Virus record (IMG/VR): IMGVR_UViG_3300043313_001220
Span: 1 to 64,000 of that record
Strand: one strand, 5' to 3'
Source: a virus
Length of the DNA stretch: 64,000 nucleotides
How positions within the stretch are numbered: the stretch's first letter is position 1; every line of letters begins with the position of its first letter. Below the pieces are notes generated by a model. That model was given only the letters and a program-made list of their open reading frames with translations. It made no database searches and had not been told where the DNA came from. This document shows, piece by piece, positions 1 to 64,000 of this stretch. Both the position numbers and the translations under genes were made by a program.

Positions 1-70
1 GCCAGCGGTGCCCGTCTCCGCGCCAGCGGTGCCCGTCTCCGCGCCAGCGGTGCCCGTCTCCGCGCCAGCG
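1..70 (+). repeat. 21-bp tandem repeat, three full copies plus 7 bp
   Basis: The 21-bp unit beginning GCCAGCGGTGCCC is repeated exactly three times (1-21, 22-42, 43-63) and a fourth copy breaks off after 7 bases. It lies inside the partial gene at the window edge and encodes the heptapeptide PAVPVSA in the gene's frame. Copy number may be higher, because the array runs off the left edge. Perfect identity of the copies suggests recent expansion by slippage. Confidence 0.9.
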
Positions 71-127
71 AAGAAGGTCACGGCCAAGAAGACCCCACCC
101 AAGGCCACTACTGCGAAAGGTGAGTGA
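2..127 (+). CDS. 3' end of an upstream late gene with an Ala/Pro/Lys-rich tail
   Basis: Only the last 41 codons are inside the window. They read as PAVPVSA heptads followed by a Lys/Thr/Pro/Ala-rich stretch ending TTAKGE and a TGA stop at 125-127. The next gene starts three bases later, so the two are probably co-transcribed. By gene order a head or head-tail protein is expected here, but the visible low-complexity tail does not identify it. Other frames of the repeat are also open, but only this frame gives a tail typical of phage proteins and a stop fitting the operon spacing. Confidence 0.6.
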   Translation, partial: PAVPVSAPAVPVSAPAVPVSAPAKKVTAKKTPPKATTAKGE

Positions 128-130
128 CCC

Positions 131-835
131 GTGCCATCCATCTGCCATAGCCCGATCCAGGGCACCAGGATGCGGGTCACGCGCCTGGACAACTGCGGTG
201 CCCCCGTCGAGGGCGACTGTTCGACTGTCGTGTCGGAGGGCTTCATTTCGGTCCAGATGACCGACAACATCGAACCGCCGGACGAGATCAAGCAGAAGAA
301 CGCCGCCGGCAGGTACTGCTACCCGCCGGTCCGGACCGACCCGCTGTTGAACTGGATCGAAGTCGCGATCCAGTTCTGTGAGGTCGACCCGGAGCTGTTC
401 GAGATCGTCACCGGCTCGCCGATCGTCATTGACGACGCGAGTCCGGAGCCGAACGCGATCGGTTTCGGCACCGACACCGACACCTACGCCACAGCGCGGT
501 TCGGCCTGGAGGTGTGGACCAACCTGGCGGGCGATGTGGCCTGTTCGGAAGACGGGGAGCGGTTCGGGTACCTGCTCCTGCCGTTCATGAAGGAAGGTAC
601 CTACGGGGACCTCACCATCGAGAACGGCCCGATCAACTTCACGGTCAACGGCATCACCGCCGGGGGCTCCCAGTGGGGGGTCGGGCCGTACGACGTCGTC
701 CTGGACGCCGCCGGGCTGCCGTCGCCGCTGCTGGCCGCGATCCCGACCACCCGCCACCGGCAGTGGATGCTCACGCAGCTCCCGCCGCCAGAGGCATCCT
801 GCGGCTGCCAACCGCTGGTCATCCCGAGCGTCTAA
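131..835 (+). CDS. major tail protein
   Basis: A 234-residue protein starting at a GTG three bases after the preceding stop. It resembles the major tail tube subunit of many actinobacteriophages: an N-terminal GTRMRVTRLDNCGAPVEG segment, a VSEGFISVQMT strand, a central LEVWTNLAGDVA strand, YGDLTIENG, and a C-terminal Pro-rich stretch ending CGCQPL. Subunits of this kind polymerise into the tail tube around the tape measure protein. A 16-bp terminator-like hairpin follows directly, fitting a highly expressed structural gene. Identification is from remembered family pattern, not a search. It is encoded before the adaptor genes, an unusual order. Confidence 0.72.
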   Translation: MPSICHSPIQGTRMRVTRLDNCGAPVEGDCSTVVSEGFISVQMTDNIEPPDEIKQKNAAGRYCYPPVRTDPLLNWIEVAIQFCEVDPELFEIVTGSPIVIDDASPEPNAIGFGTDTDTYATARFGLEVWTNLAGDVACSEDGERFGYLLLPFMKEGTYGDLTIENGPINFTVNGITAGGSQWGVGPYDVVLDAAGLPSPLLAAIPTTRHRQWMLTQLPPPEASCGCQPLVIPSV

Positions 836-836
836 C

Positions 837-876
837 GCGATGCTGCGGGCCTCCTCACTGAGGCCCGCAGCATCGC
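837..876. terminator. strong hairpin after the major tail gene
   Basis: Perfect 16-bp inverted repeat (arms 837-852 and 861-876) with an 8-base loop, starting two bases after the stop of the major tail gene. There is no T-tract, as is common for hairpin terminators of high-G+C phages. It would attenuate read-through into the fibre-like gene, or protect the 3' end of the tail-tube mRNA. Confidence 0.7.
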
Positions 877-894
877 CCGGAGGGGGAGGGGCCA

Positions 895-2007
895 GTGACG
901 GCAGTCGGCTACACGTCCGGCGATCCACGGAAGGTCAGCCGCACTGGCGACACCATGTCGGGGGACCTGGAGTTGCTCGGCGCGGCCGACCTGACGGTCG
1001 CCGATGACGTGACGGTCGGCGACGACATGGATGTTGCCGGGACATCGACCGTCGCGTTCACCGGAGCCACCCTCAACGTGGCCCAGCTGCTGGCCATCGG
1101 GCTGTCGACCGCGATCATCTCCGGCGGCGACATGACTCCGAACACCGACCCGACAAAGATCGACATCTCGGCGACGACCGGCTACATCGTCACCTACAAT
1201 TCGACGGCACCGCTGAGCCCGACAAACCCGATGCTGACCTTTGTCAGTGCCCCCGCGCAGATCGGCATTACGCCGGCAGTCGTCCCGGTCACCTTCTTCA
1301 TGTTCGACAACACCGCAACCCTGATCCAGCAGGCGACCGTGCCGACCCCGACGCAGCGCCGCACCCACCTATTTGTTGGGATCACCGCGACTGTTGCCGG
1401 CATCATCGTCGTAGACCAGTCCCTGCCGGTCATCCCGAGCCAGCTCAACAACCAGCTGGTCGACCTGATTAACGGCCTGGGTCCATACAGCACCGCCGGC
1501 AACGTTGTGTCAGCCAACGGCGTCAACCTGACTTTCAACAAGACTGCCGGGGCCATGTTCGCCCGAGCATTCTCGCAGGTCCCCACCCCGCAGGACCCCC
1601 ACAACGCCAGCCTGGCGGCTCAGACGCCAGTACAGTTTCGGGGCATCACCGCCAGCCCGGCATTCTTCGGCCCCCTGACGTCGACCCTCGATGTGGCAAA
1701 CTACGACCCGGGCGGCCTGGGGGTCATCACCCCTGTTGGCGGAGGCGCGAACACGACGACAAACTTCCGGGTGGTTGGATTCGCCAACAACACGATCCCC
1801 GAGCAGATTCTGGTCCAGTACGGGCAGAACACCTACTCGTCCCTGGCGAACGCGGTCGCAGCCCTCGGATCGGGCGCGTTCATTCCCAACCAGGCCCTGT
1901 CTGCCGGAGCCCTGCTGGGTTGGATCTCCGTCATCCGGACCGCCACCAACCTGTCCAACCCGGCACAGGCCATATTCACCAAAGCTTCGAAGTTCGCGAC
2001 CCCCTGA
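895..2007 (+). CDS. fibre-like virion protein
   Basis: A 370-residue protein with a GTG start at 895 behind a purine-rich GGAGGGGGAGG ribosome binding site. Near the N-terminus it has the fibre motif RTGDTMSGDLEL (about residues 16-27), common in phage tail fibres and appendages, followed by repeated Thr/Val/Ala strands typical of beta-structured fibres. The middle and C-terminal parts are rich in Asn, Thr and Pro with no catalytic motif. Its place between tail tube and adaptor genes suggests a virion decoration or appendage. Which receptor it might bind cannot be told. Confidence 0.55.
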   Translation: MTAVGYTSGDPRKVSRTGDTMSGDLELLGAADLTVADDVTVGDDMDVAGTSTVAFTGATLNVAQLLAIGLSTAIISGGDMTPNTDPTKIDISATTGYIVTYNSTAPLSPTNPMLTFVSAPAQIGITPAVVPVTFFMFDNTATLIQQATVPTPTQRRTHLFVGITATVAGIIVVDQSLPVIPSQLNNQLVDLINGLGPYSTAGNVVSANGVNLTFNKTAGAMFARAFSQVPTPQDPHNASLAAQTPVQFRGITASPAFFGPLTSTLDVANYDPGGLGVITPVGGGANTTTNFRVVGFANNTIPEQILVQYGQNTYSSLANAVAALGSGAFIPNQALSAGALLGWISVIRTATNLSNPAQAIFTKASKFATP

Positions 2008-2015
2008 GGACGGAT

Positions 2016-2306
2016 ATGGCAAGCAATGAAGGCCACGTACATTGGTCGCGGTTGGCCGACGAGACGGTCAACTACCTCGACCAAGAGTTGCAGGCCACCA
2101 GCGATGTCAGCAACATCAAGACAGATGCTGTGAACATCGGCGACGACCCGATCGGCCTCATCCGCATCTGTGCCGTGGGGTCGATCGAGACCGGGCTCGC
2201 GCTACCGACCGAAGGATGGGAGGCCATCCCCGGCACCGACCCGATCCTTGAAGCCCGGATGGACGCCCACTACCCCTCCGACTACATCCGCGTCCGACAG
2301 CAGTGA
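2016..2306 (+). CDS. hypothetical protein in the virion cassette
   Basis: A 96-residue acidic protein, ATG at 2016 with a GAGGA sequence just upstream overlapping the stop region of the preceding gene. It has no membrane segment or recognisable motif; the C-terminal half carries TEGWEAIPGTDPILEARMDAHYP. Tight packing between two structural genes suggests a role in the particle or its assembly. Confidence 0.6.
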   Translation: MASNEGHVHWSRLADETVNYLDQELQATSDVSNIKTDAVNIGDDPIGLIRICAVGSIETGLALPTEGWEAIPGTDPILEARMDAHYPSDYIRVRQQ

Positions 2307-2320
2307 GGAGGCCGACACCA

Positions 2321-3435
2321 TGACCAACTATGCGCAGGGCAGCACCGCAGTCTTGAGTGCGCAATTCCGCGAATTCGCGCCGGACGGCCCGCTCACCAAC
2401 GTCGACAACCTGACGATCACCATCGTGCCGCTGCTCGGCGGTACGGCGGCGCTGGCGACCACCAGTGTCGGGATTACCAACCCGGCGACCGGCATCTACG
2501 GCTACCCGTGGTTCGTGCCGTTCAGCATCGCTACCGGGCAGTATGTCGTCATCTGGGAGGGTGACGATCCCGGCACCGGCGACCCGGTGACGGCCACCGA
2601 GCAAACCGGCGTCACACTCCCCAACGCTACCGGCGGCGGGATCGATGGCCCGTGCGGCTGGGACATCGACACCAGCTGTGTTGCGAACTGGGACGAACTC
2701 CCGGAAGCGGCACAGATGGTCGGCTATCACCTGTCCACCCTCATGCTCTGGGCGTTGACCGGCCGCCGGTTCGGCCAATGCGAGATCACTGTGCAGCCAT
2801 GCATGGAGCGCAAGCGCTGGCCGCTGTACGAGACCTTCCCGGTGCCCAGCTACGGGGGTGGCGGGGCAGGCGGGTTCGGCGGGTTCTTTCCGTACATCCT
2901 GGACGGCTCGTGGTTCAACGGCGGATGCGGGGGCGGATGCCGCTGCCGCGCCCGATGCGAGGTCGCCCTGGACGGGCCGACCGACACCGCCAGCATCTTG
3001 GAGGTCACCACCCACGGGGAGGTGATCGTACCGACCGCCTACCAGATCCAGAACGGCTACCTGCTGGTGCGCACAGACGGCCACTGCTGGCCCGGCTGCG
3101 TCAACTACAGTGACCAGGACCCTGCCGCGTTCACGGTCAATTACCTGCGCGGTGAGGAGCTGCCGCCGGGGTTGCAGATCGCCGCGGGCATCCTCGCGGG
3201 CGAGTTCGCGATGTCATGCGCGGGGGACGACAACTGTCGGCTGCCGGCACGGTTGACGTCGCTGACCCGCCAGGGTGTGAGTGTTCAGGTGGCGACGATC
3301 AACAGCTACCTCGATCTCGGAATGACCGAGATCCCCGAGGTCGACGCGATCGTGGTAGCGCTGAACCCGTACCGCCAGGTCGAGCGGTCCCGGGTGTATT
3401 CGCTGGACCGGCCGCGCCCGCGCATGGTGACCTGA
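2321..3435 (+). CDS. head-to-tail adaptor with an N-terminal Ig-like domain
   Basis: A 371-residue protein starting with ATG at 2321, after GAGGAGG. Residues about 1-95 look like an Ig-like beta domain (STAVLSAQF..., ATGIYGYPWFVP). Residues about 105-371 match the actinophage head-to-tail adaptor pattern: CGWDIDTSCVANWDELP, LWALTGRRFGQCEITVQPC, a Cys/Gly-rich segment and a C-terminal DCR..LP..TS..RQGVSV part. In many related phages these two parts are separate genes, so this looks like a fusion. An unusual Gly-rich insertion at about residues 177-212 holds several Cys residues. It would sit between portal and tail. Confidence 0.68.
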
Positions 3436-3980
3436 TGTCGGTTTCCGACAAGGTGATCAAACCGGTGGCGCACCGACTGCTGGCCTGCCTGGACGAGCAG
3501 CGGTTGAAGATCGACGCCGACGTGCGCCCCGCGTTGATCGGCCTGCGACCCGGCAACGTGATGGATCTATTGCTGTCGATGAACGACAGCGAATGCTGCA
3601 AGGGCATCGCCTGGGTGCGGGTCGATGGGGTGTTCCCGTCCGCCGACAACTTTCCGAACCCCGACCTATTGCCGATGCAGCGATGCGGCATCCGCCAATG
3701 GGCGATCCGGTTCGAGATCGGCATCGCCCGGTGTGCCCCGACGCCGGGAGCACGAAAGATGACCACCACCGACGTGTGGAACACCGCCGCGGACCAGATC
3801 TACGACGACTTCGCGGCCCTGGACAAGACCATCTGCTGCTTCGCGGACGGCTACCGTTGGGCGTGGGTGGCCGGGCAGTGGACGCCTCTGCCGACCGGCG
3901 GTGCCTGTATGGGCGGCTCGATCACGCTGACGGTGGCGGCCCCGGCCTGCAACTGCGGGCCCGACGACTCGCCGTCTTGA
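3435..3980 (+). CDS. tail terminator-like head-tail connector protein
   Basis: A 181-residue protein whose ATG overlaps the adaptor stop codon (TGATG). The pattern of short Cys motifs (SECCKGIAWVRV, CGIRQWAIRFEIGIARC, TICCFADGY, CNCGP) and the phrase WTPLPTGGACMGGSITLTV fit the actinophage protein usually encoded directly after the adaptor and assigned as tail terminator. Such proteins cap the tail tube and join it to the head. Assignment is by gene order and remembered pattern. Confidence 0.6.
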   Translation: MSVSDKVIKPVAHRLLACLDEQRLKIDADVRPALIGLRPGNVMDLLLSMNDSECCKGIAWVRVDGVFPSADNFPNPDLLPMQRCGIRQWAIRFEIGIARCAPTPGARKMTTTDVWNTAADQIYDDFAALDKTICCFADGYRWAWVAGQWTPLPTGGACMGGSITLTVAAPACNCGPDDSPS

Positions 3981-3991
3981 CAGTCAACTGA

Positions 3992-3997
3992 TATACT
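3992..3997 (+). promoter_or_regulatory. -10 box TATACT, probably for a leaderless transcript
   Basis: TATACT lies exactly 6 bases before the ATG at 4004, the spacing seen at seven other genes in this window. A TTGACA occurs at 3977-3982, but only 9 bases upstream, too close for a normal -35 box; no good -35 is found at 17-18 bases. A start site at or next to the ATG would give a leaderless mRNA. Confidence 0.4.
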
Positions 3998-4003
3998 CGG
4001 GTG

Positions 4004-4558
4004 ATGAACCCCCCCGGACCCGACCCATACCAACAGCGATATCTCGACCACCAGAGTCGGAAACGCGACGTGCTGGCGCAGCTGTTGGCCGAACGCCACA
4101 GCGACCGGATGTTCACCGACGACCAGCTGTCGACCAGCGACTTCGGCGTGCTGGCCGATGCGATCTTGACCGCGCCATCCTCGTGCGACCGCCGGGCGGT
4201 CTACTCGGTACCGGTAACCGACCGCGACACCAAGGCCCTGCTCGGCGGCCTGCTGGTCGGCGGAGTCGGCTGGGTCCACCGCGCGCCGCTGGTCTTCCTC
4301 CTGCTGGCCGACCGGGATGCCTACAAGGCGGGCGACGAGGTCACCCATATGCCCTACCTGGACGCGGGGGCGATCATCGGCCAGCTCGGGCTGGCCGCCG
4401 CCGCGCTCGGGCTGGTGGGCAGTTGCATCAACCCGAACATCCGCGAAGCCCACCTGCCGCTGTTCGAAGCGCGGTTCGGCCCGGATCTGTTCTGCGGGGC
4501 GTACGCGGTCGGCCACCCCCGGGGACAGACGCCCCCGTGGGTCCTGGAGACCAGCTGA
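4004..4558 (+). CDS. nitroreductase-like flavoprotein
   Basis: A 184-residue protein with the features of the FMN-dependent nitroreductase fold: an N-terminal RHSDRMFTDDQLS stretch, APSSCDRRAVYSVPV, a central YLDAGAIIGQLGLAAAALGLVG helix and a C-terminal FCGAYAVGHPRG. ATG at 4004 was chosen over the overlapping GTG at 4001 because it lies 6 bases after a -10 box. Family members move electrons from NAD(P)H to diverse substrates; the substrate here is unknown. It sits inside the virion cassette next to two glycosyltransferase-like genes, so modification of virion or surface sugars is possible (inference). Confidence 0.62.
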   Translation: MNPPGPDPYQQRYLDHQSRKRDVLAQLLAERHSDRMFTDDQLSTSDFGVLADAILTAPSSCDRRAVYSVPVTDRDTKALLGGLLVGGVGWVHRAPLVFLLLADRDAYKAGDEVTHMPYLDAGAIIGQLGLAAAALGLVGSCINPNIREAHLPLFEARFGPDLFCGAYAVGHPRGQTPPWVLETS

Positions 4559-5253
4559 TGCCCCGGCTGGTCGCGGTCTACGCACGCCGCCACGAACCGC
4601 AGTGGCTGGTCGATGAGCTGCACGCCAACCTGTCACCGTGGGTCGACGCCCTGGTCGAGGTCGACGATCGGATGCGCCCGGCCACCGAACCGTGGGGCCA
4701 CGAGGGGGCGCTGCGTGCCCGGCAGTGGCAGGCCGCGATGCAGGCCGGTGCCGACTGGGTGTTGATGGTCGACCCGGACGAAAGGCTCGAGGATCGAGCT
4801 GGCGATGCAATCCGCCCGCTGATGGACGGCCGGGATGCACTCTACCGGGTGACGCTGCGGGAGCTGTTCCAGCCGACCGCCTACCGGATCGACAGCAAGT
4901 GGGGGGTGCTGCGCCGCACGCGGCTGTTCCCGCTGCGACCGGGTCAGCAGATGTCGGCGAAGGCGATCCACGCTCCCGCGGTGCCGGTGTTGACCAACCT
5001 GCCCCGGCTGGAGGTCGATGTCAACCTGTACCATCTGAAGATGATCGAACCGGCCAATCGGCAACGGCGGGCGGCGGCCTACAACCGGGCGGAGGCGCAG
5101 CACGGGGTGCGCCGCCGGCAGTGGGGTGCCATGTCGCAGACCAGCGGGATGCGGCTGGAGCAGATCCCCGGTGGCCGGCAGTTCACCCCCGGCTACAGCC
5201 GCCCCTACATCATCCCACCGTCAACATCCCCCGGAAGGCTCGTACGTCGATGA
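4558..5253 (+). CDS. family-2-like glycosyltransferase
   Basis: A 231-residue protein whose ATG overlaps the previous stop (TGATG). It has a GT-A-like arrangement: an N-terminal strand, a WVLMVDPDERL motif at about residues 66-76 that fits the metal-binding DxD-type site of GT2 enzymes, and a C-terminal Arg-rich tail. It is short for a GT2 enzyme and may use a small sugar acceptor. It is translationally coupled to the next small gene (ATGA). It may glycosylate a virion protein or host wall polymer; the acceptor is unknown. Confidence 0.55.
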   Translation: MPRLVAVYARRHEPQWLVDELHANLSPWVDALVEVDDRMRPATEPWGHEGALRARQWQAAMQAGADWVLMVDPDERLEDRAGDAIRPLMDGRDALYRVTLRELFQPTAYRIDSKWGVLRRTRLFPLRPGQQMSAKAIHAPAVPVLTNLPRLEVDVNLYHLKMIEPANRQRRAAAYNRAEAQHGVRRRQWGAMSQTSGMRLEQIPGGRQFTPGYSRPYIIPPSTSPGRLVRR

Positions 5254-5495
5254 AGCTCATCCACCACGCCAAAGACCCGTGCCGGTGTCACGATAAACTC
5301 GAAGAGTACGAGAAAGGTCTCGCCGAGGGTGTCGTGCTCGGGGTGGGTTCCATCGTGGAGTGCGACTGCGGCGAGCGCTACAAGCTGATTGACGACCAGC
5401 GCGAGGGGCCGTTCTGGAAGCGCATCATCCCCCCACTATTGGCCGGTTTTGGTCGCGCCCCCTCCGAGATCCTCTACCACCGGGAGTCGCCGTGA
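5250..5495 (+). CDS. small protein with CxC metal-binding pairs
   Basis: An 81-residue protein, ATG at 5250 overlapping the glycosyltransferase stop (ATGA) and followed by the next gene with a GTGA overlap. It carries two CxC pairs (CRC and CDC, about residues 11-13 and 38-40) that could bind zinc. No catalytic motif. Coupling to enzymes on both sides suggests an accessory role. Confidence 0.6.
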   Translation: MKLIHHAKDPCRCHDKLEEYEKGLAEGVVLGVGSIVECDCGERYKLIDDQREGPFWKRIIPPLLAGFGRAPSEILYHRESP

Positions 5496-6271
5496 CTCCG
5501 CTGGACGTCGTCTACATCGTCAAAGCGGGCGAGAGCAACGAGGAGCTGCGCCACAGCCTGCGCAGCCTCGCCAACATGCCGGTCCGGCAGGTGTGGATGG
5601 TCGGCTATCGCCCGAAGTGGGTCAAAGAGACGGTCGGCTACATCCCGGTGGTCCAACGCGGCCAGAAGAACCAGAACACCTGGCACAACTGGCGGGCGAT
5701 GGCCGCCAGTGCCGAACTGCCCGACCGGTTCGTACTGATGAACGACGACTTTTTCGTGATGCGCCCGGTCACGGAGGTCCCGACCTACCACCGCGGCAAC
5801 CTGGATGTGATGATCGACTGGTATGCGCAGCAGCGGTTGAACAGCTGGCGCAGCCGGGCAGTGTCGACCCGCGCCCTGCTGCGGGCGGTCCACCCCGATG
5901 TCGAGCTGTACAGCTATGAGCTGCACCTGCCGCTGACGGTCGACAAGGCGGCGATGGCCGAAGCGTTGAACCACCTGGCGCACAGCCGCCGCGCCCCGGC
6001 CGAGCTGTACAACAAGCGGACCTGGTATGGCAACCACGCCCAGATCGGCGGGGTGAAGGTCGGCGATGTGAAGACGATGGGTGGGAAGGCGGGGATGCCG
6101 ACCACCGACCTGCCGTTCCTGTCGACGTCGCCGCACAGTTGGCCCGGCCTGGTCGGCGGGACGGTGCGCCGGATCTTCGCCGAGATGTCCCCCTACGAGC
6201 GGGTCCCGAGCAGCGGCCTGTACCGCCCATCGACGCTAACGAGCCGGAGGCTTACCCGTGTCGGACAATGA
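5492..6271 (+). CDS. Stealth-like sugar-phosphate transferase / glycosyltransferase
   Basis: A 259-residue protein with GTG start (GTGA overlap). It shows two hallmarks of Stealth-type hexose-phosphate transferases: an early LDVVYIVKAGESNEELRHSL block (residues 4-23) and RFVLMNDDFFVMRPV (about residues 78-92), with the NDDFF metal/phosphate site. Stealth proteins build phosphoglycan capsules in bacteria and protozoa. In a phage virion operon the target could be virion protein or host wall glycan. The C-terminal 50 residues overlap the next gene by 14 bases and look poorly conserved. Confidence 0.5.
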   Translation: MTPLDVVYIVKAGESNEELRHSLRSLANMPVRQVWMVGYRPKWVKETVGYIPVVQRGQKNQNTWHNWRAMAASAELPDRFVLMNDDFFVMRPVTEVPTYHRGNLDVMIDWYAQQRLNSWRSRAVSTRALLRAVHPDVELYSYELHLPLTVDKAAMAEALNHLAHSRRAPAELYNKRTWYGNHAQIGGVKVGDVKTMGGKAGMPTTDLPFLSTSPHSWPGLVGGTVRRIFAEMSPYERVPSSGLYRPSTLTSRRLTRVGQ

Positions 6272-6572
6272 CCACCCGCTGGTCCACATCCGTGTGACCG
6301 TCAACGTCAACAGCATGCGGCGCGGGCAGGAGCTCCAGGTCCCGCTGACCGAGCACATCGAGGGCCTGTCGCTAGCCGGGTACATCCAGATCCTCGGGCA
6401 CGTCCACCCGCCGGTCCAGGCTGCTGCCGAGCCGCCGCCCGGGGTGGCCGCGTCAGCGGTGGCCGAGCTGATAGAGCCCGAGCCGGCCGAGGCCGTGCCG
6501 ACCCCGGCGAAGCCGAAGCGCGTGCGCTCGAAGGTGGTGGTCGACGATGGCGGTAGCGAGGGTTCGTCTTAA
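6258..6572 (+). CDS. hypothetical protein with a Pro/Ala/Glu-rich tail
   Basis: A 104-residue protein with GTG start at 6258 behind GCCGGAGG. The first 55 residues are a compact beta-like part (IRVTVNVNSMRRG...); the rest is a Pro/Ala/Glu linker ending in basic PKRVRSKVVV. It overlaps both neighbours. Position before the neck gene suggests a head-tail joining accessory, but no family was recognised. Confidence 0.55.
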   Translation: MSDNDHPLVHIRVTVNVNSMRRGQELQVPLTEHIEGLSLAGYIQILGHVHPPVQAAAEPPPGVAASAVAELIEPEPAEAVPTPAKPKRVRSKVVVDDGGSEGSS

Positions 6573-6978
6573 CCTCAACCTCGGGGTGGTCAACGACATC
6601 GGGATGGACGAGGCCCGCCGGCACGTCCTGGACATGACCCGGGCGACGTTGAACCGGGCGAACGTACTCACCCCCGTACGGACCGGCAACCTGCGCGGCC
6701 ACAACGACATGCGGCTGTGGGAGACCGGCCTGGTCGCCTACGGGGAGGTCTTCAACAACGTGCAGTATGCCGCTGCCGTGCACAACGGGGCCGACCCGCG
6801 GGTGATCGAGGCGAAACCCCGGGCGGGTGGCCGGCAAGGCGCGCTGCGGTTCAAAGCCGGGAGCCGCTACATCTACCGCAAGCGGGTTAACTGGCCGGGC
6901 ACCCGCCCCCGTCCGTGGCTGACCACCGCGATGATCCAGGTAGCGCCACAGTACGGGTTCGAGATCGTCGACATCTAG
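6547..6978 (+). CDS. HK97 gp10-like neck / tail completion protein
   Basis: A 143-residue protein with ATG at 6547, overlapping the previous gene by 26 bases. It has the layout of the HK97 gp10 family: an N-terminal helix, TPVRTGNLRGHNDMRLW (about residues 39-55, the typical P..TG.LR.S motif), YAAAVHNGADPRVI and a C-terminal RPRPWLTTAM. Members form part of the neck or complete the tail end. This is the last rightward gene before a bidirectional terminator. Confidence 0.68.
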   Translation: MAVARVRLNLNLGVVNDIGMDEARRHVLDMTRATLNRANVLTPVRTGNLRGHNDMRLWETGLVAYGEVFNNVQYAAAVHNGADPRVIEAKPRAGGRQGALRFKAGSRYIYRKRVNWPGTRPRPWLTTAMIQVAPQYGFEIVDI

Positions 6979-6982
6979 ACAT

Positions 6983-7013
6983 GCTGCTGCCCCCGAAACT
7001 CGGGGGCAGCAGC
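6983..7013. terminator. bidirectional hairpin terminator
   Basis: Perfect 14-bp inverted repeat (6983-6996 with 7000-7013) around a 3-base loop between convergent genes, 4 bases after the neck gene stop and 2 bases from the stop of the leftward gene. It can end transcription in both directions. Confidence 0.8.
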
Positions 7014-7014
7014 C

Positions 7015-7533
7015 TTAGAATGGCTCGTAACGCCATCCGTCAGCGGCCAACGCGGCCACCATCGCCTCGAACTCGGCGATCGGGAGCTGGACCACAGTGA
7101 ACGGATATAGCCCGGTCGCCTTCACGCCGAGCCCCGCCGCCTGCCCGATGGCCGACCCCAGCCGACCATTGCGCGCCTGATCCTTGCTGCGTTGGGCGTC
7201 GGCTGCGGCGATGCGCTCCCGCCGGGCCTTGCCGACCTGCGGCGCGATCTGCTCGTAGGGTCCGCGCAGCGCGTTCAACATCGCGATCTTCAGCCGGGGT
7301 TGGGGATACTCGCCGGGCCCGTCCTGGACCTCGACCAGGATGCCACGGGTGCCCATCAGGGTCGGCCTGCCGACATCACGGTACTTCCTGGTGTGGAAGT
7401 CCCACTTCCAGTGGCGCACGACCGGGTCAAGGACCTTCACCTCCGGCGTGTCGAACCTGGACCAGCCTTCCGCCCATTTGTTGGACGGGTCCCAGTACAG
7501 GATGTCGTCTTCTTTGATCTCGGTTGCCTTCAC
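7015..7533 (-). CDS. hypothetical protein
   Basis: A 172-residue leftward protein starting at GTG 7533, preceded by TAGGAG at good distance. It has a mixed N-terminal part (ILYWDPSNKWAEGW), a central basic helical stretch (QVGKARRERIAAADAQRSK) and a C-terminal FTVVQLPIAEFEAMVAAL. No family recognised. It ends the leftward island inserted in the virion cassette. Confidence 0.65.
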   Translation of the reverse strand: MKATEIKEDDILYWDPSNKWAEGWSRFDTPEVKVLDPVVRHWKWDFHTRKYRDVGRPTLMGTRGILVEVQDGPGEYPQPRLKIAMLNALRGPYEQIAPQVGKARRERIAAADAQRSKDQARNGRLGSAIGQAAGLGVKATGLYPFTVVQLPIAEFEAMVAALAADGWRYEPF

Positions 7534-7562
7534 GGCGTCTCCTAACGGTTGACTGGCGTCGT

Positions 7563-7754
7563 CTAGCGATTGAGCAGCCGCTCGTACCAGCGCAGGGGGC
7601 GCAGGTTGACGCGACTGACGGGGTAGAGCGTGGTCTTGTGGGCGATCAGGATGGTGTCTGGGGTCGGGCCGGGGGCGACAGCGTTCACGTAGTCACCGGT
7701 CGCCCGGTGGCGCAGTCGCTGGTAGCGGTCGAAGATGCGGTGTCTATGGTCCAT
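7563..7754 (-). CDS. small basic hypothetical protein
   Basis: A 63-residue protein rich in Arg and Tyr (MDHRHRIFDRYQRLRHR at the start, RVNLRPLRWYERLLNR at the end). ATG at 7754 was preferred because the longer frame upstream overlaps the next gene's 3' end and is low-complexity; GGAGGC precedes the ATG. Function unknown; the charge pattern would allow nucleic-acid contact. Confidence 0.5.
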   Translation of the reverse strand: MDHRHRIFDRYQRLRHRATGDYVNAVAPGPTPDTILIAHKTTLYPVSRVNLRPLRWYERLLNR

Positions 7755-7804
7755 TGCTGCCTCCACGGTCGGGCCGGGGGGCCATGCGCCCCCCGGCCTG
7801 GTGG

Positions 7805-8374
7805 TCAGTCGTTGGTGCCCAGGATGTGCGCCATGCCGTTGTCGATCAGCCACTGGCGACCGGCGGTCGTGGCCCGATAGAACGGGTTCGCGTCAGCCGC
7901 CTCGACCAGTTTCATCCGCTGCAACCGCCGAACGGTACCCCCGGTGCCCTTGTGGCCCCGGGCGTAGCCGACATCCCCGGTGGCGTACCACTTCAAATAT
8001 GCCTCCTGGGTGGGGGTCAACTTCGGGGTGTGGACCGCGCTGGTCGGGCGGGTGGCCGTCTCTTCCGCGTGGTGGGCGGCGGCAGCCTGGGTCGGGACGG
8101 CCAGCGCGGTGCGGATCTCGCCGAGCGCGACAGAGGTCCAGGCGTGCGAGTCGACGCGGATCGCGACCCTCTCGCCGAGCTTGAACCACCGGTCCTTGCC
8201 GCTCTGGTAGACCCAGCGGACGTGGGTGCCGTTGGCGGTACGAATGGTCTCGACGCGCTCCAGCGTGAAGTTCGGAGCGTACTGCTCGTCTTTGACCGGC
8301 CACAGACACACCCCCAGCGGGGCGTCCTGTGCTGCGACGGTCGTGTCGACCAGGGTGGGGGTCGGGGTGTTCAT
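7805..8374 (-). CDS. hypothetical protein with a C-terminal winged-helix-like part
   Basis: A 189-residue protein, ATG at 8374 preceded by GAGGA. The N-terminal half is beta-rich (RTANGTHVRWVYQ, WFKLGERVAIRV). Residues about 118-185 have the rhythm of a winged helix: LTPTQEAYLKWYA, GTVRRLQRMKLVEAA, and YRATTAGRQWL, which resembles the wing of transcription regulators. It may bind DNA; that is inference from pattern only. Confidence 0.6.
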   Translation of the reverse strand: MNTPTPTLVDTTVAAQDAPLGVCLWPVKDEQYAPNFTLERVETIRTANGTHVRWVYQSGKDRWFKLGERVAIRVDSHAWTSVALGEIRTALAVPTQAAAAHHAEETATRPTSAVHTPKLTPTQEAYLKWYATGDVGYARGHKGTGGTVRRLQRMKLVEAADANPFYRATTAGRQWLIDNGMAHILGTND

Positions 8375-8384
8375 CGGGTCCTCC

Positions 8385-8678
8385 TCAGGCGCTCTGCGGC
8401 GGAATGGCCGCGATCAGGATGTTGATGTAGTCGATGTCGGTCGGGTCGGCTCCCGCGGCGACCCTCACCGCGTCTTCTTCATAGGCGCGGGCGATGGCCT
8501 CGTCGGCCTCGGGGAACCGGCGCTCCAGCTCGGTGATGACCCAGCTGCGAGACAGCAGGATCTCGGGGGTGGGCTTGGTGTTGGCGGCGCTGTCCAGGTG
8601 CCGCAGGGTCTCGATCAGGGTGGCGGTGGATGCACTGCCGTAGATCATGCGGAGCTGGGCGGTAACGTCGATGGCCAT
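8385..8678 (-). CDS. hypothetical protein
   Basis: A 97-residue mostly helical acidic protein with ATG at 8678 behind GAGGA. It contains LIETLRHLDS and SRSWVITELERRFPEADEAIARAYEED. It is part of the leftward island and spaced 10 bases from the next gene. No family recognised. Confidence 0.62.
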   Translation of the reverse strand: MAIDVTAQLRMIYGSASTATLIETLRHLDSAANTKPTPEILLSRSWVITELERRFPEADEAIARAYEEDAVRVAAGADPTDIDYINILIAAIPPQSA

Positions 8679-8705
8679 CGGGTCCTCCTCGGGTTGGGGC
8701 GGGTG

Positions 8706-8918
8706 TCAGCCCGCGATGAGCTGGTCGATAGTCGGCAGGCTGTCCCGGTCGGTCTTGCGGGCGCTGCCCACGACATTGAAGGTCGCGCTCCGGGGGTTGG
8801 GGTTCTCCGCCAGCTTCTTGATGAGGATGTTCTCGGCTTCCCGGATGGTCCGCGCGTCGACAACCACCCGGATGGTCTGGTCGGTTCCGAGAAACCGGAT
8901 CTCCGCGATCTTCGCCAT
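8706..8918 (-). CDS. small hypothetical protein, first gene after a promoter
   Basis: A 70-residue protein; ATG at 8918 with GAGGAGA before it. It reads as a small alpha/beta unit (IAEIRFLGTDQTIRVVVDA, then a helix REAENILIKKL). The promoter at 8969-8998 lies about 50 bases upstream, so this is the first gene of a four- to five-gene leftward operon. Confidence 0.6.
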   Translation of the reverse strand: MAKIAEIRFLGTDQTIRVVVDARTIREAENILIKKLAENPNPRSATFNVVGSARKTDRDSLPTIDQLIAG

Positions 8919-8968
8919 GGGGGTCTCCTCGGGTGGATGGGGGGCGGGCAATCTGGCCGCCAACCCCC

Positions 8969-8998
8969 ATCCTACCGTCCTGACACGCGACGTGTCAA
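8969..8998 (-). promoter_or_regulatory. leftward promoter with 12-bp-period operator element
   Basis: Reading leftward: -35 TTGACA (8998-8993), 18-bp spacer, -10 TAGGAT (8974-8969). The -35 box is the second half of an 18-bp element at 8992-9009 (TGACAC ACCACT TGACAC), the motif that recurs at thirteen sites in the window. It drives the operon that starts at 8918. Confidence 0.72.
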
Positions 8999-9006
8999 GT
9001 GGTGTG

Positions 9007-9924
9007 TCACTTCGCCATCTTGCCATAACAAGTGCGGCCGAGACCCCTTTCAATCGAAGAACCCTCCGTAAGAATGATCCCGCAGCGGCAACAGGAACCG
9101 TAGAGCTTGCCCCACGCCATCGCGTCTTCGAGGCTCATCTTCCACTCGGGCCGCAGCCGCTTGATGGCCCCCGGAACGTAGACGAAGCCATGGGTGGCGG
9201 TCTTGCCCCGCACCAGCCTGGGCTCTTCGAGGGCAACGAGCTGTTTTGCGTAAAGCTGGCCCGAACCGTGGTGGGCGACCTGCACCTTCCAGATCGTGCC
9301 ATCTCCGTCTTCGTACATGCCTTCCGTGACCCCGGCCAGCGGCTCTCCGATGGCCGGCACGGGGGCGGCGGGTGCCGGACCGTCCGCCATCTCCTGGAGC
9401 CGCGCGGCGAGCTTACGCCCCTCGTCGTAGGCCATCGTCGCGAGCCGGGCCGCGAACGCCTCATCCATCGCCGGGTTGCGGCTGCCGTCTGCCTTGCCCA
9501 TCTTGCGGGTCCACAGGTCCTGGAGGTGGACCCGCAGCTCGGGGTTCAGTGGCCGGGGGGTGCTGGCGAGGATCGAGATCAGGTTGTCGATCTGGCGGCT
9601 GATCCCCTGGCGGGTGCGGGTCGGCAGCAGCTCGGTCAGCTCGGCGCAGACCGCCTTGTCGTGGCCCCACAGACGGCGCAGCAGGTCGGTCGCGTAGCCG
9701 ATCTGGCCGGGCTGCGCCATGTCGGGCTTGCGGGCCTTCTTCGGGCCGCCCGTGCGCTGCATCGGGAACCCGCCGCCCGCGATCGGGGAGGGCCCCTCCT
9801 TGCTGTATTTGTCGATCAGCCGCTGGTTGATCTCCAGCTCGGCGGTGGTGCCGCCGTTGGCCAACAGATATTGCCTGGCGTCCTGGACCATCTCCAGCTC
9901 GGTGCTGGCGACTGCGAGTGCCAT
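9007..9924 (-). CDS. hypothetical protein with C-terminal DUF6011-type zinc finger
   Basis: A 305-residue protein; ATG at 9924 behind AGGAGG. The C-terminus has two CxxC-like pairs in CCRCGIILTEGSS..RGLGRTCYG, the pattern of the DUF6011 zinc finger found at the end of many actinobacterial and phage proteins. The middle part is helical (TDLLRRLWGHDKAVCAELTELLPTR...). DUF6011 proteins have no established biochemical role; nucleic-acid binding is plausible. Its stop lies within the operator of the next operon. Confidence 0.65.
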   Translation of the reverse strand: MALAVASTELEMVQDARQYLLANGGTTAELEINQRLIDKYSKEGPSPIAGGGFPMQRTGGPKKARKPDMAQPGQIGYATDLLRRLWGHDKAVCAELTELLPTRTRQGISRQIDNLISILASTPRPLNPELRVHLQDLWTRKMGKADGSRNPAMDEAFAARLATMAYDEGRKLAARLQEMADGPAPAAPVPAIGEPLAGVTEGMYEDGDGTIWKVQVAHHGSGQLYAKQLVALEEPRLVRGKTATHGFVYVPGAIKRLRPEWKMSLEDAMAWGKLYGSCCRCGIILTEGSSIERGLGRTCYGKMAK

Positions 9925-9968
9925 CTCTATCCTCCTGCGTGTCACGCCCGGGGGCGGGTGTAGCAATC

Positions 9969-9998
9969 AGTCTACCATGGTGGCACGGGACTTGACAA
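9969..9998 (-). promoter_or_regulatory. leftward promoter
   Basis: Reading leftward: -35 TTGTCA (9998-9993), 18-bp spacer, -10 TAGACT (9974-9969), about 45 bases before the ATG at 9924. The -35 overlaps a copy of the recurrent element at 9992-10009 (TGCCAC ATCGCT TGTCAA). Confidence 0.6.
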
Positions 9999-10066
9999 GC
10001 GATGTGGCACGTGGCGTACACCCCCCCGGTGTGGCACGTGTCACACCACGTCGAGTGGCACCCGAC

Positions 10067-10095
10067 TTGACACATCGCGTGTCAGCTGGTAGAGT
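10067..10095 (+). promoter_or_regulatory. rightward promoter
   Basis: -35 TTGACA (10067-10072), 17-bp spacer, -10 TAGAGT (10090-10095). The -35 is part of the element 10056-10073 (TGGCAC CCGACT TGACAC). With the leftward promoter at 9969-9998 it forms a divergent control region between 9925 and 10145 containing several extra TGKCAC half-sites. Confidence 0.75.
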
Positions 10096-10145
10096 TATCT
10101 CTATCGGGGCCCGCCCCAGGGCCCCGCCCCCCGAAGGAGCCAGCC

Positions 10146-10793
10146 ATGACGAAGACCCCCGCCGCCGCCAAGGCCCTGAGCAACTGCGCCTGCTCGGAGT
10201 TCGAGATCGGGATCACCACCGAGGAGGACGGCCAGCCGGACTTCGATGGCAGTAACACCGAGTGCTCGTCCACCACACGGCGCGTGTTCTCGCCAGGCCA
10301 TGATGCTCGTCTCAAGTCGCTTCTGATCCGCGCCGGGGTCGAGGGCCTGGAGGTCCGCCACAACAGCGGCATCACCTACGGCGACCCGGTCAGCGCGGCC
10401 CGCCAGTTCGGATTCGCCGAGATGGTTGCCGCCGGCATTCAGCGGAGCATTGCCAAGGCCGCCGCGAAGGCGGAGAAGGCCAACGCCCCGAAGGCGGCCC
10501 GCAAGCCCGCCGCGAAGAAGAACAAGGAGGCCGCCGCCGAGCGGGCCGCCGCCCTGACCGCCAAGATGGCGGAGGTGGCCGGGAAGGTCACGATCGCCGA
10601 GACCCCCGCCCCGGTGGCCGAGCCGATCGTCGAGGCCGCCCCGGAGGTCACGGAGGCCCCCGCCGGCACCGTTCGGATAAAGCTTGGCCGTTGGGAGTAC
10701 AGCGCGACGATCGCCGCGAACGGCGACGCGAACTACTCGGACGCGAAGGGCAACGCCCGGGTCGCGGTCGAGGGCAACTACAAGCTCGCCTGA
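10146..10793 (+). CDS. hypothetical protein, basic Ala/Lys linker
   Basis: A 215-residue protein; ATG at 10146 after GAAGGAG. Three parts are visible: an N-terminal Cys-containing part with FSPGHDARLKSLLIRAGVEG (about residues 57-76), seen in hypothetical proteins of other actinophages; a long Ala/Lys/Glu-rich basic linker (about 100-170); and a small C-terminal beta unit (TVRIKLGRWEYSATI). The basic linker suggests nucleic-acid contact. Its own strong promoter and terminator suggest a separate, abundant product. Role unknown. Confidence 0.65.
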   Translation: MTKTPAAAKALSNCACSEFEIGITTEEDGQPDFDGSNTECSSTTRRVFSPGHDARLKSLLIRAGVEGLEVRHNSGITYGDPVSAARQFGFAEMVAAGIQRSIAKAAAKAEKANAPKAARKPAAKKNKEAAAERAAALTAKMAEVAGKVTIAETPAPVAEPIVEAAPEVTEAPAGTVRIKLGRWEYSATIAANGDANYSDAKGNARVAVEGNYKLA

Positions 10794-10805
10794 TGACGCC
10801 GGGCC

Positions 10806-10835
10806 GATGGCCACCCCCCACGGGGGGTGGCCATC
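10806..10835. terminator. hairpin terminator
   Basis: Inverted repeat 10806-10819 with 10822-10835 (GATGGCCACCCCCC and its complement), an extremely stable G+C stem with a tight loop, 12 bases after the stop of the preceding gene. Confidence 0.72.
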
Positions 10836-10877
10836 CCCGTATGTCGGTTCACCTCGACGACAGGGTGGTCGGGGTGT

Positions 10878-10883
10878 TATGCT
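10878..10883 (+). promoter_or_regulatory. -10 box TATGCT for a leaderless tail-chaperone mRNA
   Basis: TATGCT lies 7 bases before the ATG at 10891 and no ribosome binding site lies between. A weak -35 (TCGACG, 10854-10859) is 18 bases upstream. The preceding terminator means this gene needs its own promoter. Confidence 0.5.
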
Positions 10884-10890
10884 GGCCGGT

Positions 10891-11352
10891 ATGACGACGA
10901 CCAAGGCCCCCACCGCGACCCCCGAGCTGCATATTGAGCTGCCGCTGCGGGACGAAACCACCCGCCGGATGCGGGGTGTCTTCCCCGACGAGAATCAGCT
11001 GGCCGTGTGGCAGTCCTCCGGCGAGCGGTTCGCCCGGCTCGGCGAAGACTGGACCCGCCGGGAAAAGGCGCTGTCCAACCTGCCGGAAGACGACCAGCGG
11101 GTGGTGGCCTTCCGGCGGGAGCGCGGCCAACAAGCCGGGCGCACCCTCGGACGGGCACTGACCATGTTGAAGTCTGCGCTGGCCGAAGAGCGCGACCACG
11201 ACTGGCTGGAAGACCAGCTGCTGTTCGGGCAGATGGACCTGGGCGAGGCGATGCAGATCATCACCCTGTTGACCGCTGAGCTGGGCAAGGTCAAGCAGGA
11301 GCGCCAGACCGTCAAGAAGGCCGCCGCCGGCAAGGCGAAGCTGGTCGTCTGA
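10891..11352 (+). CDS. tail assembly chaperone 1
   Basis: A 153-residue helical protein starting at ATG 10891, after a leaderless-type -10 box. It is the first of two adjacent genes directly before the tape measure module, the conserved place of the G/GT chaperone pair that loads the tape measure during tail assembly. It has LPLRDETTRRMRG, a basic middle, and a Lys/Ala-rich C-terminus. The second gene starts two bases after its stop in the -1 frame. No convincing slippery heptamer was seen, so a programmed frameshift is possible but not shown. Confidence 0.65.
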   Translation: MTTTKAPTATPELHIELPLRDETTRRMRGVFPDENQLAVWQSSGERFARLGEDWTRREKALSNLPEDDQRVVAFRRERGQQAGRTLGRALTMLKSALAEERDHDWLEDQLLFGQMDLGEAMQIITLLTAELGKVKQERQTVKKAAAGKAKLVV

Positions 11353-11354
11353 CC

Positions 11355-11891
11355 GTGGACATCGACGCGCTCCCGTCGCTGCGGTGCTGGGCGGTCGAGG
11401 TCGACATCGGCGGGGAGGCCTACCGCATCCCACCGCTACCCGCGGCCGACTGGCTGATCGCCATCTCGGCCAGCTTCACCCGGGTGGTGCCGGGGATGCT
11501 GGAAGGCGACATCGAGGACCTGCTCGATCGGGTGTCCTACGGCGATGTGCCGTATGCCGAGGTCCGCGCCGCCAGCCGTGACGCTATCGCCCAGGTGGCC
11601 GGGATGAAGTGGTGGGCCGCCGCGCGGCTGGTGTACTATCTGGGCAGCCACTGGAGCACGATCGGCGGGGCGTTGCTGCTGCGCGGTGCCGACCCGTCGA
11701 CCCACTCGATCGGTGCTGTGCTGACCTCGACCTACCGGGTCCTGCTGGAGAACTGCAAGAACGAGCAGGAGCGGGTCAAGCTGGATTACGAGCTGGAACG
11801 GCCACCCGCCGGTATCCCGATCTCGCAGATGTATGACGCAAACAAGGCGACCGCCAGCTTCATGGCCCTCGCGAACGCGCCGGGCGGCTGA
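11355..11891 (+). CDS. tail assembly chaperone 2
   Basis: A 178-residue protein with a GTG start two bases after chaperone 1, in the -1 frame. It reads DIDALPSLRCWAVEVDIGGEAYRIPPLPAADWL, then long helices (AAARLVYYLGSHW, LLLRGADPSTHSIGAVL), and a C-terminal RPPAGIPISQMYDANKA, as in second tail chaperones of actinophages. It ends with a TGATG overlap with a Cys-rich mini-gene. The tape measure gene comes only after a 1.3-kb leftward island, which is unusual. Confidence 0.65.
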   Translation: MDIDALPSLRCWAVEVDIGGEAYRIPPLPAADWLIAISASFTRVVPGMLEGDIEDLLDRVSYGDVPYAEVRAASRDAIAQVAGMKWWAAARLVYYLGSHWSTIGGALLLRGADPSTHSIGAVLTSTYRVLLENCKNEQERVKLDYELERPPAGIPISQMYDANKATASFMALANAPGG

Positions 11892-12034
11892 TGTGCACCT
11901 GCTCGTGTTGCGAGGACGCCCAGGAGCGGCTGAAGTTCGATCGCGAGCTGCGCGACGCCTGTAGCTGCGCGTGGTACCAGGAAGAAGAGCAATGCGACTG
12001 CAGTTTCTGCCTCTGGGCGGTCTCGATCAACTAG
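11891..12034 (+). CDS. 47-residue Cys-rich peptide
   Basis: An ATG at 11891 overlaps the chaperone stop (TGATG) and opens a 47-residue frame ending TAG at 12032-12034. It holds nine Cys in three clusters: CTCSCC (residues 2-7), CSC and CDCSFC near the end, and an acidic EEEQ. The spacing suggests one or two zinc or iron-sulfur sites. Translational coupling to a structural gene supports it being real. It overlaps the convergent leftward gene by 8 bases. No family recognised. Confidence 0.5.
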   Translation: MCTCSCCEDAQERLKFDRELRDACSCAWYQEEEQCDCSFCLWAVSIN

Positions 12035-12509
12035 AGATGGTCTTGCGGGCCGCCGCCAGCCACCGCCAGGCGGTCGGGTTCTTTGCGATCCCCCACAGGT
12101 CGGCCACCGCCTGCGCACCACCGCCGGGCCGCCGGGTGCGCATCGCCCAGTCGTGTACGGCCAGCACCCGGACGTAATGGTCGCGGTCCCAAGAGCGCGA
12201 CCCGCGCGACCGCGGCCGCGCGAGCATCCGGTAGTAGATCTCCCCGCCTTGGCCGAACATCTCCGCCGCGGCGACCTGTAGGATCTGCGCGGTCGGCAGC
12301 CTGCCGAGCCGGGCCGCTGTGATGCACATCCCCGGTTCGCGGGCTTCGACCTGCATCCGGTCGATGCAGGCCCGCCCGTCGATGTCGACCACCCACACCC
12401 GTACGATCCAGGGGGCGTGTGGGTCGTCGACGGTGATCGAGCCGTCCGGGTCCTGCGACACCTGCGCCCGGTCGACGTCCAACAGCGGCTGGACCGGCCT
12501 GCGGGTCAC
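12027..12509 (-). CDS. hypothetical protein
   Basis: A 160-residue protein. GTG at 12509 gives the GTGA overlap typical of this genome; an ATG 18 bases upstream (12527) is the alternative. It has WIVRVWVVDIDGRACIDRM, a helical QILQVAAAEMFGQGGEIYYRML, and a Trp/Arg-rich C-terminus (AWRWLAAARKTISS). No family recognised. Last gene of the second leftward island. Confidence 0.58.
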   Translation of the reverse strand: MTRRPVQPLLDVDRAQVSQDPDGSITVDDPHAPWIVRVWVVDIDGRACIDRMQVEAREPGMCITAARLGRLPTAQILQVAAAEMFGQGGEIYYRMLARPRSRGSRSWDRDHYVRVLAVHDWAMRTRRPGGGAQAVADLWGIAKNPTAWRWLAAARKTISS

Positions 12510-12802
12510 CAGTACACCACCCACCATGACGCGGCCATCGCCAGCGAGACGGCCAGGGCGAACGCGACGACCATCCGGGCGCAGCCTTTCCGGCCTCCGA
12601 TCTCGCTGACGGCTCTCGCCTCAACCCGGGGATATTCCACCTCGTCGGGCAGCAACGACACTCCCCGGCTCGCCAGCCGCGCGGCACGGCGGGGACAGCG
12701 CGGGCGATGCCGGTGGTTGATGCTGCAACAGGTGCCCTGGTCGCAGCGCTCGAACGCGGTCTGCCAACGTTCGCGCTCGTCCGGGTCGATTGATTGGCTC
12801 AC
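12506..12802 (-). CDS. small Cys/Arg-rich protein with C-terminal membrane helix
   Basis: A 98-residue protein with GTG start at 12802 (GTGA overlap with the upstream gene). Residues 1-75 are charged and carry CDQGTCC and HRHRPRCPRRAARLA. A hydrophobic helix at about 79-97 (VVAFALAVSLAMAASWWVVYW) probably anchors it in the membrane with the Cys/His part in the cytoplasm. Function unknown. Confidence 0.6.
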   Translation of the reverse strand: MSQSIDPDERERWQTAFERCDQGTCCSINHRHRPRCPRRAARLASRGVSLLPDEVEYPRVEARAVSEIGGRKGCARMVVAFALAVSLAMAASWWVVYW

Positions 12803-13311
12803 GATCGGGTGCCCGCCCGGTGCAGCACGGTGTCGACCCCGGCGATGATGGTGACGTTGACCCTGGGTAGCAGTGATTGCAACCGGGCGCTCATCTGGTC
12901 GACCTCCCCAGGGGGGATGTCGCGGTCGGCGGTGACGAACATCAGCTCGTCGCCGCCATGCAGGTGCACGACAGTTGCCCCCGCCCGGCCGAGCTGCGCC
13001 ATCGCAATGGCGGTCGCTGCCTGGTCGCGGTTGCGCTGGTAGAGCTCCCACAGCTCATCCGGCATCGGGACCCTCAGGTCAAACCAGCCGCTCAGGTAGA
13101 TGTGGGGGCGTCCGAGCATCCGGTTCTCCTGCTCGCGGTCCCACTTCGCCATCCGCTCGATCCGCATCTGGCCGTCGCGCAGCTCGATCGCTGGCCACAT
13201 CGGGATCTGGTCCATCTCAATGCCGTTGGACTCCAGCCACAGGCGCATCGGGTCGTTTACATCGGGGGTGTAGCCGGCACACCCGGCCAGCTCAGATTCT
13301 GTCGTTGTCAC
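12799..13311 (-). CDS. hypothetical protein, probably leaderless
   Basis: A 170-residue protein. GTG at 13311 was chosen because TATGAT ends 6 bases upstream, the leaderless pattern of this genome; a longer antisense frame into the tape measure gene is ignored. It contains PHIYLSGWFDLRVPMPDELW, an Ala-rich helix (DQAATAIAMAQLG), VVHLHGGDELMFVTADRD and a C-terminal VNVTIIAGVDTVLH. No family recognised. Confidence 0.62.
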   Translation of the reverse strand: MTTTESELAGCAGYTPDVNDPMRLWLESNGIEMDQIPMWPAIELRDGQMRIERMAKWDREQENRMLGRPHIYLSGWFDLRVPMPDELWELYQRNRDQAATAIAMAQLGRAGATVVHLHGGDELMFVTADRDIPPGEVDQMSARLQSLLPRVNVTIIAGVDTVLHRAGTRS

Positions 13312-13317
13312 GAAGTG

Positions 13318-13362
13318 ATCATACCACGGAGCTCGCGTCTGACGCACACATGCCTGTACGGT
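13318..13362. promoter_or_regulatory. divergent -10 boxes, both of leaderless type
   Basis: Leftward TATGAT (13323-13318) lies 6 bases before the GTG at 13311. Rightward TACGGT (13357-13362) lies 7 bases before the tape measure ATG at 13370. Neither has a convincing -35 box. The 59-base gap holds no ribosome binding site for either gene. Confidence 0.45.
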
Positions 13363-13369
13363 TGGGGAC

Positions 13370-16012
13370 ATGACCCAGCCCGGCCGTGCGGGACGCGCCT
13401 CGATCGAGATCGTCGGCGATGTCTCCAAGCTCGGCCGGCAGCTGGAGCGCGACGCGCAACGTGCCGTCAGCGACATCGACCTGGACACCTCCAACCTGTC
13501 CAAGCAGATCGGCGATGGGTTCAAAGATGGTGTCGCCGAGGCGGTCGAGAGTCTAGAGGAGATCGACCCGGCGGCGGCCCTGGCGTCAGACAACCTCGTC
13601 GACCGGTTCAGGGGGGCCGCCGACGAGATCGCAGACGCCTTCGACCGCACGGGTGACCGCGTTCGGAACACCTTTGACAGGAACCGGAAGGACTCCGACC
13701 GGCTGTTCGACAGCATCGGCGAGAACGCCCGGGACACGGGTGAGGATGTAAAAACCAACCTGCTGCGGCCGTTGACCTCCGGTTTCAGCCGACTCGGCGA
13801 GACTATCACGTCAGCGGGGTCGGCCCTGGTCGGTTTCGCAGTGACCGGCACCAACCCGGCGGGTCTGCTCTCGCTGGCCGCCAACGCAGCGGCGGTGGCC
13901 GCCGCCACCCCGGTGATCATCGGACTCGCGGCAGCGCTGGCCGACCTGGCCGGTGTCGTAACACTGCTGCCCGGGGTGATCGGTGCCCTGTCCGCATCTC
14001 TGATCGTCGGCATCGTTGCCTTCCAGGGCTTCGGCGACGCCATCAGTGCGGTTATTGCCGGTGACCCGGAGAAGATCGCCGAGGCGATGGAACGGCTGGC
14101 CCCCGCAGCCCGCACAGTCGTCCGGGAGTTCGAACGTGTCCTACCGCTGTTCCGACAGCTCGGCGACGAGATCCAGCAGGGATTCTTCGGTCAGCTGACC
14201 GGCATCGTCCAGCGGTTCGGCGAGACCGCCCTGCCGCGGCTGCGCAGTGAGTTGCTGACGCTGTCGGCAGTGATGGGCCGTGCGTTCGGCGACCTGGGCG
14301 ACCTGATCACCGCCACCGAGAACGTGTCGATTCTCGAACGCCTGATCATCTCGACCGCCCGGGTGACCAGCGATCTGGGCGCTGCGTTCACCAACCTGGG
14401 TCAGGCGTTCTTCAACGCTATCGACGCCGGGCTGCCGTCGCTGGAGACGCTGTCCACACGGCTCGCCGATGCCATCACGAACTTCGCGAATTTCATCAAC
14501 GCCTCGATCGCCGACGGGTCCTTCCAAGCGTTCCTGGACGACGCGATCGCCACCCTCGACGAGCTGCTGGCGCTCGGCGGGGCGGTCGGCGAGCTGCTCG
14601 GGGTCCTGTTCACCGGCACTGACGACGCGGGCCGCAGTTTCATCGCCACGCTGACCGACCTCACCAAGCGGCTGACCGAGTTCTTCAAGAGCGCCGAAGG
14701 TCAAGACGCGCTCGAAGATTTCGGCGAGATCATGGCCGCGGTCGGGATCATTCTCGGGGTCGGCTTCAACATCCTGCGCGACCTGATCGACCTCTTCACC
14801 GAGCTGGATGACATCGTCAACGCGACGATCGAGACGGTGCAGGCGCTCGGCCTCGGGATGGCCGAAGCCTGGGACATCATCACGGGCGCGGTGTCTACCG
14901 GAGTCAGCGCGGTCGGACAGTTCTTCACCGACCTCGGGTCGGACATCGCCGATATCTGGGATGACACCGTGGGGGTGATCTCCGGCGCGATCGACACCGT
15001 AGTGGCGTTCGTCTCGGCACTGCCCGGACGCATCGGCGCGTTCATCGAGTCGATCCCCGGCAGGGTGAGAACCGCGCTGGATGCCATGGTCGATCTGATT
15101 ATCGATATCCTCGGCACCGCGATCGCCACCGTGATCGTATTCTTCACCGATATGCCGGGTCAGGTCATCGGGGCGCTGACCGCGTTCCTGGTCGCGGTCC
15201 GCGATGTGTTCATCGGGGCCCGCGACGAGGCGGTCGGCTCGCTGACCAGCATCGGCACCTTCATTGAATCGATTCCCGGATTGTTGGCCGGGGCCTGGGA
15301 AGCTGTCGTGCGGCAGGTGGTGTCGACATTCACCATCGTGAAGGATTTCATCACCGCCGCCTGGGAGGCGATCATCCTGTTCATCTCCAGCATCCCCGGG
15401 CGGGTCGGGGCGTTCTTCCAGCAGATGAACGACGCCGTGGTGGCCCGAGTGACCTCCCTCGTGGAGTTCGTCAAGGGCATCCCCGGTCAGGTGCTCGCGG
15501 CGGTCGGCAACCTGGGGCGGCTACTGTACAACGCCGGGGCGAACGTTATCCAGGGTCTGATCGACGGGATCAGCTCCCGGATTGGCCAACTGCGCGACAA
15601 GATCTCCAGCGCGGTCCAGGAGATCCGTGACCATTTGCCGTTCTCACCCGCGAAGAAAGGCCCGTTGTCGGGCAGCGGCAGCCCCCAACGTGCGGGTGCG
15701 GCCATCGGGTCGATGATCGCCTCCGGTCTGGACAGCCAGCTGGCGTCGATCGCCGGGGCCGCTGGCCGTGCCGCCGACGCGGCGGGGATCTCGTTGTCGC
15801 CGCTGGGCGACGCGGGCGTGACACCCCTGGCGTCGCCGCTACCGGGCCAACGCGGGACGGTGTTGTCCCCGGTGTCGGAGCGTACTGACGAGCAGCTGGT
15901 CGTCCTGGTCACCATCGGCGGGGAGGAGGTCTTCGCGATCATCGACAAGAGGGTCGAGGCGGCGGTCAGCACTGAGGTCCGCCGTCTGGTGGCCGGAACC
16001 CGGGGGATCTGA
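13370..16012 (+). CDS. tape measure protein
   Basis: An 880-residue protein, the longest in the tail module, with an N-terminal coiled, acidic part, long hydrophobic Ala/Gly/Ile-rich stretches at about residues 145-225 (SLAANAAAVAAATPVIIGL), repeated amphipathic segments each ending in IPGR, IPGQ or similar with a period near 50-60 residues (about 480-760), and a C-terminal LPFSPAKKGPLSG motif typical of siphovirus tape measures. It sets tail length and ends up in the tail lumen. With the usual 0.15 nm per residue it predicts a tail of about 130 nm. Confidence 0.9.
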   Translation: MTQPGRAGRASIEIVGDVSKLGRQLERDAQRAVSDIDLDTSNLSKQIGDGFKDGVAEAVESLEEIDPAAALASDNLVDRFRGAADEIADAFDRTGDRVRNTFDRNRKDSDRLFDSIGENARDTGEDVKTNLLRPLTSGFSRLGETITSAGSALVGFAVTGTNPAGLLSLAANAAAVAAATPVIIGLAAALADLAGVVTLLPGVIGALSASLIVGIVAFQGFGDAISAVIAGDPEKIAEAMERLAPAARTVVREFERVLPLFRQLGDEIQQGFFGQLTGIVQRFGETALPRLRSELLTLSAVMGRAFGDLGDLITATENVSILERLIISTARVTSDLGAAFTNLGQAFFNAIDAGLPSLETLSTRLADAITNFANFINASIADGSFQAFLDDAIATLDELLALGGAVGELLGVLFTGTDDAGRSFIATLTDLTKRLTEFFKSAEGQDALEDFGEIMAAVGIILGVGFNILRDLIDLFTELDDIVNATIETVQALGLGMAEAWDIITGAVSTGVSAVGQFFTDLGSDIADIWDDTVGVISGAIDTVVAFVSALPGRIGAFIESIPGRVRTALDAMVDLIIDILGTAIATVIVFFTDMPGQVIGALTAFLVAVRDVFIGARDEAVGSLTSIGTFIESIPGLLAGAWEAVVRQVVSTFTIVKDFITAAWEAIILFISSIPGRVGAFFQQMNDAVVARVTSLVEFVKGIPGQVLAAVGNLGRLLYNAGANVIQGLIDGISSRIGQLRDKISSAVQEIRDHLPFSPAKKGPLSGSGSPQRAGAAIGSMIASGLDSQLASIAGAAGRAADAAGISLSPLGDAGVTPLASPLPGQRGTVLSPVSERTDEQLVVLVTIGGEEVFAIIDKRVEAAVSTEVRRLVAGTRGI

Positions 16013-17649
16013 TGCCGATCATCGCCGCCTACACCGACCACCCGACACGGCCGTACGTGCGGGTGGAGATCAACTGGGCGGACGTACCCGCGGCCAACTA
16101 TGCCGGGGTCTCGCGGGTCGACGTCGAGACCGGCGAGTGCACCGAGCTGCGCCCCTACGTCTGCTACCTGGGCAACGAGCTGCTGCTGTCGTGCGGTCAT
16201 GGGACCTTCTGGGACACCGAGGCCCCGTTCGACCGGCCGTTCTATTACGTCACCACCAGCAGCGAGGCCCCGTGCATCCCGGCCCCGCTGTCGCAGACGT
16301 CGGTGGTCTACGACCCGTTCACCCGAACCTTGGCCGATCAGTGGGGGGTCGCGGACACCTTGCAGCCCTACACCGAGCTGGCCGGTGTCGATACCCAATA
16401 TGACGTCAACGGCAGTCGCGGCCTGATCACCCCCGACGCCCTGGCCGGCAACCGCTACGCCCTGCTGAACACGGGGCTCACCGACTACACCGCGCGGATC
16501 AACCTGACGTCCCAGACCATCCCGGTCGGTGGCGACATCGGAGCCTATGGCCTCAACGCACGCTGGGTGAACGACAACAACTACATCCGGGTCGGCCTCA
16601 ACTGCACCAGCGCCGATGCTGTCGGGATCTTCGTGACGCAGGTCGTTGCCGGGGTGGCCACCGCCACCTCCACCAGTATCGGGTTGTCGTTCGCTGACGT
16701 CAACACGGTGGAGATCCAGTTGGAGGGGGCCCAGATCCGGGTGCGGGCGTGGCGCACCGTCCTGACACCACCCACCACATGGGCCATCGACATCCCGATC
16801 ATCGACGCGGTCCTGCTCACCAGCACGATGCTCGGGGCCCACGCCCGCCGCGATGCCGGCAACACCGCCCCGACGATCCTCAGCTTCGACGAGTTCATCG
16901 TCAATGAAGGATGTGCGGACTGCACCCCCGTGAGCGTCAACACCAGCTTGAGCCCGATCACCCTCGTCAATGACGGGCGGTTCTGGCTGAAAGACCCGGT
17001 GCGGCCATGCAGCGACCAACCGGTGCCGCTGTGCGCCTCGGGGGCACCAGTGCTGCCCGGTTGTGCCGGGGAGGACGGTGACATCACGTTCGTGGAGATC
17101 GGCGCGGAGATCTACGCCGACAACAGTCTGCGGCTGCGCCCGATGAACCGCCGCCGGGTCCAGGCGATCACCCGGCCACGGTCGGACGTGACCACCTCGC
17201 TGGTGCTGGAGACGACCACCTTCACCGCCCGGGACGAGGTGCTGGAGCTGGTCGCCCCCGGCACCCCGCTACTGTTCCAGGGCCCCAGCGAGTACGGCGT
17301 GCCGGACCGCTACATGGCGATCGGCCCGGTCAACATTGAGCGGCAGGTGTCGGACCACCGGATCCAGTTCCGCAAGGTCACCATGCCATACGATTCGGTC
17401 GACAGGCCCGCCGGACCGAGCCAGGGCGTCTGCGGCACCCGCGTGGCCGACATCTGCGCGCTATACCCGACCTGGGATGACCTCGCGGCGACCGGCTTCA
17501 CCTGGGATGACCTGGTGCGCGGCGTGGCCGACCCGGCAATCGCCAACCCGGACCGGCGCACCTGGGATGACGTCGACGTCGAGTTCACCGACTGGAACGA
17601 CGTCGAAGCCGGGGGCCGCACCTGGACCGGTCTGCTGGAGGGTGACTGA
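16012..17649 (+). CDS. minor tail protein with inserted sugar-binding-like domain
   Basis: A 545-residue protein whose ATG overlaps the tape measure stop. The first 95 and last 230 residues look like the actinophage minor tail protein that follows the tape measure. A middle part at about residues 105-305 (WGVADTLQPY, YTARINLTSQ, NARWVNDNNYIRVGL, VEIQLEGAQIRVRAW) has the strand rhythm of a LamG/concanavalin-like domain. The C-terminal tail repeats Trp-Asp motifs (PTWDDLAATG, FTWDDLVRG, RTWDDVD). It probably forms part of the baseplate or tail tip. Confidence 0.7.
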   Translation: MPIIAAYTDHPTRPYVRVEINWADVPAANYAGVSRVDVETGECTELRPYVCYLGNELLLSCGHGTFWDTEAPFDRPFYYVTTSSEAPCIPAPLSQTSVVYDPFTRTLADQWGVADTLQPYTELAGVDTQYDVNGSRGLITPDALAGNRYALLNTGLTDYTARINLTSQTIPVGGDIGAYGLNARWVNDNNYIRVGLNCTSADAVGIFVTQVVAGVATATSTSIGLSFADVNTVEIQLEGAQIRVRAWRTVLTPPTTWAIDIPIIDAVLLTSTMLGAHARRDAGNTAPTILSFDEFIVNEGCADCTPVSVNTSLSPITLVNDGRFWLKDPVRPCSDQPVPLCASGAPVLPGCAGEDGDITFVEIGAEIYADNSLRLRPMNRRRVQAITRPRSDVTTSLVLETTTFTARDEVLELVAPGTPLLFQGPSEYGVPDRYMAIGPVNIERQVSDHRIQFRKVTMPYDSVDRPAGPSQGVCGTRVADICALYPTWDDLAATGFTWDDLVRGVADPAIANPDRRTWDDVDVEFTDWNDVEAGGRTWTGLLEGD

Positions 17650-18764
17650 TGCTCGCCCGTGGGCTCGACCCGATGTACCGCAAGGCTCTTGCGACCTCCC
17701 ACCAGGCGTACGTCAAGGTGGAGGTGCTCGACGGTCTCCAGAACGTCCTGGTGCCCGACCTGGTGTTCATCAGCGGCGAGGTGACGGCGACACTCACATC
17801 TCGGATCTCACGTACCTGTTTGCTCTCGGTGGCCGAAGATCTATATCCGTTCAACGTCGATGACCTGCTCGCCCCCTATGGCAACATGATCCGGGCCACC
17901 CGGGGGATCGAGTTCGCGGACGGCAGCCACTTCGCCTGGGTGGTGTTCGTCGGGCGCATCCAGGATGCGGCGCTCAACGACGACGGCACCTGTACAGTCC
18001 GGGCTGACGACTTCGCGGCCGATGTGCTGGAGAACCGGTTCGTCCACCCGGAGAACTCGCAGCCGTCCAACTCGGCCACCGACGAGACGATCCGCCTGAT
18101 CACCGAGGGATTCGCCCAGGCGCAATTCGGACAGGTGGACGTCTTCGCCGATCCGGTCCGGGCACGCACCTGGCAGCTGGACCGGGGGCAGGCACTCGAC
18201 GAGATCACCACTTCGGTCGGGGCGTTCTGGTATCCGGTTGCCAACGGCGAGTTCACCCTGCGCCGCTACCCGTGGACGGTCCCCGGGGCCCCGGTGGTGA
18301 CCTACAGCGACACCGGGGTGCTCGGCAGCGTGTCCGGCTCCCGGGCGGCCCGGTCGCGGTCGGACGTCTACAACAGCTTGACGGTCACCGGCGAGCGGCT
18401 CAACGGCGACCCGCCGGTCTACGCCCTGGCGCAGGATGCCAATCCGGCATCCACGACCTATGTCGACGGCAACTTCGGACGCCGGCACCAGATGCTGCGT
18501 CTGCAGACCCCCGGCAGCGCGGGGGCGGCCCAGGGCGCGGCCAACGAGAACCTTAAACGGCTCATCGGCCTGGTCGACGCCTGGACATGGACGATGACCC
18601 CCGATGCGGCGCTAGAGCTGGGGGATGTGGCGCAGCTCGATGTGCGGGGGCGGACGGGGATCGTCCAGGTGGTGGCCGGATTCCGAATGCCACTTGGTCT
18701 GTCCGGGGCGATGCAGGTTGTCGGTCGGGCGCAGGTCGTAGACATCCTGGAGGGGGTGGAGTAA
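17649..18764 (+). CDS. minor tail protein, DUF5047-like
   Basis: A 371-residue protein with ATG overlapping the previous stop (TGATG). The start, MYRKALATSHQAYVKVEVLDG, and the ISGEVTATLTSRISRTCLLSV segment match the DUF5047 minor tail protein that follows the tape measure module in Streptomyces-type phages. The C-terminal part (TPDAALELGDVAQLDV...GIVQVVAGF) is also typical. It is presumed to form a hub protein of the tail tip. Confidence 0.7.
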   Translation: MLARGLDPMYRKALATSHQAYVKVEVLDGLQNVLVPDLVFISGEVTATLTSRISRTCLLSVAEDLYPFNVDDLLAPYGNMIRATRGIEFADGSHFAWVVFVGRIQDAALNDDGTCTVRADDFAADVLENRFVHPENSQPSNSATDETIRLITEGFAQAQFGQVDVFADPVRARTWQLDRGQALDEITTSVGAFWYPVANGEFTLRRYPWTVPGAPVVTYSDTGVLGSVSGSRAARSRSDVYNSLTVTGERLNGDPPVYALAQDANPASTTYVDGNFGRRHQMLRLQTPGSAGAAQGAANENLKRLIGLVDAWTWTMTPDAALELGDVAQLDVRGRTGIVQVVAGFRMPLGLSGAMQVVGRAQVVDILEGVE

Positions 18765-19429
18765 TGGTTGCGTACACGGCGGAATACTGTCTGCCGTACT
18801 TCGAGGGCAGCGACAGCCCGTGCGTCGACACAGGGGAGATCTGCGCGCCCTCAACCGTCTGGTGCGACATGGCGGCAAAGATCGACGAGGCGTTCACCGC
18901 CTTCGACGAGACGATCAGCCGGGCGGTCGACTCGTTCCCCTACGCGCAGGTCGCGGTGTCGGACGCGCCGGTCACCATCGTCGGGGGCGTCAGCAACCTG
19001 GTCACAACGCTGGTGCTCTGGGACACGGTGGTTGGCGATTCTGACGGCATGGTGGACCTGGGAGTCGACGCGAGCACAGTCAACCTACGTCGCTCGGGGA
19101 TCTGGAATCTGAACGCCATCGTCGTCTGGCGCGATGACATCAACGACACCGACCTGCGGGTCCGGCTCGTCCACCCGGGACTCCCCAAGATCAACGTGCC
19201 CATCAGCACCGTCGGAGAGACCTGGGTCGACCCGGTCCCGGACCCGGGCTCATTCCTCGGGCCGACCCTCGGCCTGTCGAACGTGATGGACATGTTCTGT
19301 CCAGTCGACGTGTCTACCGGGCCGGTGCCGCTCCAGATCGAGCTGGAGATATTCTCCAGCGTGGGCGGCCACGACACGACCGTCGAAGTGTGCCGGTTCT
19401 CCGCCCGTTGGGTGGCCGACCTCCCATGA
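18764..19429 (+). CDS. minor tail protein with C1q-like jelly-roll part
   Basis: A 221-residue protein, ATG inside TAATG overlap. An N-terminal part with CLPYFEGSDSPCVDTGEICAP leads to a jelly-roll-like part from about residue 65 (TLVLWDTVVGDSDGMVDLG, LRRSGIWNLNAIVVW) that resembles C1q/TNF-like domains of phage receptor-binding proteins. Two further proteins in this cluster have a comparable part. Confidence 0.6.
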   Translation: MVAYTAEYCLPYFEGSDSPCVDTGEICAPSTVWCDMAAKIDEAFTAFDETISRAVDSFPYAQVAVSDAPVTIVGGVSNLVTTLVLWDTVVGDSDGMVDLGVDASTVNLRRSGIWNLNAIVVWRDDINDTDLRVRLVHPGLPKINVPISTVGETWVDPVPDPGSFLGPTLGLSNVMDMFCPVDVSTGPVPLQIELEIFSSVGGHDTTVEVCRFSARWVADLP

Positions 19430-20076
19430 CCGAGCTGATCGGAACCCACGAGATCCCCTGCCTGTCCGACACCGACTACGCCGCCTACGCGCTGTACATG
19501 AGATGCGTGGCGGAGCAGGTGGAGGCGCAGCTGGTGGCCAACCAGGAGGCCGCCAGCACGGTGCTGCACCGCCCGGTGCGGGTGTGGTTCTACAACGACT
19601 CGTTCGCGGACGGAGGCGGGGGTGCCTCCGATAGCGTGAGCGGACTGCAGTACAGCCTCAACTACCCTGCGACCTTCGGCGATACCTCCCTGTCCACCCT
19701 GAACATGCGCGGGTGGTGGCGGATCGGGATGCTGCTGCGCGCGACCAGCAGCGCCCCGATCCTGAACAACGCCCGGATCGCCAATCTGGCGATCTTCCCG
19801 CCGAACACCCCCTCCAGTCTGCGCACCCTTGACGGTGGCCCGTGGGTGCTCAACCTGCAAGACATCACATGGGAGTCGAACACCGGCAACGGCGAGACCC
19901 TGTACAGCAGCGGCGAGATCTTCAACCCAGGAGACCCCACCGCCGGTCCGAACGACTTCGGGATGCGCATGCGACAGTCGATGAGCGTCGAGAACAACGC
20001 GGGCGCGGAGACCGTGACGGTCAGCGGCATCTACTGGGCGATCTACCTCGGCGACACCCCGTCGATCGACATCTAG
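19426..20076 (+). CDS. minor tail protein
   Basis: A 216-residue protein coupled to the previous gene (ATGA). Beta-rich throughout (VRVWFYNDSFADGGG, LNMRGWWRIGMLLRA, TVSGIYWAIYLGDTP). It probably belongs to the tail tip with its neighbours; no enzymatic motif is seen. Confidence 0.55.
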   Translation: MTELIGTHEIPCLSDTDYAAYALYMRCVAEQVEAQLVANQEAASTVLHRPVRVWFYNDSFADGGGGASDSVSGLQYSLNYPATFGDTSLSTLNMRGWWRIGMLLRATSSAPILNNARIANLAIFPPNTPSSLRTLDGGPWVLNLQDITWESNTGNGETLYSSGEIFNPGDPTAGPNDFGMRMRQSMSVENNAGAETVTVSGIYWAIYLGDTPSIDI

Positions 20077-20085
20077 GAGGCGGCC

Positions 20086-20646
20086 ATGCCAGCAACCACG
20101 CCCGTCTACGGGATCACCTACCCGTGTGGCGGGGACACGATCGACCCCGGCGTGTTGGCGACGTTCGCCAATAGCATCGACGCCGCGCTGGCACAGGGCG
20201 CGGCCGAGCTGGCCCAGGTTACCGGACGGCCCAACGCCCAGGTCATCAGGTTCCTGCCAGCCCAGGCGGTGGTCCTGAACACCGTGACGACCATGACCTA
20301 CGTCGACGAGACCTACGACAACGACGGAATGGCCGACCTCGCCGTCAACAACGACCGGCTGACCGTCCAGACCAGCGGGGCCTACTTCATTCGGGGGCGC
20401 GTCAACGCGGGCAGCGCCACGACCATGACCAGCGTGGCCGTCATCCTGACGGTGAACGGCGCGGAGCGGGGACGCTCCAAGACGCGTCCGCTCACAACCG
20501 AGGACTTCGGCGAGGTCGAGCTGTCCATGCCGATGAACCTGGTCGCCGGGGACATCATCCGGATGCAGACCCTATGGACCGGCAGCGGCGGCCCATCCGA
20601 CTACGCCGTCTCCATCCTGTCCGCCTCATTCATCGCCGCCCCCTAA
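20086..20646 (+). CDS. minor tail protein with C1q-like receptor-binding domain
   Basis: A 186-residue protein, ATG 20086 after AGGAGG. A short N-terminal part with a helix (TFANSIDAALAQGAAELAQV) leads to a C1q-like jelly roll (TMTYVDETYDNDGMADLAV, LTVQTSGAYFIRGRV, MNLVAGDIIRMQTLW). Such trimeric domains often bind host surface polymers. Confidence 0.62.
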   Translation: MPATTPVYGITYPCGGDTIDPGVLATFANSIDAALAQGAAELAQVTGRPNAQVIRFLPAQAVVLNTVTTMTYVDETYDNDGMADLAVNNDRLTVQTSGAYFIRGRVNAGSATTMTSVAVILTVNGAERGRSKTRPLTTEDFGEVELSMPMNLVAGDIIRMQTLWTGSGGPSDYAVSILSASFIAAP

Positions 20647-20657
20647 GGAGCTGACCC

Positions 20658-21347
20658 GTGTCCACAGTCACCACAGATCAGGGGATCGTCATCCCGGTCG
20701 GCACCGACGGGGCCGACAACCCGCAGGCGTTCGTCGACCAGATCGGGGGGGTCGAGACCAGACTTGTGCTGCGCTACGCCTCGGACGCCGACCGGCTCGC
20801 GCGCCATACAGCACCACTGTTCGGCGATTTGTCAATCGTGGCCGGCAACACGTGGTATGACCGGTGGACCGGCGCAAAGTGGATGCCGGTCACCCCCATC
20901 TCGTCATTCAAAACCGGATCCCAGCTGGTCAACAACTCAACCGCCTTGGTGGCCCTGACAAGCATGGTCGTGTCGCTGCCTGCAATCAACACGAACTATG
21001 CCATCGACGGCTACATCGTCTACAACTCCTCGACCGTCGCAGATATCAAGTTCTCGGGGACGATCCCCGCTGGGGCGGCGTCAAGCATTGCGATCACCGG
21101 GGGTGCCGTCGGTATCGCGGCGGCCAGCGGTGACGCGAATTTCGCCATCGCAGATCTTGCCGCAGCGCAGGTGATCCAGCTGGGCGGGGCCGGGGTCGGA
21201 ATCAACATGGGCGTAATGCTGTCTGGAGCGGTAAGCGTGGGCGCTACCGCAGGCAACCTCCAGCTAACCTTCGCGCAGAACACGCTGGAAGCGACGAACA
21301 CAACAGTGGGTTCTCGTTCGTGGCTAAGCGCGCGGGCGGTCAGCTGA
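20658..21347 (+). CDS. tail fibre-like minor tail protein
   Basis: A 229-residue protein with GTG start after AAGGAG. The N-terminus (VTTDQGIVIPVGTDGADNPQAFVDQIGGVE, in parts) and WYDRWTGAKWMPV are typical of short actinophage fibre proteins. The C-terminal half is Ala/Gly/Thr/Ile-rich beta structure. It probably joins the tail tip to a receptor-binding domain. Confidence 0.58.
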   Translation: MSTVTTDQGIVIPVGTDGADNPQAFVDQIGGVETRLVLRYASDADRLARHTAPLFGDLSIVAGNTWYDRWTGAKWMPVTPISSFKTGSQLVNNSTALVALTSMVVSLPAINTNYAIDGYIVYNSSTVADIKFSGTIPAGAASSIAITGGAVGIAAASGDANFAIADLAAAQVIQLGGAGVGINMGVMLSGAVSVGATAGNLQLTFAQNTLEATNTTVGSRSWLSARAVS

Positions 21348-22018
21348 TGGGCGGGCTAGCGGAGGCGATGCAGGGTGTGGTCGGCCAACCCGCGTCGGTA
21401 CGCATCGGTACGGTCGACTCCCTCGACCCCCCGGTGGTCAGCGCCCAGGGTGTGCCGTTCAACGATGTCGGTTTCCTGCGCGACTATAACCCGCAGGTCG
21501 GCGATTCGGTGGCGCTGCTCGGCCAGTCGTCGAACGCGGGCTCCGACCCCGCCTCCTGGCTAGCTCTGGGCGCGGTGGCCGGCACGACTGCCGCAATCAT
21601 CGCGCAGTTGCGCCAGACGGTGGCCCAGTCGATCCCCAACGCCGGTGCGCCCACCCCGGTCGTCTTCGGCGTGGCCGACGTGGACACCGCGGGGGGGTGG
21701 AGTACCAGCATCCTGAGCCGCTGGGTCGCCCCGGTATCCGGCCGCTACCAGGTCTCCGGTGGCGTGTCGTTCGCCGCTGCGGCCGGTGGTGTGCGCACCG
21801 TCCAGTTCCTGATCAACGGTGTCGAGGTGCCGGGCAGCGGAACGCTGGATGTCGGCAGCGCTGCGGGTGGCGGCAACCGACTCGGTTCGCGCACCATGAC
21901 CGTGTTCCTCAATGTGGGAGACTACATTGAACTCGGTGCGTTCCAGAACTTCGGCGCGCCCCTCCTTACTGCGGTGGCCGGGGTTGAGCAGGCGACCCTG
22001 AGTGTTTGGTTGATCTAG
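21347..22018 (+). CDS. minor tail protein with OB-like N-terminal and C1q-like C-terminal parts
   Basis: A 223-residue protein. ATG 21347 (TGATG overlap) was preferred; a GTG at 21320 would add nine residues. Residues 1-75 (SVRIGTVDSLDPPVVSAQG, YNPQVGDSVALLGQ) resemble the OB-fold of phage spike and hub proteins. Residues about 100-223 form a C1q-like unit (VSGRYQVSGGVSFAAAAGGV, VFLNVGDYIELGAFQ). It is probably at the tail tip and contacts the host. Confidence 0.6.
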   Translation: MGGLAEAMQGVVGQPASVRIGTVDSLDPPVVSAQGVPFNDVGFLRDYNPQVGDSVALLGQSSNAGSDPASWLALGAVAGTTAAIIAQLRQTVAQSIPNAGAPTPVVFGVADVDTAGGWSTSILSRWVAPVSGRYQVSGGVSFAAAAGGVRTVQFLINGVEVPGSGTLDVGSAAGGGNRLGSRTMTVFLNVGDYIELGAFQNFGAPLLTAVAGVEQATLSVWLI

Positions 22019-22046
22019 CAGTAACGACGTAGGAGGATTGCGGCCC

Positions 22047-23201
22047 ATGTTGATCGTCCGGGAGTCATCCGGGCTCTATTACGCCGTCCAATATGACGGC
22101 ACCAATGGGCAGGAGATCGTCGACGCCCTGCGGGCCACCAACTACGCCAGCGCCGCCGGGGTGATCAGCTTCCGGGCGTTCATCATGCGGGCAGGCGGCC
22201 TGCTCACCTCCGGCCACCGCTTCAGTGTCCCACTGGGGTACTGGATCGTCTGGGCCGACGAGGGCAACCCCTATGTGATCGCACCGCCCCTGACCACCGC
22301 AGTCTTCCAACAGCAGTACCAGGTGGCCGCCACCGCCGCCGAGGTGGCCGCCCTGTCCGCCACGGTGACGGCTCTCGGGGTGACGGTGACCGCCCTGAAT
22401 GCTTCTCTGATCGTCACGAACACCAACGTCACCAACCTGGCCGCAGCGGTGGTCACCCTGGACACCAATGTCCACAACATCGACGCAGTGTGGATCACCA
22501 GCGGCATCCTGCCCTACCAGAGGCTTGCCGGGACCATCCCGGAGAACGCCACGATCATGCTGTTCAACCGTCCCACGCTGGTCACCCCCGGGACCGCGCT
22601 GGACTCCTGGCGGTGGCTGTACAACGGCAACAGGACCATCTACGGCAACGAGTTCAACCTGCTGCGGGTGCGCGGTGTGCCGGAGGACCAGGTCCCGGCC
22701 CGGTTCATGTCGAACGCGGCCCGGGACGGTCTGTCCACCGCCATCTTGCAGGCGTCGTTGTCCGACGCCTCCTCCCACCTGTTCCAGGTGCTGGGCAACG
22801 GCGACATCCTGGCAGCGGGCGGCTTGTCGATGCTGCCGACCGCCCCGGTGGCCGTGGCCTTCAACGGCGCTGCCGGCACTGCCAACGCGGCCACGATCAG
22901 CGACGGGTCCAGTTCTGGAACGCCCTACCCGGTCGCCACCACGTGGACTCCAGCAGACAATCGGGTACACCTTGACGGCGCGGTGGCCAACCCGACCGGG
23001 CTGCCGATCACCGGGGGGACAACGCTGTTCACGATCGACGCGGCACACCGTCCGGTATCGTGGGTGCAGTTCCCGGGGCGCACCTCCACTCTCCTGGCAG
23101 CCCGGATCACGGTCCGTTCGACCGGCGCGGTGGTGATCGATCAGGCGTTGGCCGCCGGGGCGACGCTGAGCTTCGACGGCCACAGCTGGCGCAAGGCATA
23201 G
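22047..23201 (+). CDS. tail fibre protein
   Basis: A 384-residue protein with ATG at 22047 behind a consensus AGGAGG. The N-terminal 85 residues form a compact attachment-like part. Residues about 90-150 are a coiled coil with heptad Val/Ala/Leu (ATVTALGVTVTALNASL). The rest is beta-rich, ending STLLAARITVRSTGAVV and LSFDGHSWRKA. This is the order of a trimeric fibre: attachment, shaft, tip. Confidence 0.6.
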   Translation: MLIVRESSGLYYAVQYDGTNGQEIVDALRATNYASAAGVISFRAFIMRAGGLLTSGHRFSVPLGYWIVWADEGNPYVIAPPLTTAVFQQQYQVAATAAEVAALSATVTALGVTVTALNASLIVTNTNVTNLAAAVVTLDTNVHNIDAVWITSGILPYQRLAGTIPENATIMLFNRPTLVTPGTALDSWRWLYNGNRTIYGNEFNLLRVRGVPEDQVPARFMSNAARDGLSTAILQASLSDASSHLFQVLGNGDILAAGGLSMLPTAPVAVAFNGAAGTANAATISDGSSSGTPYPVATTWTPADNRVHLDGAVANPTGLPITGGTTLFTIDAAHRPVSWVQFPGRTSTLLAARITVRSTGAVVIDQALAAGATLSFDGHSWRKA

Positions 23202-23216
23202 CCTGGTCACACGGGC

Positions 23217-23246
23217 TTGGTTCGACATGGTTAACCGTGGTATCGT
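23217..23246 (+). promoter_or_regulatory. promoter before the lysis genes
   Basis: -35-like TTGGTT (23217-23222), 18-bp spacer, -10 TATCGT (23241-23246). The endolysin ATG follows 34 bases downstream with its own GAGGGGG ribosome binding site. This one lacks the 12-bp-period element found at other promoters. Confidence 0.45.
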
Positions 23247-23280
23247 GTGATGAAACGGTCAACATGCGAGGGGGCACCAG

Positions 23281-24147
23281 ATGCGGGTCCCGTTCATCCC
23301 CTATATGCAAGGGCTCAACGACTACACCGACGGCGACAAGATCAAGTATGGATTGGCGTTCCACAACACCAGCAACGACGCCAGCGACACCGCGGAGGCG
23401 GACTGGGCCACCCGCCGCCCAGACGGCACCTCAGCACATGTCTACGTCGACGGAGACTCGGCCACCCAGTCGGTCGACACCGACGACAAGACCGGCCATG
23501 CGGGGTCGGCGCAGGGCAACGAGAACGCGATCAGCTTCGAGCTGACCGGCGCGAACGGCTGGACCCGGCAGCAGTGGCTGGCCAACATCGAATGGAACCT
23601 GCTCGGTCGGGTGGCCGCCGCGATCATCCGCCACCACTGGCCGGACGGCAGCTTCCAGGTCCGCCGTGTCTCGGTGGCCGAGATGAAGGCCAACCCGAAG
23701 ATCAAGGCGATATACGGCCACGACGACATGCGGTTGGCCTGGGGGGGCACCACCCACACCGATCCGGGGCCCGGGTTCCCCTGGGACCACCTCGTCGCCG
23801 TGATCAAGGCGGCACTCAACCAGACAGGAGAAAACGGCATGGCCTGGGAGCCGAAAGCACACGAGATTGTCAACCTGGTCCTCAACGGCAGCAGCGACAA
23901 GGGGTATGTCACTGGTGACGAGGCGCGTGACGCGGAGGCCGGATCGACCACGATCGCCCACACGGTCAACCTGCGCACAGTGATGCACAAGCTTGACCTG
24001 TTGCTCGCGCGACCGACTGCCAGTGTGGACGTCGAAGCGCTCGCGACTTCGCTGGCCGCGAAGCTGCCGCAGGGCCAGATCCCGCCGACCGCCCAGCAGA
24101 TCGCCGAGGCCGTCGCGGACGAAGAGCGCGACCGGATGCAGGACTGA
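23281..24147 (+). CDS. endolysin, N-acetylmuramoyl-L-alanine amidase
   Basis: A 288-residue protein. Residues about 1-180 form a peptidoglycan amidase domain of the Amidase_2/PGRP type: GLAFHNTSND (first zinc His at about residue 23), SAHVYVDGD, ENAISFELTG, IYGHDDMR and HTDPGPGFPWDHL (zinc His and catalytic region near residue 160). The C-terminal 100 residues are helical and may bind the wall or oligomerise. There is no signal peptide, so release needs the holin. No separate esterase for a mycomembrane is visible. Confidence 0.85.
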   Translation: MRVPFIPYMQGLNDYTDGDKIKYGLAFHNTSNDASDTAEADWATRRPDGTSAHVYVDGDSATQSVDTDDKTGHAGSAQGNENAISFELTGANGWTRQQWLANIEWNLLGRVAAAIIRHHWPDGSFQVRRVSVAEMKANPKIKAIYGHDDMRLAWGGTTHTDPGPGFPWDHLVAVIKAALNQTGENGMAWEPKAHEIVNLVLNGSSDKGYVTGDEARDAEAGSTTIAHTVNLRTVMHKLDLLLARPTASVDVEALATSLAAKLPQGQIPPTAQQIAEAVADEERDRMQD

Positions 24148-24151
24148 GCCG

Positions 24152-24481
24152 GTGACCGCCGCGAGCTTCCAGACCCCACCGCAACCCAACGGATATGTGT
24201 CCAACGAGATAATCGCCCTACAGCTGCGCCACCTGAGCGACTCGATGCATATGCTGCGGGATCAGGTGGTGGGCGAGTTGCACATGCTGCGGGCGGAGTC
24301 GGTCCGGGCCGATGTCTACACCGCCGAACGCAAGGCGGACCAGGCCGAGTTGAAAGCGATGAAGGACCAGATCGATCGGGCCGACAACCGCAAGTGGGTG
24401 TTGTGGGTGGCGGTCGCAACCGCAGTGATCGCCCTGGGGCGCGATCTGATCGGATCTCTACTCCAGGCGGGGTTGACGTGA
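24152..24481 (+). CDS. membrane protein of the lysis cassette
   Basis: A 109-residue protein with GTG start 4 bases after the endolysin stop. A coiled-coil region (about residues 25-80: LRHLSDSMHMLRDQVVGELHML in part, KADQAELKAMKDQIDRADN) precedes one membrane helix at about 83-105 (WVLWVAVATAVIALGRDLIG). One-helix proteins of this form occur next to holins in many actinophages; it may be a second holin or holin regulator. Confidence 0.6.
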   Translation: MTAASFQTPPQPNGYVSNEIIALQLRHLSDSMHMLRDQVVGELHMLRAESVRADVYTAERKADQAELKAMKDQIDRADNRKWVLWVAVATAVIALGRDLIGSLLQAGLT

Positions 24482-24735
24482 GCCAGTCGACGCAGGTGCG
24501 GTATCCGTGGCGTTCAACCATCCGGACGACGTTCCAGCTGGTGGTCGCGCTGGCCACCCTGCTGCCATATGTGTTCATCGGGGTTGACGTGCCGGTCGGG
24601 GGTGCGCTGGCGCAGGTGCTGGCGGCAGCAGCCGCGATCACCCGCGTGATGGCGATGCCCGAGGTGTCAACATTCCTGGAGCGGTTCGTACCTTGGCTCG
24701 CGCCTACCCCCGGTGCCAAAACCCCCACCGAATAG
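24478..24735 (+). CDS. holin
   Basis: An 85-residue protein coupled to the previous gene (GTGA). Two hydrophobic helices (about residues 17-36 and 42-62: TFQLVVALATLLPYVFIGV, GGALAQVLAAAAAITRVMAM) and the phrase TRVMAMPEV are typical of actinophage holins. It would open the membrane for the amidase. Last rightward gene before a terminator. Confidence 0.68.
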   Translation: MSQSTQVRYPWRSTIRTTFQLVVALATLLPYVFIGVDVPVGGALAQVLAAAAAITRVMAMPEVSTFLERFVPWLAPTPGAKTPTE

Positions 24736-24773
24736 CAGGAGACCGCCCCCGACAAAACGGAGGCGGTCTCCTG
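24736..24773. terminator. bidirectional hairpin terminator
   Basis: Inverted repeat 24736-24747 with 24762-24773 (CAGGAGACCGCC and complement), 12 bp plus further pairing in the loop, immediately after the holin stop. The convergent LPXTG gene ends 18 bases further, so it can serve both directions. Confidence 0.8.
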
Positions 24774-24791
24774 TGGTGCTGGGGCGGCGGG

Positions 24792-25661
24792 CTACTCCGC
24801 GCTGGTCAGGCCGTTCATCCGGCGGCGGTTCCAGACGGCCAGACCGCCGAGGACCAGGACGCCGAAGCCCAGCAGCAGCAGGGACGTCCACAGGATCGTG
24901 CCGGTCTTGGCACCGGTCAACGGCAGGGTGGCCGCAGCCGGGCTGGTGGACACCGCAGGTGCCGGGCTAGTGGACGCGCTCGGGCTGGCAGCGGGCGACG
25001 GGCATGCGACGCCACGGATGTCACCCGAGTTGCCGGTCAACGCGTTGACCCACTTCTCAGCGCCATCGGTACCGGCGCACCGGTTGTAGGCCCACGCCCA
25101 TTTGATCAGGTCCACATCGGCATACTTGCCGAACAGCTTGCCGAGGAACTGGCTGGTCGACCCGGTCAGCTCGCCGGAGACCGTGCCGCCGTTGTAGTCG
25201 TCGCCGGCCCAGGAACACCAGTGCGCGGGAGCGGTGATCTTGGCGGTCGCACCCCCGATGAACGTGCCGACAGCGTCCTTGATCAGCGATACGCCCGCGC
25301 CGGGCGACCCGACCGCGCTGTTGTTGGCGGTCTTGAACTGGCCGGAGTCGGTGACGACCGCGACGTACTCCCAGACGAGGTGGTCCTTCTTAACCACGTC
25401 GCACAGCACCTCCGGAGCGGTCTTGGCCACGCTGTCGTGCTCGTACTTCGCCTCGGTGGTCACCTCGATCTTGCGGGTGAACGTGTCCTTCGCCCAGACG
25501 GTCGGCGAGCCGGTGCCGCTGTCCGCCCGGTCGGTGATGGTCAGTTCGATGGCCGCCGAGGTGTCCATAGCGTTGGGGGCCGCCGATGCCGGCGCAGCTG
25601 CGGCAGCGGCGAGTGCCACCCCGAGCAGGGCCGCGATGACCCCCGTTACGATCTTCTTCAC
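24792..25661 (-). CDS. secreted surface protein with LPLTG sortase-type anchor
   Basis: A 289-residue protein. GTG start at 25661; signal peptide at residues 1-28 (KK, long Ala/Leu/Val core, cleavage near ASAA). The body has four Cys. Residues about 220-245 are a Ser/Pro/Ala linker. LPLTG at 246-250 is followed by a membrane helix (WTSLLLLGFGVLVLGGLAVW) and the basic tail NRRR, the full layout of a sortase-anchored wall protein. Phage products of this type are not virion parts; a role on the infected cell, such as masking a receptor, is possible (inference). It has its own promoter. Confidence 0.75.
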   Translation of the reverse strand: MKKIVTGVIAALLGVALAAAAAAPASAAPNAMDTSAAIELTITDRADSGTGSPTVWAKDTFTRKIEVTTEAKYEHDSVAKTAPEVLCDVVKKDHLVWEYVAVVTDSGQFKTANNSAVGSPGAGVSLIKDAVGTFIGGATAKITAPAHWCSWAGDDYNGGTVSGELTGSTSQFLGKLFGKYADVDLIKWAWAYNRCAGTDGAEKWVNALTGNSGDIRGVACPSPAASPSASTSPAPAVSTSPAAATLPLTGAKTGTILWTSLLLLGFGVLVLGGLAVWNRRRMNGLTSAE

Positions 25662-25719
25662 AGTTACTCCGTCTTGTCGTCGGTTCGTTCAGGTGGCCCG
25701 GCACGGTGCCGGGCCACCC

Positions 25720-25748
25720 AGCCTAACACCACACGTTCAGTGTGGCAA
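25720..25748 (-). promoter_or_regulatory. leftward promoter for the surface protein
   Basis: Reading leftward: -35 TTGCCA (25748-25743), 17-bp spacer, -10 TAGGCT (25725-25720). The -35 is part of the recurrent element 25742-25759 (TGACAC ACCGCT TGCCAC). The start GTG follows about 58 bases downstream. Confidence 0.7.
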
Positions 25749-25756
25749 GCGGTGTG

Positions 25757-25915
25757 TCAGACGCGGGCCAGAAACTCGGACACGCCGTAGTATGCCAGGT
25801 AGCCGAGGCCCCCCAATACCGTGCCCACCAGCGCGACGATCGAGAGCGCCTGCGTGAGGCAGCTGCCCTCACCGCCATCGTCCAGGATCTCGCCCTTCTT
25901 GAACGGGTTCCTCAT
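25757..25915 (-). CDS. 52-residue membrane protein
   Basis: ATG at 25915 overlaps the upstream stop (ATGA). A short charged N-terminus (RNPFKKGEILDDGG) is followed by a hydrophobic segment (ALSIVALVGTVLGGLGYLAYYG). Its stop codon lies inside the operator of the surface protein promoter. Function unknown. Confidence 0.55.
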   Translation of the reverse strand: MRNPFKKGEILDDGGEGSCLTQALSIVALVGTVLGGLGYLAYYGVSEFLARV

Positions 25916-26034
25916 GCGATCGCCTCCGTGATCGTGGCCAGGAGTCCCACCGCGACGAGCGCGGCACCGACCACCCCGATCAGCATGGCCAGACGGAAAC
26001 ACCCCGGCTGGGTCTCACCTGCTCTTGTCTTCAC
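25912..26034 (-). CDS. 40-residue membrane peptide
   Basis: GTG at 26034 opens a frame that ends TGA at 25914-25912, with an ATGA overlap to the following gene and a 20-base overlap with the preceding gene. Residues about 17-36 are strongly hydrophobic (MLIGVVGAALVAVGLLATI). Translational coupling on both sides supports it. Confidence 0.45.
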   Translation of the reverse strand: MKTRAGETQPGCFRLAMLIGVVGAALVAVGLLATITEAIA

Positions 26035-26305
26035 TGTTCTCCTTCAGTTGTGTCGGCCACAGGGCGCGCCTGTGGACGTCATCTGGGTGGACGATGAGGC
26101 GCATCGCCGTCTCCAGCGACTCGCCGAACATCGCCCACAGCTTGAGCCAGGTGGTCGGCACCGACTGGCCGTAGAAGCACCAGACCTCGCCGCCGTCACC
26201 GGCTTTCCACCCGGCGACGCGGCTGGACTCGTCATCGCGCCAGATGGCGTAGATATCGGTCCAGTGTTCGAACTCCAGCCGGGTGCCGTCCGGCGGCTCA
26301 AGCAT
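26015..26305 (-). CDS. hypothetical protein
   Basis: A 96-residue protein, ATG 26305 or GTG 26308, both behind AAGGAGG. Aromatic-rich: LEFEHWTDIYAIWRDD, VWCFYGQSVPTTWLKLWAMF. It looks soluble and compact. No family recognised. Confidence 0.58.
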   Translation of the reverse strand: MLEPPDGTRLEFEHWTDIYAIWRDDESSRVAGWKAGDGGEVWCFYGQSVPTTWLKLWAMFGESLETAMRLIVHPDDVHRRALWPTQLKENSEDKSR

Positions 26306-26474
26306 CACGGGCCGCCTCCTTCCGTGCGATGTGCTCCTGTCGTAGCCGCTCACATGTGGTCAGCTTGGTGATCGGCACCAGCTCGACGTTGGCCGGGCCC
26401 ATGGCGGGTATGTCGTAGATGGCGACGATGTCACCGGCGGCACCCCAGGGGCTGGTCTCAGGCTTCTCACTCAT
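26298..26474 (-). CDS. 58-residue hypothetical protein
   Basis: ATG at 26474 (ATGA overlap with the upstream gene) and TGA at 26300-26298. It begins MSEKPETSPWGAAGDIVAIYD and ends in a basic helix (ERLRQEHIARKEAARDA). Coupled on both sides to longer frames. Function unknown. Confidence 0.55.
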   Translation of the reverse strand: MSEKPETSPWGAAGDIVAIYDIPAMGPANVELVPITKLTTCERLRQEHIARKEAARDA

Positions 26475-26887
26475 TCGAAATCCTCCGGGTCGTCGACCTG
26501 CAGACCATGCAGAGTGTTGGTATATAGACCACCACCGGTGTGGGCCCAGCCCCGGGGTCGCTCAGGCATGTGCGCCGTCACCCTGTAGTCGTCGGGGATG
26601 TGATCACGGGCGGAGACCCAATCGCGCAAGTCGCCCATCGTCCAGGGCTTCTCGATCGTGGGTAGGTTGTCCCAGCGGTCCGGGATGCGACCGCCAACCG
26701 TGAGGCGGTTGTCCCGATTCACGGAGCAGGCATAGCGACCCGGCGGCTCCGGGTGGCTGGTAAGCGACCGGGTGCTGCCCGCCACACGGGCATAAGGGCA
26801 GTCGTCGCTGCCGCAGTCTGCGGCATGCACGATCCTCCAAGGCGGGTTCGACTCGGTGAACTCGATCAGATGCTCGCGGTAGGTCAC
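26471..26887 (-). CDS. hypothetical protein with Cys pair
   Basis: A 138-residue protein with GTG start at 26887 (GTGA overlap with the Nudix gene). It has REHLIEFTESNPPWRIVHAA, DCGSDDCPYA (possible metal site), and WTMGDLRDWVSARDHIPDDYRV. No family recognised. Confidence 0.6.
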   Translation of the reverse strand: MTYREHLIEFTESNPPWRIVHAADCGSDDCPYARVAGSTRSLTSHPEPPGRYACSVNRDNRLTVGGRIPDRWDNLPTIEKPWTMGDLRDWVSARDHIPDDYRVTAHMPERPRGWAHTGGGLYTNTLHGLQVDDPEDFE

Positions 26888-27399
26888 AGCCGGTATCCGT
26901 CCTCTAGATAGCGGGTGTCGCCGTGCCGGATGGCAAGGAACGCCGCAGCGATCCGCCGGTGCAGCAGGGGGGCGTGGGCGAGCCGGACATCGGCATCGGG
27001 GGGGCTGGTCCATGCCCATGACCGCAGCTCGTCCATCTGTAGGACGATCCGGGCTGTGTCGGCATCGGTGAGCATGCCACCGGCGAAGACGAACATCAGC
27101 GCCTCGGTTGCCGATGGGCGGGGCGGGAACCAGTCGACGACCAGCAGTCTGCCGACAGTGACGTCAAGGCCGAGCTCCTCCTTCACCTCGCGGGCCGCGG
27201 CAGCCTGGGGGGACTCGTCGCGGTTGACGACCCCGCCGGGCAGGTCCCAGTACGGCTTGTATGCCGGCTCGACGAGCAGAATCCGGCCACGGCCGTCGGT
27301 GAACAGCACCCCCGCCGCAGCCCGCTTGCCGGGCAGGGACGCCGTGAACGTCTTGGTATCGGCCGGACGGTGCCGCGCTCTCACCTTCGGGGGGGTCAC
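26884..27399 (-). CDS. Nudix hydrolase
   Basis: A 171-residue protein with GTG start (GTGA overlap). It carries a complete Nudix box, GVVNRDE-x7-REVKEELGL (G-x5-E-x7-RE-U-xEE-x-G-U), at about residues 62-84, preceded by KPYWDLPGG. Nudix enzymes hydrolyse a nucleoside diphosphate linked to another group; the substrate cannot be told from the sequence. In a phage that may use modified purines, cleaning of unwanted nucleotides is an attractive role (inference). Confidence 0.85.
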   Translation of the reverse strand: MTPPKVRARHRPADTKTFTASLPGKRAAAGVLFTDGRGRILLVEPAYKPYWDLPGGVVNRDESPQAAAAREVKEELGLDVTVGRLLVVDWFPPRPSATEALMFVFAGGMLTDADTARIVLQMDELRSWAWTSPPDADVRLAHAPLLHRRIAAAFLAIRHGDTRYLEDGYRL

Positions 27400-27869
27400 G
27401 GGCTCTCCTCGGTCTGCGCGCGGTGAGCCGCCCAAGCCAGGGCCTGGGCTTTGATCGGGCCGATCCCGTGGTGGATCTCGACCATCCAGCCATAAGACCG
27501 CATCCTGCCGGACTGATGCCGGTTGACGTCGATCTCGACCCGCCAAAGATCGGGGTCCTCAGGGCCGCGGGTCAGCCAGATGGCGGCGTTGTGGTCGAAG
27601 CTCACGCGCTCCCAGATCTCGTGGGGCACGCGGGTCCCGGCAGACTTGCAGTGCTTCCAACTGCGCAGCCAGTCGAGCTGCGGTCGCGCGTCGAGGATCT
27701 GCCGGGCGATCTGCCGCGCCTGGTCCAGCGACTGGCGGCTGTGGGTGACCCGGCGGAGGGTGTCGTAGACGGTGTAGCGGCCCGGGTCGCGGTGCACGCT
27801 GATGGTGCGGTCATAAGACCAGCGGGTGCCGTAGTCGTCCGGTGCGGACAGGATCGTCGTGGTCTTCAT
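27396..27869 (-). CDS. hypothetical protein
   Basis: A 157-residue protein, ATG 27869 behind GAGGAGG. Trp/Arg/His-rich, with TISVHRDPGRYTVYDTLRR, ARQIARQILDARPQLDWLR and a C-terminal HGIGPIKAQALAWAAHRAQ. First gene of the leftward operon driven by the promoter at 27910-27938. No family recognised. Confidence 0.62.
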   Translation of the reverse strand: MKTTTILSAPDDYGTRWSYDRTISVHRDPGRYTVYDTLRRVTHSRQSLDQARQIARQILDARPQLDWLRSWKHCKSAGTRVPHEIWERVSFDHNAAIWLTRGPEDPDLWRVEIDVNRHQSGRMRSYGWMVEIHHGIGPIKAQALAWAAHRAQTEESP

Positions 27870-27909
27870 GTGCGGTACCTCCTCGGGGGGATCGGGGCTG
27901 CTTTATCCC

Positions 27910-27938
27910 AGTACAACACCCACAGCGCGGTGTGTCAA
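27910..27938 (-). promoter_or_regulatory. leftward promoter next to the XRE regulator gene
   Basis: Reading leftward: -35 TTGACA (27938-27933), 17-bp spacer, -10 TGTACT (27915-27910). The operator element 27932-27949 (TGACAC GCGGCT TGACAC) contains the stop codon of the XRE gene (27949-27947). Confidence 0.68.
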
Positions 27939-27946
27939 GCCGCGTG

Positions 27947-28129
27947 TCACAAGAACGTGTTCAGGGCGACCGTCATCCGCCTCAACGTGGACAGTTTCGG
28001 GTCGACAGCCCCCGTCTCGATCCGCGACAGGTGGCCGTGTCCCACCCCGATCAACTGCGCCAGTGCGCGCTGCGACAGTTCCAATGCCTCACGCCGTTCA
28101 CGCAACCTGACCACCAGCGGGTCAACCAT
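27947..28129 (-). CDS. XRE-family DNA-binding regulator
   Basis: A 60-residue protein that is almost only a Cro/CI-type helix-turn-helix: RLRERREALELSQRALAQLIG, then GHGHLSRIETGAV (recognition helix) and a short C-terminal helix. ATG 28129 sits behind GGGGGAGG; a longer frame upstream is less likely. It lacks a dimerisation domain beyond the five-helix unit. It is the best candidate in the window for a protein that binds the repeated promoter element, since its own 3' end overlaps one copy (inference). Confidence 0.75.
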   Translation of the reverse strand: MVDPLVVRLRERREALELSQRALAQLIGVGHGHLSRIETGAVDPKLSTLRRMTVALNTFL

Positions 28130-28179
28130 GCGCACCTCCCCCGAGACGCAGGCCGACCGGATGCCGCCTGCATAGACAA

Positions 28180-29124
28180 TCACAACACGGTGGGGGCCTG
28201 TGGCGCACCATCATGCCGGGTGTGGGGCCGATCCTTGCGGCCGTAGAGCAGATATTCGATCGCACTCGCCCCACCGGAACCACCCGGGCCGCCCTTACCG
28301 AGCAGCTCCGCGATCCGGATGTACGACCACCCCAGGCGGATGCTGGCCTGCCGGGCGATCTCCCGCTGCACCGGCCGCGGGTAGTCCGCCGCTTTCCCCG
28401 GCCTGGGGTCGCGCAGTGCCCCATCGACCAGCTGGGACACCTCCACCCAATCGTCGGTGTCCGGCGGCGGCGGCAACGGCTGTACATCCGGGTCGTCGAT
28501 GTCCTCATCTGCCCAGCGTTCCGGACCCAACCACCCCCGGGCCAACGACTGCCGGGCGGTGGCATCGGACGGCCCCCGGGGGTCGGCCAACGATTGGATC
28601 TTGTCGTACAGCAGCCGGTACTTCTCATGCAGGGCGAAGACCAGCAGGGAACACCCGACAGCGAGGCGATGCCGCCGGATCATGCTGACGTTGACGCCGG
28701 TGAGGGCCGCGATCTCCTCGGTGCTCCAGCCATCGACCGCAAGAGCACGCAACCGCCGACTCGTACCGACCAGCGGGACCCAACTGGTCGGGCTGGCAGG
28801 CAGTGCCAGACAAGCCGCGGCGGTCACACCGAGCAGAGCCCCAGCCACCGGGCGGCTCAATCGGCGACCCGCGAGGAGCCTGCTGATCGAATGGCGACCC
28901 ACCCCCGCCACCGTGTTGATCCGGTCCCCGGTGACTCCGGGGACCTCCAACAACCCCCGGACGTGTCGGAGCACCGGCCCCAGCTCGTCATCCCCGAGCA
29001 CCGCACTATCCCAGACGCCCGCGGCTACCGCCGCCCGCCGGGTCTGCTGATGCCGGCGCGAACGGTCCCGGCACTCCGGGCAGCCCGCGGTGTAGTCCGT
29101 ATGGCCGTAGCAGTAGGCGCGCAT
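28180..29124 (-). CDS. DNA-binding protein with zinc ribbon and two helix-turn-helix parts
   Basis: A 314-residue protein; ATG overlaps the RuvC-like stop (TGATG). A short Cys/His cluster at the start (CYGHTDYTAGCPECRDRSR) looks like a zinc ribbon. Two helix-turn-helix-like segments follow, around INTVAGVGRHSISRLLAGRR (about 86-105) and WSTEEIAALTGVNVSMIRRH (about 150-169). The C-terminal part has another possible DNA-binding helix (ASIRLGWSYIRIAELLG). Proteins of this layout are common in actinophage early regions. Confidence 0.65.
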   Translation of the reverse strand: MRAYCYGHTDYTAGCPECRDRSRRHQQTRRAAVAAGVWDSAVLGDDELGPVLRHVRGLLEVPGVTGDRINTVAGVGRHSISRLLAGRRLSRPVAGALLGVTAAACLALPASPTSWVPLVGTSRRLRALAVDGWSTEEIAALTGVNVSMIRRHRLAVGCSLLVFALHEKYRLLYDKIQSLADPRGPSDATARQSLARGWLGPERWADEDIDDPDVQPLPPPPDTDDWVEVSQLVDGALRDPRPGKAADYPRPVQREIARQASIRLGWSYIRIAELLGKGGPGGSGGASAIEYLLYGRKDRPHTRHDGAPQAPTVL

Positions 29125-29735
29125 CAGGCCACCCACCGCAGATCGGTCGGCCACTGGACCGACGAGCGGTTCAGCCACGCCAACGCCTGCTTGTCGGGCA
29201 CCCGCCGCTGGCCGGTGAGCAGGTCCAATCCCATGGCCGCCAGCACGATGGCGTCGGATTCATCATCGTTGACCTTGCCATATTCGGGCCACAGCTCGGC
29301 AACCGCCGCCATGACCCGCGCCTTCTTCTTGTCGATCCCGCCGTTTCCCGTCGCATACCCCTTGAGGACGGGCGAGGGGACGATCGCGAACGGTATGCGC
29401 ACCTGTGCCAGACGGCTGACCACGTCGTGGTACAGCTGAATGCGTTCGACCAGGCCGCCGTAGCCACGGCTGACGTCGGGCGCTTCGATCACCACCAGAT
29501 CGGGCCGACGATATGGGGCACCCGTGGCGCGCATCTCATCCGTGGTCAGCAGCGACGTCTCGGCGATCTGGTGGCCGAGCCACATGATCTCGTCGACCCG
29601 ATCGGCCAACGGCAGCTTGGTGATGCCAGGTTTGCCGATCTTCGCAGTGCGCTTGACGAGCCCTGCGGTTGCGATGCCGGCACAGGTCAGACCGAGGTCT
29701 TCACCGACGATGTGGGGTTGTCGCTCAAGGTGCAT
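29124..29735 (-). CDS. RuvC-like Holliday junction resolvase
   Basis: A 203-residue protein. ATG 29735 behind GGAGA was chosen; the upstream extension is low-complexity leader. RNase H-fold acidic residues are visible: Asp13 in GEDLGLTCAGIA, Glu in LVVIEAPDVS (about residue 80), and the C-terminal DDESDAIVLAAMGL. KKKARVMAAV between them fits the basic helix of RuvC. It would resolve branched DNA before packaging. Confidence 0.7.
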   Translation of the reverse strand: MHLERQPHIVGEDLGLTCAGIATAGLVKRTAKIGKPGITKLPLADRVDEIMWLGHQIAETSLLTTDEMRATGAPYRRPDLVVIEAPDVSRGYGGLVERIQLYHDVVSRLAQVRIPFAIVPSPVLKGYATGNGGIDKKKARVMAAVAELWPEYGKVNDDESDAIVLAAMGLDLLTGQRRVPDKQALAWLNRSSVQWPTDLRWVA

Positions 29736-30175
29736 CGCGTGGGTGTCTCCTGCCGGATCGGGGTGGGGTGGGTAGGCATGTCGTGTGGAGTCGACGAGGA
29801 CTTGGGTAGGGGTGGGCGGCGCTGTCGTGGGTTTAGGCTCGGGGCTGCTTGGCTTGTCGCCATGTGGGTGGGCCTGGGTTGTCGGGGAATGGGCACGGGT
29901 AGGGAAGGCTTGGCATGTCGAGCCGGATGGAGGGGTCAGGACCGGAAAGTCGTTGAGTGGGGCAGGCATGGGCTGACCTGGCTTGGCAAGTCGGACGGTT
30001 GGGGATCGGATTGTCGCAGGGGGGGGAAGGGACGTGGACTGTCGTCGGGTCAGGCCCGGTCGGTGCGGGGTCGGTGTGTCGTACGGGGGGCAGGTCAGAA
30101 CTGTCGCGCGATGTGGCCGGGATTGGTTTGTCAGACGGGGGCGGGTCGCCGCAGCGCCCGCCCCCGGTTGGTCGA
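29736..30175 (-). other. 440-base non-coding tract, C-rich and G-poor on the transcribed strand
   Basis: Lies between the RAMP-like gene stop and the RuvC-like start, in a leftward operon. On the plus strand it is G-rich with many repeats of short blocks such as GGCTTGTCG, GCATGTCG and GGCAAGTCG; the RNA would be C-rich with CGACAAGCC-type blocks. No credible gene was found. Three other intergenic regions share this composition. It may be a Rho-utilisation-type region or an unstructured spacer (inference). Confidence 0.6.
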
Positions 30176-30922
30176 TCAGGCCGCCGCGACAGCCTTCTCC
30201 TTCTTACCCTCGCCGATCTGGTCCCACTGGGTGACGGTATACCGCCCGTAGCCCTGGCTGCGGCTGGCACCGATCCCCTGCTGGCCGCCGGTCACCCAAA
30301 TGGTCGCCCATTCTTTCTGGGTGAAGTCGTAATCGCTGATCACCGTGAACCCGACGACAGCGTCATCGACATACTCGGTGTACTGGATGCCGGTCTGGCG
30401 GGTGATCGGGTTGCGCGGGAACGACTGGAGGATGCCGGACGGCTCCAGGACCGCCTCGATCTTCTTCGTGTCCGCGCTGCGCTGGCCGACAAACAGCTTG
30501 TCCTCCAGCACGACGATGTGCTCGGCGATGAACGACAGCGTCCCCTTCTTGGTCGCGCCGTAACGCGCCGGGAGGTTGTCGACGGCGCGGGCGACCGACG
30601 CGGCCTCCTTCAGAGCGGCCTTCAGATGACGGCCTTCGATGTACAGGCCGTCCTGCGGGTCGCGCTTGAAGCCGTTCAGGTGGCGACGCTTGTCGACCTC
30701 CTTCAGCGCCTCATCCTCAGTGACACCGCGGGCGGCCATGACCTCGGCGACCGCCTGGGCGATGATGTCCTCCTTGTCGAGGCCCATCTTGCTCTTCAGC
30801 CAGCCCTCGGCGACCTTCGGGTCGGACGGGGTGCCGCCCATCAGTCGCTCGATCTGGATCTCTCCGGCGAACCGGAACGGGTAGACCCGGTTGATGTCAG
30901 CGGCGAACACATTCTTGGCCAT
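30176..30922 (-). CDS. RAMP-fold-like (Cas7-like) protein
   Basis: A 248-residue protein with ATG 30922 behind GAGAGGG. Features recalling the RAMP superfamily of CRISPR effector subunits: an early strand with IQIERLMGGTPSD, a GLYIEGRHLKAALKEAA motif (compare the PGSSLKG helix of Csm3/Cmr proteins), and a C-terminal Gly-rich loop GGQQGIGASRSQGYGRYTV. No Cas operon or CRISPR array is near. It could be an RNA-binding or virion-unrelated early protein. Assignment is by motif only and needs structure comparison. Confidence 0.45.
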   Translation of the reverse strand: MAKNVFAADINRVYPFRFAGEIQIERLMGGTPSDPKVAEGWLKSKMGLDKEDIIAQAVAEVMAARGVTEDEALKEVDKRRHLNGFKRDPQDGLYIEGRHLKAALKEAASVARAVDNLPARYGATKKGTLSFIAEHIVVLEDKLFVGQRSADTKKIEAVLEPSGILQSFPRNPITRQTGIQYTEYVDDAVVGFTVISDYDFTQKEWATIWVTGGQQGIGASRSQGYGRYTVTQWDQIGEGKKEKAVAAA

Positions 30923-30965
30923 CTGTGGCCCTCTCTGTGGTGTGGGTGGTGCGGTGTGCCCCAGA

Positions 30966-30994
30966 AGCATATCCCGTGGCACATGGGGTGTCAA
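30966..30994 (-). promoter_or_regulatory. leftward promoter for the RAMP-like gene
   Basis: Reading leftward: -35 TTGACA (30994-30989), 17-bp spacer, -10 TATGCT (30971-30966). The element 30988-31005 reads with one weaker half-site. The methyltransferase stop codon overlaps the -35 box. Confidence 0.7.
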
Positions 30995-31854
30995 GCAGTG
31001 TGTTGGTGGAGCCCAGCTCGGGCTAGCTGGCGCGGGTCGCCAACCCGCCAACGTGCGATCCGGCAGTAGTCGGCGGACAGGTCGACCGAGATGCCGACAC
31101 GTCCGAGGGCTTTCGCAGCCAGAGCTGTTGTGCCGCCCCCCCCCATCGGGTCCAGCACTACGCCGCCGGGCGGGCACCAGCCCTCAATGATGGCGAGCGG
31201 CCACTCCAACGGAAACGCTGAATGGTGCCGCACCCCGAGATACTCCGGCACGCGCAACGCCGCCGACTTGACCGCATGTACCGACCGCATTCCGGGAATG
31301 GATCGATCGGCCTTGCGGCTGGCATAATAATCGATTCGCTGGCTAAAGTGATACCAGGTCTCATGCGTGCGTGCCGCCCGGTCCCTGGCCGGATCGGGAA
31401 CCGCGTTCGGCTTATCCCAGATCACCTCCGCCCGCAAGGTTAATCTGAGATCATCCACACATGCGATGGCGTAGCGCTGGGGCAGCTGGAGCAGGCTTTT
31501 AGGACTGCCGGTCGGTACGCACCGGTTGTTGTGGCCGATGCCCTGCTTGCTGTTTGTGCCCGAGATAGTGGTGCGCGTACCGCGGCCGTATTTGTCGCCC
31601 AGATTGACCCACAATGACCCGCGCGGTTTGAGTACCCGCAGCCACTCCCGCGTGCACCGGACCAGGCTGTCAACATATTCGCCGGGGGTGGGCTCGGCCC
31701 CGACCTGGCCTTCGTAGACCTCGCCGCCATCCTCATAAGCGCGCAGCGACCAATATGGCGGGCTGGTGATGATCAAATCCACCGAGCCGGTGGTCAGGGG
31801 CAACGCACCCGCGTCACCCCTGACCACCAACGCCGATCCGGTCAACGGGCGCAC
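30991..31854 (-). CDS. DNA methyltransferase (N4-cytosine / N6-adenine type)
   Basis: A 287-residue protein with GTG start at 31854. Motif IV TSPPYW is at about residues 30-35 and the AdoMet motif DPMGGGGTTALAAKALGR is near the C-terminus (about 243-260), the beta-class order. A target recognition part lies between. It would methylate an exocyclic amino group in DNA, probably for protection against host nucleases. If adenine is replaced by diaminopurine, an adenine-N6 target would be affected; the target base is unknown. Confidence 0.8.
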   Translation of the reverse strand: MRPLTGSALVVRGDAGALPLTTGSVDLIITSPPYWSLRAYEDGGEVYEGQVGAEPTPGEYVDSLVRCTREWLRVLKPRGSLWVNLGDKYGRGTRTTISGTNSKQGIGHNNRCVPTGSPKSLLQLPQRYAIACVDDLRLTLRAEVIWDKPNAVPDPARDRAARTHETWYHFSQRIDYYASRKADRSIPGMRSVHAVKSAALRVPEYLGVRHHSAFPLEWPLAIIEGWCPPGGVVLDPMGGGGTTALAAKALGRVGISVDLSADYCRIARWRVGDPRQLARAGLHQHTA

Positions 31855-32090
31855 TCCACGATCTCGACGATCCGCCAGAAGGTGCCGAAGCCGTGCTCGG
31901 CACCCTCCCGCAGCCCCCCGTTGGCCAGGTCCTCGAACACGCTGGCCATCGTATGGGCGTCGACCAGGTGGTTGTGCTGGGTGTTGCCCTTCTCGGCGAA
32001 CATGAACTCGCCTTTCGTCACCCGGGTCATCTCGTAGCCGTCACACGGCACGACCTTGACCCGCAGCTTGAAACCGGCATGGTCAGCCAC
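31842..32090 (-). CDS. hypothetical protein
   Basis: An 82-residue protein. GTG at 32090 overlaps the upstream gene by 8 bases. It begins with a strand (FKLRVKVVPCDGYEMTRV), then EKGNTQHNHLVDAHTMASVFEDL, and ends FGTFWRIVEIVECAR. No family recognised. Confidence 0.58.
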   Translation of the reverse strand: MADHAGFKLRVKVVPCDGYEMTRVTKGEFMFAEKGNTQHNHLVDAHTMASVFEDLANGGLREGAEHGFGTFWRIVEIVECAR

Positions 32091-32475
32091 CAACGACCTC
32101 CTTCGGATGGGGCCACATGTGCGGCAGACCGCAGCCTTCGCACTGCGGCGCGCTGCTCGGGCATCCCGGCTCCAGCCGGGCCATCTCCTCGACCGTCCAG
32201 ACCCGCGGGCAGGGGTCGCACAGGTCCTCGCCCTGACAGCCCCAGTAGAACCGGGTCCGGTCGAGCGACACCAATATGGGTGCCCCGGCATGCCACAGAT
32301 CCTCCCAACACAACCAGCCGTCACGGTCGATGTTGAACCAGTTCCAGTTCATCGACGACGGGACGTTGAACCACCGCTGGTCGCCGAGCAGGACGACCGA
32401 GAACGGCGGGGGTGGCCGTGGCACGACGATCGGGCAGGGGTCCAGACCGCAGATCTTGCAGCCCCGGCCTACCAC
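32083..32475 (-). CDS. hypothetical Cys-rich protein
   Basis: A 130-residue protein with GTG start at 32475, overlapping the exonuclease stop. Ten or more Cys in CxxC-like groups (CKICGLDPCP at the start, CQGEDLCDPCP, CEGCG near the end) suggest two zinc sites. Tryptophan-rich middle (WFNVPSSMNWNWF). Function unknown. Confidence 0.6.
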   Translation of the reverse strand: MVGRGCKICGLDPCPIVVPRPPPPFSVVLLGDQRWFNVPSSMNWNWFNIDRDGWLCWEDLWHAGAPILVSLDRTRFYWGCQGEDLCDPCPRVWTVEEMARLEPGCPSSAPQCEGCGLPHMWPHPKEVVGG

Positions 32476-33275
32476 AGCGGTTCCGGCACCGGCTCGGGCT
32501 CAGGTGCTGCCGCTGGGCGCGGAATGACCGGCCACTCTGGGCGGCAATCCTCGGCCCGCGCCAAAGTCTCCTGACGCTTCTGCGGGTCGGTCTCCTTGGC
32601 CGCCTCCCCGCGCAGCCACGAAGCGAAGGACTTCTGCTGCTTCGCCCGCCAACGAACCTGCTCGTCGTGGAGGTCATCCAGTTTCATCTCGGCGATCTTT
32701 GGATACTTCTTGCAGATCGCCCAGGCGACCCGGCCGGCAGCCAAAGCGTCGACCGTCGAGTCGTGGGCGTTCTGGCCGATCTCCACTCTGTAATACTCGC
32801 ACAACGCCCCGAGGTTGCGCTTGCCTTTACGCCGGTCCAGTTCTTTATCTAAGATGAACACATCAACGACTGGCCGGACGCCATTCGGCAGGCGGTCGCC
32901 CAGCGTCTTGATCCCATGTCGCTCGCTCTCGTGGTGCAGCAGAGATAGGTCGTAGCCACCATTCATCGTGACCACCGGCACGCCCTGCCCCATGAAGGTC
33001 GCCAACATGGAGGTGAACTGTTCGATCACCTCCGGCGCGGGCTTGCCATGTTCGCGGGCGCGCTCGGTCGTAATGCCATGCACCGCCGACGCGCCAGCGG
33101 GGATCTCAATTCCCGGGTCTGCCATCCACTCGTAGACCTTCGGCAGCCGGGAGCCGCCTTCTGGTGGCCGGGGTGGGACCAGTATCACGCAGGCGGTGAC
33201 GATGCGATCGTTGAACACATCAACGCCGGTCGTCTCTGTGTCCATAAGGGCGAGATGCCCGTCATACCAGCTCAT
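32469..33275 (-). CDS. DnaQ-like 3'-5' exonuclease
   Basis: A 268-residue protein, ATG 33275. DEDDh signature: MDTETTG at residues 11-17 (Asp12, Glu14), TMNGGYDLSLL (about 104-114, Asp), and NAHDSTVDALA (about 169-179, His and Asp). PAGASAVHGITTERA is also typical. A Pro-rich C-terminal tail of 40 residues follows. It may act in replication proofreading or repair. An HNH gene overlaps its start by 14 bases. Confidence 0.85.
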   Translation of the reverse strand: MSWYDGHLALMDTETTGVDVFNDRIVTACVILVPPRPPEGGSRLPKVYEWMADPGIEIPAGASAVHGITTERAREHGKPAPEVIEQFTSMLATFMGQGVPVVTMNGGYDLSLLHHESERHGIKTLGDRLPNGVRPVVDVFILDKELDRRKGKRNLGALCEYYRVEIGQNAHDSTVDALAAGRVAWAICKKYPKIAEMKLDDLHDEQVRWRAKQQKSFASWLRGEAAKETDPQKRQETLARAEDCRPEWPVIPRPAAAPEPEPVPEPLW

Positions 33276-33876
33276 GCTGACGCTCCCGCTTCCTTTTCGT
33301 GTGGCTTTTGATGTCGTCACGCCCACACGCTCGACAGACGCGGTGACCGCGATAGATCCTCGTGTTCGTCTCATTCCAGGGGTGCCCCCTGGCGCAGTGC
33401 CCCTTGCGACGCCTGTTGCTAACTTGCACGCTGGCCGTAGCCCAGCGGCAGTTGTTGGGGCCATATCCGAGATCGTTGTTGATCCGGTCCAGCGACAGGT
33501 GGGGTGCGGGCCGCCGCCCCATGTCCACCAGGAAGGCCGAGAACCGCCCCCACCGGAGGCACACCGATATGCCGCGCCCCCCGTAGTTGTGGTAGTTCTT
33601 GTTCGTTGGGTTGGTACAGCGGTCCAGCATGGACCACCACGCGCGGTATTCGGGTGTTCCCCACATGCCGGCACGCGAGCCACGTTCGATAGCCAGCTCG
33701 TCATGCAGACACCCGCACGATTGTGTCACCCCCCAGCTACGACACAGAAGTAGACGCTCGGCCCCACAGTCGCATCGACACGCAATGCGGGGCTCATCGT
33801 TGTAGCGCGGTTTGGTCACCACCAAGCGACCAAACCGCACTCCCACCTCGTGAGTGACCACGACCCCTCGACTCAT
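33262..33876 (-). CDS. HNH homing endonuclease
   Basis: A 204-residue protein; ATG overlaps the gp3-like stop (ATGA). N-terminal zinc-like Cys (CRCDCGAERLLLCRSW), then the phage HNH core EYRAWWSMLDRCTNPTNK, YGGRGISVCLRWG and HLSLDRINNDLGYGPNNCRW, and a C-terminal Cys pair (CRACG). It is a free-standing homing nuclease placed between two replication genes. Confidence 0.8.
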   Translation of the reverse strand: MSRGVVVTHEVGVRFGRLVVTKPRYNDEPRIACRCDCGAERLLLCRSWGVTQSCGCLHDELAIERGSRAGMWGTPEYRAWWSMLDRCTNPTNKNYHNYGGRGISVCLRWGRFSAFLVDMGRRPAPHLSLDRINNDLGYGPNNCRWATASVQVSNRRRKGHCARGHPWNETNTRIYRGHRVCRACGRDDIKSHTKRKRERQHELV

Positions 33877-35219
33877 CGCAGTTTGGCCGCCAATGCCTGC
33901 ATCTGTGCGACGGTGGCCAGCTGCCGGTCGACCCTGAACTCTTCGTGCAGCATCCGGTCGATGTCGGCGGTTTTAAGCTTTTTCATCCCCGCCGCCCCAA
34001 GCAGCTGCATCATCGCATCCTTGCGCGCCTGTGGGTCGTCGGTGGCCGCGATCTGCTCCTCCGGCTCACCGTCCTCCCACGGCGCGCTGACCGCCGGCAG
34101 GGTCGTCGACGCCTCTGGAGTGGCCTCCGGGTCAGCGGGAGGGTCGAGCAGGGCCTCGGATTCCCCCGGGTCCTCCTGCCAAGCTTCCTGGACATCCAGG
34201 CGGGCGTCACGGGCCTTCTTCGTATCGATCCGGGCCTGCGCCCGCTGGGCCTCCGACTCCTGCGTGCGCTGGGCGGTCAGCACCTGCTGGCGGGCCTGCC
34301 AGGCGTCGATCAGCTGCTGGTGGTCGCCGGTCTCCTTGATCCTCTTGCGGATCCCAGCCATCTCCGCGTTGGTCGTGGCCTTCGCGATCGCCTCCAGCGC
34401 CTTCGGGATGTTGGGGGCGGGAGGCACGGGGGGCACGGGGGGCACGGGAGGCACGGGAGGCACGGTGGCCGGAGCCGCCTCGATTGCCGTGGCGCGGGAG
34501 GGTTCGATGGCCGCCCGCATGGCAGCAGCCTGCTGGTCGCGGCCAAGCTGCAACACGGTGCTGACCGCGTCTGAGCCGACCTGCACCGTTCGGGAGGTCA
34601 CCCCGTCTAACAACAGGATCGGCACGTTGTAATCTTTGGTGACCACTTTTCTCTCTTTGCGGTCGTATTGGCGGGACTCGCGGTTCTCCAGCAACAAGCG
34701 GGCGGGCAACGGCATGCGGATGCCCGCGATCATGTCGAACAGCTGGACCATCTCGCCGGCCGCATAATACCCATGGGTCTCAAGCCCCCACACACCCAGG
34801 CCCGGCACGTCGGCCAAAAGCAAATCGACCCGGGTGGTCGGCTTACATCTCCGAGTTTCCGGGTCGCAGTCACAAGTGTCCCCATAGATCTGGTCCTGAA
34901 CGCCGTCACAGCGGCGGCTGCACACGCCACCCGACCACAGCTCGTATGTCGGGTCAACAATCTGGGGAGGGATGAAGACTGGAATCAGCGCCGCATCGGT
35001 CACCACCTGCCACTGCTTGCCCCGGGGGGCGTCCGCCCATACCTCCATCTCTCCACCGTAGAGCGCTGCCACCTCTTCCACGAGGTGCTGGGCCGCACTT
35101 GTAAAGCGCAGAGTATCCAACCGGCTGGGCCGTTCCTTGCCCGAGCTGGTCTTGACCTTGCGGCCCAGCCGGATGCGGCCCACCCGTACTGAGCGGATCT
35201 GGAGGTCTCGAATGGCCAT
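33873..35219 (-). CDS. phiC31 gp3-like protein (recombination directionality factor family)
   Basis: A 448-residue protein, ATG 35219 behind AAGGAG. The first 280 residues match the pattern remembered for phiC31 gp3: IRDLQIRSVRVGRIRLGRKV, ALYGGEMEVW, YELWSGGVCSRRCDGV, CDCDPETRRCKPTTRV and VPGLGVWGLETHGYYAAGEM. In phiC31, gp3 switches the serine integrase to excision. Here no integrase is visible; homologues in other phages are thought to have a replication-linked role. A VPP-repeat linker at about residues 250-270 joins a charged C-terminal helix-rich part. Confidence 0.62.
   Translation of the reverse strand: MAIRDLQIRSVRVGRIRLGRKVKTSSGKERPSRLDTLRFTSAAQHLVEEVAALYGGEMEVWADAPRGKQWQVVTDAALIPVFIPPQIVDPTYELWSGGVCSRRCDGVQDQIYGDTCDCDPETRRCKPTTRVDLLLADVPGLGVWGLETHGYYAAGEMVQLFDMIAGIRMPLPARLLLENRESRQYDRKERKVVTKDYNVPILLLDGVTSRTVQVGSDAVSTVLQLGRDQQAAAMRAAIEPSRATAIEAAPATVPPVPPVPPVPPVPPAPNIPKALEAIAKATTNAEMAGIRKRIKETGDHQQLIDAWQARQQVLTAQRTQESEAQRAQARIDTKKARDARLDVQEAWQEDPGESEALLDPPADPEATPEASTTLPAVSAPWEDGEPEEQIAATDDPQARKDAMMQLLGAAGMKKLKTADIDRMLHEEFRVDRQLATVAQMQALAAKLR
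34423..34467 (-). repeat. five 9-bp tandem repeats encoding Val-Pro-Pro
   Basis: Five units of GGCACGGGG or close variants on the plus strand (34423-34431, 34432-34440, 34441-34449, 34450-34458, 34459-34467) encode a VPP linker in the gp3-like protein. Likely a length-variable hinge. Confidence 0.85.
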
Positions 35220-35757
35220 CCCATTGCTCCTTCTTCTCGGTGTAGTCAATGAAGCGCTCCCGGTGGCGCTCAAAGCGCCCCAGGAGCCGATTGCAAGGTG
35301 TGCACAGGACGCCCCTGACGCACTTACCGCACGTGCGCTTACCCGGACAGCAGCTGTGATCGTGGTCGACCGGGAATCGCGGGGCCCCGGGTTCCCCGCT
35401 CGACATCTCGCCACAGATCGCACAGCCGCCACCCTGCGCGGCCAGCAACGCATCGTAGTCCTCGGGGGTCAGGCCATATCGCCTCAGTGTGATCCGCCGG
35501 CTGAGGGCCACCCGACGCTCTTGGTTCGTAATAGCCCACGCGCGCTGAGTGGCCGCCCTGCGCTCCGGGTTCGCGGCCCTCCATGCGCGGTTGGTGGCCG
35601 CTACGCGCTCCAGATTTGCGGTTGCCCATGCGCGGTGGGTGGCTGCGCGACATGCCCTACATTGGGACTCCAGCCCGTCCCGACCGGTCTTGCGCTTGGA
35701 AAACCCCCCGAGCCCCTTCGTCTCCCCGCACTTGCTACAGCGTTTCGTCTCTTCCAT
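34954..35757 (-). CDS. endonuclease VII-like HNH protein, 3' part overlapping the next gene
   Basis: ATG 35757 behind AGGAGG. Residues 1-180 are a complete recombination endonuclease VII-type protein: CSKCGETKGLGGFSKR, three 15-residue repeats of type RAWxxxNxERRAAT, RYGLTPEDYDALLAAQGGGCAICG and PVDHDHSCCPGKRTCGKCVRGVLC..CN. After EKKEQWDGH (near 35219) the frame runs on for about 88 codons inside the gp3-like gene, giving low-complexity sequence. The natural stop seems to be lost. Overlap is 266 bases. Confidence 0.7.
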   Translation of the reverse strand: MEETKRCSKCGETKGLGGFSKRKTGRDGLESQCRACRAATHRAWATANLERVAATNRAWRAANPERRAATQRAWAITNQERRVALSRRITLRRYGLTPEDYDALLAAQGGGCAICGEMSSGEPGAPRFPVDHDHSCCPGKRTCGKCVRGVLCTPCNRLLGRFERHRERFIDYTEKKEQWDGHSRPPDPLSTGGPHPAGPQGQDQLGQGTAQPVGYSALYKCGPAPRGRGGSALRWRDGGMGGRPPGQAVAGGDRCGADSSLHPSPDC

Positions 35758-36128
35758 CTTTCACCTCCTGGGGGGTCGTCGTGTGGAACGGGCCGGTTAG
35801 TCGTGTGGTCTGGGCCGGTGTCTGACGGCCTCGGAATGTCGGCGGGATTGGACGGTACTGGGTGGGCAAGTCGGGCGGCGTACGGGTTGGCAAGTCGATA
35901 AGAACGGATTCGCAGGGTCGTGCGGGCTGGGCGGACTTGTCCGGGGCTGGCATGTCGGCGCGGGAGGGGGGAGGGGGGGAATGTCGGGCTGTGCGGGTTC
36001 GCGGGCGGATGGCCGGGAATGTCGTACGGGCGGGCTGGGATTGCGACGGAGGGGCAAGTCGGTGCGGCGGGGTGTGGATGGGGAAGTCGGGTTGGGACGC
36101 ACCGGTGGGGTTCGGGTTGTCGGGTTGG
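35758..36128 (-). other. 371-base non-coding tract, C-rich and G-poor on the transcribed strand
   Basis: Between a hypothetical gene and the endonuclease VII-like gene in a leftward operon. On the plus strand one 60-base line (35941-36000) has 35 G and 11 C. It repeats blocks such as GGCAAGTCGG, GAATGTCGG and GGCATGTCGG, as at 29736-30175. No credible gene on either strand. Confidence 0.6.
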
Positions 36129-36497
36129 TCAGCGCGTCGGCGGTTTGGTGAACGAACCGGAGATGTTAATCCCGTCCGCCAGGGCATCCAACAACAGGGT
36201 GAGTTTCAAGCTCGCGGCCATTCCCGCGTACATCGTGGCCCGGCGCTCGACGATGTTGATGCCGGCATTGTACTCTTTGAGCTTCGGGTCGTCACCGGCC
36301 CAGGAATAGGCGACCGATGCGGGGTCGACGGTCAGGTAGGGGGTGGCCTCGCCCTGCTGTGCGGCCTTCAGCTCGATCTGCTCAGTGCGCCGTCTGCTCC
36401 GCTCCCGGAGCTTGACCGACTCCTGCTCGTAGTGTGTGGCCAGCCGATCATATTCGACAGCCCACATCCGGGTGTCGTCGCGATCTGCGGGGGTCAT
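36129..36497 (-). CDS. hypothetical protein, helical
   Basis: A 122-residue protein; ATG 36497 behind GAGGA. Long charged helix (EYDRLATHYEQESVKLRERSR) followed by AYSWAGDDPKLKEYNAGINIVERRATMYAGMAA in parts. It is the first gene after a promoter at 36534-36562. No family recognised. Confidence 0.6.
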   Translation of the reverse strand: MTPADRDDTRMWAVEYDRLATHYEQESVKLRERSRRRTEQIELKAAQQGEATPYLTVDPASVAYSWAGDDPKLKEYNAGINIVERRATMYAGMAASLKLTLLLDALADGINISGSFTKPPTR

Positions 36498-36533
36498 CTG
36501 GTCCTCCTCGGGGGGTACGTGGTGGGTGTTCTG

Positions 36534-36562
36534 ACCATACCACGGGCCACACCACGTGGCAA
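36534..36562 (-). promoter_or_regulatory. leftward promoter
   Basis: Reading leftward: -35 TTGCCA (36562-36557), 17-bp spacer, -10 TATGGT (36539-36534). The element 36556-36573 reads TGACAC GCTGCT TGCCAC and covers the stop of the Cas4-like gene. Confidence 0.72.
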
Positions 36563-36570
36563 GCAGCGTG

Positions 36571-37917
36571 TCAGAACGGCGGGCTGTCGTCCTGCCGACC
36601 AGCCGGAGCGCCCAACACCGACGCTGCGAGGGTGTCCACCCGCGTGCCAGACGGCGGGCTGCTGCGCAGCTTCTTGCCGACCGGCTTGCCATGTGTCTGC
36701 GCCAGCTCCGCCAACGCCGGGGCGACCCCACGCCCGACAGCCGCCGCAGCCCGTGCGCCACGCTCGGCGGCCGTGGGGGCATCCGGGGTCGGGGTGGCCG
36801 CCTCTAGTGCCTCCGTGGCCACGGGAGCGGCCTCCGCGACCCACTCCCCCGCCGCGACAGCAGCCGCCTCCAGTTGCTTGCGCTCCTTCGCCGCCCGCCG
36901 CTGGTCCGCCTGCCGCAGCTTCGTCACCGACTCCGCGTACTTGAACGTGTTCGCCTCGATCGCCCGCTTGCCCCGTTCGAGGGCCCAGTCGTCCGCCCCG
37001 AGCAGGTTCAGGAACGACGCGAACTCCGGCTCCTCCGCCAGCACCAGGATGAACTGGGTCTTGTCCGGGCGGATCTGGATGATCGCCGTCGCGTCAACCT
37101 GGAGCATCGGCAGCTCCGTGCCGTCCTTCAACACGATCCACTGCGCGAACCGGTAACCGGCCAACTGTAGCGGCATGTCCATGAACACCGCCCGGTCGAG
37201 CTTCTCCCGGCTCTTGTAGTCCACCAGCACCAGCGCGTGCTGCACCCGCGGCTGGCCCTCCGCGGTCAACCGATCCAAGATGTCATCGGTGGCCTTCGTC
37301 CGGCCACGACGCAGGTGGACCATCGCGTCGAGCGTCCCCGCATACATGTAGTCGCGGTTGATCACCCGCGCCTCGGTCATCTCCCAGTCCTCAGGCGTCA
37401 AGCCATACTCGACCACGAACGCCTTGAACGAATGGATGTAGACCGCGATGTCGTCCTCGGGAGTCTGCCAGACACCCGTGCTCGCCCAGAAGCCGACCAC
37501 GGCGTGCACCCGGGTGCCCTCGTCCGAGCGGCGTTTCGACTCCGCGTGATGCCGGTCGCGCATGTGCCGGACCATGCACTGCTCACACTCGCGACAGCGG
37601 CAGTCCGGGCAGCGGAAATCCCAATCGTGCTCGATCGAACAGCGGGTGTGCCATGACCGGCCACACGCCGGGGTGACCAGCGCCGCGACCAGGCCGGGCA
37701 GGACCTCGAACGCCTCGCTGGCCGACAGCCCGGCGGCCCAGATCTTCAAGCCGTCCTTATCCCAACGGCTGGTCGCGGCGGTTACTGACCTGAACCGCTC
37801 CTCCCGGTCGGTGCCCGCGAACAGCAGGTAGAACCTGCCGTCGCCGTTGGCCTCGTCGCGGGCCAGGGCGTGATCGAGTTCGATCTCCTGGCGGGTCCCT
37901 GTCACTGTCGCTGTCAC
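36571..37917 (-). CDS. Cas4-like / RecB-family exonuclease
   Basis: A 448-residue protein with GTG start (GTGA overlap). PD-(D/E)xK-type features: YMYAGTLDAMVHL (about residues 205-217), ALVLVDYKSREKLD (Asp and Lys of the catalytic core) and MPLQLAGYRFAQWI (QxxxY motif). A Cys/His cluster (CPDCRCRECEQC) lies before the core. Such proteins resect DNA in phage recombination. A Lys/Ala/Glu-rich C-terminal third is probably flexible. Confidence 0.68.
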   Translation of the reverse strand: MTATVTGTRQEIELDHALARDEANGDGRFYLLFAGTDREERFRSVTAATSRWDKDGLKIWAAGLSASEAFEVLPGLVAALVTPACGRSWHTRCSIEHDWDFRCPDCRCRECEQCMVRHMRDRHHAESKRRSDEGTRVHAVVGFWASTGVWQTPEDDIAVYIHSFKAFVVEYGLTPEDWEMTEARVINRDYMYAGTLDAMVHLRRGRTKATDDILDRLTAEGQPRVQHALVLVDYKSREKLDRAVFMDMPLQLAGYRFAQWIVLKDGTELPMLQVDATAIIQIRPDKTQFILVLAEEPEFASFLNLLGADDWALERGKRAIEANTFKYAESVTKLRQADQRRAAKERKQLEAAAVAAGEWVAEAAPVATEALEAATPTPDAPTAAERGARAAAAVGRGVAPALAELAQTHGKPVGKKLRSSPPSGTRVDTLAASVLGAPAGRQDDSPPF

Positions 37918-38213
37918 TCGGGGGTCTCCTTGTCGCGGTGGCGTCTCACTGTGTAGCGTCGCGGTGGCCGGTCCCATCCGTCCATGCTGATCTCAAACCC
38001 GATCACGCCCACGGCCGCCATCTCATAGCGCCGCTCGTAGCTGGCCTCGAACTCCTCGCAGAACGCGTCCCAACCATCAGATTTGGCGACCATCCACGAA
38101 GGCAGATGGACGTACCAGCCCCGGGGTGGTCCGATAGCGTGCTGCCGCCTCATCTCATCGGCGGCGGAACGCATGGCGTCCAAGATGCTGGGCACGGTCG
38201 GCTCGTCGCTCAT
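37914..38213 (-). CDS. hypothetical protein
   Basis: A 99-residue protein; ATG 38213 (ATGA overlap), stop overlapping the Cas4-like GTG. Begins with a helix (ILDAMRSAADEMRRQH), then GWYVHLPSWMVAKSDGWDAF and ends in a basic tail. No family recognised. Confidence 0.58.
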   Translation of the reverse strand: MSDEPTVPSILDAMRSAADEMRRQHAIGPPRGWYVHLPSWMVAKSDGWDAFCEEFEASYERRYEMAAVGVIGFEISMDGWDRPPRRYTVRRHRDKETPE

Positions 38214-38491
38214 GGGCGTTCCGGGTCTCGATGTAGGTCGCACAGCCGTGCCGACTGGACGAGCGCGTCATCGTGCGCCCACTCGTACTGCTCCTGCGAC
38301 AGGTAGGCGACCGGACAGCCCCGGCCGTCCTCGTGCCACACGATCCCCCGGTGTGGCTCGAAGGTGAACGACAGGTGCATCACCCGGGGGGCGTTGGCAT
38401 GGTCGATCCGGTCGGCAAGCACGTGGCGAAGGAACCACCCGAGCCGGGACCGCCAAGACCGCCTGCGGTAGGCGAACCTGTCCCGCCTCAC
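38210..38491 (-). CDS. hypothetical protein
   Basis: A 93-residue protein with GTG start at 38491 (GTGA overlap). Basic N-terminus (RRDRFAYRRRSWRSR), then FEPHRGIVWHEDGRG and YLSQEQYEWAHDDALVQSA. No family recognised. Confidence 0.55.
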   Translation of the reverse strand: MRRDRFAYRRRSWRSRLGWFLRHVLADRIDHANAPRVMHLSFTFEPHRGIVWHEDGRGCPVAYLSQEQYEWAHDDALVQSARLCDLHRDPERP

Positions 38492-38628
38492 CGTGGCCGC
38501 CGATGCTTGACCTCGAACCGCCAGAACCGCCAATGGCCCCAGACGCGCCGATGTGTGGCACTGATCAGCGCAAAACCGATCGCTAGGCCGCCATGCGCGC
38601 CGATCAGCGCGGCCTGCCACGTGCTCAT
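38488..38628 (-). CDS. 46-residue membrane protein
   Basis: ATG 38628 overlaps the upstream stop (ATGA). One hydrophobic segment (ALIGAHGGLAIGFALISA) is followed by a Trp/Arg-rich tail (RRVWGHWRFWRFEVKHRR). Function unknown. Confidence 0.5.
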   Translation of the reverse strand: MSTWQAALIGAHGGLAIGFALISATHRRVWGHWRFWRFEVKHRRPR

Positions 38629-38852
38629 CCTGCCTCCTCCTGTGGTATGCAGGCCCACCAGCCATCCAGCCACGCCACATCGACGCAAGCCGGACCGTGC
38701 GAGGGCCACGGACCGGGTGATCCTACCGGGAGCGGTGCCGGCTGTCCAGCCGGCGGGTCGCATGACGGGGGATGGCCAAGCAGCAGCAGAGAGGCCATGC
38801 CGCCCAGGGCGAACGTGACGAGCATCAATATCACGGTTTCAGCCTTCGACAT
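38625..38852 (-). CDS. small membrane protein with Pro/Cys-rich outer part
   Basis: A 75-residue protein, ATG 38852. An N-terminal membrane helix (VILMLVTFALGGMASLLLLG) precedes a Pro/Trp-rich part with three Cys that probably lies outside. Could be a phage membrane factor; no family recognised. Confidence 0.52.
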   Translation of the reverse strand: MSKAETVILMLVTFALGGMASLLLLGHPPSCDPPAGQPAPLPVGSPGPWPSHGPACVDVAWLDGWWACIPQEEAG

Positions 38853-38854
38853 CG

Positions 38855-39703
38855 TCAGACCTCGCCCCGCAGCATCGCATCCCGGTGAGCGCGGACCGCT
38901 TTGGTGCACGGGCCGTGCTCCCCGCGACGCCGGTCCCCGTACCGCTTCGACCCCTGGTCGGTCGAGTCGACCCACCGTGCCGGCTGGCGGTCCGGGCCAC
39001 GCCGCGGGTCGATCCCACAGGCCGGGCGGTCGCTGCCGCCGATGAACGCATGCAGCGCCTTGCCACCGGACACGTACCGCCAGCGTGGCATGTAGCGGCT
39101 GCGGGTGTGCTCGAACGCCCCGATGTTGTACGGGTCGTCCATCTCCACCATCGGCCCCGCCCGCCGCCAGGTCCCCCGGCGGGTCGGGGGGGGGGTCTCC
39201 AGGATCTCCTGTGGTATGTCGAGGCCCCGGGCGATGGTCTGCAGGGCCATCGCCCGCGCCAGCTCCTGCTGGTCGGTCAACGGGCGGGCCGCCGGCACGG
39301 GGAAGGGCTCGCTCAGCTCGTGCGCCAGCCCATAGCGGTCGGGGTCCAGACCCAGCTCGCGCAGGGCAGGGTCGAGGATCCGCGTCTTCAGGTCGGCTAG
39401 CCACGACTGCTCGGCAGAGGTGAGGAACATCCGACGCGGCTGCTCGGCAGTCACCGCGGCCCCCCCACGTCTGTAGTGGCCGCCGAACTCGTGGAGCCAC
39501 TCCCCCGGGCGCACCCGGATCGGGTCGGCGTCGGAACCCTCGACGGTAAACAGCAGATCCACCACACCGGCAAGGTCCGGTTCGAGCCACCAGATCAGTC
39601 GGGGGGTGGCCGTCAGACCGGGGACCATGAACCGTCGGAACCCGGGCGAGTCGATGTCACGCGGGTTGCCGGTCCACTGCATGTTGCTGACCGGGATACT
39701 CAC
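38855..39703 (-). CDS. hypothetical protein
   Basis: A 282-residue protein with GTG start at 39703 (GTGA overlap). Features: PGLTATPRLIWWLEPDLAGV, WLHEFGGHYRRGG, a helical RPLTDQQELARAMALQTIA and a C-terminal part with CGIDPRRGPDRQ and basic residues. The C-terminal part is Arg-rich and could bind nucleic acid. No family recognised. Confidence 0.6.
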   Translation of the reverse strand: MSIPVSNMQWTGNPRDIDSPGFRRFMVPGLTATPRLIWWLEPDLAGVVDLLFTVEGSDADPIRVRPGEWLHEFGGHYRRGGAAVTAEQPRRMFLTSAEQSWLADLKTRILDPALRELGLDPDRYGLAHELSEPFPVPAARPLTDQQELARAMALQTIARGLDIPQEILETPPPTRRGTWRRAGPMVEMDDPYNIGAFEHTRSRYMPRWRYVSGGKALHAFIGGSDRPACGIDPRRGPDRQPARWVDSTDQGSKRYGDRRRGEHGPCTKAVRAHRDAMLRGEV

Positions 39704-40071
39704 TCGATCGCCCCGACCAGGCGCAGGAACGCGGCGACGTACTCGACCCGGTAGTCGGCCAACTGCCACGTGCCACCCGGCCCGGTGACGGTGACCCCGA
39801 TCCGCTGGAACATGCGGGAGTCCAGCTGGAGCTTCCAGGTCCCGAGCCGGGTGGTCCACTTGTGGGGGCTGTCGCCACCGCCGAGGTGGGCGTGTGTCGG
39901 CAGCAGCGCCTCGATCGAATCGCTCCAGGCCATACGGGCACCGGCATCCTGGCCCAGCAGCTTGGCGTCATGCCAGATCTCCTGTGGGTCCGGGCCGAAG
40001 GGGGGCTGCCTGCGGGCCTCCCAGGCGTCCTGTGCGGCAGGGTCCGAACTGGTAGCGGTCGATTCGTTCAC
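39700..40071 (-). CDS. hypothetical protein
   Basis: A 123-residue protein with GTG start at 40071 behind GAGAGGA. Has AQDAWEARRQPPFGPDPQEIW and FQRIGVTVTGPGGTWQLADYR. First gene after the C-rich tract at 40072-40260. No family recognised. Confidence 0.58.
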   Translation of the reverse strand: MNESTATSSDPAAQDAWEARRQPPFGPDPQEIWHDAKLLGQDAGARMAWSDSIEALLPTHAHLGGGDSPHKWTTRLGTWKLQLDSRMFQRIGVTVTGPGGTWQLADYRVEYVAAFLRLVGAIE

Positions 40072-40260
40072 GGGGGGTCCTCTCGTAGATGCCGGGCCGC
40101 TCCGGGGGGATCTTATCGCGGCCACGGGCGGCCCGGCCGTTCGGGGTGGGTATGGGTGGGTGGGGTAGGGCTGTCGCATGGGGTGAGAACGGAGGGGCAG
40201 GTCGATGTGGTGGGGGCGGCTGGGTCAGGGCTGTCGCGCGAGCTGAGATGGAGCGGGTAG
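40072..40260 (-). other. 189-base non-coding tract, partly G-rich on the plus strand
   Basis: Between two leftward genes. The left half of the plus strand contains runs such as GGGTGGGTATGGGTGGGTGGGG, seen in parts of at most a few bases between Ts, and two copies of AGGGCTGTCGC about 60 bases apart. The composition and motif resemble the three longer tracts. No gene seen. Confidence 0.5.
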
Positions 40261-40401
40261 TCAGCGGGCGAGGCCGAGCGCGCCGCACAGGGCAAACGTG
40301 GTGAGCAGCCCGACGACGGACAGCCCCACCAGCAGCCCCCCGGCGAGCTTCCACGCGAGCCGGGGGCGTCGCCGGTGGCTGCGGCTGGTGTACAGTCCCA
40401 T
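40261..40401 (-). CDS. 46-residue membrane protein
   Basis: ATG 40401, TGA at 40263-40261. A basic start (YTSRSHRRRPRLAWK) precedes a hydrophobic helix (LAGGLLVGLSVVGLLTTFALCG), so topology is probably N-in. Too short for many gene callers, but the layout is that of a true membrane peptide. Confidence 0.45.
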   Translation of the reverse strand: MGLYTSRSHRRRPRLAWKLAGGLLVGLSVVGLLTTFALCGALGLAR

Positions 40402-40427
40402 GTCGCTGTCGCCGCCGAGACCGGGGA

Positions 40428-40706
40428 TCACGACCGGTCGGTCTCGGCACCCAGCTGGGGGTTCCGCTTCAGGTGGTCGATATACCAGCGGCGTGGGGCC
40501 TCGTGGGTGATGTCGACGCCGGTCAGGTTGATCAGGTCGAGGGCGATCAGCCGGTAGGGGGTCGGGGGGACGGTCGCCCGGCGTTCGACGATGTAGTCCA
40601 TCAGGTCGCCGCCGCCCACCCTTGCCAGTTCGTCCTGTACACGGAACAGCAGGTGGGTGGCCTTCGACTTCGGAGGTCCGGTAGTGGGGGTGAGTGCGGT
40701 TTCCAT
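40428..40706 (-). CDS. small hypothetical protein, leaderless
   Basis: A 92-residue protein. ATG 40706 lies 6 bases after the -10 box TATCGT and has no ribosome binding site. Helical, with THLLFRVQDELARVGGGDLM, PYRLIALDLINLTGVDITHE and RRWYIDHLKR. It could be a DNA-binding regulator, but no family was recognised. Its promoter faces away from that of the next gene. Confidence 0.62.
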   Translation of the reverse strand: METALTPTTGPPKSKATHLLFRVQDELARVGGGDLMDYIVERRATVPPTPYRLIALDLINLTGVDITHEAPRRWYIDHLKRNPQLGAETDRS

Positions 40707-40712
40707 ACCAAA

Positions 40713-40742
40713 ACGATATCCTAGTGACACGGGGGGTGTCAA
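40713..40742 (-). promoter_or_regulatory. leftward promoter of the divergent pair
   Basis: Reading leftward: -35 TTGACA (40742-40737), 18-bp spacer, -10 TATCGT (40718-40713). The 40736-40753 element has one good and one weak half-site. Start codon 6 bases downstream of the -10 box. Confidence 0.68.
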
Positions 40743-40780
40743 GTGCCGTGCCTTACAGGGTGGGCGGTGTGACACAGTGC

Positions 40781-40810
40781 TTGACACCGGGGCGTGGGCG
40801 GCTGTAGGGT
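40781..40810 (+). promoter_or_regulatory. rightward promoter of the divergent pair, leaderless
   Basis: -35 TTGACA (40781-40786), 18-bp spacer, -10 TAGGGT (40805-40810), then 7 bases to the ATG at 40818. The element 40770-40787 is TGACAC AGTGCT TGACAC. This is the clearest case of the combined promoter/operator/leaderless layout. Confidence 0.8.
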
Positions 40811-40817
40811 GATCGGC

Positions 40818-41105
40818 ATGACCACCACACAGACCCCCACCCGGCCCGAGCTGCGGCTCGCCGGAGTCCTCCTGCTCGAAACGCTCGTCGAGCGGCTCCG
40901 GGCCCACGGATATATCAGAACCGCCATCGACACCTACACCGACCTGGGCAACCGGCACACCATCCGGCACTCGTACGCCAACGGCGAATGGACCCTGTCG
41001 TGCGGCTACGACGGCCACCCCCGGCTGGAGGTGCGCTATTCGATCAGAGCGACCATGCCGGACGTCGAGCAGCTGTTGAACGCGGTCGTGCCCCCGCCGT
41101 TCTAG
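40818..41105 (+). CDS. small hypothetical protein, leaderless
   Basis: A 95-residue protein with ATG at 40818, 7 bases after the -10 box. Begins with a helix (LRLAGVLLLETLVERLRAHG), then a beta part (HTIRHSYANGEWTLSCGYDG, HPRLEVRYSI). No family recognised. First gene of the rightward right-hand block. Confidence 0.65.
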   Translation: MTTTQTPTRPELRLAGVLLLETLVERLRAHGYIRTAIDTYTDLGNRHTIRHSYANGEWTLSCGYDGHPRLEVRYSIRATMPDVEQLLNAVVPPPF

Positions 41106-41146
41106 GCAGCCCGGTCCGATACTGTTATGCTGGGCGGAAGCAAGAC

Positions 41147-41172
41147 CCCCGGACGGTGCGAGCCGTCCGGGG
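41147..41172 (+). other. 10-bp hairpin 4 bases before tRNA-like gene 1
   Basis: Stem CCCCGGACGG / CCGTCCGGGG with loop TGCGAG. A near copy stands 4 bases before the second tRNA-like gene, so it may be a processing or folding signal of the tRNA precursor. Confidence 0.7.
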
Positions 41173-41176
41173 CGTG

Positions 41177-41283
41177 GGGGCGGTAGCGCAGCGTGGTAGC
41201 GCGGGAGGACGAAGGTGGGAGGCCGGTGCACCGGCACCCACTGGGGGGCCTTCAGGTCGCAGGTTCAAATCCTGCCCGCCCCC
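41177..41283 (+). tRNA. tRNA-like gene 1 (Pro-like) with a 33-base insertion in the anticodon loop
   Basis: 107 bases. Acceptor stem GGGGCGG (41177-41183) pairs with CCGCCCC (41276-41282), discriminator C, CCA not encoded. D-stem GCGC/GCGC with a GG-containing loop; T-arm GCAGG-TTCAAAT-CCTGC; 5-base variable loop. The anticodon stem GGAGG (41104-41108 shifted: bases 41204-41208)/CCTTC encloses 40 bases instead of 7. The insertion folds as GTGGG..CCCAC around a 14-bp palindrome. ACTGGGGG just before the 3' stem looks like the Pro-GGG anticodon. It needs splicing or is a tRNA-like RNA; the exact loop and stem register are ambiguous. Confidence 0.6.
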
Positions 41284-41287
41284 CGGC

Positions 41288-41311
41288 CCCGGATGGTGCG
41301 AACCGTCCGGG
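41288..41311 (+). other. hairpin 4 bases before tRNA-like gene 2
   Basis: Stem CCCGGATGG / CCGTCCGGG (one G-U pair), loop TGCGAA. Same stem, loop and 4-base spacing as at 41147-41172, which makes the two tRNA-like units a duplicated module. Confidence 0.68.
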
Positions 41312-41315
41312 ACAT

Positions 41316-41476
41316 GGGGTGGTAGCTCAACGGTCGAGCACCGCCGTTGTCCGGATTCCTGGAAGCCCCCGGGTGCGCACCCGGGAGTGGACAAGGCCCG
41401 GATGCGGCGGAGGCGTGCCGGTCCTGCGCGAGAGCTCGCGCTACCGGCCAAGCGGGTTCGACACCCGCCCACCCCC
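41316..41476 (+). tRNA. tRNA-like gene 2 with insertions in anticodon loop and variable region
   Basis: 161 bases. Acceptor GGGGTGG (41316-41322) pairs with CCACCCC (41469-41475), discriminator C. D-stem GCTC/GAGC, T-arm GCGGG-TTCGACA-CCCGC. Anticodon stem CCGCC (41341-41345) pairs with GGCGG (41406-41410) but the loop holds 60 bases, including TTGTCC/GGACAA pairing around an 18-bp palindrome (41368-41385). The variable region has 41 bases with GCCGGT/ACCGGC and GCGCGAG/CTCGCGC stems. The anticodon cannot be assigned. Isoacceptor unknown. Confidence 0.55.
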
Positions 41477-41734
41477 CTGAGCGCACCAGCTCAGACATAC
41501 CGTGCGGCGCAAGCCGGACGAGGAGTCGAACGGTGCACAGCGCCTGAGTGCACTCGGGCGCGAGTCGGGAGTTGTCACCCGGCGAGCCGGGTACGGGCTG
41601 GGCCTGACAGACCCAAGCCGCCGACGTACGGGAGGGTGTGCGTGACACCGCAGCGGCCGGCAGGCCGTCCGGGTGAGACCCCCGGCACCCTCCACCCCTG
41701 GCCAGACCAAACGCTGGCTGGTAGGATCGAGCCT
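41477..41734 (+). other. 258-base structured non-coding region after the tRNA-like genes
   Basis: Begins with a perfect 6-bp hairpin CTGAGC-GCACCA-GCTCAG (41477-41494), directly after the discriminator of tRNA-like gene 2. Further on it holds several short G+C hairpins (for example ACCCGGC-GA-GCCGGGT). No third tRNA cloverleaf and no gene were found. It may be the trailer and terminator of the tRNA transcript. Confidence 0.55.
41722..41727 (+). promoter_or_regulatory. -10 box TAGGAT for a leaderless HNH mRNA
   Basis: TAGGAT lies 7 bases before the ATG at 41735, the same distance as at 40818 and 49062. No clear -35 box at 17-18 bases. Confidence 0.45.
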
Positions 41735-42193
41735 ATGGCCACCTGTGTCAACGGACACGTTGACCCACCCCGTTACAAGAACGCCACCTGCAAGCGGTGC
41801 GCAATAGAGAAAGCGGACGCCTACCGGAAAGCCAATCCAGAGAAAAAGCGAATCCGCGAGGCCAAAAGGGCCCGAATCAAGAGGCGAGAGGACCGACATG
41901 CCGCGCTGGCTGCCTATGGTGGTGTCTGTGCCTGCTGTGGGGAGCACCGAGAGCCGTTTCTGGTGCTCGACCACATCAACGGCGATGGCGCGGAACACCG
42001 CCGCATGATGCAACCCAATGCCGGACCCCATGCGCCTGCCGGCTATCGTACTTACCAGTGGCTACGCTTGCGTGGGTACCCACCCGGCCTGCAAGTGTTG
42101 TGCGCCAACTGCAACATGGCCAAAGAACGCGGCATCTGCCCGCACCAAGAAGGAAGTGAGACCCCCCGTGGGATTGCTGCAAGTCATAGTTGA
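41735..42193 (+). CDS. HNH homing endonuclease 1 of a three-member family
   Basis: A 152-residue protein. Zinc pairs CVNGH..CKRCA (start) and CACCG, core EPFLVLDHINGDGAEHRRMM, then LRLRGYPPGLQVLCANCNMAKERGICPHQ. Two further genes in the window (44244-44879 and 58593-59084) share YGGxCxCCGE..FLxxDHIxGxG..GYPxGxQxLCxxCN..G.CPHQ. It overlaps the start of purZ by 26 bases. The Lys-rich middle contrasts with its neighbours. Confidence 0.82.
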   Translation: MATCVNGHVDPPRYKNATCKRCAIEKADAYRKANPEKKRIREAKRARIKRREDRHAALAAYGGVCACCGEHREPFLVLDHINGDGAEHRRMMQPNAGPHAPAGYRTYQWLRLRGYPPGLQVLCANCNMAKERGICPHQEGSETPRGIAASHS

Positions 42194-43241
42194 TGGTCAA
42201 TTCGGATCGTCCGGCAAGGGCGCTGTGGCGGCACACCTGGCACGCCAAGAGCACAAGAGCGGGCGACACGTCGCCGCTGTGCGGGTGGGGGGGCCAAATG
42301 CGGGTCACTCCGCCTGTGACGACAGCGGGGTCAAGTGGGCCCTGCGTCAAATTCCGGTGGCCGTGGTGGCGGACCCGAACGCCCAGCTCTACATCGCCGC
42401 CGGGTCCGAGGTGGACCTGGAGGTGCTGTGTGACGAGGCTGAACGGCTCGAAGCCGCTGGTCACAAGGTCTACGACCGCCTCGTCATCGACCGGATGGCG
42501 ACCGTGCTGGAGCCCCGGCACCGTGAGCAGGAGGGCGCGTTCAACCTGAACGAGCGGATCGGCAGCACGGCCAAAGGCATCGGTGCAGCCCGGTCCGAAC
42601 GAATCTGGCGGACCGCCCGGGTCGTCCGCGATTTGGCCGACGACATCGAAGACGACCGGATCACCTCGTTCGCCGTCGGGAGCGTCGCGGCAGCGCTCCG
42701 CAACCATCTCGCCCAGGGCGGGACGGCCCAAGTCGAGTGTTCGCAGGGCTTCGGCCTGAGCCTCTACCACGAGTTCTACCCCCAGGTCACCTCCAGCGAC
42801 ACCACCACGCTCGGGTTCCTCTCGATGGCCGGGGTCGCCCCCTGGGATAAGGCCGTGACCGACTTCGAGGTCTGGGTGACCCTGCGTCCGAATCCGATCA
42901 GAGTCGCCGGGGCCAGCGGCCCGCTGCTCGGGGAGACCACCTGGGAGGCCCTGGGGCTCGCCGAAGAGAAGACCACGGTCACCCAGCGGGTGCGGCGGGT
43001 CGGCGTTTGGGACCCGCAGTTGGCCCGGGACGCGATCGCCGCCAACGGCGGGGCAGGATTCAATGACACCGTCCGGATCGCCCTGATGATGCTCGACTAT
43101 GTGGACCCCTCGGTCGCCGGGGTCACCGAAGCCAGCGCGCTGACCGACAAGGCCATCGAGTTTATCCACATGGTCCAGAAAGACGCCGGGTCGTATGTCC
43201 GGCTGGCTGGGACGTCTGACCGCACGGCGATCGAACTGTGA
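42168..43241 (+). CDS. purZ: PurZ, adenylosuccinate synthetase-like enzyme of diaminopurine synthesis
   Basis: A 357-residue protein, shorter than cellular PurA (about 430). GTG start at 42168 after AAGGAAGTGAG. The N-terminal P-loop reads VDGQFGSSGKGA: Ser14 stands where PurA has its catalytic Asp (WGDEGKG), a hallmark described for phage PurZ. GPNAGHSA, TAKGIGAARSERI, SQGFGLSL and NDTVRIALM are other family blocks. PurZ joins dGMP and aspartate to give ADAM-dGMP-type succino intermediate for 2,6-diaminopurine. It lies between two HNH genes, with the MazZ-like gene 170 bases downstream. Confidence 0.85.
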   Translation: MGLLQVIVDGQFGSSGKGAVAAHLARQEHKSGRHVAAVRVGGPNAGHSACDDSGVKWALRQIPVAVVADPNAQLYIAAGSEVDLEVLCDEAERLEAAGHKVYDRLVIDRMATVLEPRHREQEGAFNLNERIGSTAKGIGAARSERIWRTARVVRDLADDIEDDRITSFAVGSVAAALRNHLAQGGTAQVECSQGFGLSLYHEFYPQVTSSDTTTLGFLSMAGVAPWDKAVTDFEVWVTLRPNPIRVAGASGPLLGETTWEALGLAEEKTTVTQRVRRVGVWDPQLARDAIAANGGAGFNDTVRIALMMLDYVDPSVAGVTEASALTDKAIEFIHMVQKDAGSYVRLAGTSDRTAIEL

Positions 43242-43393
43242 TGCAGGTCCCGACCCCCCCGTTGGACGCCCCCGCCCGTAGAAGGCGGGGGCTGGCCGTC
43301 GCCTGGGCGATGGTGATCGGCGTGTTCATGCTCGGTTTCTGCTGCGGCGGTGTCACCGTGATCGCCGCGCTCTCATCCGCCCTGTCCGACTAG
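43241..43393 (+). CDS. 50-residue membrane protein
   Basis: ATG overlaps the purZ stop (TGATG); TAG at 43391-43393. A Pro-rich start and RRRR are followed by a helix (AWAMVIGVFMLGFCCGGVTV). It sits between purZ and the MazZ-like gene, so it is co-expressed with them. Function unknown. Confidence 0.52.
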   Translation: MQVPTPPLDAPARRRRGLAVAWAMVIGVFMLGFCCGGVTVIAALSSALSD

Positions 43394-43410
43394 CACAACC
43401 CGGAGGACCC

Positions 43411-44274
43411 ATGCCACAGAACCGCCCCCCGGTCGGGTACGGCCGAACAACAGCTGCCACCGACAAGCCGCAGCCGCACACCTCCGAGTACACGCTGTCC
43501 GAGGACGAAGCGGGGGGGGCGACCGACAGCCCCCCCGCGCTGCTGCTCCCCGGTACCTGGGTGAAAGCCCCCCGGGCCGCGGTGCTCGGGCTCGGGCATG
43601 GCCAGGGCGATAACCCGGCAGACGTTGACGAACAGGCCGGGGGGCGGGTTACACCACCCCCGGCCTCCACGCTGACGAGCGAGGAGACGGCCAACCCGCG
43701 CGGGGCCCTCACCTCCCTGCGCAACCAGCCCCCCCCGGAGCCACCGGGAGAGGTCGAAGAGCCTGCACGGTGGATCGCCCCCACCCATGTGCTCGGGATC
43801 AACGGGGAGCCGCTGCCGGAGGGCCTGCCGCCGCCGCCCCCGCCTCGACCGATAGACGCCCTGACCCAAGCGGTCGAGCAGCTGTTCGACATCCAGACCG
43901 AGAAAGAACTGGACCCGGAACCCGGGCACGGCGGCAGCGAAGAGTTGGCCGCGTGGTGGCATGGGGTGGCGGACTCCGATCTGGAGATGCTGCTGCCGAA
44001 AGCCGTCGAGTACAGCGCCCATGACCTGCGGATGACGGGCCACATCATGGCGGACCTCATGGACATCAAAGTGGACGACGCATTCGCCGCTGAACTCGCC
44101 TGCGCGGTGTACTTGATGTCTAAGGTAACGCGCATTCTGGGGGCATACAAGGACGGACGGCTCCCTGCCATAGATTCGATAACGGACGCTCGGGTGTATG
44201 CTACAATGATGGCCAGAATTCGCGACAGGGGGGGCTGGCCCGGTTGGAACGATGCAAAAACGGACATGGGCTGA
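43411..44274 (+). CDS. mazZ: MazZ-like (MazG-related) nucleotide pyrophosphohydrolase
   Basis: A 287-residue protein, ATG 43411 behind GGAGGA. Residues about 1-165 are a Pro/Gly-rich, low-complexity N-terminal extension. The C-terminal part has MazG-like helices with acidic metal residues: LEMLLPKAVEYSAHDLRMTG and DDAFAAELACAVYLMSKVTRI. In Z-genome phages MazZ turns dGTP into dGMP for PurZ. Its place one small gene after purZ supports this, but MazG-like proteins have other substrates too; the assignment is moderate. Confidence 0.58.
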   Translation: MPQNRPPVGYGRTTAATDKPQPHTSEYTLSEDEAGGATDSPPALLLPGTWVKAPRAAVLGLGHGQGDNPADVDEQAGGRVTPPPASTLTSEETANPRGALTSLRNQPPPEPPGEVEEPARWIAPTHVLGINGEPLPEGLPPPPPPRPIDALTQAVEQLFDIQTEKELDPEPGHGGSEELAAWWHGVADSDLEMLLPKAVEYSAHDLRMTGHIMADLMDIKVDDAFAAELACAVYLMSKVTRILGAYKDGRLPAIDSITDARVYATMMARIRDRGGWPGWNDAKTDMG

Positions 44275-44879
44275 CGGCTGAGAACACCCGTGTCTATGAA
44301 CGGAAGACGGGGCCTCGCGCGGGCAAGCTGGAGCGCCAGTGTGTCGACTGCCAGCGCGAGGCCCAGGGGAGGTATCGGGACTCGGGCGGTCTCGCCGCCA
44401 AGACCCGCGCACGACGCAAGGAAGTCGATCGGTCTGTGCCACAACCCCTATGCGGCTGTGGCAACGGGCGGCGGACACTGCCGTCCACCCGCAACGGCCC
44501 CGGTGCCACGGGCCGCTGCTCGGTCTGCCACCAAGCCATCGTACGCCGTTGGCAGAAGAACAACCCCGAGGCCCACCGCGCTGGCCAACAGCGTCGCTAT
44601 CGGGCACTCATGGACGGCTTCATCACCACATATGGGGGCAGCTGCGAATGCTGCGGTGAAGCCGAACGCCGATTCCTCACCCTCGACCACGTCAACAACG
44701 ACGGGGGCGGGCGCGACCGCAACCAGACTCCCGGCCTGGGCACCAGTACGATCCTGCGCCGCCTGCGCCGGGACGGGTGGCCGCGAGACCCGACATATGC
44801 CCTGGCCTGCTTCAACTGCAACTCAGGACGCCATCTAAACGGGGGCATCTGCCCCCACCAGGAGAGGAACACCGAATGA
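44244..44879 (+). CDS. HNH homing endonuclease 2 of the family
   Basis: A 211-residue protein starting at a TTG inside the 3' end of the MazZ-like gene. It begins ERCKNGHGLTAENTRVYE, with a Cys-rich N-terminal half (CGCGNG, CSVCH), then YGGSCECCGE, RFLTLDHVNNDGGGRD and CFNCNSGRHLNGGICPHQ. The two N-terminal Cys regions suggest a DNA-targeting module. It is followed directly by the dUTPase fusion gene (ATGA). Confidence 0.78.
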   Translation: MERCKNGHGLTAENTRVYERKTGPRAGKLERQCVDCQREAQGRYRDSGGLAAKTRARRKEVDRSVPQPLCGCGNGRRTLPSTRNGPGATGRCSVCHQAIVRRWQKNNPEAHRAGQQRRYRALMDGFITTYGGSCECCGEAERRFLTLDHVNNDGGGRDRNQTPGLGTSTILRRLRRDGWPRDPTYALACFNCNSGRHLNGGICPHQERNTE

Positions 44880-45925
44880 CGACCCCCAACGGACCAGTGG
44901 CCTATATGGCCGAGCCCATCGACTTCTCGTCAGGCCCCAGCACCGACGGCCACCGTGTCACCCAGGCCCTGCCCGACTACGGCGTAGCGGTCTACCGGCC
45001 CGCGACCGCCTGGCACGGTGGGATCTACGCCCCCGGCACCGTCGAGACCATCAACCGCGCCGCACTGCTGGCCGCCGACGTGGTCATCGCCAACCTCGCC
45101 ACCGGCCTGGTCAGCTACGGGACCCCGATGGAGATCGAAGCAGCCACCGCCGCCGGCATCCAGGTGGTGGTCCTGTGGCCGCCCGCGACCGCCCAATCGG
45201 TCAGCCTGCGGGCCAACCCCCGGGTCGCGTTCGTCGCGACCGCCGACGAGGCGGTCGAGCTGGCCGCCGAACTGGCCCAGGCGCACTACGCCAAACGCGA
45301 GATCGAACGGGAGCAGAAGACCGCCGACATCCGCAGTCGGCTGGATGCGCAGCGCCAGCTGCGGTTCACGATGGCGCTCGGCCACGAGGCCCCCCGGCCC
45401 GCACTGGCCGACGACAGCGGCATGGACCTGGTCACCGCCGTGGACACCGTCATCCCGCCGCACACTTTTGTAGACATACAGAGCACCGTTACGGGTATCC
45501 AGATCCCCGAGGGCATGTGGGCGCTGATCACCGGCAGGAGCTCGGCCATCCGCAAGCGTGGCCTGCTGGTCCCGAACGGGGTGATCGACCACGGGTGGCG
45601 CGGCCCGCTGATGGCCGGGGTCTACAACCTCGGGACCGAACCTGTGACCGTCCTGGCCGGGGAGCGGGTCGCCCAAGTGATCCTGATGCCGAACACCACC
45701 GAGCAGGTCGATATCGTCAAGGTCGAACGGCTCGACCCCCACGAGCGTGGAACACGCGGCTTCGGTTCGACAGGGACCGGCCTGGGCGGGGTGATCGGCA
45801 CGATGACACTTTGCTCACCCGCGAACCCCGAGCTGCACGAGCCTTACCGCATCCAGACCGCCGAGCAAGAAGCCGCCGAGTACGCCCGGGTCGACGCGCT
45901 ACAGCCGGTAAACCCGATCGGCTGA
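44876..45925 (+). CDS. fusion of nucleoside deoxyribosyltransferase-like domain and dUTPase
   Basis: A 349-residue protein, ATG overlapping the HNH stop. Residues about 1-135 resemble the nucleoside 2-deoxyribosyltransferase/RCL fold: VAYMAEPIDFSSG, ADVVIANLATG and the catalytic-Glu motif GTPMEIEAA (Glu86). Residues about 165-310 carry all five dUTPase motifs: DSGMDL (180-185), GRSS (220-223), GVIDHGWRG (235-243), GERVAQVIL (262-270) and RGTRGFGSTG (291-300). The dUTPase converts dUTP to dUMP. The first domain probably cleaves or exchanges a base from a deoxynucleotide; its substrate is unknown. Confidence 0.72.
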   Translation: MTTPNGPVAYMAEPIDFSSGPSTDGHRVTQALPDYGVAVYRPATAWHGGIYAPGTVETINRAALLAADVVIANLATGLVSYGTPMEIEAATAAGIQVVVLWPPATAQSVSLRANPRVAFVATADEAVELAAELAQAHYAKREIEREQKTADIRSRLDAQRQLRFTMALGHEAPRPALADDSGMDLVTAVDTVIPPHTFVDIQSTVTGIQIPEGMWALITGRSSAIRKRGLLVPNGVIDHGWRGPLMAGVYNLGTEPVTVLAGERVAQVILMPNTTEQVDIVKVERLDPHERGTRGFGSTGTGLGGVIGTMTLCSPANPELHEPYRIQTAEQEAAEYARVDALQPVNPIG

Positions 45926-45935
45926 GACACGACGC

Positions 45936-45973
45936 GGGCCCGGGACGTCTGAGCGGCTAGACGACCCGGGCCC
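45936..45973. terminator. long hairpin terminator
   Basis: Stem GGGCCCGGG-A-CGTCT with AGACG-A-CCCGGGCCC around an 8-base loop (45936-45973), one mismatch, 10 bases after the dUTPase fusion gene. It ends the nucleotide-metabolism operon. Confidence 0.78.
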
Positions 45974-46260
45974 ACGTACAGCCACGACCCCCCGGAGGTG
46001 GATTGCCCCCATGCTACCACCCCCGGCGACAGGCGACAAGCCAGACAACTGAAACCGCCAGCACATGCCGCAACCGGTGGGCATGTGCTGGACCATACCC
46101 CGACACGCCCGGGGCGACCGTCGGCCTTGCGCCGGGCCGCCCCCGGCAGTACCATGCAGGCCCCCGCAGCACGCACCGCAGTACCGATGAGCGAGGTCGA
46201 TATGAGCCCACCCCCCGGTAGCATGTCCACAACAGACACCAGGCCGGGGGGTGCCCACTG
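45974..46260 (+). other. 287-base gap with possible promoter and leader peptide
   Basis: Between the terminator and the primase-helicase gene. It holds a promoter-like pair at 46127-46155. A short frame (ATG at 46187 or 46202) ends TGA at 46259-46261 with a TGATG overlap to the primase gene, so a leader peptide that couples translation is possible. No larger gene was seen. Confidence 0.4.
46127..46155 (+). promoter_or_regulatory. promoter-like pair before the primase-helicase gene
   Basis: -35-like TTGCGC (46127-46132), 17-bp spacer, -10 TACCAT (46150-46155). It lacks the 12-bp-period element. Distance to the primase ATG is 105 bases. Confidence 0.35.
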
Positions 46261-48732
46261 ATGGCCGCCCCCGTGCCCGCACCGGCCATCGGAGGATACG
46301 GCGAGTGGGCGTGGCAGTACCGCGAGCAAGGGTGGGTCAGTGTCCTGCCGCTGCCACACCGCAAGAAGACCCCCCCGCCGAAGGACTACACCGGTCAGGT
46401 GATCCGGAAGACCGGCCTCGCCCCGCACATCCCCGACGACACCCAGATCGCCGAATGGGTGACCGAATACCGCCGCGGCAACCTCTGCCTGCGGATGCCC
46501 GGCGATGTGATCGGGATCGACGTCGACGCCTACGAATATCAGTACCACGTCAAAGGCGACGACAAACAGCTGCTGTACGACGACCAAGGCGACCCGGTGA
46601 TGGCCTGGGGGTTGAAGACCGGCGACATCACCATTGCGGAGATGGAGGACCAGCTCGGGGAGCTGCCGGCCACCTGGCGGTCATCCAGCCGCACTGAAGG
46701 CGTCTCAGGTATCCGGCTGTACCGGGTCCCGGCATCGATGTCGTGGCATGACGTCGGTGAACATGTCGAGACCATTTGGTGGGGCCACCGATACGCGGCA
46801 GTCTGGCCATCAATCAACCCGGACAGCGACGCCCGGTACCTGTGGCTGGATGAGAACGACCTCGACTCCGGATGGGGGCCGTGGATACCGAAGGTCACCG
46901 ACCTGCCGGAGCTGCCCGAGGCCTGGGTACGCCACCTGTCGCAGGAGACGGTCGTCAAATCGGCGCTGGTCGGGCCGCCCCGGCAGGAACATGCCGACCG
47001 GCCCCGGTTCCTCGGCAGCCACGACCCGTCGAAGCCACGACAGTTCACCCGCCGGCAGGCAGCCGACTTCGTGCAGCCACACCTGGACGAACTGCGGCAC
47101 GCCGGGGTCGGGACGATCAACAACCGGCTGAACGACGCCGCGAAGGTCATCAGCCACTTCGTCCCGGCGGTCTGGCCGGATGTCCAGGCGCGCATCCTGC
47201 TGATGGATGCGTTGAACGCCACCGCCTACGACGGCAAGAGCTGGAAAGCCGACCGGACGATCGAATCGGCATTCGACAGCACCCTCGGCGACTGGCGGGC
47301 GCAGCTGGTGCGGGAGCCCGCCCACACCATCCCGCGCGCGGCCTCCGTGGCCATCCCGGAGCCCCCGGACGGCGACCCGGGAGGTGGGGAGGCCACAGCG
47401 GGGTTCTGGGACGCCCACCCGGTCCTCGCGTACGTCAACGAGTACGCCATATCCTATGGGCGCAACCCGTGGGCGCTGCTCGGGGTGGTAATCGCACGGG
47501 CGATCACAGCCACCGAACCGAACATCCAACTGCCGCCGATCGGCGGAACCCCCGGCAGCCTGAACTGCTTCATCGCCCTGGTCGGCAAGTCTGGTGGAGG
47601 CAAGAGCGTCACCGCGAAGCTCGGACGGCGGTTCCTGGACGCGCGCTACGGCAACCATCCGCTGGAGACGTTTGAAGCACCACTCGGATCCGGCGAGGGC
47701 CTCGCCCACATCTACATGAAGCCCCCACCGGCACGACGCCCCAAAAGCAAGGGGGTGGACGAAGACTCAGCCGCGATCGGCCTCGGCCTGGACGGGCTCG
47801 ACCCGGACCGCCCGATCCAATACCGCACCAGGGCGTTGATCAAAGCGCTGGAGATCGACGCGCTAGACTCGATCAGTGACCGCCGTGGGTCCACGCTGTC
47901 CGCGCAGTTGCGGACCGCCTGGGACGCCGACGAGCTGGGATTCTTCTATTCCGGCCACGAGAAACGACTGCCCACCCCCGAACACGGCTACCGGATGTCG
48001 ATGCTGCTGGGTGTCCAACCCGGCCGCGCCGGCACGCTACTGGACGAGGTCGACGGAGGTCTGCCACAGCGGTTCCTGTGGGTCCCCTGTGAGAACCCCG
48101 ACCTGCCGGAATTCCAAGACGGCGACGAAGACGCCCCGCTGCCCGACCTGCCGTCGCTTCTGTGGACCCCCCCGGCCTACCAGGGGGTAGCGATGGTCGG
48201 ACAGGACCGGGTGGTCCGCCGGGACGTCCGCCGCAACGATCGGAAGCTCTCCCGGGGCGAGGGCGACGCCCTAGACGGCCACACGATGCTCAACCGACTG
48301 AAGGCGGCTGCGGGCCTGGCCTTCCTATTGGGGGGTTCTGCCCAGCAGCAGATGGAGATCACAGCGGAGATTTGGGAGCTGTCCGGGGTGCTGATGGCGG
48401 TGTCGGATCGCACCCGAGATGGGGTGTTGCGCCACCTGGCTGAAGCCGCCCGGGTTGCTAATGAGAAGAAGGGCTATGCGGCTGCCAAGCAGGCGATCGC
48501 CACCGAGGAGGTCATGGAAGACACGGGGATCAAGAAGGCGTTGCGGTGGTTGCGGGGCAAGATCGGGGACGAATGGGTGACCCAGAGCTGGCTGGTCGAG
48601 CAGGCCAAGAGCACCATCTCGAAATACGTGAAGTCAGCGCTCAATCAGATGTTGGAAAACGGAGAGATCGACGCGGAGAGTTATAAGGCGGGGGGTCATG
48701 AGACACGGAAAGTGAGGCGTCGAGAGGGGTAG
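46261..48732 (+). CDS. primase-polymerase / helicase fusion-type replication protein
   Basis: An 823-residue protein, ATG 46261 overlapping a preceding stop. Residues 1-about 330 have the layout of a bifunctional primase/polymerase (GEWAWQYREQGWVSVLPL, IADWV-like WVTEYRRGNLCLRM, VIGIDVDAYEYQY acidic site, SGIRLYRVP). From about 400 on, a P-loop helicase-like part: Walker A GKSGGGKS at 442-449, and a DUF3987-type C-terminus. Such proteins start replication in phages without a DnaB/DnaG pair. A candidate origin lies directly downstream. Confidence 0.72.
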   Translation: MAAPVPAPAIGGYGEWAWQYREQGWVSVLPLPHRKKTPPPKDYTGQVIRKTGLAPHIPDDTQIAEWVTEYRRGNLCLRMPGDVIGIDVDAYEYQYHVKGDDKQLLYDDQGDPVMAWGLKTGDITIAEMEDQLGELPATWRSSSRTEGVSGIRLYRVPASMSWHDVGEHVETIWWGHRYAAVWPSINPDSDARYLWLDENDLDSGWGPWIPKVTDLPELPEAWVRHLSQETVVKSALVGPPRQEHADRPRFLGSHDPSKPRQFTRRQAADFVQPHLDELRHAGVGTINNRLNDAAKVISHFVPAVWPDVQARILLMDALNATAYDGKSWKADRTIESAFDSTLGDWRAQLVREPAHTIPRAASVAIPEPPDGDPGGGEATAGFWDAHPVLAYVNEYAISYGRNPWALLGVVIARAITATEPNIQLPPIGGTPGSLNCFIALVGKSGGGKSVTAKLGRRFLDARYGNHPLETFEAPLGSGEGLAHIYMKPPPARRPKSKGVDEDSAAIGLGLDGLDPDRPIQYRTRALIKALEIDALDSISDRRGSTLSAQLRTAWDADELGFFYSGHEKRLPTPEHGYRMSMLLGVQPGRAGTLLDEVDGGLPQRFLWVPCENPDLPEFQDGDEDAPLPDLPSLLWTPPAYQGVAMVGQDRVVRRDVRRNDRKLSRGEGDALDGHTMLNRLKAAAGLAFLLGGSAQQQMEITAEIWELSGVLMAVSDRTRDGVLRHLAEAARVANEKKGYAAAKQAIATEEVMEDTGIKKALRWLRGKIGDEWVTQSWLVEQAKSTISKYVKSALNQMLENGEIDAESYKAGGHETRKVRRREG

Positions 48733-48737
48733 AGAGC

Positions 48738-48764
48738 ACTCCGGGACTCCGGGACTCCGGGACC
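48738..48764 (+). repeat. left arm of a perfect 27-bp inverted repeat
   Basis: The 27-base arm is three tandem copies of ACTCCGGG plus CC. Its exact reverse complement lies at 48935-48961. Both flank a palindrome and an AT-rich stretch. Confidence 0.9.
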
Positions 48765-48805
48765 ACCCGGGGGGCTGTCTGAGAACGCTGGTCCCGGAGT
48801 CAGCT

Positions 48806-48844
48806 CACACATGGCGTGACACAATCCGTGTCACGCCATGTGTG
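48806..48844. repeat. 17-bp-arm palindrome with 5-base loop
   Basis: Perfect arms 48806-48822 and 48828-48844. The inner part TGACAC..GTGTCA matches the half-site of the promoter element. It could be a protein binding site of the candidate origin or an operator. Confidence 0.88.
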
Positions 48845-48862
48845 GTATGGCCTCTTACCCCG

Positions 48863-48889
48863 TAAAATAGATAAAAATAAATATTTATT
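48863..48889. other. AT-rich stretch, candidate DNA unwinding element
   Basis: 27 bases with a single G and no C in a genome of high G+C, next to the palindrome and within inverted and direct repeats, right after the replication protein gene. Fits a replication origin layout: initiator sites plus easily melted DNA. Confidence 0.6.
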
Positions 48890-48934
48890 GCTTTTCGTCG
48901 TAACGCGACCACCCTGTGCAGAACACCCCCTGGC

Positions 48935-48961
48935 GGTCCCGGAGTCCCGGAGTCCCGGAGT
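48935..48961 (+). repeat. right arm of the 27-bp inverted repeat
   Basis: Exact reverse complement of 48738-48764. The core GGTCCCGGAGT also occurs at 48790-48800 and twice in tandem at 48974-48984 and 48985-48995, so the region is an iteron-like array. Confidence 0.9.
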
Positions 48962-49025
48962 CAGGCCATCGAGGGTCCCGGAGTGGTCCCGGAGTCGCAA
49001 TTACGGAGAGTGACCGACACGCGAG

Positions 49026-49054
49026 TTGCCACGCTGGAAAGGCCGCTGTAGGGT
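49026..49054 (+). promoter_or_regulatory. rightward leaderless promoter
   Basis: -35 TTGCCA (49026-49031), 17-bp spacer, -10 TAGGGT (49049-49054), 7 bases to the GTG at 49062. The element 49015-49032 is CGACAC GCGAGT TGCCAC. Confidence 0.75.
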
Positions 49055-49061
49055 GGACGGC

Positions 49062-49289
49062 GTGACGACACCGAGCAAGACCACATGGGACACCGTCGAG
49101 TTCCGTCTGAACAGAGCCGCCAAGCTGATGTCCGAAGTGGACAGCCTGTTCCAACTCGGATTCGACACCACCGAGGAGGATGCCGCCAACCAGATTGCCC
49201 TTACCCAGCTGCTGGTCGCGGCGGCTAACGCCCACCTCCGGATCGCCGAGATGGAGATGACCGGCCACGCCTTCCGCCGCCACCAATGA
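49062..49289 (+). CDS. small hypothetical protein, leaderless
   Basis: A 75-residue protein. GTG at 49062 was chosen from the -10 spacing. Helical: VEFRLNRAAKLMSEVDSLF, NQIALTQLLVAAANAHLRIAE. It is coupled to the next gene by ATGA. Position next to the candidate origin suggests a replication accessory (inference). Confidence 0.62.
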   Translation: MTTPSKTTWDTVEFRLNRAAKLMSEVDSLFQLGFDTTEEDAANQIALTQLLVAAANAHLRIAEMEMTGHAFRRHQ

Positions 49290-50569
49290 CCACCACCATC
49301 CCCCGGGTCAAGCTCGCCCGGACCTACGCCGAGCTGCCGGCCTACCAGCCCGGTCACTGGCTCGTGGCCGGGACTCCCGGATGGCTGCCGTACCCCTGCA
49401 CCTGCTGGTACGACAATTGCAGCTACCCGAAGTGCCCGGACCGGGGGCGGCCGGAGGGAGACGCCCTGCCACCGGGATGCTGCGGGAGACGCCCTGTCGT
49501 GGCCGGGGAGCGCGCAGAAGCCCCCGCCCGGGGTTCGAATACCCGCAAGGGCCGTTCGTCAACGTGGAAGGCCACGGAGAGCCCCAGGCGCAGCACCCGC
49601 CCGGCGGATCTGCCACAGCGAGCGGTGGGTGGTTCGTCCTCGGTGGCCGGGGATCTGTGGGCGGCCCCGTGGGATGCCGAGCCCGCCCCGTGGGATCTGG
49701 ACGAGCCGGATCCCGGCCTGGGTGGCCCCGACGACCGGTCTCCCGTGGCCACGGAGACACCGAAGCCGGCTCCCGGGCATTCGAATGGGGATGCGGCCTC
49801 TCGTCAACATTCCGAGCCAAGCGACGGACTTTACCCGCACGGCGAACGTCAACGATCGCAGGTCGAACACTGTGCCTGTGTCACACCCTGGGACCCGCCG
49901 CCGCCGGTCCTCTTGGTGGCCGACGCCAAGACGGGTCCGGTCCGGGCCGCGATCGCCCTCGACCTGCGCGGCCCGGCCGGTGACCAGCCACGGCAGGACC
50001 CCCGCGACCTCGCCGAGAAGCTCCTGGCGGAGCGCGGCTACGGCCTGAAAGGCGGCTGGAAGGACGGGCGGCACACGCTGCTGCTGCCGGAGGGCAAGCT
50101 CAAGACCCGTCCTGGTTTCCTGGCCGAAGCATTCAACACCGCCTCCGGCCTGCGAGAGAGCGCTCTCGCGGTGATCGACACACCGCCGGAGCAGGCCGGG
50201 GGGGTTCATTGTCCGGACTGCCACAAGGACTGGCAGAGCGCGGGTGCCTACGGGATGCACCGCAGGAAGGGCAACGGGATTGATTGGCCTCGATGGGCCG
50301 AGCGCTGTGTGGACCCCGCGACGATCCGGGTCGTCCCCCGAAGTGCTGGCGCTAGCGCCAGCATATCACGCCGATCAAGCCCCGGGCAATATGATGGAGC
50401 ACCACTGTTGAAGCGCGGACCGAACGGCGTCTGGCATCTGGACCCGCTCGCCCCGTGGGGTCCCGGAGGCCCGCCGTTCAGCCCCGGGAAGGCGATGGAG
50501 ATCTATGAACGGGGGCGGCGGGAGCTGAAACGTTGGCATTTCGGGAAGGGCCACAACCGCGAGCGCTGA
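49286..50569 (+). CDS. hypothetical protein with Cys-pair zinc finger
   Basis: A 427-residue protein, ATG 49286 (ATGA overlap). Residues about 1-80 hold CTCWYDNCSYPKCPDRG and other Cys. Residues 80-190 are low-complexity Pro/Ser/Arg/Asp. A CPDCHKDWQSAGAYGMHRRKG finger at about 315-335 resembles a C2H2-like site. The C-terminal helix is basic (GRRELKRWHFGKGHNRER). An exact 20-bp palindrome lies in the gene at 50344-50363. Role unknown, perhaps DNA-binding. Confidence 0.58.
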   Translation: MTTTIPRVKLARTYAELPAYQPGHWLVAGTPGWLPYPCTCWYDNCSYPKCPDRGRPEGDALPPGCCGRRPVVAGERAEAPARGSNTRKGRSSTWKATESPRRSTRPADLPQRAVGGSSSVAGDLWAAPWDAEPAPWDLDEPDPGLGGPDDRSPVATETPKPAPGHSNGDAASRQHSEPSDGLYPHGERQRSQVEHCACVTPWDPPPPVLLVADAKTGPVRAAIALDLRGPAGDQPRQDPRDLAEKLLAERGYGLKGGWKDGRHTLLLPEGKLKTRPGFLAEAFNTASGLRESALAVIDTPPEQAGGVHCPDCHKDWQSAGAYGMHRRKGNGIDWPRWAERCVDPATIRVVPRSAGASASISRRSSPGQYDGAPLLKRGPNGVWHLDPLAPWGPGGPPFSPGKAMEIYERGRRELKRWHFGKGHNRER

Positions 50570-50577
50570 CACGCCGC

Positions 50578-50606
50578 TTGCCACGCCCGGTGGCGTGTGG
50601 CAGGAT
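50578..50606 (+). promoter_or_regulatory. rightward promoter at the head of the 1.3-kb leader
   Basis: -35 TTGCCA (50578-50583), 17-bp spacer, weaker -10 CAGGAT (50601-50606). The element 50567-50584 is TGACAC GCCGCT TGCCAC and contains the stop of the previous gene. Confidence 0.6.
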
Positions 50607-51872
50607 AGGGGGACAAACCAGGCCAGTGCGCCTCCCGACTAGCCAGTTCGTACCACACGACAAGCCTGCCCCCCTCGCATCCGCTGCACACCGACAAGTC
50701 GTGCCGCCGCAAGCCCAGCCCACCCCCCGCTCGCCGACACATCTAGCCGTACCACACGACAAGCCTGCCCAGTGCAATGCCGCCCAGCCTTGACGACACC
50801 CCAGACCGACATATGCCCGACTGTTCACATCCACCCTACCGCCGTCCGACACCGCACGCCACACCCTCGCGCTCCGTACGACCAACCTCTCCGAATCTTG
50901 CCGACGCGCACGACATGCCGCTCTCGACACCGCCCGACCCGCACCGACACAGCACGCCGGTCCGACCCAACCGACACGCCCGGCCACCGCAGGACTCACG
51001 ACAGATCTGCCCAGCGCTCACCCATGCGACTACCCGTCCCACAGCTGGTCGGCCCCTACCCCGACACCCGACATGGCCCATCTGTCCCAGCCGCCCGACA
51101 TGCCATCCCAGCCGAGTCCTCCCCGACACTCCACCCTCAGCCGCAACGCCCCGAGACGACAGATCTGTTCCGCCCACCCCATGTGACTACCCTGCCCGGC
51201 CCTGCTCCAATATCGACTACCCGACGCAACCCCAGAGCCCCCGCTGACATATCCAGCCCGCCCGCCCCAGGCGACCAGCCACCCCAGCTCCTGTGTCGAC
51301 AACCCGATCGGCGTCACGCCAGACCCAACCCGACGACAGCCCAGACCCGCACTGTCTTACCCCGTGCTCGGACCGCCCATCCCACCCGACAAGCCCACCC
51401 GGGCCGGTACAACCCCAGCCGTGCCCCACCCCCCGACTACCCTACACACCCCAGTGCGGATCCGACACGCCATCTCATCGCACCGCCGCCGACTACCCCG
51501 GCCCTTCGTGCCCTGTCTCCGACGACCCGTGCCATCCGACAAGCCCAGCCGCGCCGATGCAACCCCACTGCGACCATCCATCCCGCGTCATTGCGGGCCC
51601 GACACGCCATCCCTGGCATCCCCGACCCGGTACCGACAAGCCCAGCCGCCGCGCTTCATATCGACAAGCCGACCCACGCCACCCCGTGTCCTCTCCCGGC
51701 CCGTCCGACAGTGCGTCCCCACGCCGCCCAGTGGCTTCCCCACCCATCCCCCATGGCACGCCCGATCAAAGCGGCGTACTGACGAGCCCGTCCCCACCCG
51801 GCCCCCCGACAAGCCGAGCGAACTCCAACCCAGCCCCTACGACAACCCGCTGGACCGATAGGGAAGAGAGAT
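50607..51872 (+). other. 1.27-kb non-coding tract, C-rich and G-poor, before purB
   Basis: No credible gene. Several frames stay open together simply because G is scarce (no TGA/TAG), and the translations are Pro/Thr/Arg low-complexity. In 51061-51120 there are 29 C and 12 G. CCGACAAGCC-type blocks recur (50659, 50692, 50758, 51388, 51538, 51633, 51662, 51808 within a few bases). A 23-bp block is duplicated exactly (50649-50671 and 50748-50770). A GGGAAGAGAG ribosome binding site precedes purB at the end. Confidence 0.65.
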
Positions 51873-53339
51873 ATGGACAGGCGATACGAGAGTGCCGATG
51901 TCACAGCGATCTGGAGCGACCAGGGCCGCAACCTGGTCGAACGCAGCATCTGGGTCGAGGTGATGCGAGCCCAGCGCGAAGCCGGAATCGACATCCCGGA
52001 AGACCAGATCGACGCGTACGCCGACCTGGCAGCCAGCCAGGCACTGCTGGACCCGGACCACGAGGAAGCCCTGCTCGAAACGCAGGACATCGCCGAGCTG
52101 GAGAGAGAGACCAAACATGACCTGTACGCCCGACTGCGGTGGTTCAACGAGAGTGTCGGAGGCGACCACGCCCACCGCGGGTTGACCTCGGCCGACATCA
52201 CCGAGAACACCCAGCAGATCCAGATCGTCGCCTCCGCCGAACTGCTGCTAGAACACGCTGAGCAGGTCCTGCGCCGGATGTACGAGCGTGCCGGGGTGTT
52301 CGCCACGGTGCCGATCGTCGCCCGCACCCATGGCCGACCCGCGCAGCTGACCACCATTGGCAAGCGGATCACCGACTGGATGCAGGAGCTGATGGGGGCG
52401 ATGGTCACTCTCCAGGGGGCCATCGAAGGTTACGTGCCGCGGGGGATCAAAGGCGCGGTCGGCACCAGTGCCGACATGGCGCGGACGTTGCTGTCCGGCC
52501 TGCCGGAGGGCAGCCCCGCCAGCAGGTGGGTGGCCGCCCGCCTGGCCGCCGGCACGCTGGACGACCGGGTGTCGTCCAAGCTGGCAGGCGAGACCACATC
52601 GATGCTGTCGACCGGGCAGTGTTACCCACGCTCGGCCGACCTGCCGATCATCTCCGCGACGTTGCAGCTCGCCGCCGCGTGCGGCACGGTCGCCACTGCC
52701 GTGCGGCTGATGTCCGCGCTCGGCCTGGCGGTCGAGAACCCCGACGCGCATGTCGGGTCGTCGGCCATGCCCCACAAGAGCAACCCGCGCTACAGCGAGC
52801 GGGTCTGCAGCCTCCAGGTGGTCGCACGCGGGTATGCGGGAATGTTGCAGGAGACCGCCGGCACGCAGTGGCTGGAAGGTGACGTGTCGACCTCTGCGGC
52901 CCGCCGGATCGCCCTGCCGGGGCTATTCCACACGGTGGATTCGATGCTGGCCAACACCGCCTGGGTGTTGGACCATCTGGTGTTCGACCTGGAGGCGATC
53001 AAGGACGAGCGCGACCTGTGGATGCCGGAGATGGCATCCGGCGCGCTGTTGGCCGCACTGGTCGAGAACGGGGTGCCACGTCAGAAGGCACACGAGGTAC
53101 TGCGGCACCATTATCGGCAGATCGGCGGCCCGGACTGCGAGAGCGACCGATCGGGGACGCTGATCTACCACCTGACCAGTGAAGACGCAGAGTTCCGGCT
53201 GACTGCGGAGCAGACCCAGGCCGCGTTCGACCCGGAGATGTTGGTTGGTTCTGCGGTGGCGATCGTGGAGGCTGTGGTCGGTGCGGAGCTCGGCGAGCTG
53301 CTGGATGCCGACCCGGAATGGCCTGGCGACCTGGTGTGA
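51873..53339 (+). CDS. purB: PurB, adenylosuccinate lyase
   Basis: A 488-residue protein of the fumarase/aspartase superfamily with adenylosuccinate lyase blocks: KHDLYARLRWF (81-91), HRGLTSADITEN (101-112), ARTHGRPAQLT (150-160; His153), and GSSAMPHKSNP (295-305), the family signature. It removes fumarate from succino-nucleotides. In the pathway proposed here it finishes dZMP synthesis after PurZ. Host PurB can do this in known Z phages, so a phage copy is notable. It is preceded by a very long leader. Confidence 0.9.
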   Translation: MDRRYESADVTAIWSDQGRNLVERSIWVEVMRAQREAGIDIPEDQIDAYADLAASQALLDPDHEEALLETQDIAELERETKHDLYARLRWFNESVGGDHAHRGLTSADITENTQQIQIVASAELLLEHAEQVLRRMYERAGVFATVPIVARTHGRPAQLTTIGKRITDWMQELMGAMVTLQGAIEGYVPRGIKGAVGTSADMARTLLSGLPEGSPASRWVAARLAAGTLDDRVSSKLAGETTSMLSTGQCYPRSADLPIISATLQLAAACGTVATAVRLMSALGLAVENPDAHVGSSAMPHKSNPRYSERVCSLQVVARGYAGMLQETAGTQWLEGDVSTSAARRIALPGLFHTVDSMLANTAWVLDHLVFDLEAIKDERDLWMPEMASGALLAALVENGVPRQKAHEVLRHHYRQIGGPDCESDRSGTLIYHLTSEDAEFRLTAEQTQAAFDPEMLVGSAVAIVEAVVGAELGELLDADPEWPGDLV

Positions 53340-53487
53340 CACAGGGCTTGCCGCCCTGCTCGCCGACCAGCGCGGTTACCTCACCGAGGAGATCGCCGCC
53401 CTGGCCACCGGGACGATCGTGAATGTCACCCGCGCAGACGGGGAGTACCTGTACACCCTCACCATCAGCCGGACCCCCGGCTGCTGA
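53305..53487 (+). CDS. small hypothetical protein
   Basis: A 60-residue protein; ATG at 53305 overlaps the purB 3' end by 35 bases. It has AALLADQRGYLTEEIAALATGT and TRADGEYLYTLTIS, a plausible small fold. No ribosome binding site is evident, so start and reality are uncertain. Confidence 0.45.
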   Translation: MPTRNGLATWCDTGLAALLADQRGYLTEEIAALATGTIVNVTRADGEYLYTLTISRTPGC

Positions 53488-53547
53488 TCGGCGACACGGG
53501 GCGGTGGCCATCTGGTCGCCGTCCCGCGGCGTACCCGACCACACCGC

Positions 53548-53576
53548 TTGCCACCCCCGAGAAGGGGTGTTACGGT
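53548..53576 (+). promoter_or_regulatory. rightward promoter
   Basis: -35 TTGCCA (53548-53553), 17-bp spacer, -10 TACGGT (53571-53576). The element 53537-53554 has the ACCGCT core and one weak half-site. Drives the long operon of small genes to the right. Confidence 0.68.
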
Positions 53577-53642
53577 GGCCCCAGCGCACCACCATGCATG
53601 CACCACCCAACGGCCCCCCGCCACGGAAGGAGCACAACCCCG

Positions 53643-54293
53643 ATGTACGAGTTCTTCACGACCACGTTCTTTGGCACGCAGATCCCCACTGCCGCAGCCA
53701 TGGGCGTGGGAGCTGCCGGCCTGGTCGCAGGCGCGACCTTCGCGGTCCTGACCGTCCGCGACAAGCTGAGCAAGGCCCGCAAGCTGATGGCGATCGCCAT
53801 CCGATACGAGTCCGAAGCCGACCGTACCTACGCGAAGATCCGCGCCCTGACCGACCCGACCTGCTCGGTCCCGCTCGTGGAGTTGTTCCCGCCCACCCGG
53901 GTACAGCAGGTCCGCCGTGCGGTGGCCGAAGCTTTCGAGCGCGCCACCTGGCGCAACGAGAAGGCCACGGAGTGGTCCCCGGGGTGGGCGGACGGCGAGC
54001 TGCGTCGGGCGATCGACCAGACCGCCGACGTCCCCCACGTTGCCGAGCCGGCACCGGCCCCCACCGAACCCCCGGCCCCGGTCTACCGGACCCGCCGTGA
54101 CCCCTCCGAGCGGGTCCCCGCACGGGACCGCTGGGCCCCCCGGATGACGCAGCTGCTCGGTGGGCCGATCCCGGTGCCGCCGCTGTTCGCGTCGATCCAA
54201 GTGCCGGCGCAGCGTCGGCCGTCGCCGCTGGTCCTGGCCAACCTGCCGGCCGACCCCACGCGGCAGTGGCGGACCAAGACGGTAGCCGCGTAG
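53643..54293 (+). CDS. membrane protein with Pro-rich tail
   Basis: A 216-residue protein, ATG 53643 behind GGAAGGAG. A membrane helix at about residues 18-40 (AAAMGVGAAGLVAGATFAVL), then a basic helical part and a Pro-rich C-terminal region. First gene of the operon. No family recognised. Confidence 0.62.
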   Translation: MYEFFTTTFFGTQIPTAAAMGVGAAGLVAGATFAVLTVRDKLSKARKLMAIAIRYESEADRTYAKIRALTDPTCSVPLVELFPPTRVQQVRRAVAEAFERATWRNEKATEWSPGWADGELRRAIDQTADVPHVAEPAPAPTEPPAPVYRTRRDPSERVPARDRWAPRMTQLLGGPIPVPPLFASIQVPAQRRPSPLVLANLPADPTRQWRTKTVAA

Positions 54294-54298
54294 CCACC

Positions 54299-54481
54299 AT
54301 GAGCTCGATCAACCGCGCCCCCCATCACAAGCCCTGGACGCCCCCGCGCCCCCGGCTGTACCCACCCCGGCCCAGCGGCCGACCGTGCGACATGCGTCGC
54401 TGGCCGACCGTGCCCACCATGCGAGGCGAGGAGGAGTTCGGTGGCCGAGAGCAACCAGACGACCAGCATCGACCATGTTGA
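54299..54481 (+). CDS. Arg/Pro-rich small protein
   Basis: A 60-residue frame, ATG 5 bases after the previous stop. It reads INRAPHHKPWTPPRPRLYPP and ends EQPDDQHRPC, overlapping the next gene by 41 bases. Low complexity; reality uncertain. Confidence 0.35.
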   Translation: MSSINRAPHHKPWTPPRPRLYPPRPSGRPCDMRRWPTVPTMRGEEEFGGREQPDDQHRPC

Positions 54482-54641
54482 AAGTCCCAGGGTGGAGCCG
54501 CCCGGGGATGTGCGACTCCAGCTCGCGGCACTCGAAGGGTGGGCCAACAACCGGGCCATGCAACCCGAGATGCGGCTGCGTGCCGCGCTCCAGGCCCTCG
54601 CCCTGTGGCGCAAGCTCTACCCGGACCCCGAGGGGGACTGA
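54441..54641 (+). CDS. small hypothetical protein
   Basis: A 66-residue protein, GTG 54441 behind GGAGGAG. It has VRLQLAALEGWANNRAMQPEMR and ALWRKLYPDPEGD. Good ribosome binding site supports it over the overlapping frame. Confidence 0.58.
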   Translation: MAESNQTTSIDHVESPRVEPPGDVRLQLAALEGWANNRAMQPEMRLRAALQALALWRKLYPDPEGD

Positions 54642-54642
54642 C

Positions 54643-54888
54643 ATGGCACAGCGCTGGGCGGTACTTCGCCCGAATGAGGACGGCCAGCACTTCCGGATGA
54701 TCCGCGACGCCTCCATGTACCACATATTGGGCCACCCGGAGGAGTACGGCATTGGGAGATTTGCGGCGTTGGATGAGCTGGACCCAGACCCGGCGGTCTG
54801 GGAGCCTGGCACCGCTGTCCTGCTGCGGGTCGAGGTCGTGGTCCCGGAGGCCGCTGGCGGCTACAAGCTCCCGGAGGACGCCGAATGA
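54643..54888 (+). CDS. small hypothetical protein
   Basis: An 81-residue protein, ATG one base after the previous stop. RWAVLRPNEDGQHFRMIRD, YHILGHPEEYGIGRFA, VLLRVEVVVPEAAGG. Compact alpha/beta pattern; no family recognised. Confidence 0.6.
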   Translation: MAQRWAVLRPNEDGQHFRMIRDASMYHILGHPEEYGIGRFAALDELDPDPAVWEPGTAVLLRVEVVVPEAAGGYKLPEDAE

Positions 54889-55256
54889 ACCCGCGCCACA
54901 CCCCCGAGTCGCTGCGCGCCCACAGCGCGGCCACCCTCAAGCTGGCCGAGTCTCACCTGAACGCGTCGAGCGAGGCATACCGCAAACGCTCCAGCATCCG
55001 CGGCGTGACGTTGGGCCCGGCCACCCACGACGCGCTTGCTGAGGCGTACCAGGCGTGGCGTGAATACCGGGCCGACACCGCCCCGCCTGGGTGTCAGGAT
55101 CTCATGATCCCTGAGCGTCAACCCGACGGCAGCGCGCCGGGGCTCACCCGCGTACACGGCTACGACGTCACCATCGGCGATGTTGACGGTGGCATCGCCT
55201 GGGATATCGGCCCCGAGCCGCTGGTCCCCTTCGTATTCAGGGAGGTTGTCGAATGA
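54885..55256 (+). CDS. hypothetical protein
   Basis: A 123-residue protein (ATGA overlap). A helical N-terminal half (ATLKLAESHLNASSEAYRKR, ALAEAYQAWREYRAD) and a beta-rich end (VHGYDVTIGDVDGGIAWDIG). No family recognised. Confidence 0.6.
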   Translation: MNPRHTPESLRAHSAATLKLAESHLNASSEAYRKRSSIRGVTLGPATHDALAEAYQAWREYRADTAPPGCQDLMIPERQPDGSAPGLTRVHGYDVTIGDVDGGIAWDIGPEPLVPFVFREVVE

Positions 55257-55651
55257 GCGAGCTCGACGAGCCGCAAGACCCGCTGCTGGTCCAGCTGCAC
55301 GACGCCCGGCTGGACCAGCAGGATGCCCACACCGAGGCCGTCCGCCTGATCCGCCATCTGTACGTCGACCTCGGCCAGGACGCGGGCGGTCCGCTGCACG
55401 TGGTCCTGGACGATGGCAATGTCGGCGACTTCTGGCTGCACGCGGGGCCGCACACCGATGGCTACGACCGCTACGGCTATCTGTTCAACGGCGACTTCGC
55501 GCGTTGGTCGCAAGCCGGGGACGACGTCTCCCTAAAGCGCCGGAACGCCATCCGCGACACCTGCGAGCAGATCCTCGCCCTGCTACGCCCGATGTCCGAG
55601 CAGCATCGCCGCGACGCGATCAACGAGTTCTGGAAAGGATGGCGACCGTGA
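55253..55651 (+). CDS. hypothetical protein
   Basis: A 132-residue protein (ATGA overlap). EAVRLIRHLYVDLGQDAGGP, VVLDDGNVGDFWLHAG and QHRRDAINEFWKGWR. Soluble; no family recognised. Confidence 0.6.
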   Translation: MSELDEPQDPLLVQLHDARLDQQDAHTEAVRLIRHLYVDLGQDAGGPLHVVLDDGNVGDFWLHAGPHTDGYDRYGYLFNGDFARWSQAGDDVSLKRRNAIRDTCEQILALLRPMSEQHRRDAINEFWKGWRP

Positions 55652-56427
55652 GCGGCATCCCGGCGGAGCCCACCTCGGCACAGTGCGACGCCAAGGAGCG
55701 CGTCTCAATCCCCGGGTCGACGGCCGTCGCCCATGCGGTCTGGTGGCCGCAGATGGGTGGCAAGCCCGGTAAGGCCGTAGCGACGATCGGGGACTGCTCG
55801 ACGGTCTGGCTATGGCATGACGGACAGCTGCCGCTCAACGGGAGGGAACCCCGCCAGATCCACCTGTGTGGCTATGGCGAGTGGATCGAGACGTTTGAAT
55901 GGCTCAAATCGCGATATGAGCAGGAGTTTGACGAGGAGCCGGAGCCGTACGTCTGGGTCCTGCCGCAGGGGGTGACCCGCGAGCAGGCGCAGGAGGTCTA
56001 CGAGAAGATCGTCGCCTGGGGTCTGTGGGAGGTCGACCCGGGCGGGTTCCGGATCCGGACCTACGAAGAGGCGCACGGGCCCTGCGAGCCAATCCCATGT
56101 CCGCCGTTCCAGGAGATCACCCTGCAAGCCTCGGCAGAGCGCATGGGACCGGCCCCGATCGACCAGAATCTGGCCATGCCTGCGAAGCTGGACAGCGAGT
56201 GGATGGACAGCTGGATGGGCGTGGTGAGCGCTGCCACAGCGGCAGGTTTCCTCCAGATCGACCTTCTACCCGCGCCCGGACCGGCGCAGATGCCCCGAAT
56301 CATCACCCTGCCCGAGGGTGTCAACGCGGAGGAGGCCGACCGCTGGGTCCAAGGCTGCATCCAGCTCGGGATTATCGAAGCCGGCACTGGCGGTGTGCTC
56401 TACCTCCCCCACGGGCAGCAGTTGTGA
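55648..56427 (+). CDS. hypothetical protein
   Basis: A 259-residue protein with GTG start (GTGA overlap; ATG 55639 is an alternative). It has IPGSTAVAHAVWWPQMGGK, a charged middle (FDEEPEPYVWVLPQG) and repeats the phrase LP-G-V-(T/N)-x-E-(Q/E)-A twice (about residues 105 and 220), so it may contain an internal duplication. No family recognised. Confidence 0.6.
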   Translation: MSGIPAEPTSAQCDAKERVSIPGSTAVAHAVWWPQMGGKPGKAVATIGDCSTVWLWHDGQLPLNGREPRQIHLCGYGEWIETFEWLKSRYEQEFDEEPEPYVWVLPQGVTREQAQEVYEKIVAWGLWEVDPGGFRIRTYEEAHGPCEPIPCPPFQEITLQASAERMGPAPIDQNLAMPAKLDSEWMDSWMGVVSAATAAGFLQIDLLPAPGPAQMPRIITLPEGVNAEEADRWVQGCIQLGIIEAGTGGVLYLPHGQQL

Positions 56428-56693
56428 GGGCGCGCAATGTCGCTATCGCCGCGGCGATCGCCCTGGTCTTGGCCGGTGTCTGCTTCCTGATCCCCCCCAG
56501 CCCGCTCTACCCAGACGGGTCCGACCCGAACCCCGCCCCGACCCTACCGGCCTCTACTACGGTCGAGTACGTCCCGGTCGAGGGCAAGCTGGTGGTCTGT
56601 GTCTTCCGCTCCAACTACGGCATCTCCTGCGACTGGGCGAACGCCCGGCCGCTCGACGCCGGCACGACAGCCCACGCCGTTCCGCCCAACTGA
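56424..56693 (+). CDS. membrane-anchored or secreted small protein
   Basis: An 89-residue protein (GTGA overlap). N-terminal hydrophobic segment (VAIAAAIALVLAGVCFLIPP) and an outer part with two Cys (VVCVFRSNYGISCDWANARP) that could form a disulphide. Function unknown. Confidence 0.6.
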   Translation: MRARNVAIAAAIALVLAGVCFLIPPSPLYPDGSDPNPAPTLPASTTVEYVPVEGKLVVCVFRSNYGISCDWANARPLDAGTTAHAVPPN

Positions 56694-56805
56694 CAATCCG
56701 CCCCATGCCTTCCACGATCCGCCCGACAGTGCGTCTCGACCCTGATCCACGCGTGCTACTGTTCAACCTCACGCTTCCCCTCCCATCCCGGACGACAGGA
56801 GACAC

Positions 56806-57201
56806 ATGCAACCCCAGATGAAGAAGCCGATGTACAGCGGTTTCGGCCAACGCAATAACACCACGGAGGCGCTCAAGATCGACCGGGCGTTGAAGGCGCA
56901 AGCCGAACACGACACCGAGAAGCTGCGCAAGCAGCGGCCCCAGGCGCTGCCGATGGCTCCCGGTCAGCGGGCACTGACCTACATCGGCCGTCGGGCCACC
57001 CCGGCGCAGCGCCGCCGGGTTGAGAAGAAGAGTTATCGCTGGGCCCGGGGGGGACCGTGGCACAATCTTGGTTTGGACGTGTCAACTGCGCCCGACGGGC
57101 TGGAAGACCGGCCCGAGCTGCCCGAGTGGGACCCGACGGAGTGCAGTTGCCACATCAACCCACCGTGCCATTACTGCACGAGCCAGGAGTTCAACCTGTG
57201 A
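56806..57201 (+). CDS. hypothetical protein with C-terminal Cys cluster
   Basis: A 131-residue protein, ATG 56806 behind ACAGGAGA. Basic middle (GRRATPAQRRRVEKKSYRWA), and a C-terminal CSCHINPPCHYC cluster that may bind zinc. It is coupled to the methyltransferase gene (GTGA). No family recognised. Confidence 0.6.
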   Translation: MQPQMKKPMYSGFGQRNNTTEALKIDRALKAQAEHDTEKLRKQRPQALPMAPGQRALTYIGRRATPAQRRRVEKKSYRWARGGPWHNLGLDVSTAPDGLEDRPELPEWDPTECSCHINPPCHYCTSQEFNL

Positions 57202-57899
57202 CCCGCCAACAGCAGATCGAGCAGATGCTCGGCATCGAGACCCACCTGGATGTCGCCGCGAGCTGGGCGACGTTCGACACCGACGAGTACTACCTCAAGG
57301 TGCAGGGGGTGCACACATGGAAGCTCAAGGACGACCTCAACCGGTACGCCCTGGTGATCGAGAGGACGCGCCCGGATCTGATCATCGAGGTCGGGACGAA
57401 ATGGGGCGGTTCGGCGTTGTGGTTCGCCGACTTCGGCATCGACGTGGTCACGGTCGATATCGATCAGAGCCTCACCGGCCCCGCACATGGTTTCGACGTT
57501 GACCGCGAACAGCCCCACATCCAGTTCGTTGAGGGGGACTCGGTCAACCTGGACACGCTGGCCCGGGTGTCCTCCCTTGCCAGCGGCTACGAGCGGGTCA
57601 TGGTGTCGCTGGACGGCGAACACGCCGCACCCCACGTCTACCACGAGATCCTGGCCTACGGGCCGATGGTCAGCCAGGGCTGTTACCTGGTGGTCGAGGA
57701 CGGGATCTTCGACCTGGTAGACCCGAGTGTCGCCCACCGCGGCGGGGCGCGCATCCCGACCGAAGGCGGCCCGCTTGCGGCCATCCGCCAGGCCGGGCTG
57801 CACACCGACCCGCGCTGGGTGCGGGACGTCGAGGTCGAACGGCTGACGCTGCGCAGTTACCATCCGGCGGGTTTCTGGCGCAGGGCCGAGGTCGACTGA
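57198..57899 (+). CDS. CmcI-like SAM-dependent methyltransferase
   Basis: A 233-residue protein with GTG start. The AdoMet-binding block PDLIIEVGTKWGGSALWFAD (about residues 58-77) and VVTVDID (about 83-89), and LDGEHAAPHVYHEI with YLVVEDGIFD match the cephalosporin hydroxylase CmcI / rhamnosyl O-methyltransferase family. Known members methylate sugars or small hydroxyl compounds. In a phage it may modify a surface glycan or nucleotide; target unknown. Confidence 0.7.
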   Translation: MTRQQQIEQMLGIETHLDVAASWATFDTDEYYLKVQGVHTWKLKDDLNRYALVIERTRPDLIIEVGTKWGGSALWFADFGIDVVTVDIDQSLTGPAHGFDVDREQPHIQFVEGDSVNLDTLARVSSLASGYERVMVSLDGEHAAPHVYHEILAYGPMVSQGCYLVVEDGIFDLVDPSVAHRGGARIPTEGGPLAAIRQAGLHTDPRWVRDVEVERLTLRSYHPAGFWRRAEVD

Positions 57900-58306
57900 T
57901 GGGCTACAGCGCTGACATCTCCGGCGAGATCCGGATCGTCCCGCCGATCCCCTGGGTCGAGTTCGCCAACAGCCCCCACTACCGCGCGGTCAGGGACTGG
58001 GCATATGGCAACGATCTGTGCTTCGAGGTGGTCGAGACCACCACGGCCACTAACGATGGCGTGCTGACCAAACGTCAGGCGGTCGCGATCGTCTGCGGGG
58101 GTGACGAGCGGCGCGGCAATGATATCCTGGAGGAGCTGGAGGCGATCGCCAAAGCGCATGGCCAGGGTGGCCAGGGGCGGGTGTTCGTCGGTCGCCTCGA
58201 CGTCCGGTGGCCGGATTTTGAGGGCAGCGAGAAGCGGTACAAGATCGTCGACGGTCACGCGGTGGAGTATGCCCCGTCCATCTTGTGGCCGAATGCGTCC
58301 GAATGA
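57899..58306 (+). CDS. hypothetical protein
   Basis: A 135-residue protein (TGATG overlap). Begins GYSADISGEIRIVPPIPW and has VFVGRLDVRWPDFEG near the end, a pattern seen in small phage hypothetical proteins of the DUF6205 type (from memory). No catalytic motif. Confidence 0.55.
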   Translation: MGYSADISGEIRIVPPIPWVEFANSPHYRAVRDWAYGNDLCFEVVETTTATNDGVLTKRQAVAIVCGGDERRGNDILEELEAIAKAHGQGGQGRVFVGRLDVRWPDFEGSEKRYKIVDGHAVEYAPSILWPNASE

Positions 58307-58593
58307 GCTGGCTTCGGGAGGCCTGCCCCGCGTGTCAGGCCCCGGTGGTCTGGGCGATCAGCATCACCACGGCCGCATGGACGCCGTTGAATGCGGATCC
58401 GACGCCTGACGGCACGCTGGAGCTGCAGTCAAGCTGGGACGGGCATCCGCGTGCCCGGAAGGTGTCGCCCAAACTGGCGTTCGGCCGCAAGGAGCTGCGG
58501 GCCCCGCATGCCACGACCTGCACCCGCAAAGAACAGCTAAAGCTTCATCACTATGGTCCGCCGCCTGCTGGCACCCGTGGGGAACCGGCCTGA
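58303..58593 (+). CDS. hypothetical protein with CxxC
   Basis: A 96-residue protein (ATGA overlap). Begins SWLREACPACQAPVVWAI, with a CxxC pair; a later C near HATTCTRKEQ suggests a zinc site. Very similar small zinc proteins exist in actinophages. No enzymatic motif. Confidence 0.58.
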   Translation: MSWLREACPACQAPVVWAISITTAAWTPLNADPTPDGTLELQSSWDGHPRARKVSPKLAFGRKELRAPHATTCTRKEQLKLHHYGPPPAGTRGEPA

Positions 58594-59084
58594 TGGCGGA
58601 TATCGTCATGCGCGTCTGCTCGCGGTGCAAGGAGGCCAGGCCGTTAGCGGCCTTTGCCAAGAAGGGTGGCCGACCCGATGGCGTGAGTTCCTACTGTCGG
58701 CCCTGTGTGGCCCAGAGGAATAAGGAGTGGCGCGAGCAACCCGGCAGTCGAGAGCGCACGAGTGTCAGACATCGAGCTTGGGCGGAGGCCATCAAAGTAA
58801 AAACGCTGGCCCACTATGGGGGGGTCTGTGTCTGCTGCGGCGAGGACGACATCCGGTTCCTAACCTTCGACCATATTGACGGGGGCGGCAAGCAACACAG
58901 AAGGGCCGAGATGGGAAGCATGCCGCTGTCGAGGTGGCTACGTAACAACGGCTACCCGGATGGGTTCCAGATCCTCTGCTGGAGTTGCAACAGCGGGCGG
59001 CACTTCAACGGCGGTGTCTGTCCGCACCAAGACCCTGGCGGGCGCATCACATGCGCCTCTTACATTCCGCCGACCAGCGCTTGA
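58593..59084 (+). CDS. HNH homing endonuclease 3 of the family
   Basis: A 163-residue protein (TGATG). Zinc pair CSRCKEARPLAAFAKKG and CRPCV, then YGGVCVCCGEDDIRFLTFD, HIDGGGKQHRRAEM and CWSCNSGRHFNGGVCPHQ, closely like the HNH proteins at 41735 and 44244. It lies at the end of a run of coupled genes and just before a promoter, so it may be an inserted element. Confidence 0.8.
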   Translation: MADIVMRVCSRCKEARPLAAFAKKGGRPDGVSSYCRPCVAQRNKEWREQPGSRERTSVRHRAWAEAIKVKTLAHYGGVCVCCGEDDIRFLTFDHIDGGGKQHRRAEMGSMPLSRWLRNNGYPDGFQILCWSCNSGRHFNGGVCPHQDPGGRITCASYIPPTSA

Positions 59085-59092
59085 CACACCGC

Positions 59093-59121
59093 TTGACAGG
59101 GGTGCGAGCCGGAGGTAGGGT
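59093..59121 (+). promoter_or_regulatory. rightward promoter
   Basis: -35 TTGACA (59093-59098), 17-bp spacer, -10 TAGGGT (59116-59121). The element 59082-59099 is TGACAC ACCGCT TGACAG. The first start codon, of a 15-codon leader peptide, follows 41 bases on. Confidence 0.75.
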
Positions 59122-59162
59122 ACCGGCTGCACCCCTTCCCGCTACCCCCGGACGGACACCAT

Positions 59163-59210
59163 ATGACGACCACCCACCCCGCTCGCAACCAATCCGCGGC
59201 CACCCAGTGA
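59163..59210 (+). CDS. 15-residue leader peptide
   Basis: ATG at 59163 opens TTTHPARNQSAATQ and a TGA that overlaps the next GTG (GTGA). No clear ribosome binding site. It may couple translation of the membrane protein gene. Confidence 0.3.
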   Translation: MTTTHPARNQSAATQ

Positions 59211-59407
59211 CCATCCAAGAGATCGGGGTGACCCTGGTGATCGTCGGGTTCTGCGCCTGGACGATCGCCTGGGTCGGCCTGATCTCCTACGGCCTGGTGT
59301 GGCTGCCCCGCGACCGGAGGGGGGCCACGATCTCACTCGGCGCGGGGTCTGTGATCCTCGCCAGCGGCCTCACCATCCTGACCCAAGCCCCCGGAGGACT
59401 CCAGTGA
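59207..59407 (+). CDS. 66-residue protein with two membrane helices
   Basis: GTG 59207. Helices at about 8-29 (TLVIVGFCAWTIAWVGLISY) and 41-58 (GAGSVILASGLTILTQ), a short basic loop PRDRR between. Small two-helix proteins of phages include holin-like and superinfection proteins; no assignment. Confidence 0.55.
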   Translation: MTIQEIGVTLVIVGFCAWTIAWVGLISYGLVWLPRDRRGATISLGAGSVILASGLTILTQAPGGLQ

Positions 59408-60756
59408 CTGACCCCACCGAGACCATCGCCGACCTGGAGCGCGAGCTCGCCAACATCCACAAGGTTCACATCGACGACGTCCGGGCGCTGGTCCTACAGT
59501 TCGAGACCGAACAGGACCAATGGGCCGAAGAGCTGCGGAGGGCCCGCACCAGCGAGTGCGGCGCACTCTGCAAGGATATCGAGAACGACCGCGACGTTCT
59601 GGCTGAAGAGAACATGCTGCTGCGCGACCAGGGTGTGCCCGGGGTGATGCACGAGACTGACCGGGCGCTCTACCAGGCGATGGTCGCCGACCGGGACCGT
59701 TTCTCCGGCCTGCACCGCAACCTGGGTGAGCGTCAGCGGCGGCTGATCGGCGAGTATCGTGGGGCCCGATATGCGGTCAAGCTGGTCGGTGAGGTCGAGA
59801 CCCTGCTGAGTGTCGCGCTCGGCAGGCCCGGGGGAGTCAACCGTGACAACCTGGTCGAATCGCTCGGCGAACTGATCAAAGAGCGCGACCGGCACCGGGA
59901 TTCTGCCTGGGCGCGGGTGTCCGACACCGAGGAGCACAACGACCAACAGCAGTCCATGCAGTACACGATCGAGACCCAGCTGCGTGTCGATCGTGCGCCG
60001 CTGGAGGACCTCATCGTCCAGAAGCGCATCACGGAGGCGCAGACCCGCGAGGTCGAAGGGCTGGCCAACCGCCGCAACGAGCTGGTCCAGCGTGCCCTTG
60101 CAGCCGAGGGGCAGGTCAGGCGAATGGCCGACGAAGCCACACGAGAGGAGGCCCGGAGGGACCGGGAGATCAACGAGGCGATCGCCGCCCGGGACGGCGC
60201 GTTGGCTGAGTGGTCCAAACGGTACAACGGCCTGGAATCTGCGGCCCAGACGGTCGGCCAGCAACTCACCCAGCAGATTCGGCGCAACGACCAGCTCCGC
60301 GAGCGGCGCAGCGCGGACACCCGCCTGCTGCGGATCGCCTTCAGCACGATCGAGGCCGGGTTGCATGAGGGCGGCTGGCAGAACCGCCCGGATTGGCTGG
60401 AGCGGACCCGCGAGTGGGTTGCGGCATTCCATGCTCGCGAGGACGCGCGGCACGCGCCCACCGGGGTCGACCCCCTGGACGGATTTGCGGTCCGGGCGTT
60501 CAGCAACGGGGCCCGAGAGCTGGTTCAGCTGGCCCACCGCGAATGTGACCCGCGCACCTATCCGGAGGCCCCTGGCGGCATCCAGTTGACAGTACTGACC
60601 CGCGACGCGCACTGGCACATGGCGCAGTTCCACGACGAACAGCCCGACGAGGCATCTCCCGACGACGAGAAGTCGCCGTGTGAGGACATCTGCCACCCGA
60701 GCCAGGGTGCGTGCTGCGGCAACCCGGGAAAGCCCCCCACGGAGGTTAACGAATGA
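59404..60756 (+). CDS. long coiled-coil protein
   Basis: A 450-residue protein with GTG start at 59404 (GTGA overlap). Residues about 5-320 are almost all charged helix with heptad patterns (ADLERELANIHKVHI, ATREEARRDREINEAIAARDG). The last 80 residues hold a compact part and a Cys cluster (CEDICHPSQGACCG). Such coiled coils act as scaffolds or in condensation; here it is in an early operon and unknown. Confidence 0.62.
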   Translation: MTDPTETIADLERELANIHKVHIDDVRALVLQFETEQDQWAEELRRARTSECGALCKDIENDRDVLAEENMLLRDQGVPGVMHETDRALYQAMVADRDRFSGLHRNLGERQRRLIGEYRGARYAVKLVGEVETLLSVALGRPGGVNRDNLVESLGELIKERDRHRDSAWARVSDTEEHNDQQQSMQYTIETQLRVDRAPLEDLIVQKRITEAQTREVEGLANRRNELVQRALAAEGQVRRMADEATREEARRDREINEAIAARDGALAEWSKRYNGLESAAQTVGQQLTQQIRRNDQLRERRSADTRLLRIAFSTIEAGLHEGGWQNRPDWLERTREWVAAFHAREDARHAPTGVDPLDGFAVRAFSNGARELVQLAHRECDPRTYPEAPGGIQLTVLTRDAHWHMAQFHDEQPDEASPDDEKSPCEDICHPSQGACCGNPGKPPTEVNE

Positions 60757-61013
60757 ACGGCAAGCACAAACTTCCGCTCGCCCTGGCAGCCGCAGCAGTC
60801 CTCGCGCTGACCTGCGGGCTCGGTATCTGGGTCGTCGGAGGCGGCCCCAACCCCGCCCCGGTCCAACAGCAGCAATGGGTCGAGACCGAAGACTGCGACG
60901 CCGAAGACTGGGCCAACTACGAGGCAGAATGCTACCGGGCCAGCCCGAAAGCGAAGACCACCCCCCGCAAGACTGCCGCGCCGAAGGCCCCGACCGCCCG
61001 CAGGTCGCGGTGA
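60753..61013 (+). CDS. membrane-anchored small protein
   Basis: An 86-residue protein (ATGA overlap). N-terminal helix (LPLALAAAAVLALTCGLGIW), an acidic part with two Cys (DCDAEDWANYEAECYRA) and a basic Lys/Arg/Ala tail. Function unknown. Confidence 0.58.
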   Translation: MNGKHKLPLALAAAAVLALTCGLGIWVVGGGPNPAPVQQQQWVETEDCDAEDWANYEAECYRASPKAKTTPRKTAAPKAPTARRSR

Positions 61014-61276
61014 ACCCCGCCCGGAGGTTCCACCGCTACCTGGGCTGCCGGACCTGCGGGGTCGAAGCCGGCAAACCCTGCTGGCGGGTGCCCGTCCGGG
61101 AGGCCACCCCCGCCTACGCGCGCGCCACCAACATGACCCCCCACCCGGGGCGCGTCTTCACCCGCGAGCGGTGCGGCCTGGGACGGGGCGGTCTGGTGGC
61201 CAGCGACTGCAACCTGCCGCCGAACCACAGCAGTGAGTGGCACGTCAACAAATACGACCAGAGGTGGAGGGCGTGA
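61010..61276 (+). CDS. zinc-finger-like small protein
   Basis: An 88-residue protein with GTG start (GTGA). Has CRTCGVEAGKPCWRVP, typical of a small zinc-binding domain of actinobacterial proteins, and a conserved-looking WHVNKYDQRW end. Function unknown. Confidence 0.6.
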   Translation: MNPARRFHRYLGCRTCGVEAGKPCWRVPVREATPAYARATNMTPHPGRVFTRERCGLGRGGLVASDCNLPPNHSSEWHVNKYDQRWRA

Positions 61277-61491
61277 TGAAGCAGGTCCAGCTGCCTGACA
61301 GGATCAGCTACGACATGGTCACGACGGCCCTAAAGGCGCTCGGGCTGGAGCGAGGTAACTCGGCCTGTGTGGAGATCTCTGGAGACGAGGTCACCGTGAG
61401 TCTTGGGGTGGCCGGTGGCAATGGCAGTATCACGCGCGTCTACCCGGTCAACGCGATGCCCGTCCGTTTCGCCCCACGAGAGGACGCGTAG
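61276..61491 (+). CDS. small hypothetical protein
   Basis: A 71-residue protein (TGATG). RISYDMVTTALKALGLERG and VEISGDEVTVSLGVAGG, a compact alpha/beta pattern. No family recognised. Confidence 0.58.
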   Translation: MKQVQLPDRISYDMVTTALKALGLERGNSACVEISGDEVTVSLGVAGGNGSITRVYPVNAMPVRFAPREDA

Positions 61492-61540
61492 ACCGGCCCC
61501 ACGCCCTGATCGGACATCCCCCAATAGAAGGAGAGAAGCA

Positions 61541-62035
61541 ATGCGCAGGACCAGGACCCCCTGGCACGAATCGAACAACCCCGGGACGCTGGTACGCGGC
61601 GCGACCTGGCGCGGCTGGGTCTGGGTGATCACCGCCGTGGTCATGGTCGGCCTGATCCTCGGCGGTGTCTGGTGGTTCAAGGTTGCCACCTCCGAGATCA
61701 AAGGCGCGGGCGACGCGACCATCCAGATCAACAGCGGCAAGAACCAGATCGCCGTACAGGAGGCATTCGAGGATCTGTACGGCAACATCCTGGCCTACGA
61801 CCGCAACCTCGACCAGGCGGCCCGCGACAAGGCCGAACACCCCGGCGACAGTTTCTTCGCCACCAATTACAGCGGCCTGGTGAAGACCTGCAACGACGCG
61901 GTCACCAAATACAACGCCGACGCACGCAAGGTCAGCCGCTCGAAGTGGCTGACCAACGACCTGCCGTTCGAGATCGACAGCAGGGACCCCCTCACGGACT
62001 GCCGTGAGACCAATTACAAGGAGACCCCCCGATGA
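61541..62035 (+). CDS. membrane protein with LemA-like outer part
   Basis: A 164-residue protein, ATG 61541 behind AAGGAGAG. A helix at about 25-47 (WVWVITAVVMVGLILGGVWWF), then a soluble part with helix-forming VQEAFEDLYGNILAYDRNL and KTCNDAVTKYNADARK, a rhythm that recalls LemA-type proteins. It is coupled to the next gene. Outer location is likely; function unknown. Confidence 0.58.
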   Translation: MRRTRTPWHESNNPGTLVRGATWRGWVWVITAVVMVGLILGGVWWFKVATSEIKGAGDATIQINSGKNQIAVQEAFEDLYGNILAYDRNLDQAARDKAEHPGDSFFATNYSGLVKTCNDAVTKYNADARKVSRSKWLTNDLPFEIDSRDPLTDCRETNYKETPR

Positions 62036-62595
62036 ACGGCAACATCCCCCCGGCCGACCACCGGCCGTTGACCCGCACCCAGAAGATCCGCGCCGGCATC
62101 CTGGTCGGTTTCTGCGGCGCGCTGGCCGTGGTGTTCCTCACTGCCAGCTCGTGTGACTCGGAGTCCGACTCCAGCGAAGCCGCCCGTGCGGACCGTGAGG
62201 CAAAAGCTGCCAGCGTGGTCCTGTGCGGTGCGGCGAACGACTCGCTGGAGTGCAAGAACCTAGCCGAGCGCGAGAAGCGCAACTCTGACCCGAGCAAGAT
62301 CCAGTACGTCTACCTCTACAACTTCGACGGGTCGATCAAGGGCTACTTCACCATCAAGGGCAAGGTCTCGTCGACCCAGTCCCAGATGGGCCCGATGGAC
62401 ATCCTAGTTGACGGCTGCACCCGCGCCGGGGAAGACTGCCCGCAGCCGATGGAGGCCGCCGGGGACGACGGGTCGTTCGGCCCGAACGAATCCGGGATCT
62501 TCTTCTTCACCACCGAAGGCATCATGGTTACCTACAGCGGCGACTACCTGCTGTCCGATGCTCCGTTGAAGCTAGAGGTCAAGAAGCTCAACTGA
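62032..62595 (+). CDS. putative lipoprotein
   Basis: A 187-residue protein (ATGA overlap). N-terminal helix ending VVFLTASSC, a weak lipobox with Cys at about residue 41, then an acidic Ser/Asp/Glu-rich part, two further Cys pairs (CGAANDSLEC, CTRAGEDC) and IFFFTTEGIMVTYSGDYL. It would sit outside the host membrane. Possibly a superinfection-exclusion lipoprotein, which is common in phages (inference). Confidence 0.5.
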   Translation: MNGNIPPADHRPLTRTQKIRAGILVGFCGALAVVFLTASSCDSESDSSEAARADREAKAASVVLCGAANDSLECKNLAEREKRNSDPSKIQYVYLYNFDGSIKGYFTIKGKVSSTQSQMGPMDILVDGCTRAGEDCPQPMEAAGDDGSFGPNESGIFFFTTEGIMVTYSGDYLLSDAPLKLEVKKLN

Positions 62596-62615
62596 CCTGC
62601 CAGCTGGACAGGCGG

Positions 62616-62646
62616 CCCGGTCTCTGGTGTAGTTGTGGAGACCGGG
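62616..62646. terminator. hairpin before the HIT gene
   Basis: Stem CCCGGTCTC (62616-62624) and GAGACCGGG (62638-62646), 13-base loop, between the lipoprotein and HIT genes. Without a T-tract its strength is unclear. Confidence 0.5.
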
Positions 62647-62681
62647 TCGCCCCCTATCGACCCCCGAGAGAGCGGACAGCC

Positions 62682-63050
62682 ATGCAAGACCCGACCTGCG
62701 CCTTCTGCCGGATCATCGCCGGGACCAGCTCGGCCGAGATCATCGCTGAGTGGCCGGACACGATCGCTATCGTCCCCCTGGACCCGGTCACCCCGGGGCA
62801 TCTCCTGGTCATCCCGAACGCCCACGTCGAGGACTTCATCCACGACCCGTTGGTTACAGCCACGACTGTTGCCCGCGCCGCCGAGTTGGCCGACAATCTG
62901 CGGATCGACCCGGCGAACCTGATTACCAGCGCCGGGCGGCTGGCCACCCAGAGTGTGTTCCACCTCCACTTCCACCTCATCCCGCGCAGGCGCAACGACA
63001 AGATCCAGCTGCCGTGGCACTCCGGCAAACACGGGGAGGCAGCGGCATGA
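62682..63050 (+). CDS. HIT-family nucleotide-binding hydrolase
   Basis: A 122-residue protein. CAFCRIIAGTSSAEIIAEW, LDPVTPGHLLVIPNAHVED and the signature HLHFHLIPR (HxHxHxx) at about residues 93-101 identify the HIT family. Members hydrolyse dinucleotide polyphosphates or AMP-linked compounds. In a phage with altered purines it may act on modified nucleotides (inference). Confidence 0.85.
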   Translation: MQDPTCAFCRIIAGTSSAEIIAEWPDTIAIVPLDPVTPGHLLVIPNAHVEDFIHDPLVTATTVARAAELADNLRIDPANLITSAGRLATQSVFHLHFHLIPRRRNDKIQLPWHSGKHGEAAA

Positions 63051-63346
63051 GCCGGGTGTTCTACCACGAGCGCACCAATGCGCGTCACTGCGGCCAACCG
63101 GCGCGGTTGCACATCATCCGGGAGGACCACCCGGCCAAGGTCGGTGGGATCGGCCACTGCAACCTGCCGCTGCGGGACGGCGTTCTGCTCGCCGACATGC
63201 CGCTCTACCCACCCGCCGGGCTCGCCTGGTGTCCGATCTGCATCGGCAGGTTGGCCGGCGTGCTGGATATGCTGGGCAGCTTGGCCCGGTTGTTGGCCGG
63301 AGTCGAGGCCAACCGTGCTGCTGATGAACTGGAGGAGAGCCCGTGA
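63047..63346 (+). CDS. hypothetical protein with Cys pairs
   Basis: A 99-residue protein (ATGA overlap). RVFYHERTNARHCGQPARL, HCNLPLRDG and WCPICIGRLAG, with a CxxC pair and helical C-terminus. No family recognised. Confidence 0.58.
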   Translation: MSRVFYHERTNARHCGQPARLHIIREDHPAKVGGIGHCNLPLRDGVLLADMPLYPPAGLAWCPICIGRLAGVLDMLGSLARLLAGVEANRAADELEESP

Positions 63347-63543
63347 CCCCCGACGACAAGGATTGGGATACTGCTGTTGACTGGCTCCTGAACAGCGGGC
63401 TCGTCGACCAGGATGCTCTGGACGCCTTCTGGATGCTGTCGCAGGGCTTCTGCACCGAAGGCGAAGCCGACCGGGGGGCCATGGACGATGGGACCCCGAT
63501 GCGCGTGGCCCGAGCAGCACACAACCCGGGGGGCAGGCGATGA
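63343..63543 (+). CDS. small acidic hypothetical protein
   Basis: A 66-residue protein with GTG start (GTGA overlap). TAVDWLLNSGLVDQDALDAF and MRVARAAHNPGGRR. No family recognised. Confidence 0.55.
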   Translation: MTPDDKDWDTAVDWLLNSGLVDQDALDAFWMLSQGFCTEGEADRGAMDDGTPMRVARAAHNPGGRR

Positions 63544-63587
63544 CCCCCGGCATGCTCGTCGCCGGTCTAACAGCAAGGAGGCGCTGA
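63540..63587 (+). CDS. 15-residue coupling peptide
   Basis: ATG 63540 (ATGA overlap) and TGA 63585-63587; it contains the AAGGAGG ribosome binding site of the next gene. Perhaps only a coupling frame. Confidence 0.25.
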   Translation: MTPGMLVAGLTARRR

Positions 63588-63588
63588 C

Positions 63589-63756
63589 ATGTTGCCACGC
63601 TACGCCGCTATCTGGCGGGCCGCCTACGAAGAGATCCCCCCGGGTGACGAGGAGATGCGGCCCAGCCTCGCCCACGCGATCGCATCGGCGGTTGAGGCCG
63701 GTCTGAGCTGGACCAGTCCTGATGCTGGCCCCCCGGCCGAACCGGAGGAATCGTGA
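63589..63756 (+). CDS. 55-residue hypothetical protein
   Basis: ATG 63589 behind AAGGAGG. PRYAAIWRAAYEEIPPGDEE and HAIASAVEAGLSW. Coupled to the next gene (GTGA). No family recognised. Confidence 0.5.
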   Translation: MLPRYAAIWRAAYEEIPPGDEEMRPSLAHAIASAVEAGLSWTSPDAGPPAEPEES

Positions 63757-64000
63757 AGACCATCCATATTGCCATTGGCAACAGCGACGACGAGCTGACC
63801 CAGGCCGAATGGTCCGCGTTCACCAAGGCTGTTGACACCGAGGTCCGAGCGGCCTGCGCCTATGCCGGCACAAAGGTCCACGGCTGCTGGCATTCACTGC
63901 CGAACGCCCCTTGGCAGAACGCCTGCTGGTCGATCGGGGTCACCGACGACATGGCACACGTCTTGACGCCCCTGCGGTTGGCGCTGGGGACACTGTGCTA
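63753..64000 (+). CDS. hypothetical protein, cut by the window end
   Basis: GTG start at 63753. The visible 82 codons read KTIHIAIGNSDDELTQAEW, AACAYAGTKVHGCWHSLPN and SIGVTDDMAHVLTPLRLAL. The 3' end lies outside the window. No family recognised. Confidence 0.55.
   Translation, partial: MKTIHIAIGNSDDELTQAEWSAFTKAVDTEVRAACAYAGTKVHGCWHSLPNAPWQNACWSIGVTDDMAHVLTPLRLALGTLC

Follow-up and report, generated by a model that had tools for sequence, protein, structure and literature searches.

Features of the locus and its phage

The leftward gene at 24792–25661 raises the question of what a phage would gain from a cell-wall protein encoded next to its lysis genes. A preliminary description of the locus had read the product as displayed on the infected host, and had named receptor masking, superinfection exclusion and altered host adhesion as possible roles. 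The window (the whole stretch of DNA analysed, 64,000 bases) comprises bases 1–64,000 of a viral record of 94,374 bases (G000), which represents a virus known only from metagenome assembly. Both ends of this record are located inside one 20-base tandem repeat, GCCAGCGGTGCCCGTCTCCGC (window 1–66 and L003:10305–10374), a hint that the genome is complete and circularly permuted; the ends may join within a coding gene. The terminase shares about 60% identity with its counterparts in Actinoplanes phage phiAsp2 and Streptomyces phage TurkishDelight; matches to phiAsp2 extend to the portal, capsid and tail genes, so that the host is likely to be a soil actinobacterium of the Micromonosporaceae type. 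With the endolysin as search anchor, no related phages were found.

No tyrosine integrase was found in G000, in phiAsp2 or in the phage represented by contig L067 (see below), while the same search was positive in TurkishDelight and in contig L068. The search for a serine integrase was negative in all five records tested, including G000 and phiAsp2. A match to Gp3-like recombination directionality factors (PF18897, E 4e-35) is present at 33876–35453 of this genome without detected tyrosine or serine integrase. The window also carries an adenylosuccinate synthetase-like gene (42018–43241; PF00709, E 8e-34) and an adenylosuccinate lyase-like gene (51873–53339; PF00206/PF10397), a pair that may indicate genome modification (2-aminoadenine).

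Table 1. Coordinates of the surface-protein gene, its control elements and its neighbours in the window.
Feature	Position	Strand	Basis or remark
Coding sequence, sortase-substrate surface protein, 289 aa	24792..25661	-	ORF, translation and homologues
Shine-Dalgarno sequence GGAG	25667..25670	-	sequence; 5 nt before the GTG start
Signal peptide, residues 1–28	25578..25661	-	sequence; rule-based test
Exported family domain, residues 29–222 (domain about 30–222)	24996..25577	-	W.W.Y..C and GDI.G..CP motifs; AlphaFold2 model mostly beta
Ser/Pro/Ala-rich wall-spanning linker, residues 223–245	24927..24995	-	sequence
LPLTG sorting motif, residues 246–250	24912..24926	-	sequence; rule-based test
Membrane helix (256–277) and NRRR tail (278–289)	24795..24896	-	sequence; hydropathy
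Regulon operator/-35 block TGACACACCGCTTGCCAC, TGnCAC direct repeat	25742..25759	-	overlaps the stop of the upstream gene
Promoter: -35 TTGCCA (25748–25743), 17-nt spacer, extended -10 TGT-TAGGCT (25725–25720)	25720..25748	-	sequence and promoter family
14-bp hairpin, probable two-way terminator	24738..24771	.	region -47.5 kcal/mol, z -6.1; between lysis operon and surface-protein gene
Neighbour: endolysin (amidase type)	23281..24147	+	annotation of neighbourhood
Neighbour: holin-like ORF, true start internal	23993..24481	+	phrog_689, E 0.0024
Neighbour: small membrane protein	24475..24735	+	phrog_4316

A phage protein with a complete sorting signal

The gene starts with GTG and has a third-position GC content of 0.89, and its reading frame is kept in homologues, which provides independent support for coding; together with the Shine-Dalgarno sequence, this confirms the leftward gene as real. 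All the signals described earlier, i.e. the signal peptide, LPLTG motif, membrane helix and basic tail, can be read in the translation. The signal peptide combines a KK n-region with an Ala-rich hydrophobic core and ends ASA/A, and LPLTG is followed by a hydrophobic helix of 22 residues and then by NRRRMNGLTSAE. Both the export signal and the sorting signal were recognised by rule-based tests. Pfam gave no anchor match and the score of the NCBIfam anchor stayed under its cut-off; the Pfam anchor cut-off is passed by just one of the four LPXTG proteins of the phiAsp2-group phages. Exactly one ORF in the 64-kb window has both a sorting signal and a signal peptide in the rule-based test, namely 24792–25661. 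Across 60 shuffled versions of the window (first-order Markov), counting ORFs of at least 100 residues, a mean of 0.05 ORFs had a sorting signal and none had a signal peptide as well; on these figures a chance ORF was rejected.

No sortase gene was found in G000 or in five related phage records, and six candidate-host genomes encode 3–7 sortases each, so that export and wall attachment would likely be performed by the host machinery. The combination of a complete sorting signal, LPXTG-anchored homologues carried by host chromosomes and by other contigs of mobile elements, host sortases and no phage sortase gives good support to the earlier reading of a phage-encoded, sortase-anchored surface protein. 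On these grounds, it is very probable that the product is exposed on the cell wall of the infected host.

Expression unit and promoter family

The surface-protein gene forms a one-gene unit and follows small leftward genes in head-to-tail order. The block at 25759–25742 is a perfect match to the motif TGACACnCnGCTTGnCAC, for which 12 sites (with at most 2 mismatches) are present in the window, compared to 0.19 expected, and the regulon promoter ascribed to this gene in the preliminary description is thereby confirmed. Several of these sites run on into a -10 hexamer, followed by a gene start. On either strand, the sites precede non-structural genes; the tail-to-lysis main operon (about 13.3–24.7 kb) contains none of the 12. 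The family, with its TGnCAC direct repeat overlapping the -35 element, spans window positions 8992–59099 (e.g. 25742, 27932, 36556 and 50567), and further sites of this type occur in G000 outside the window at about 74.3, 75.5 and 91.0 kb. This phage-wide distribution suggests that a single regulator serves the non-structural genes of both strands. A candidate for this regulator is the product of 28180–29178, which matches phrog_1590, has a weak sigma-70 region 4 signal (PF08281, under cut-off) and adjoins an XRE-type regulator. We infer that this promoter class is early.

The lysis genes do adjoin the surface-protein gene, as described before, but the latter converges on them and is separated from them by a strong hairpin, and thus is no member of the lysis operon: it adjoins the lysis genes, yet falls in another regulatory class. 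The promoter data give no support to late expression with virion association, one of the observations that had been named as refuting the earlier reading. The alternative of a virion or tail protein was rejected in view of the promoter class and the anchor.

A domain family shared with Micromonosporaceae and other viral contigs

Single-protein searches of Pfam, NCBIfam, PHROGs and the PDB returned nothing for the 289-residue protein; the NCBIfam entry EF0750_LPXTG (E 0.022) touches the tail only. Neither tblastn with the window protein or a host homologue as query against 50,697 phage and 72,556 plasmid records, nor tblastn with the viral relative L071 against the phage records, gave a meaningful match, and degenerate-pattern scans with the single window protein yielded no relatives. 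Relatives were obtained by chained searches, and were reached only once a first bacterial homologue (L052) was known. This protein, encoded in genome G341, was the one full-length homologue of the exported domain among 355 Micromonosporaceae genomes (E 1.1e-6 within one genome; E 7e-13 in a pairwise comparison). With L052 as query, four more homologues were found, bringing the chromosomal members of the family (here called family B) to five of the 355 genomes (G341, G151, G018, G019 and G016). No homologue was found in a phylum-wide sample of 397 genomes, and a class-level sample of 395 genomes gave two partial, weak matches.

A search of the viral collection with the enlarged alignment identified family B on six other viral contigs. 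Two of these relatives end in an LPVTG anchor, i.e. L067, on a viral contig of 92 kb (34% identity to the window protein, E 4e-16), and L090, whose contig is possibly another kind of mobile element. The other four are secreted without an anchor: L068, and L070, L071 and L080, which have an extra C-terminal domain. The window domain carries the family signature W.W.Y..C and G(D/N)I.G..CP; conserved positions include W160 and/or W162, Y164, C167, G185, I187 and G189. Few genomes and viral contigs matched, and no isolated phage or plasmid record did; judged by these searches, family B is a small, undescribed family, spread over bacteria and mobile elements.

All five chromosomal proteins are sortase-anchored, and they share with the window protein the signal peptide, the domain with W.W.Y..C and G(D/N)ITG..CP motifs, the Ser/Pro linker and the RRR tail. 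They differ in their anchoring motif (LPVTG, or LADTG in one), and the window protein is about 28–36% identical to the directly found member. The neighbourhoods consist of ordinary chromosomal genes in all four that were read (of five), without a visible prophage, whereas the copy in the window has diverged much further, is encoded in a phage and is driven by a phage promoter. The L067 protein (IMGVR 3300045391_004297) is LPVTG-anchored and has the stretches TITDRxDSGT and WAKDTFTRK in common with the window protein, but an additional domain, with a weak Ig-like signal, follows at its C terminus, and the two phages share little else. The leftward gene at window positions 30176–31069 is about 50% identical to L067:9968–10855, and lies a few kb from the anchored surface-protein gene in both phages. 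A tree of 12 domains puts the phage copies at two or more positions, but is too deep to tell which way transfer went.

An AlphaFold2 model of the window domain, built from six sequences, is of moderate quality (pLDDT 70, pTM 0.69) and predicts mainly antiparallel beta structure with a short helical part. This model had no meaningful match among PDB chains, and a weak viral match, to a Harvfovirus protein (E 0.015, TM 0.45–0.48), was not relied on. The model of L071 was poor, and the structure search from it was meaningless.

Parallel LPXTG proteins in phiAsp2-like phages

A search in related phages had been proposed as a check. LPXTG proteins were found in the phiAsp2 group, under a promoter family of their own; their ectodomains are unrelated to that of the window protein. 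In four records of this group an LPXTG protein is encoded directly upstream of the terminase; that of phiAsp2 is Pas57, annotated by product name only. When the related contigs were scanned in six frames, sorting signals were found in these phage surface-protein genes only. Three of these four proteins have a GWYVNPDE domain in common (family A), and the fourth (L004:8174–9046), in the same terminase-adjacent place, has a Pro/Gly-rich ectodomain and an LPKTG motif. Family A extends to ten viral records and three Paractinoplanes contigs; its members include L015:48342–49259, L033, L034, L006, L012, L036–L038, L040 and L041, several of them encoded just upstream of a terminase. The promoter TTGACCACCTCCCCG-N6-CTGTAAGGT precedes several of these genes, being exact in four, and weaker copies occur elsewhere in some of those phages.

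The window protein was not found to belong to the Pas57 family: a profile comparison with family A (hhalign) gave a probability of 0.05%, and no LPXTG gene is present at the terminase of the window phage. The likeness lies in the type of protein, sortase-anchored and encoded in related phages under a phage-type promoter; the ectodomains are unrelated and pas57 lies upstream of the terminase genes. Since phiAsp2 and its kin have an unrelated LPXTG protein, anchored surface proteins recur in these phages with exchangeable ectodomain and position. A wider proposal, which we consider rather doubtful, is that Micromonosporaceae phages have a swappable slot for a sortase-anchored protein, with a phage-specific promoter and a GWYVNPDE, Pro/Gly-rich or window ectodomain, by which lytic phages would covalently re-coat the infected wall to control adsorption, also to debris.

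Possible roles of the predicted wall-anchored protein

The window protein most likely changes what is able to attach to the infected cell. The best explanation as a whole, in which our confidence falls just short of even, is that a host-sortase-anchored phage protein of the non-structural promoter class prevents adsorption, both to the infected cell and to wall fragments. Transcription of the gene would begin along with that of the non-structural genes, from the common phage-specific promoter, and would either precede that of the structural and lysis operon or be independent of it; the host Sec pathway would export the protein, and the host's own sortase would fix it to the peptidoglycan. There, the beta-rich domain would occupy or hide the surface component used for phage adsorption, such that the infected cell stops capturing phage particles. 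After lysis, wall fragments with the covalently held protein would likewise no longer capture particles, a role for which a covalent wall anchor would be suited. The adsorption-blocking role for infected cell and debris, taken by itself, is proposed by analogy and is slightly more tentative. This explanation is weakened by the four viral contigs in which the domain is secreted without an anchor, which fits receptor masking less obviously, by the window domain having no structural match, and by the chromosomal homologues, which imply some ordinary host role, so that host morphology or adhesion could be what the phage copy affects.

The latter would be the case if a host sortase-anchored protein had been taken over to change aggregation or the hyphal or spore surface, helping spread or persistence with adsorption unaffected. 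We consider this unlikely. The homologues are indeed monocistronic chromosomal genes in ordinary contexts, and sortase substrates of A. missouriensis shape sporangia and surface growth (PMC13251363), which argues for such a role, but changing the development of a dying cell is of little benefit to a lytic phage, and no integrase was detected.

Alternatively, expression from a resident phage genome could protect a carrier or lysogenic cell from related phages, as surface-exposed proteins of Gram-positive temperate phages do (Ltp of TP-J34, PMC3952083). The Gp3-like match and the XRE-type regulator in G000 are in line with this, as is the carrier state without integration proposed for a C. acnes phage (PMC11480721). 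Neither a tyrosine nor a serine integrase was found in G000, however, and the promoter is shared with many other non-structural genes and not with a recognised immunity region, which makes this reading improbable. Adsorption blocking in the lytic cycle is favoured over lysogenic exclusion because the promoter is of the non-structural class, no integrase was detected, and anchored surface proteins recur in phages that likewise have no detected integrase; the lytic-cycle role thus appears the more likely of the two. Equally improbable is a secreted domain with a ligand outside the cell (a glycan, a toxin or the tail of a competing phage), whether released or anchored, with the anchor being incidental: the domain does occur without an anchor, with another C-terminal domain and with LPXTG, but no ligand-binding family was recognised in it and every bacterial chromosomal copy seen is anchored.

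Relation to known exclusion proteins and meaning

The known phage surface proteins that control adsorption are mainly lipoproteins and membrane proteins. The window protein has no lipobox Cys at the signal-peptide cleavage region, and therefore is no member of the Llp or Ltp type, but only a possible functional analogue. The lipoprotein Llp of the lytic phage T5 stops secondary infection and the loss of particles on debris (PMC9586334), and the window protein may be its wall-anchored counterpart: each would be a lytic-phage product kept in the cell envelope that shields infected cells and debris from adsorption. Llp differs in being lipid-anchored, periplasmic, Gram-negative and FhuA-specific, and no sequence relation is claimed. 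Ltp of Streptococcus thermophilus phage TP-J34 is likewise phage-encoded and exposed on the surface of a Gram-positive host, but is a lipoprotein of a temperate phage, has other domains and exerts its effect on DNA injection via the tape measure protein.

Phage-made surface proteins as such are already known. We found no description of sortase-anchored surface proteins in actinophages in the open-access literature, most subscription papers being outside this scope; the actinophage version thus seems undescribed there, which is not proof of its absence. If the proposed role is correct, phages in which no integrase was detected would have a new, covalent and host-sortase-dependent route to the control of adsorption, and the host sortase would become a named factor in phage ecology. 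The idea is testable, as sortase deletion strains of Actinoplanes missouriensis exist and the isolated Actinoplanes phage phiAsp2 has the parallel gene pas57. It also provides first functional guesses for two undescribed protein families.

Follow-up and report, generated by a model that had tools for sequence, protein, structure and literature searches.

Probable PurZ0-type diaminopurine (Z) DNA genes, including a phage-encoded purB, in a likely actinobacterial siphophage-like virus without DpoZ

The window analysed here is a stretch of 64,000 nt from IMG/VR record IMGVR_UViG_3300043313_001220 (full length, 94.4 kb). It carries purZ, a small open reading frame, a further gene designated MAZL and, downstream, purB, an arrangement for which chance cannot account. 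What follows establishes the identity of the genes, their catalytic residues and clade membership, and their synteny and co-occurrence. The gene order of Actinoplanes phage phiAsp2 (major head, pas15, major tail, adaptor) spans both contig ends, which fall between homologues of pas15 and pas16, adjacent in phiAsp2; this synteny indicates that little sequence is missing from the record. The record is classed as linear in IMG/VR, and a small gap at the contig ends may therefore exist. The window is likely to cover the larger part of an almost complete 94.4 kb genome, that of a PurZ0-type, siphophage-like actinobacterial virus.

The purZ gene (42168..43241, + strand; GTG start, 357 aa), placed in the PurZ0 clade by phrog_1211, 7vf6, the tree and key residues, encodes a protein that includes VIVDGQFGSSGKGAV. 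Alignment to E. coli PurA agrees with the original prediction that Ser14 occupies the position of the catalytic Asp (Asp14 of E. coli PurA; Asp13 without Met); Ser at this position is invariant across 13 PurZ sequences. His47 aligns with the catalytic His of PurA, and the guanine-site Asp310 is retained, as in PurA and PurZ0. Matches were obtained to phrog_1211 (2-aminooxy adenylosuccinate synthetase; 9e-81) in PHROG and to 7vf6 (Archimedes PurZ0; 4e-81) in PDB. A grouping with cellular PurA, named beforehand as the contrary outcome, was not recovered: the window PurZ lies within PurZ0+PurZ, apart from PurA (support 100/99), and groups with PurZ0 (99/99), PurZ being separate (100/99). It is sister to six known PurZ0 sequences (99/98) and forms a deep branch of the clade that diverges before them, with GSSGKG where known PurZ0 phages have GSEAKG. 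The enzyme would condense dGMP and aspartate to N6-succino-2-amino-dAMP, with GTP as the predicted phosphate donor.

The purZ stop is overlapped by a small open reading frame (43238..43393, + strand; 51 aa, hydrophobic, coding-like codon use), followed by MAZL (43411..44274, + strand; 287 aa, disordered towards the N terminus, with about 110 aa forming a helical domain at the C-terminal end). A MazG/MazZ-like gene had been proposed one small gene beyond purZ; the position holds, the family label does not. MAZL gave no match to PF04447, PF12643, PF03819 or PF18909 in Pfam, and none in PHROG or in a PDB sequence search; among 61 members of the MAZL family, the MazZ/DUF550 (PF04447) profile had no match up to E 10. 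By hhalign, the probability was 0.5% against MazZ and 0.1% against DUF5664/dGTP_diPhyd_N (PF18909). The AF2 model is four-helix (pLDDT 85.5); against PDB, Foldseek found no match with E < 2.9, and 7ody appeared only at E 9.3. A MazZ/MazG identity was rejected, all of these sequence and structure comparisons being negative, as was a distant homology to DUF5664 by hhalign.

The MAZL domain also lies downstream of PurZ0 in Hiyaa, Galactica, Archimedes, Ghobes, Goodman and Parvaparticeps, and in 70 of 80 IMG/VR viral loci, in all 70 on the purZ strand (median 78 bp from the end of the PurZ frame); PurZ0-MAZL-(DmtZ)DutZ is the recurrent gene order. The remaining 10 loci, which are Arthrobacter-phage-like, have DUF5664 at this position, and none of the 80 has both or neither. 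MAZL is predicted to be a dNTP pyrophosphohydrolase-like partner of PurZ0. With PurZ0, DmtZ-DutZ and PurB acting as proposed, it might instead be a PurZ0 subunit or regulator, or act on another nucleotide, a less probable but serious alternative: detectable similarity to MazZ, MazG and DUF5664 profiles and a PDB fold match are lacking, and DutZ alone is already able to hydrolyse dATP and dGTP (PMC12884076). It is opposed by the strict alternation, 70 versus 10, with DUF5664, whose dATP/dGTP hydrolase activity is proven in Wayne, and by the predicted fold, which outside its own family resembles phage DUF6378 and nucleotide-modification-associated proteins (BFVD; prob mostly 0.9-1.0, but E 0.05-1). 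The same alternation turns the 'hypothetical protein' of most PurZ0 phages into the subject of a specific and cheap enzyme assay.

Between MAZL and the next pathway gene, an HNH endonuclease is inserted (44244..44879, + strand; phrog_2255, 5e-11), probably a homing or free-standing HNH. It is followed by a fused dmtZ-dutZ gene (44876..45925, + strand), overlooked in the original prediction, with an N-terminal NDT-like and a C-terminal Dut-like domain; in Pfam, PF05014 matches below cut-off at residues 10-101 (E 2e-4), and PF00692 matches at residues 172-300. Equivalents of Y6, D12, P57, N77 and E103 of Ghobes DmtZ (reference residues, PMC12884076) are all kept, the Trp124 lid (W124 in Ghobes DmtZ) is absent, and Dut motif 3 reads IDHGWRG versus IDxxYxG. 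The N-terminal domain is predicted to be a dAMP hydrolase/Z deoxyribose-5-phosphate transferase, and the C-terminal domain a dATP/dGTP/dUTP hydrolase. DmtZ and DutZ were published in 2026 as replacing DatZ and MazZ in PurZ0 phages, where they act on the nucleotide pool (activities, PMC12884076).

The purB gene (51873..53339, + strand; 488 aa) encodes a complete adenylosuccinate lyase, as predicted, with 8.6 kb between the purZ stop and the purB start. It comprises Lyase_1 (PF00206, 2e-17) and ADSL_C (PF10397, 4e-10), matches mycobacterial PurB 4nle over its full length (6e-79) and has all signature motifs (KHD, TSAD, RTHG, GSSAMPHKSNP), the catalytic His and Ser being kept. It is predicted to free fumarate from N6-succino-2-amino-dAMP, giving dZMP. 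According to the literature, host enzymes convert the succino intermediate to dZMP (PMC12884076); phage PurB is a real addition, since the published pathway usually leaves this step to the host. The window PurB groups with those of Streptomyces, Amycolatopsis and Actinocorallia (100/99). The viral-contig scan with window PurB as sole query yielded one relative only, and most hits of the GTDB scan were to different lyases within the superfamily; actinobacterial PurBs for comparison were obtained via whole-genome searches. A single origin in PurZ0 phages was rejected (single clade p-AU 2e-65), so that PurB was acquired at least 2 times among them. Cellular PurB is bifunctional, and a jumbo Microcystis phage has purB outside a Z context; in the infected cell the phage enzyme might thus contribute to purine supply in general, or to making AICAR/AMP, unrelated to Z. 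We regard this as unlikely: we noticed no further gene for purine synthesis in the genome, PurB is scarce in phages (any match in only 28 of 50,697 phage records) yet present in 19 of the 29 PurZ0 contigs that reach 30 kb, and PurZ0 phages took up unrelated PurB lineages. A role of PurB in Z synthesis is preferred.

DatZ and DpoZ had been thought to lie possibly outside the window; neither occurs anywhere in the 94.4 kb record. Searches of it returned no DatZ (HD phosphohydrolase; hmmsearch --max, phrog_7076), no DpoZ/PolA (PF00476, plus a profile made from the PolA of Z phages) and no PolIII, and neither DatZ nor a further DNA polymerase is hidden in the 30 kb beyond the window. DatZ or MazZ was found in 0 of 97 surveyed PurZ0/MAZL loci. 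In the replication module, a DnaQ-like 3'-5' exonuclease (32469..33704, - strand; phrog_192, 6e-33; RNase_T, 3e-10) has no polymerase adjoining. The sole polymerase candidate in the record is a primase-polymerase (AEP/PrimPol) fused to a DUF3987 helicase-like domain (46261..48732, + strand; PF09250, 2e-13; PF13148, 1e-6; phrog_11515, phrog_1156). Its DxD motif is present; its polymerase activity is uncertain because Arg replaces His in AEP motif II.

A PolA-type polymerase has been reported in every Z phage except S-2L (PMC8342488). DpoZ might be missing merely through an assembly gap at the contig ends, the record being classed linear and PolA being present in relatives such as Hiyaa and Archimedes. 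Such a gap is improbable, since the ends fall between neighbouring phiAsp2 genes, polA in PolA-bearing PurZ0 phages usually sits a few kb upstream of purZ, and PolA is also absent from a syntenic 80.9 kb contig (G017). A true absence of DpoZ is therefore preferred.

A Z-DNA pathway, as first proposed, best fits the Ser-for-Asp PurZ, the intact PurB and the phage context; the S-2L/phiVC8 type assigned to it was not borne out. In that classical pathway (PurZ, MazZ, DatZ, DpoZ), DatZ and DpoZ would lie outside the window, and a PurZ with Ser for Asp does adjoin a small conserved gene. It is nevertheless highly improbable: PurZ belongs to the PurZ0 clade, the gene near it has no MazZ match, the rest of the genome is without DatZ and PolA, and a DmtZ-DutZ fusion is present. 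Very probably, from the genes encoded, the phage replaces adenine with diaminopurine via PurZ0 and the DmtZ-DutZ fusion, not via MazZ and DatZ. DutZ, and probably also the MAZL protein, would convert dATP to dAMP and dGTP to dGMP; PurZ0 would join dGMP to aspartate; phage-encoded PurB would take fumarate off; and host kinases would raise dZMP to dZTP. dAMP would be destroyed by DmtZ, its deoxyribose phosphate being transferable to free Z base. Because no DpoZ is encoded, a polymerase under no need to discriminate is proposed: with dATP depleted, T would be paired with Z, as in S-2L, by the PrimPol of the phage, the replicase of the host, or both. From these genes we infer the virion's Z content, every enzyme activity in the phage, the MAZL function and the polymerase used.

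PurZ0-type Z-DNA phages are an already known kind; the variant described here encodes a lyase and lacks DpoZ. Tentatively, at a little under even confidence, we suggest a PurZ0 lineage without any Z-specific polymerase, in which Z would be enforced solely by nucleotide-pool control (DmtZ-DutZ plus MAZL, a new dNTP hydrolase family interchangeable with DUF5664) and a phage lyase, with copying by PrimPol or the host replicase. If so, the S-2L strategy arose twice, from different sets of enzymes. PurZ0 phages that repeatedly gained PurB would alter the literature statement on host-only dZMP formation (PMC12884076), and those without PolA the statement that PolA occurs in all Z phages but S-2L (PMC8342488); such phages would reveal a minimal gene set that suffices for Z-DNA when the polymerases are not selective.

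The Gordonia phages Archimedes and Ghobes and the Arthrobacter phage Wayne/Wawa (PMC12884076; 7VF6) likewise have a PurZ0-clade enzyme, with DmtZ and DutZ shortly downstream and neither DatZ nor MazZ; PurB, too, is encoded by Ghobes and Archimedes. Compared with these phages, the window phage is without DpoZ (PolA) and its capsid module is related to Actinoplanes phage phiAsp2; its PurB, of actinobacterial type, is of separate origin. Like the window phage, the cyanophage S-2L (Z-cluster: PurZ, MazZ, DatZ, PrimPol) has no DpoZ, PrimPol as sole polymerase candidate and a selectivity presumed to come from dATP removal; unlike it, the window phage lacks DatZ and MazZ, has PurZ0 in place of PurZ and carries its own PurB. 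Hiyaavirus (Streptomyces phages Hiyaa, Galactica, Keanu, Spocter) is similar in size (81-83 kb), has the same order purZ0 - MAZL - dmtZ-dutZ fusion - purB, and its PurZ is 45-47% identical to the window PurZ; it differs in having PolA and a PurB of another lineage (Modestobacter/Frankia side), a single clade with the window PurB being rejected. The syntenic contig named above, IMGVR_UViG_3300035092_000015 (L157/G017; 80,875 bp), shares RuvC, the DnaQ-like exonuclease, a Gp3-like protein, a Cas4-like exonuclease, PurZ0, MAZL, DmtZ-DutZ and PurB; it differs in a TOPRIM/AAA_25 primase-helicase in place of PrimPol and in the PurB signature GSSAMAHKTNP.

The window phage is very probably a Z phage (adenine replaced by 2,6-diaminopurine) of the PurZ0 type, the clade apart from S-2L/phiVC8-type PurZ; it is ordinary in kind and new in its basal PurZ0, its own actinobacterial-type PurB and its lack of DpoZ, the PolA-type polymerase of Z phages. 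The whole virus record (94,374 bp) was analysed, that is, the window (bases 1-64000) and the remainder. All three genes of the original prediction were found in their places. PurZ (42168-43241; GTG start, 357 aa) matched phrog_1211, "2-aminooxy adenylosuccinate synthetase" (9e-81, PHROG search), and the Archimedes PurZ0 structure 7vf6 (4e-81, PDB sequence search), well ahead of cellular PurA. In the alignment with E. coli PurA, Ser14 stands opposite the catalytic Asp, as predicted; His47 matches the catalytic His, and the guanine-binding Asp common to PurA and PurZ0 is kept as Asp310. The motif is GSSGKG, versus GSEAKG in other PurZ0 and GSTGKG in PurZ. PurZ0 reportedly uses GTP (Tong et al. 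2023). In a maximum-likelihood tree (23 sequences), phage PurZ and PurZ0, the window protein included, formed a single group separate from PurA (100/99); within it, the six known PurZ0 proteins had the window protein as their sister (99/98), and PurZ of S-2L/phiVC8/SH-Ab formed a clade of its own (100/99).

The neighbouring gene (43411-44274) had been called MazG/MazZ-like, a label that is withdrawn here. Pfam and PHROG gave no match; no MazG, MazZ or DUF5664 model matched any of 61 family members even at E 10 (one matched DUF6378, E 0.13), and profile comparison of its C-terminal helical domain (MAZL) with MazZ and DUF5664 gave probabilities of 0.5% and 0.1%. The MAZL domain lies directly 3' of PurZ in Hiyaa, Galactica, Archimedes, Ghobes, Goodman and Parvaparticeps. 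Among 80 IMG/VR loci retrieved with a PurZ0 profile, 70 carry MAZL and 10 DUF5664, none both and none neither, always on the PurZ strand (MAZL at a median of 78 bp downstream). Since the ten DUF5664 loci all come from a single host group (Arthrobacter-type), the alternation reflects one event or a few in evolution rather than eighty; it is a testable lead. The AlphaFold2 model of MAZL is a four-helix domain (pLDDT 85.5), with a best PDB match of only E 2.9; in BFVD, seven family members (E below 1e-4) were followed by DUF6378 and nucleotide-modification-associated phage proteins (probability mostly 0.9-1.0, E 0.05-1). A phage 9NA DUF6378 protein aligned with MAZL across K..R...PS-D[ST]..D...Y (hhalign), not significantly (P 0.05). 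MAZL is best read as an analogous dNTP hydrolase or a close partner of that step, not as MazZ.

In place of DatZ and MazZ, which they lack, PurZ0 phages have DutZ, which hydrolyses dATP and dGTP, and DmtZ, which splits dAMP and passes its deoxyribose 5-phosphate on to the Z base; DutZ and DmtZ are often fused (PMC12884076). Such a gene, overlooked in the original prediction, lies at 44876-45925 (349 aa): its N-terminal part is similar to nucleoside deoxyribosyltransferase at a level below the cut-off (PF05014, 2e-4), and its C-terminal part is a dUTPase domain (2e-24, Pfam). In alignment with the Ghobes, Archimedes, Wawa, Hiyaa and Galactica equivalents, the counterparts of Ghobes DmtZ Tyr6, Asp12, Pro57, Asn77 and Glu103 are all kept, and that of the lid residue Trp124 is missing. 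Because of its two domains and five conserved DmtZ residues, the gene is by anatomy a DmtZ-DutZ fusion. Dut motif 3 reads GVIDHGWRG (Ghobes, GVIDAGYRG; Tyr to Trp); with the loss of Trp124, this may mean a substrate preference different from Ghobes and Wayne. HNH endonuclease-like ORFs (phrog_2255) flank purZ-MAZL at 40988-42193 and 44244-44879, the latter between MAZL and dmtZ-dutZ; they are possible homing endonucleases inside the Z cassette.

PurB (51873-53339; 488 aa) covers Lyase_1 and ADSL_C (Pfam), matches mycobacterial PurB 4nle over its full length, and keeps the motifs KHD, TSAD, RTHG and GSSAMPHKSNP. Published accounts leave this step to the host (PMC12884076). Only 28 of 50,697 phage records matched, including 5 Streptomyces and 6 Gordonia, for both of which the PurZ-match counts were identical; the records inspected hold both purB and purZ. 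Of the 29 PurZ0 contigs that measure 30 kb or more, many of which may be fragments, 19 hold a Lyase_1-family gene. The window PurB groups with those of Streptomyces, Amycolatopsis and Actinocorallia (100/99), Hiyaa/Galactica PurB falling outside; a single clade with the latter was rejected (p-AU 2e-65), and two origins at minimum were also needed in a bigger tree, which included 23 phage PurBs. That purB was taken up more than once speaks for an advantage to the phages in encoding this step themselves. In seven PurZ0 contigs of ~37-45 kb (L181, L198, L206, L226, L230, L232, L233), purB is divergent just upstream of purZ and PolA is absent from the contig; two inspected contigs of this group (G025, G042) hold a PrimPol-like gene.

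The original prediction had placed DatZ and DpoZ possibly outside the window; profile searches found neither in the rest of the record, and the whole record lacks PolA (PF00476, and a Z-phage PolA profile with filters off), PolIII alpha and DatZ. Gene order leaves room for little missing sequence: major head and phrog_779 genes close the record, the major tail protein opens it, and in Actinoplanes phage phiAsp2 (head protein 54% identical) major head, phrog_779-type and major tail genes are adjacent in exactly this order. The sole polymerase candidate is PrimPol (46261-48732), with the DxD motif kept and Arg (SGIRLY) in AEP motif II where relatives have His; its polymerase activity is uncertain. 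PolA is likewise missing from the syntenic IMG/VR contig G017 (80.9 kb), where a TOPRIM/AAA_25 protein takes the place of PrimPol; PolA was not seen in 15 of 29 long PurZ0 contigs, many perhaps fragments, and two of these that were inspected (43-45 kb) hold a PrimPol-like protein. S-2L is a published Z phage whose sole polymerase is an unselective PrimPol (PMC8065100, PMC8342488), and most polymerases accept A and Z without distinction (PMC8342488).

From these genes and residues we infer a pathway in which DutZ, perhaps with MAZL, would cut dATP and dGTP, PurZ0 would join dGMP and aspartate, phage PurB would release fumarate, host kinases would phosphorylate the resulting dZMP, DmtZ would remove dAMP, and Z would be inserted by PrimPol or the host replicase.

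A DNA methyltransferase gene (phrog_67; 30991-31854, minus strand) is of interest for its target base, since the phage DNA is expected to be adenine-free. Two glycosyltransferase-like genes (phrog_2170, phrog_14945) lie beyond the window at record positions 64647-65546 and 67302-68228 (647-1546 and 3302-4228 of locus L003); phiAsp2 has a similar glycosyltransferase/methyltransferase block. A 122-aa protein (62682-63050; phrog_3962) resembles by eye a HIT-family nucleotide-binding protein (CxFC...PGHLLVIPNAHVEDF). The Actinocorallia (L142) and Amycolatopsis (L143) genomes encode, besides housekeeping PurA, another PurA-like protein, which is highly divergent, sits on a very long branch and has an FGDSGKG motif in Actinocorallia.
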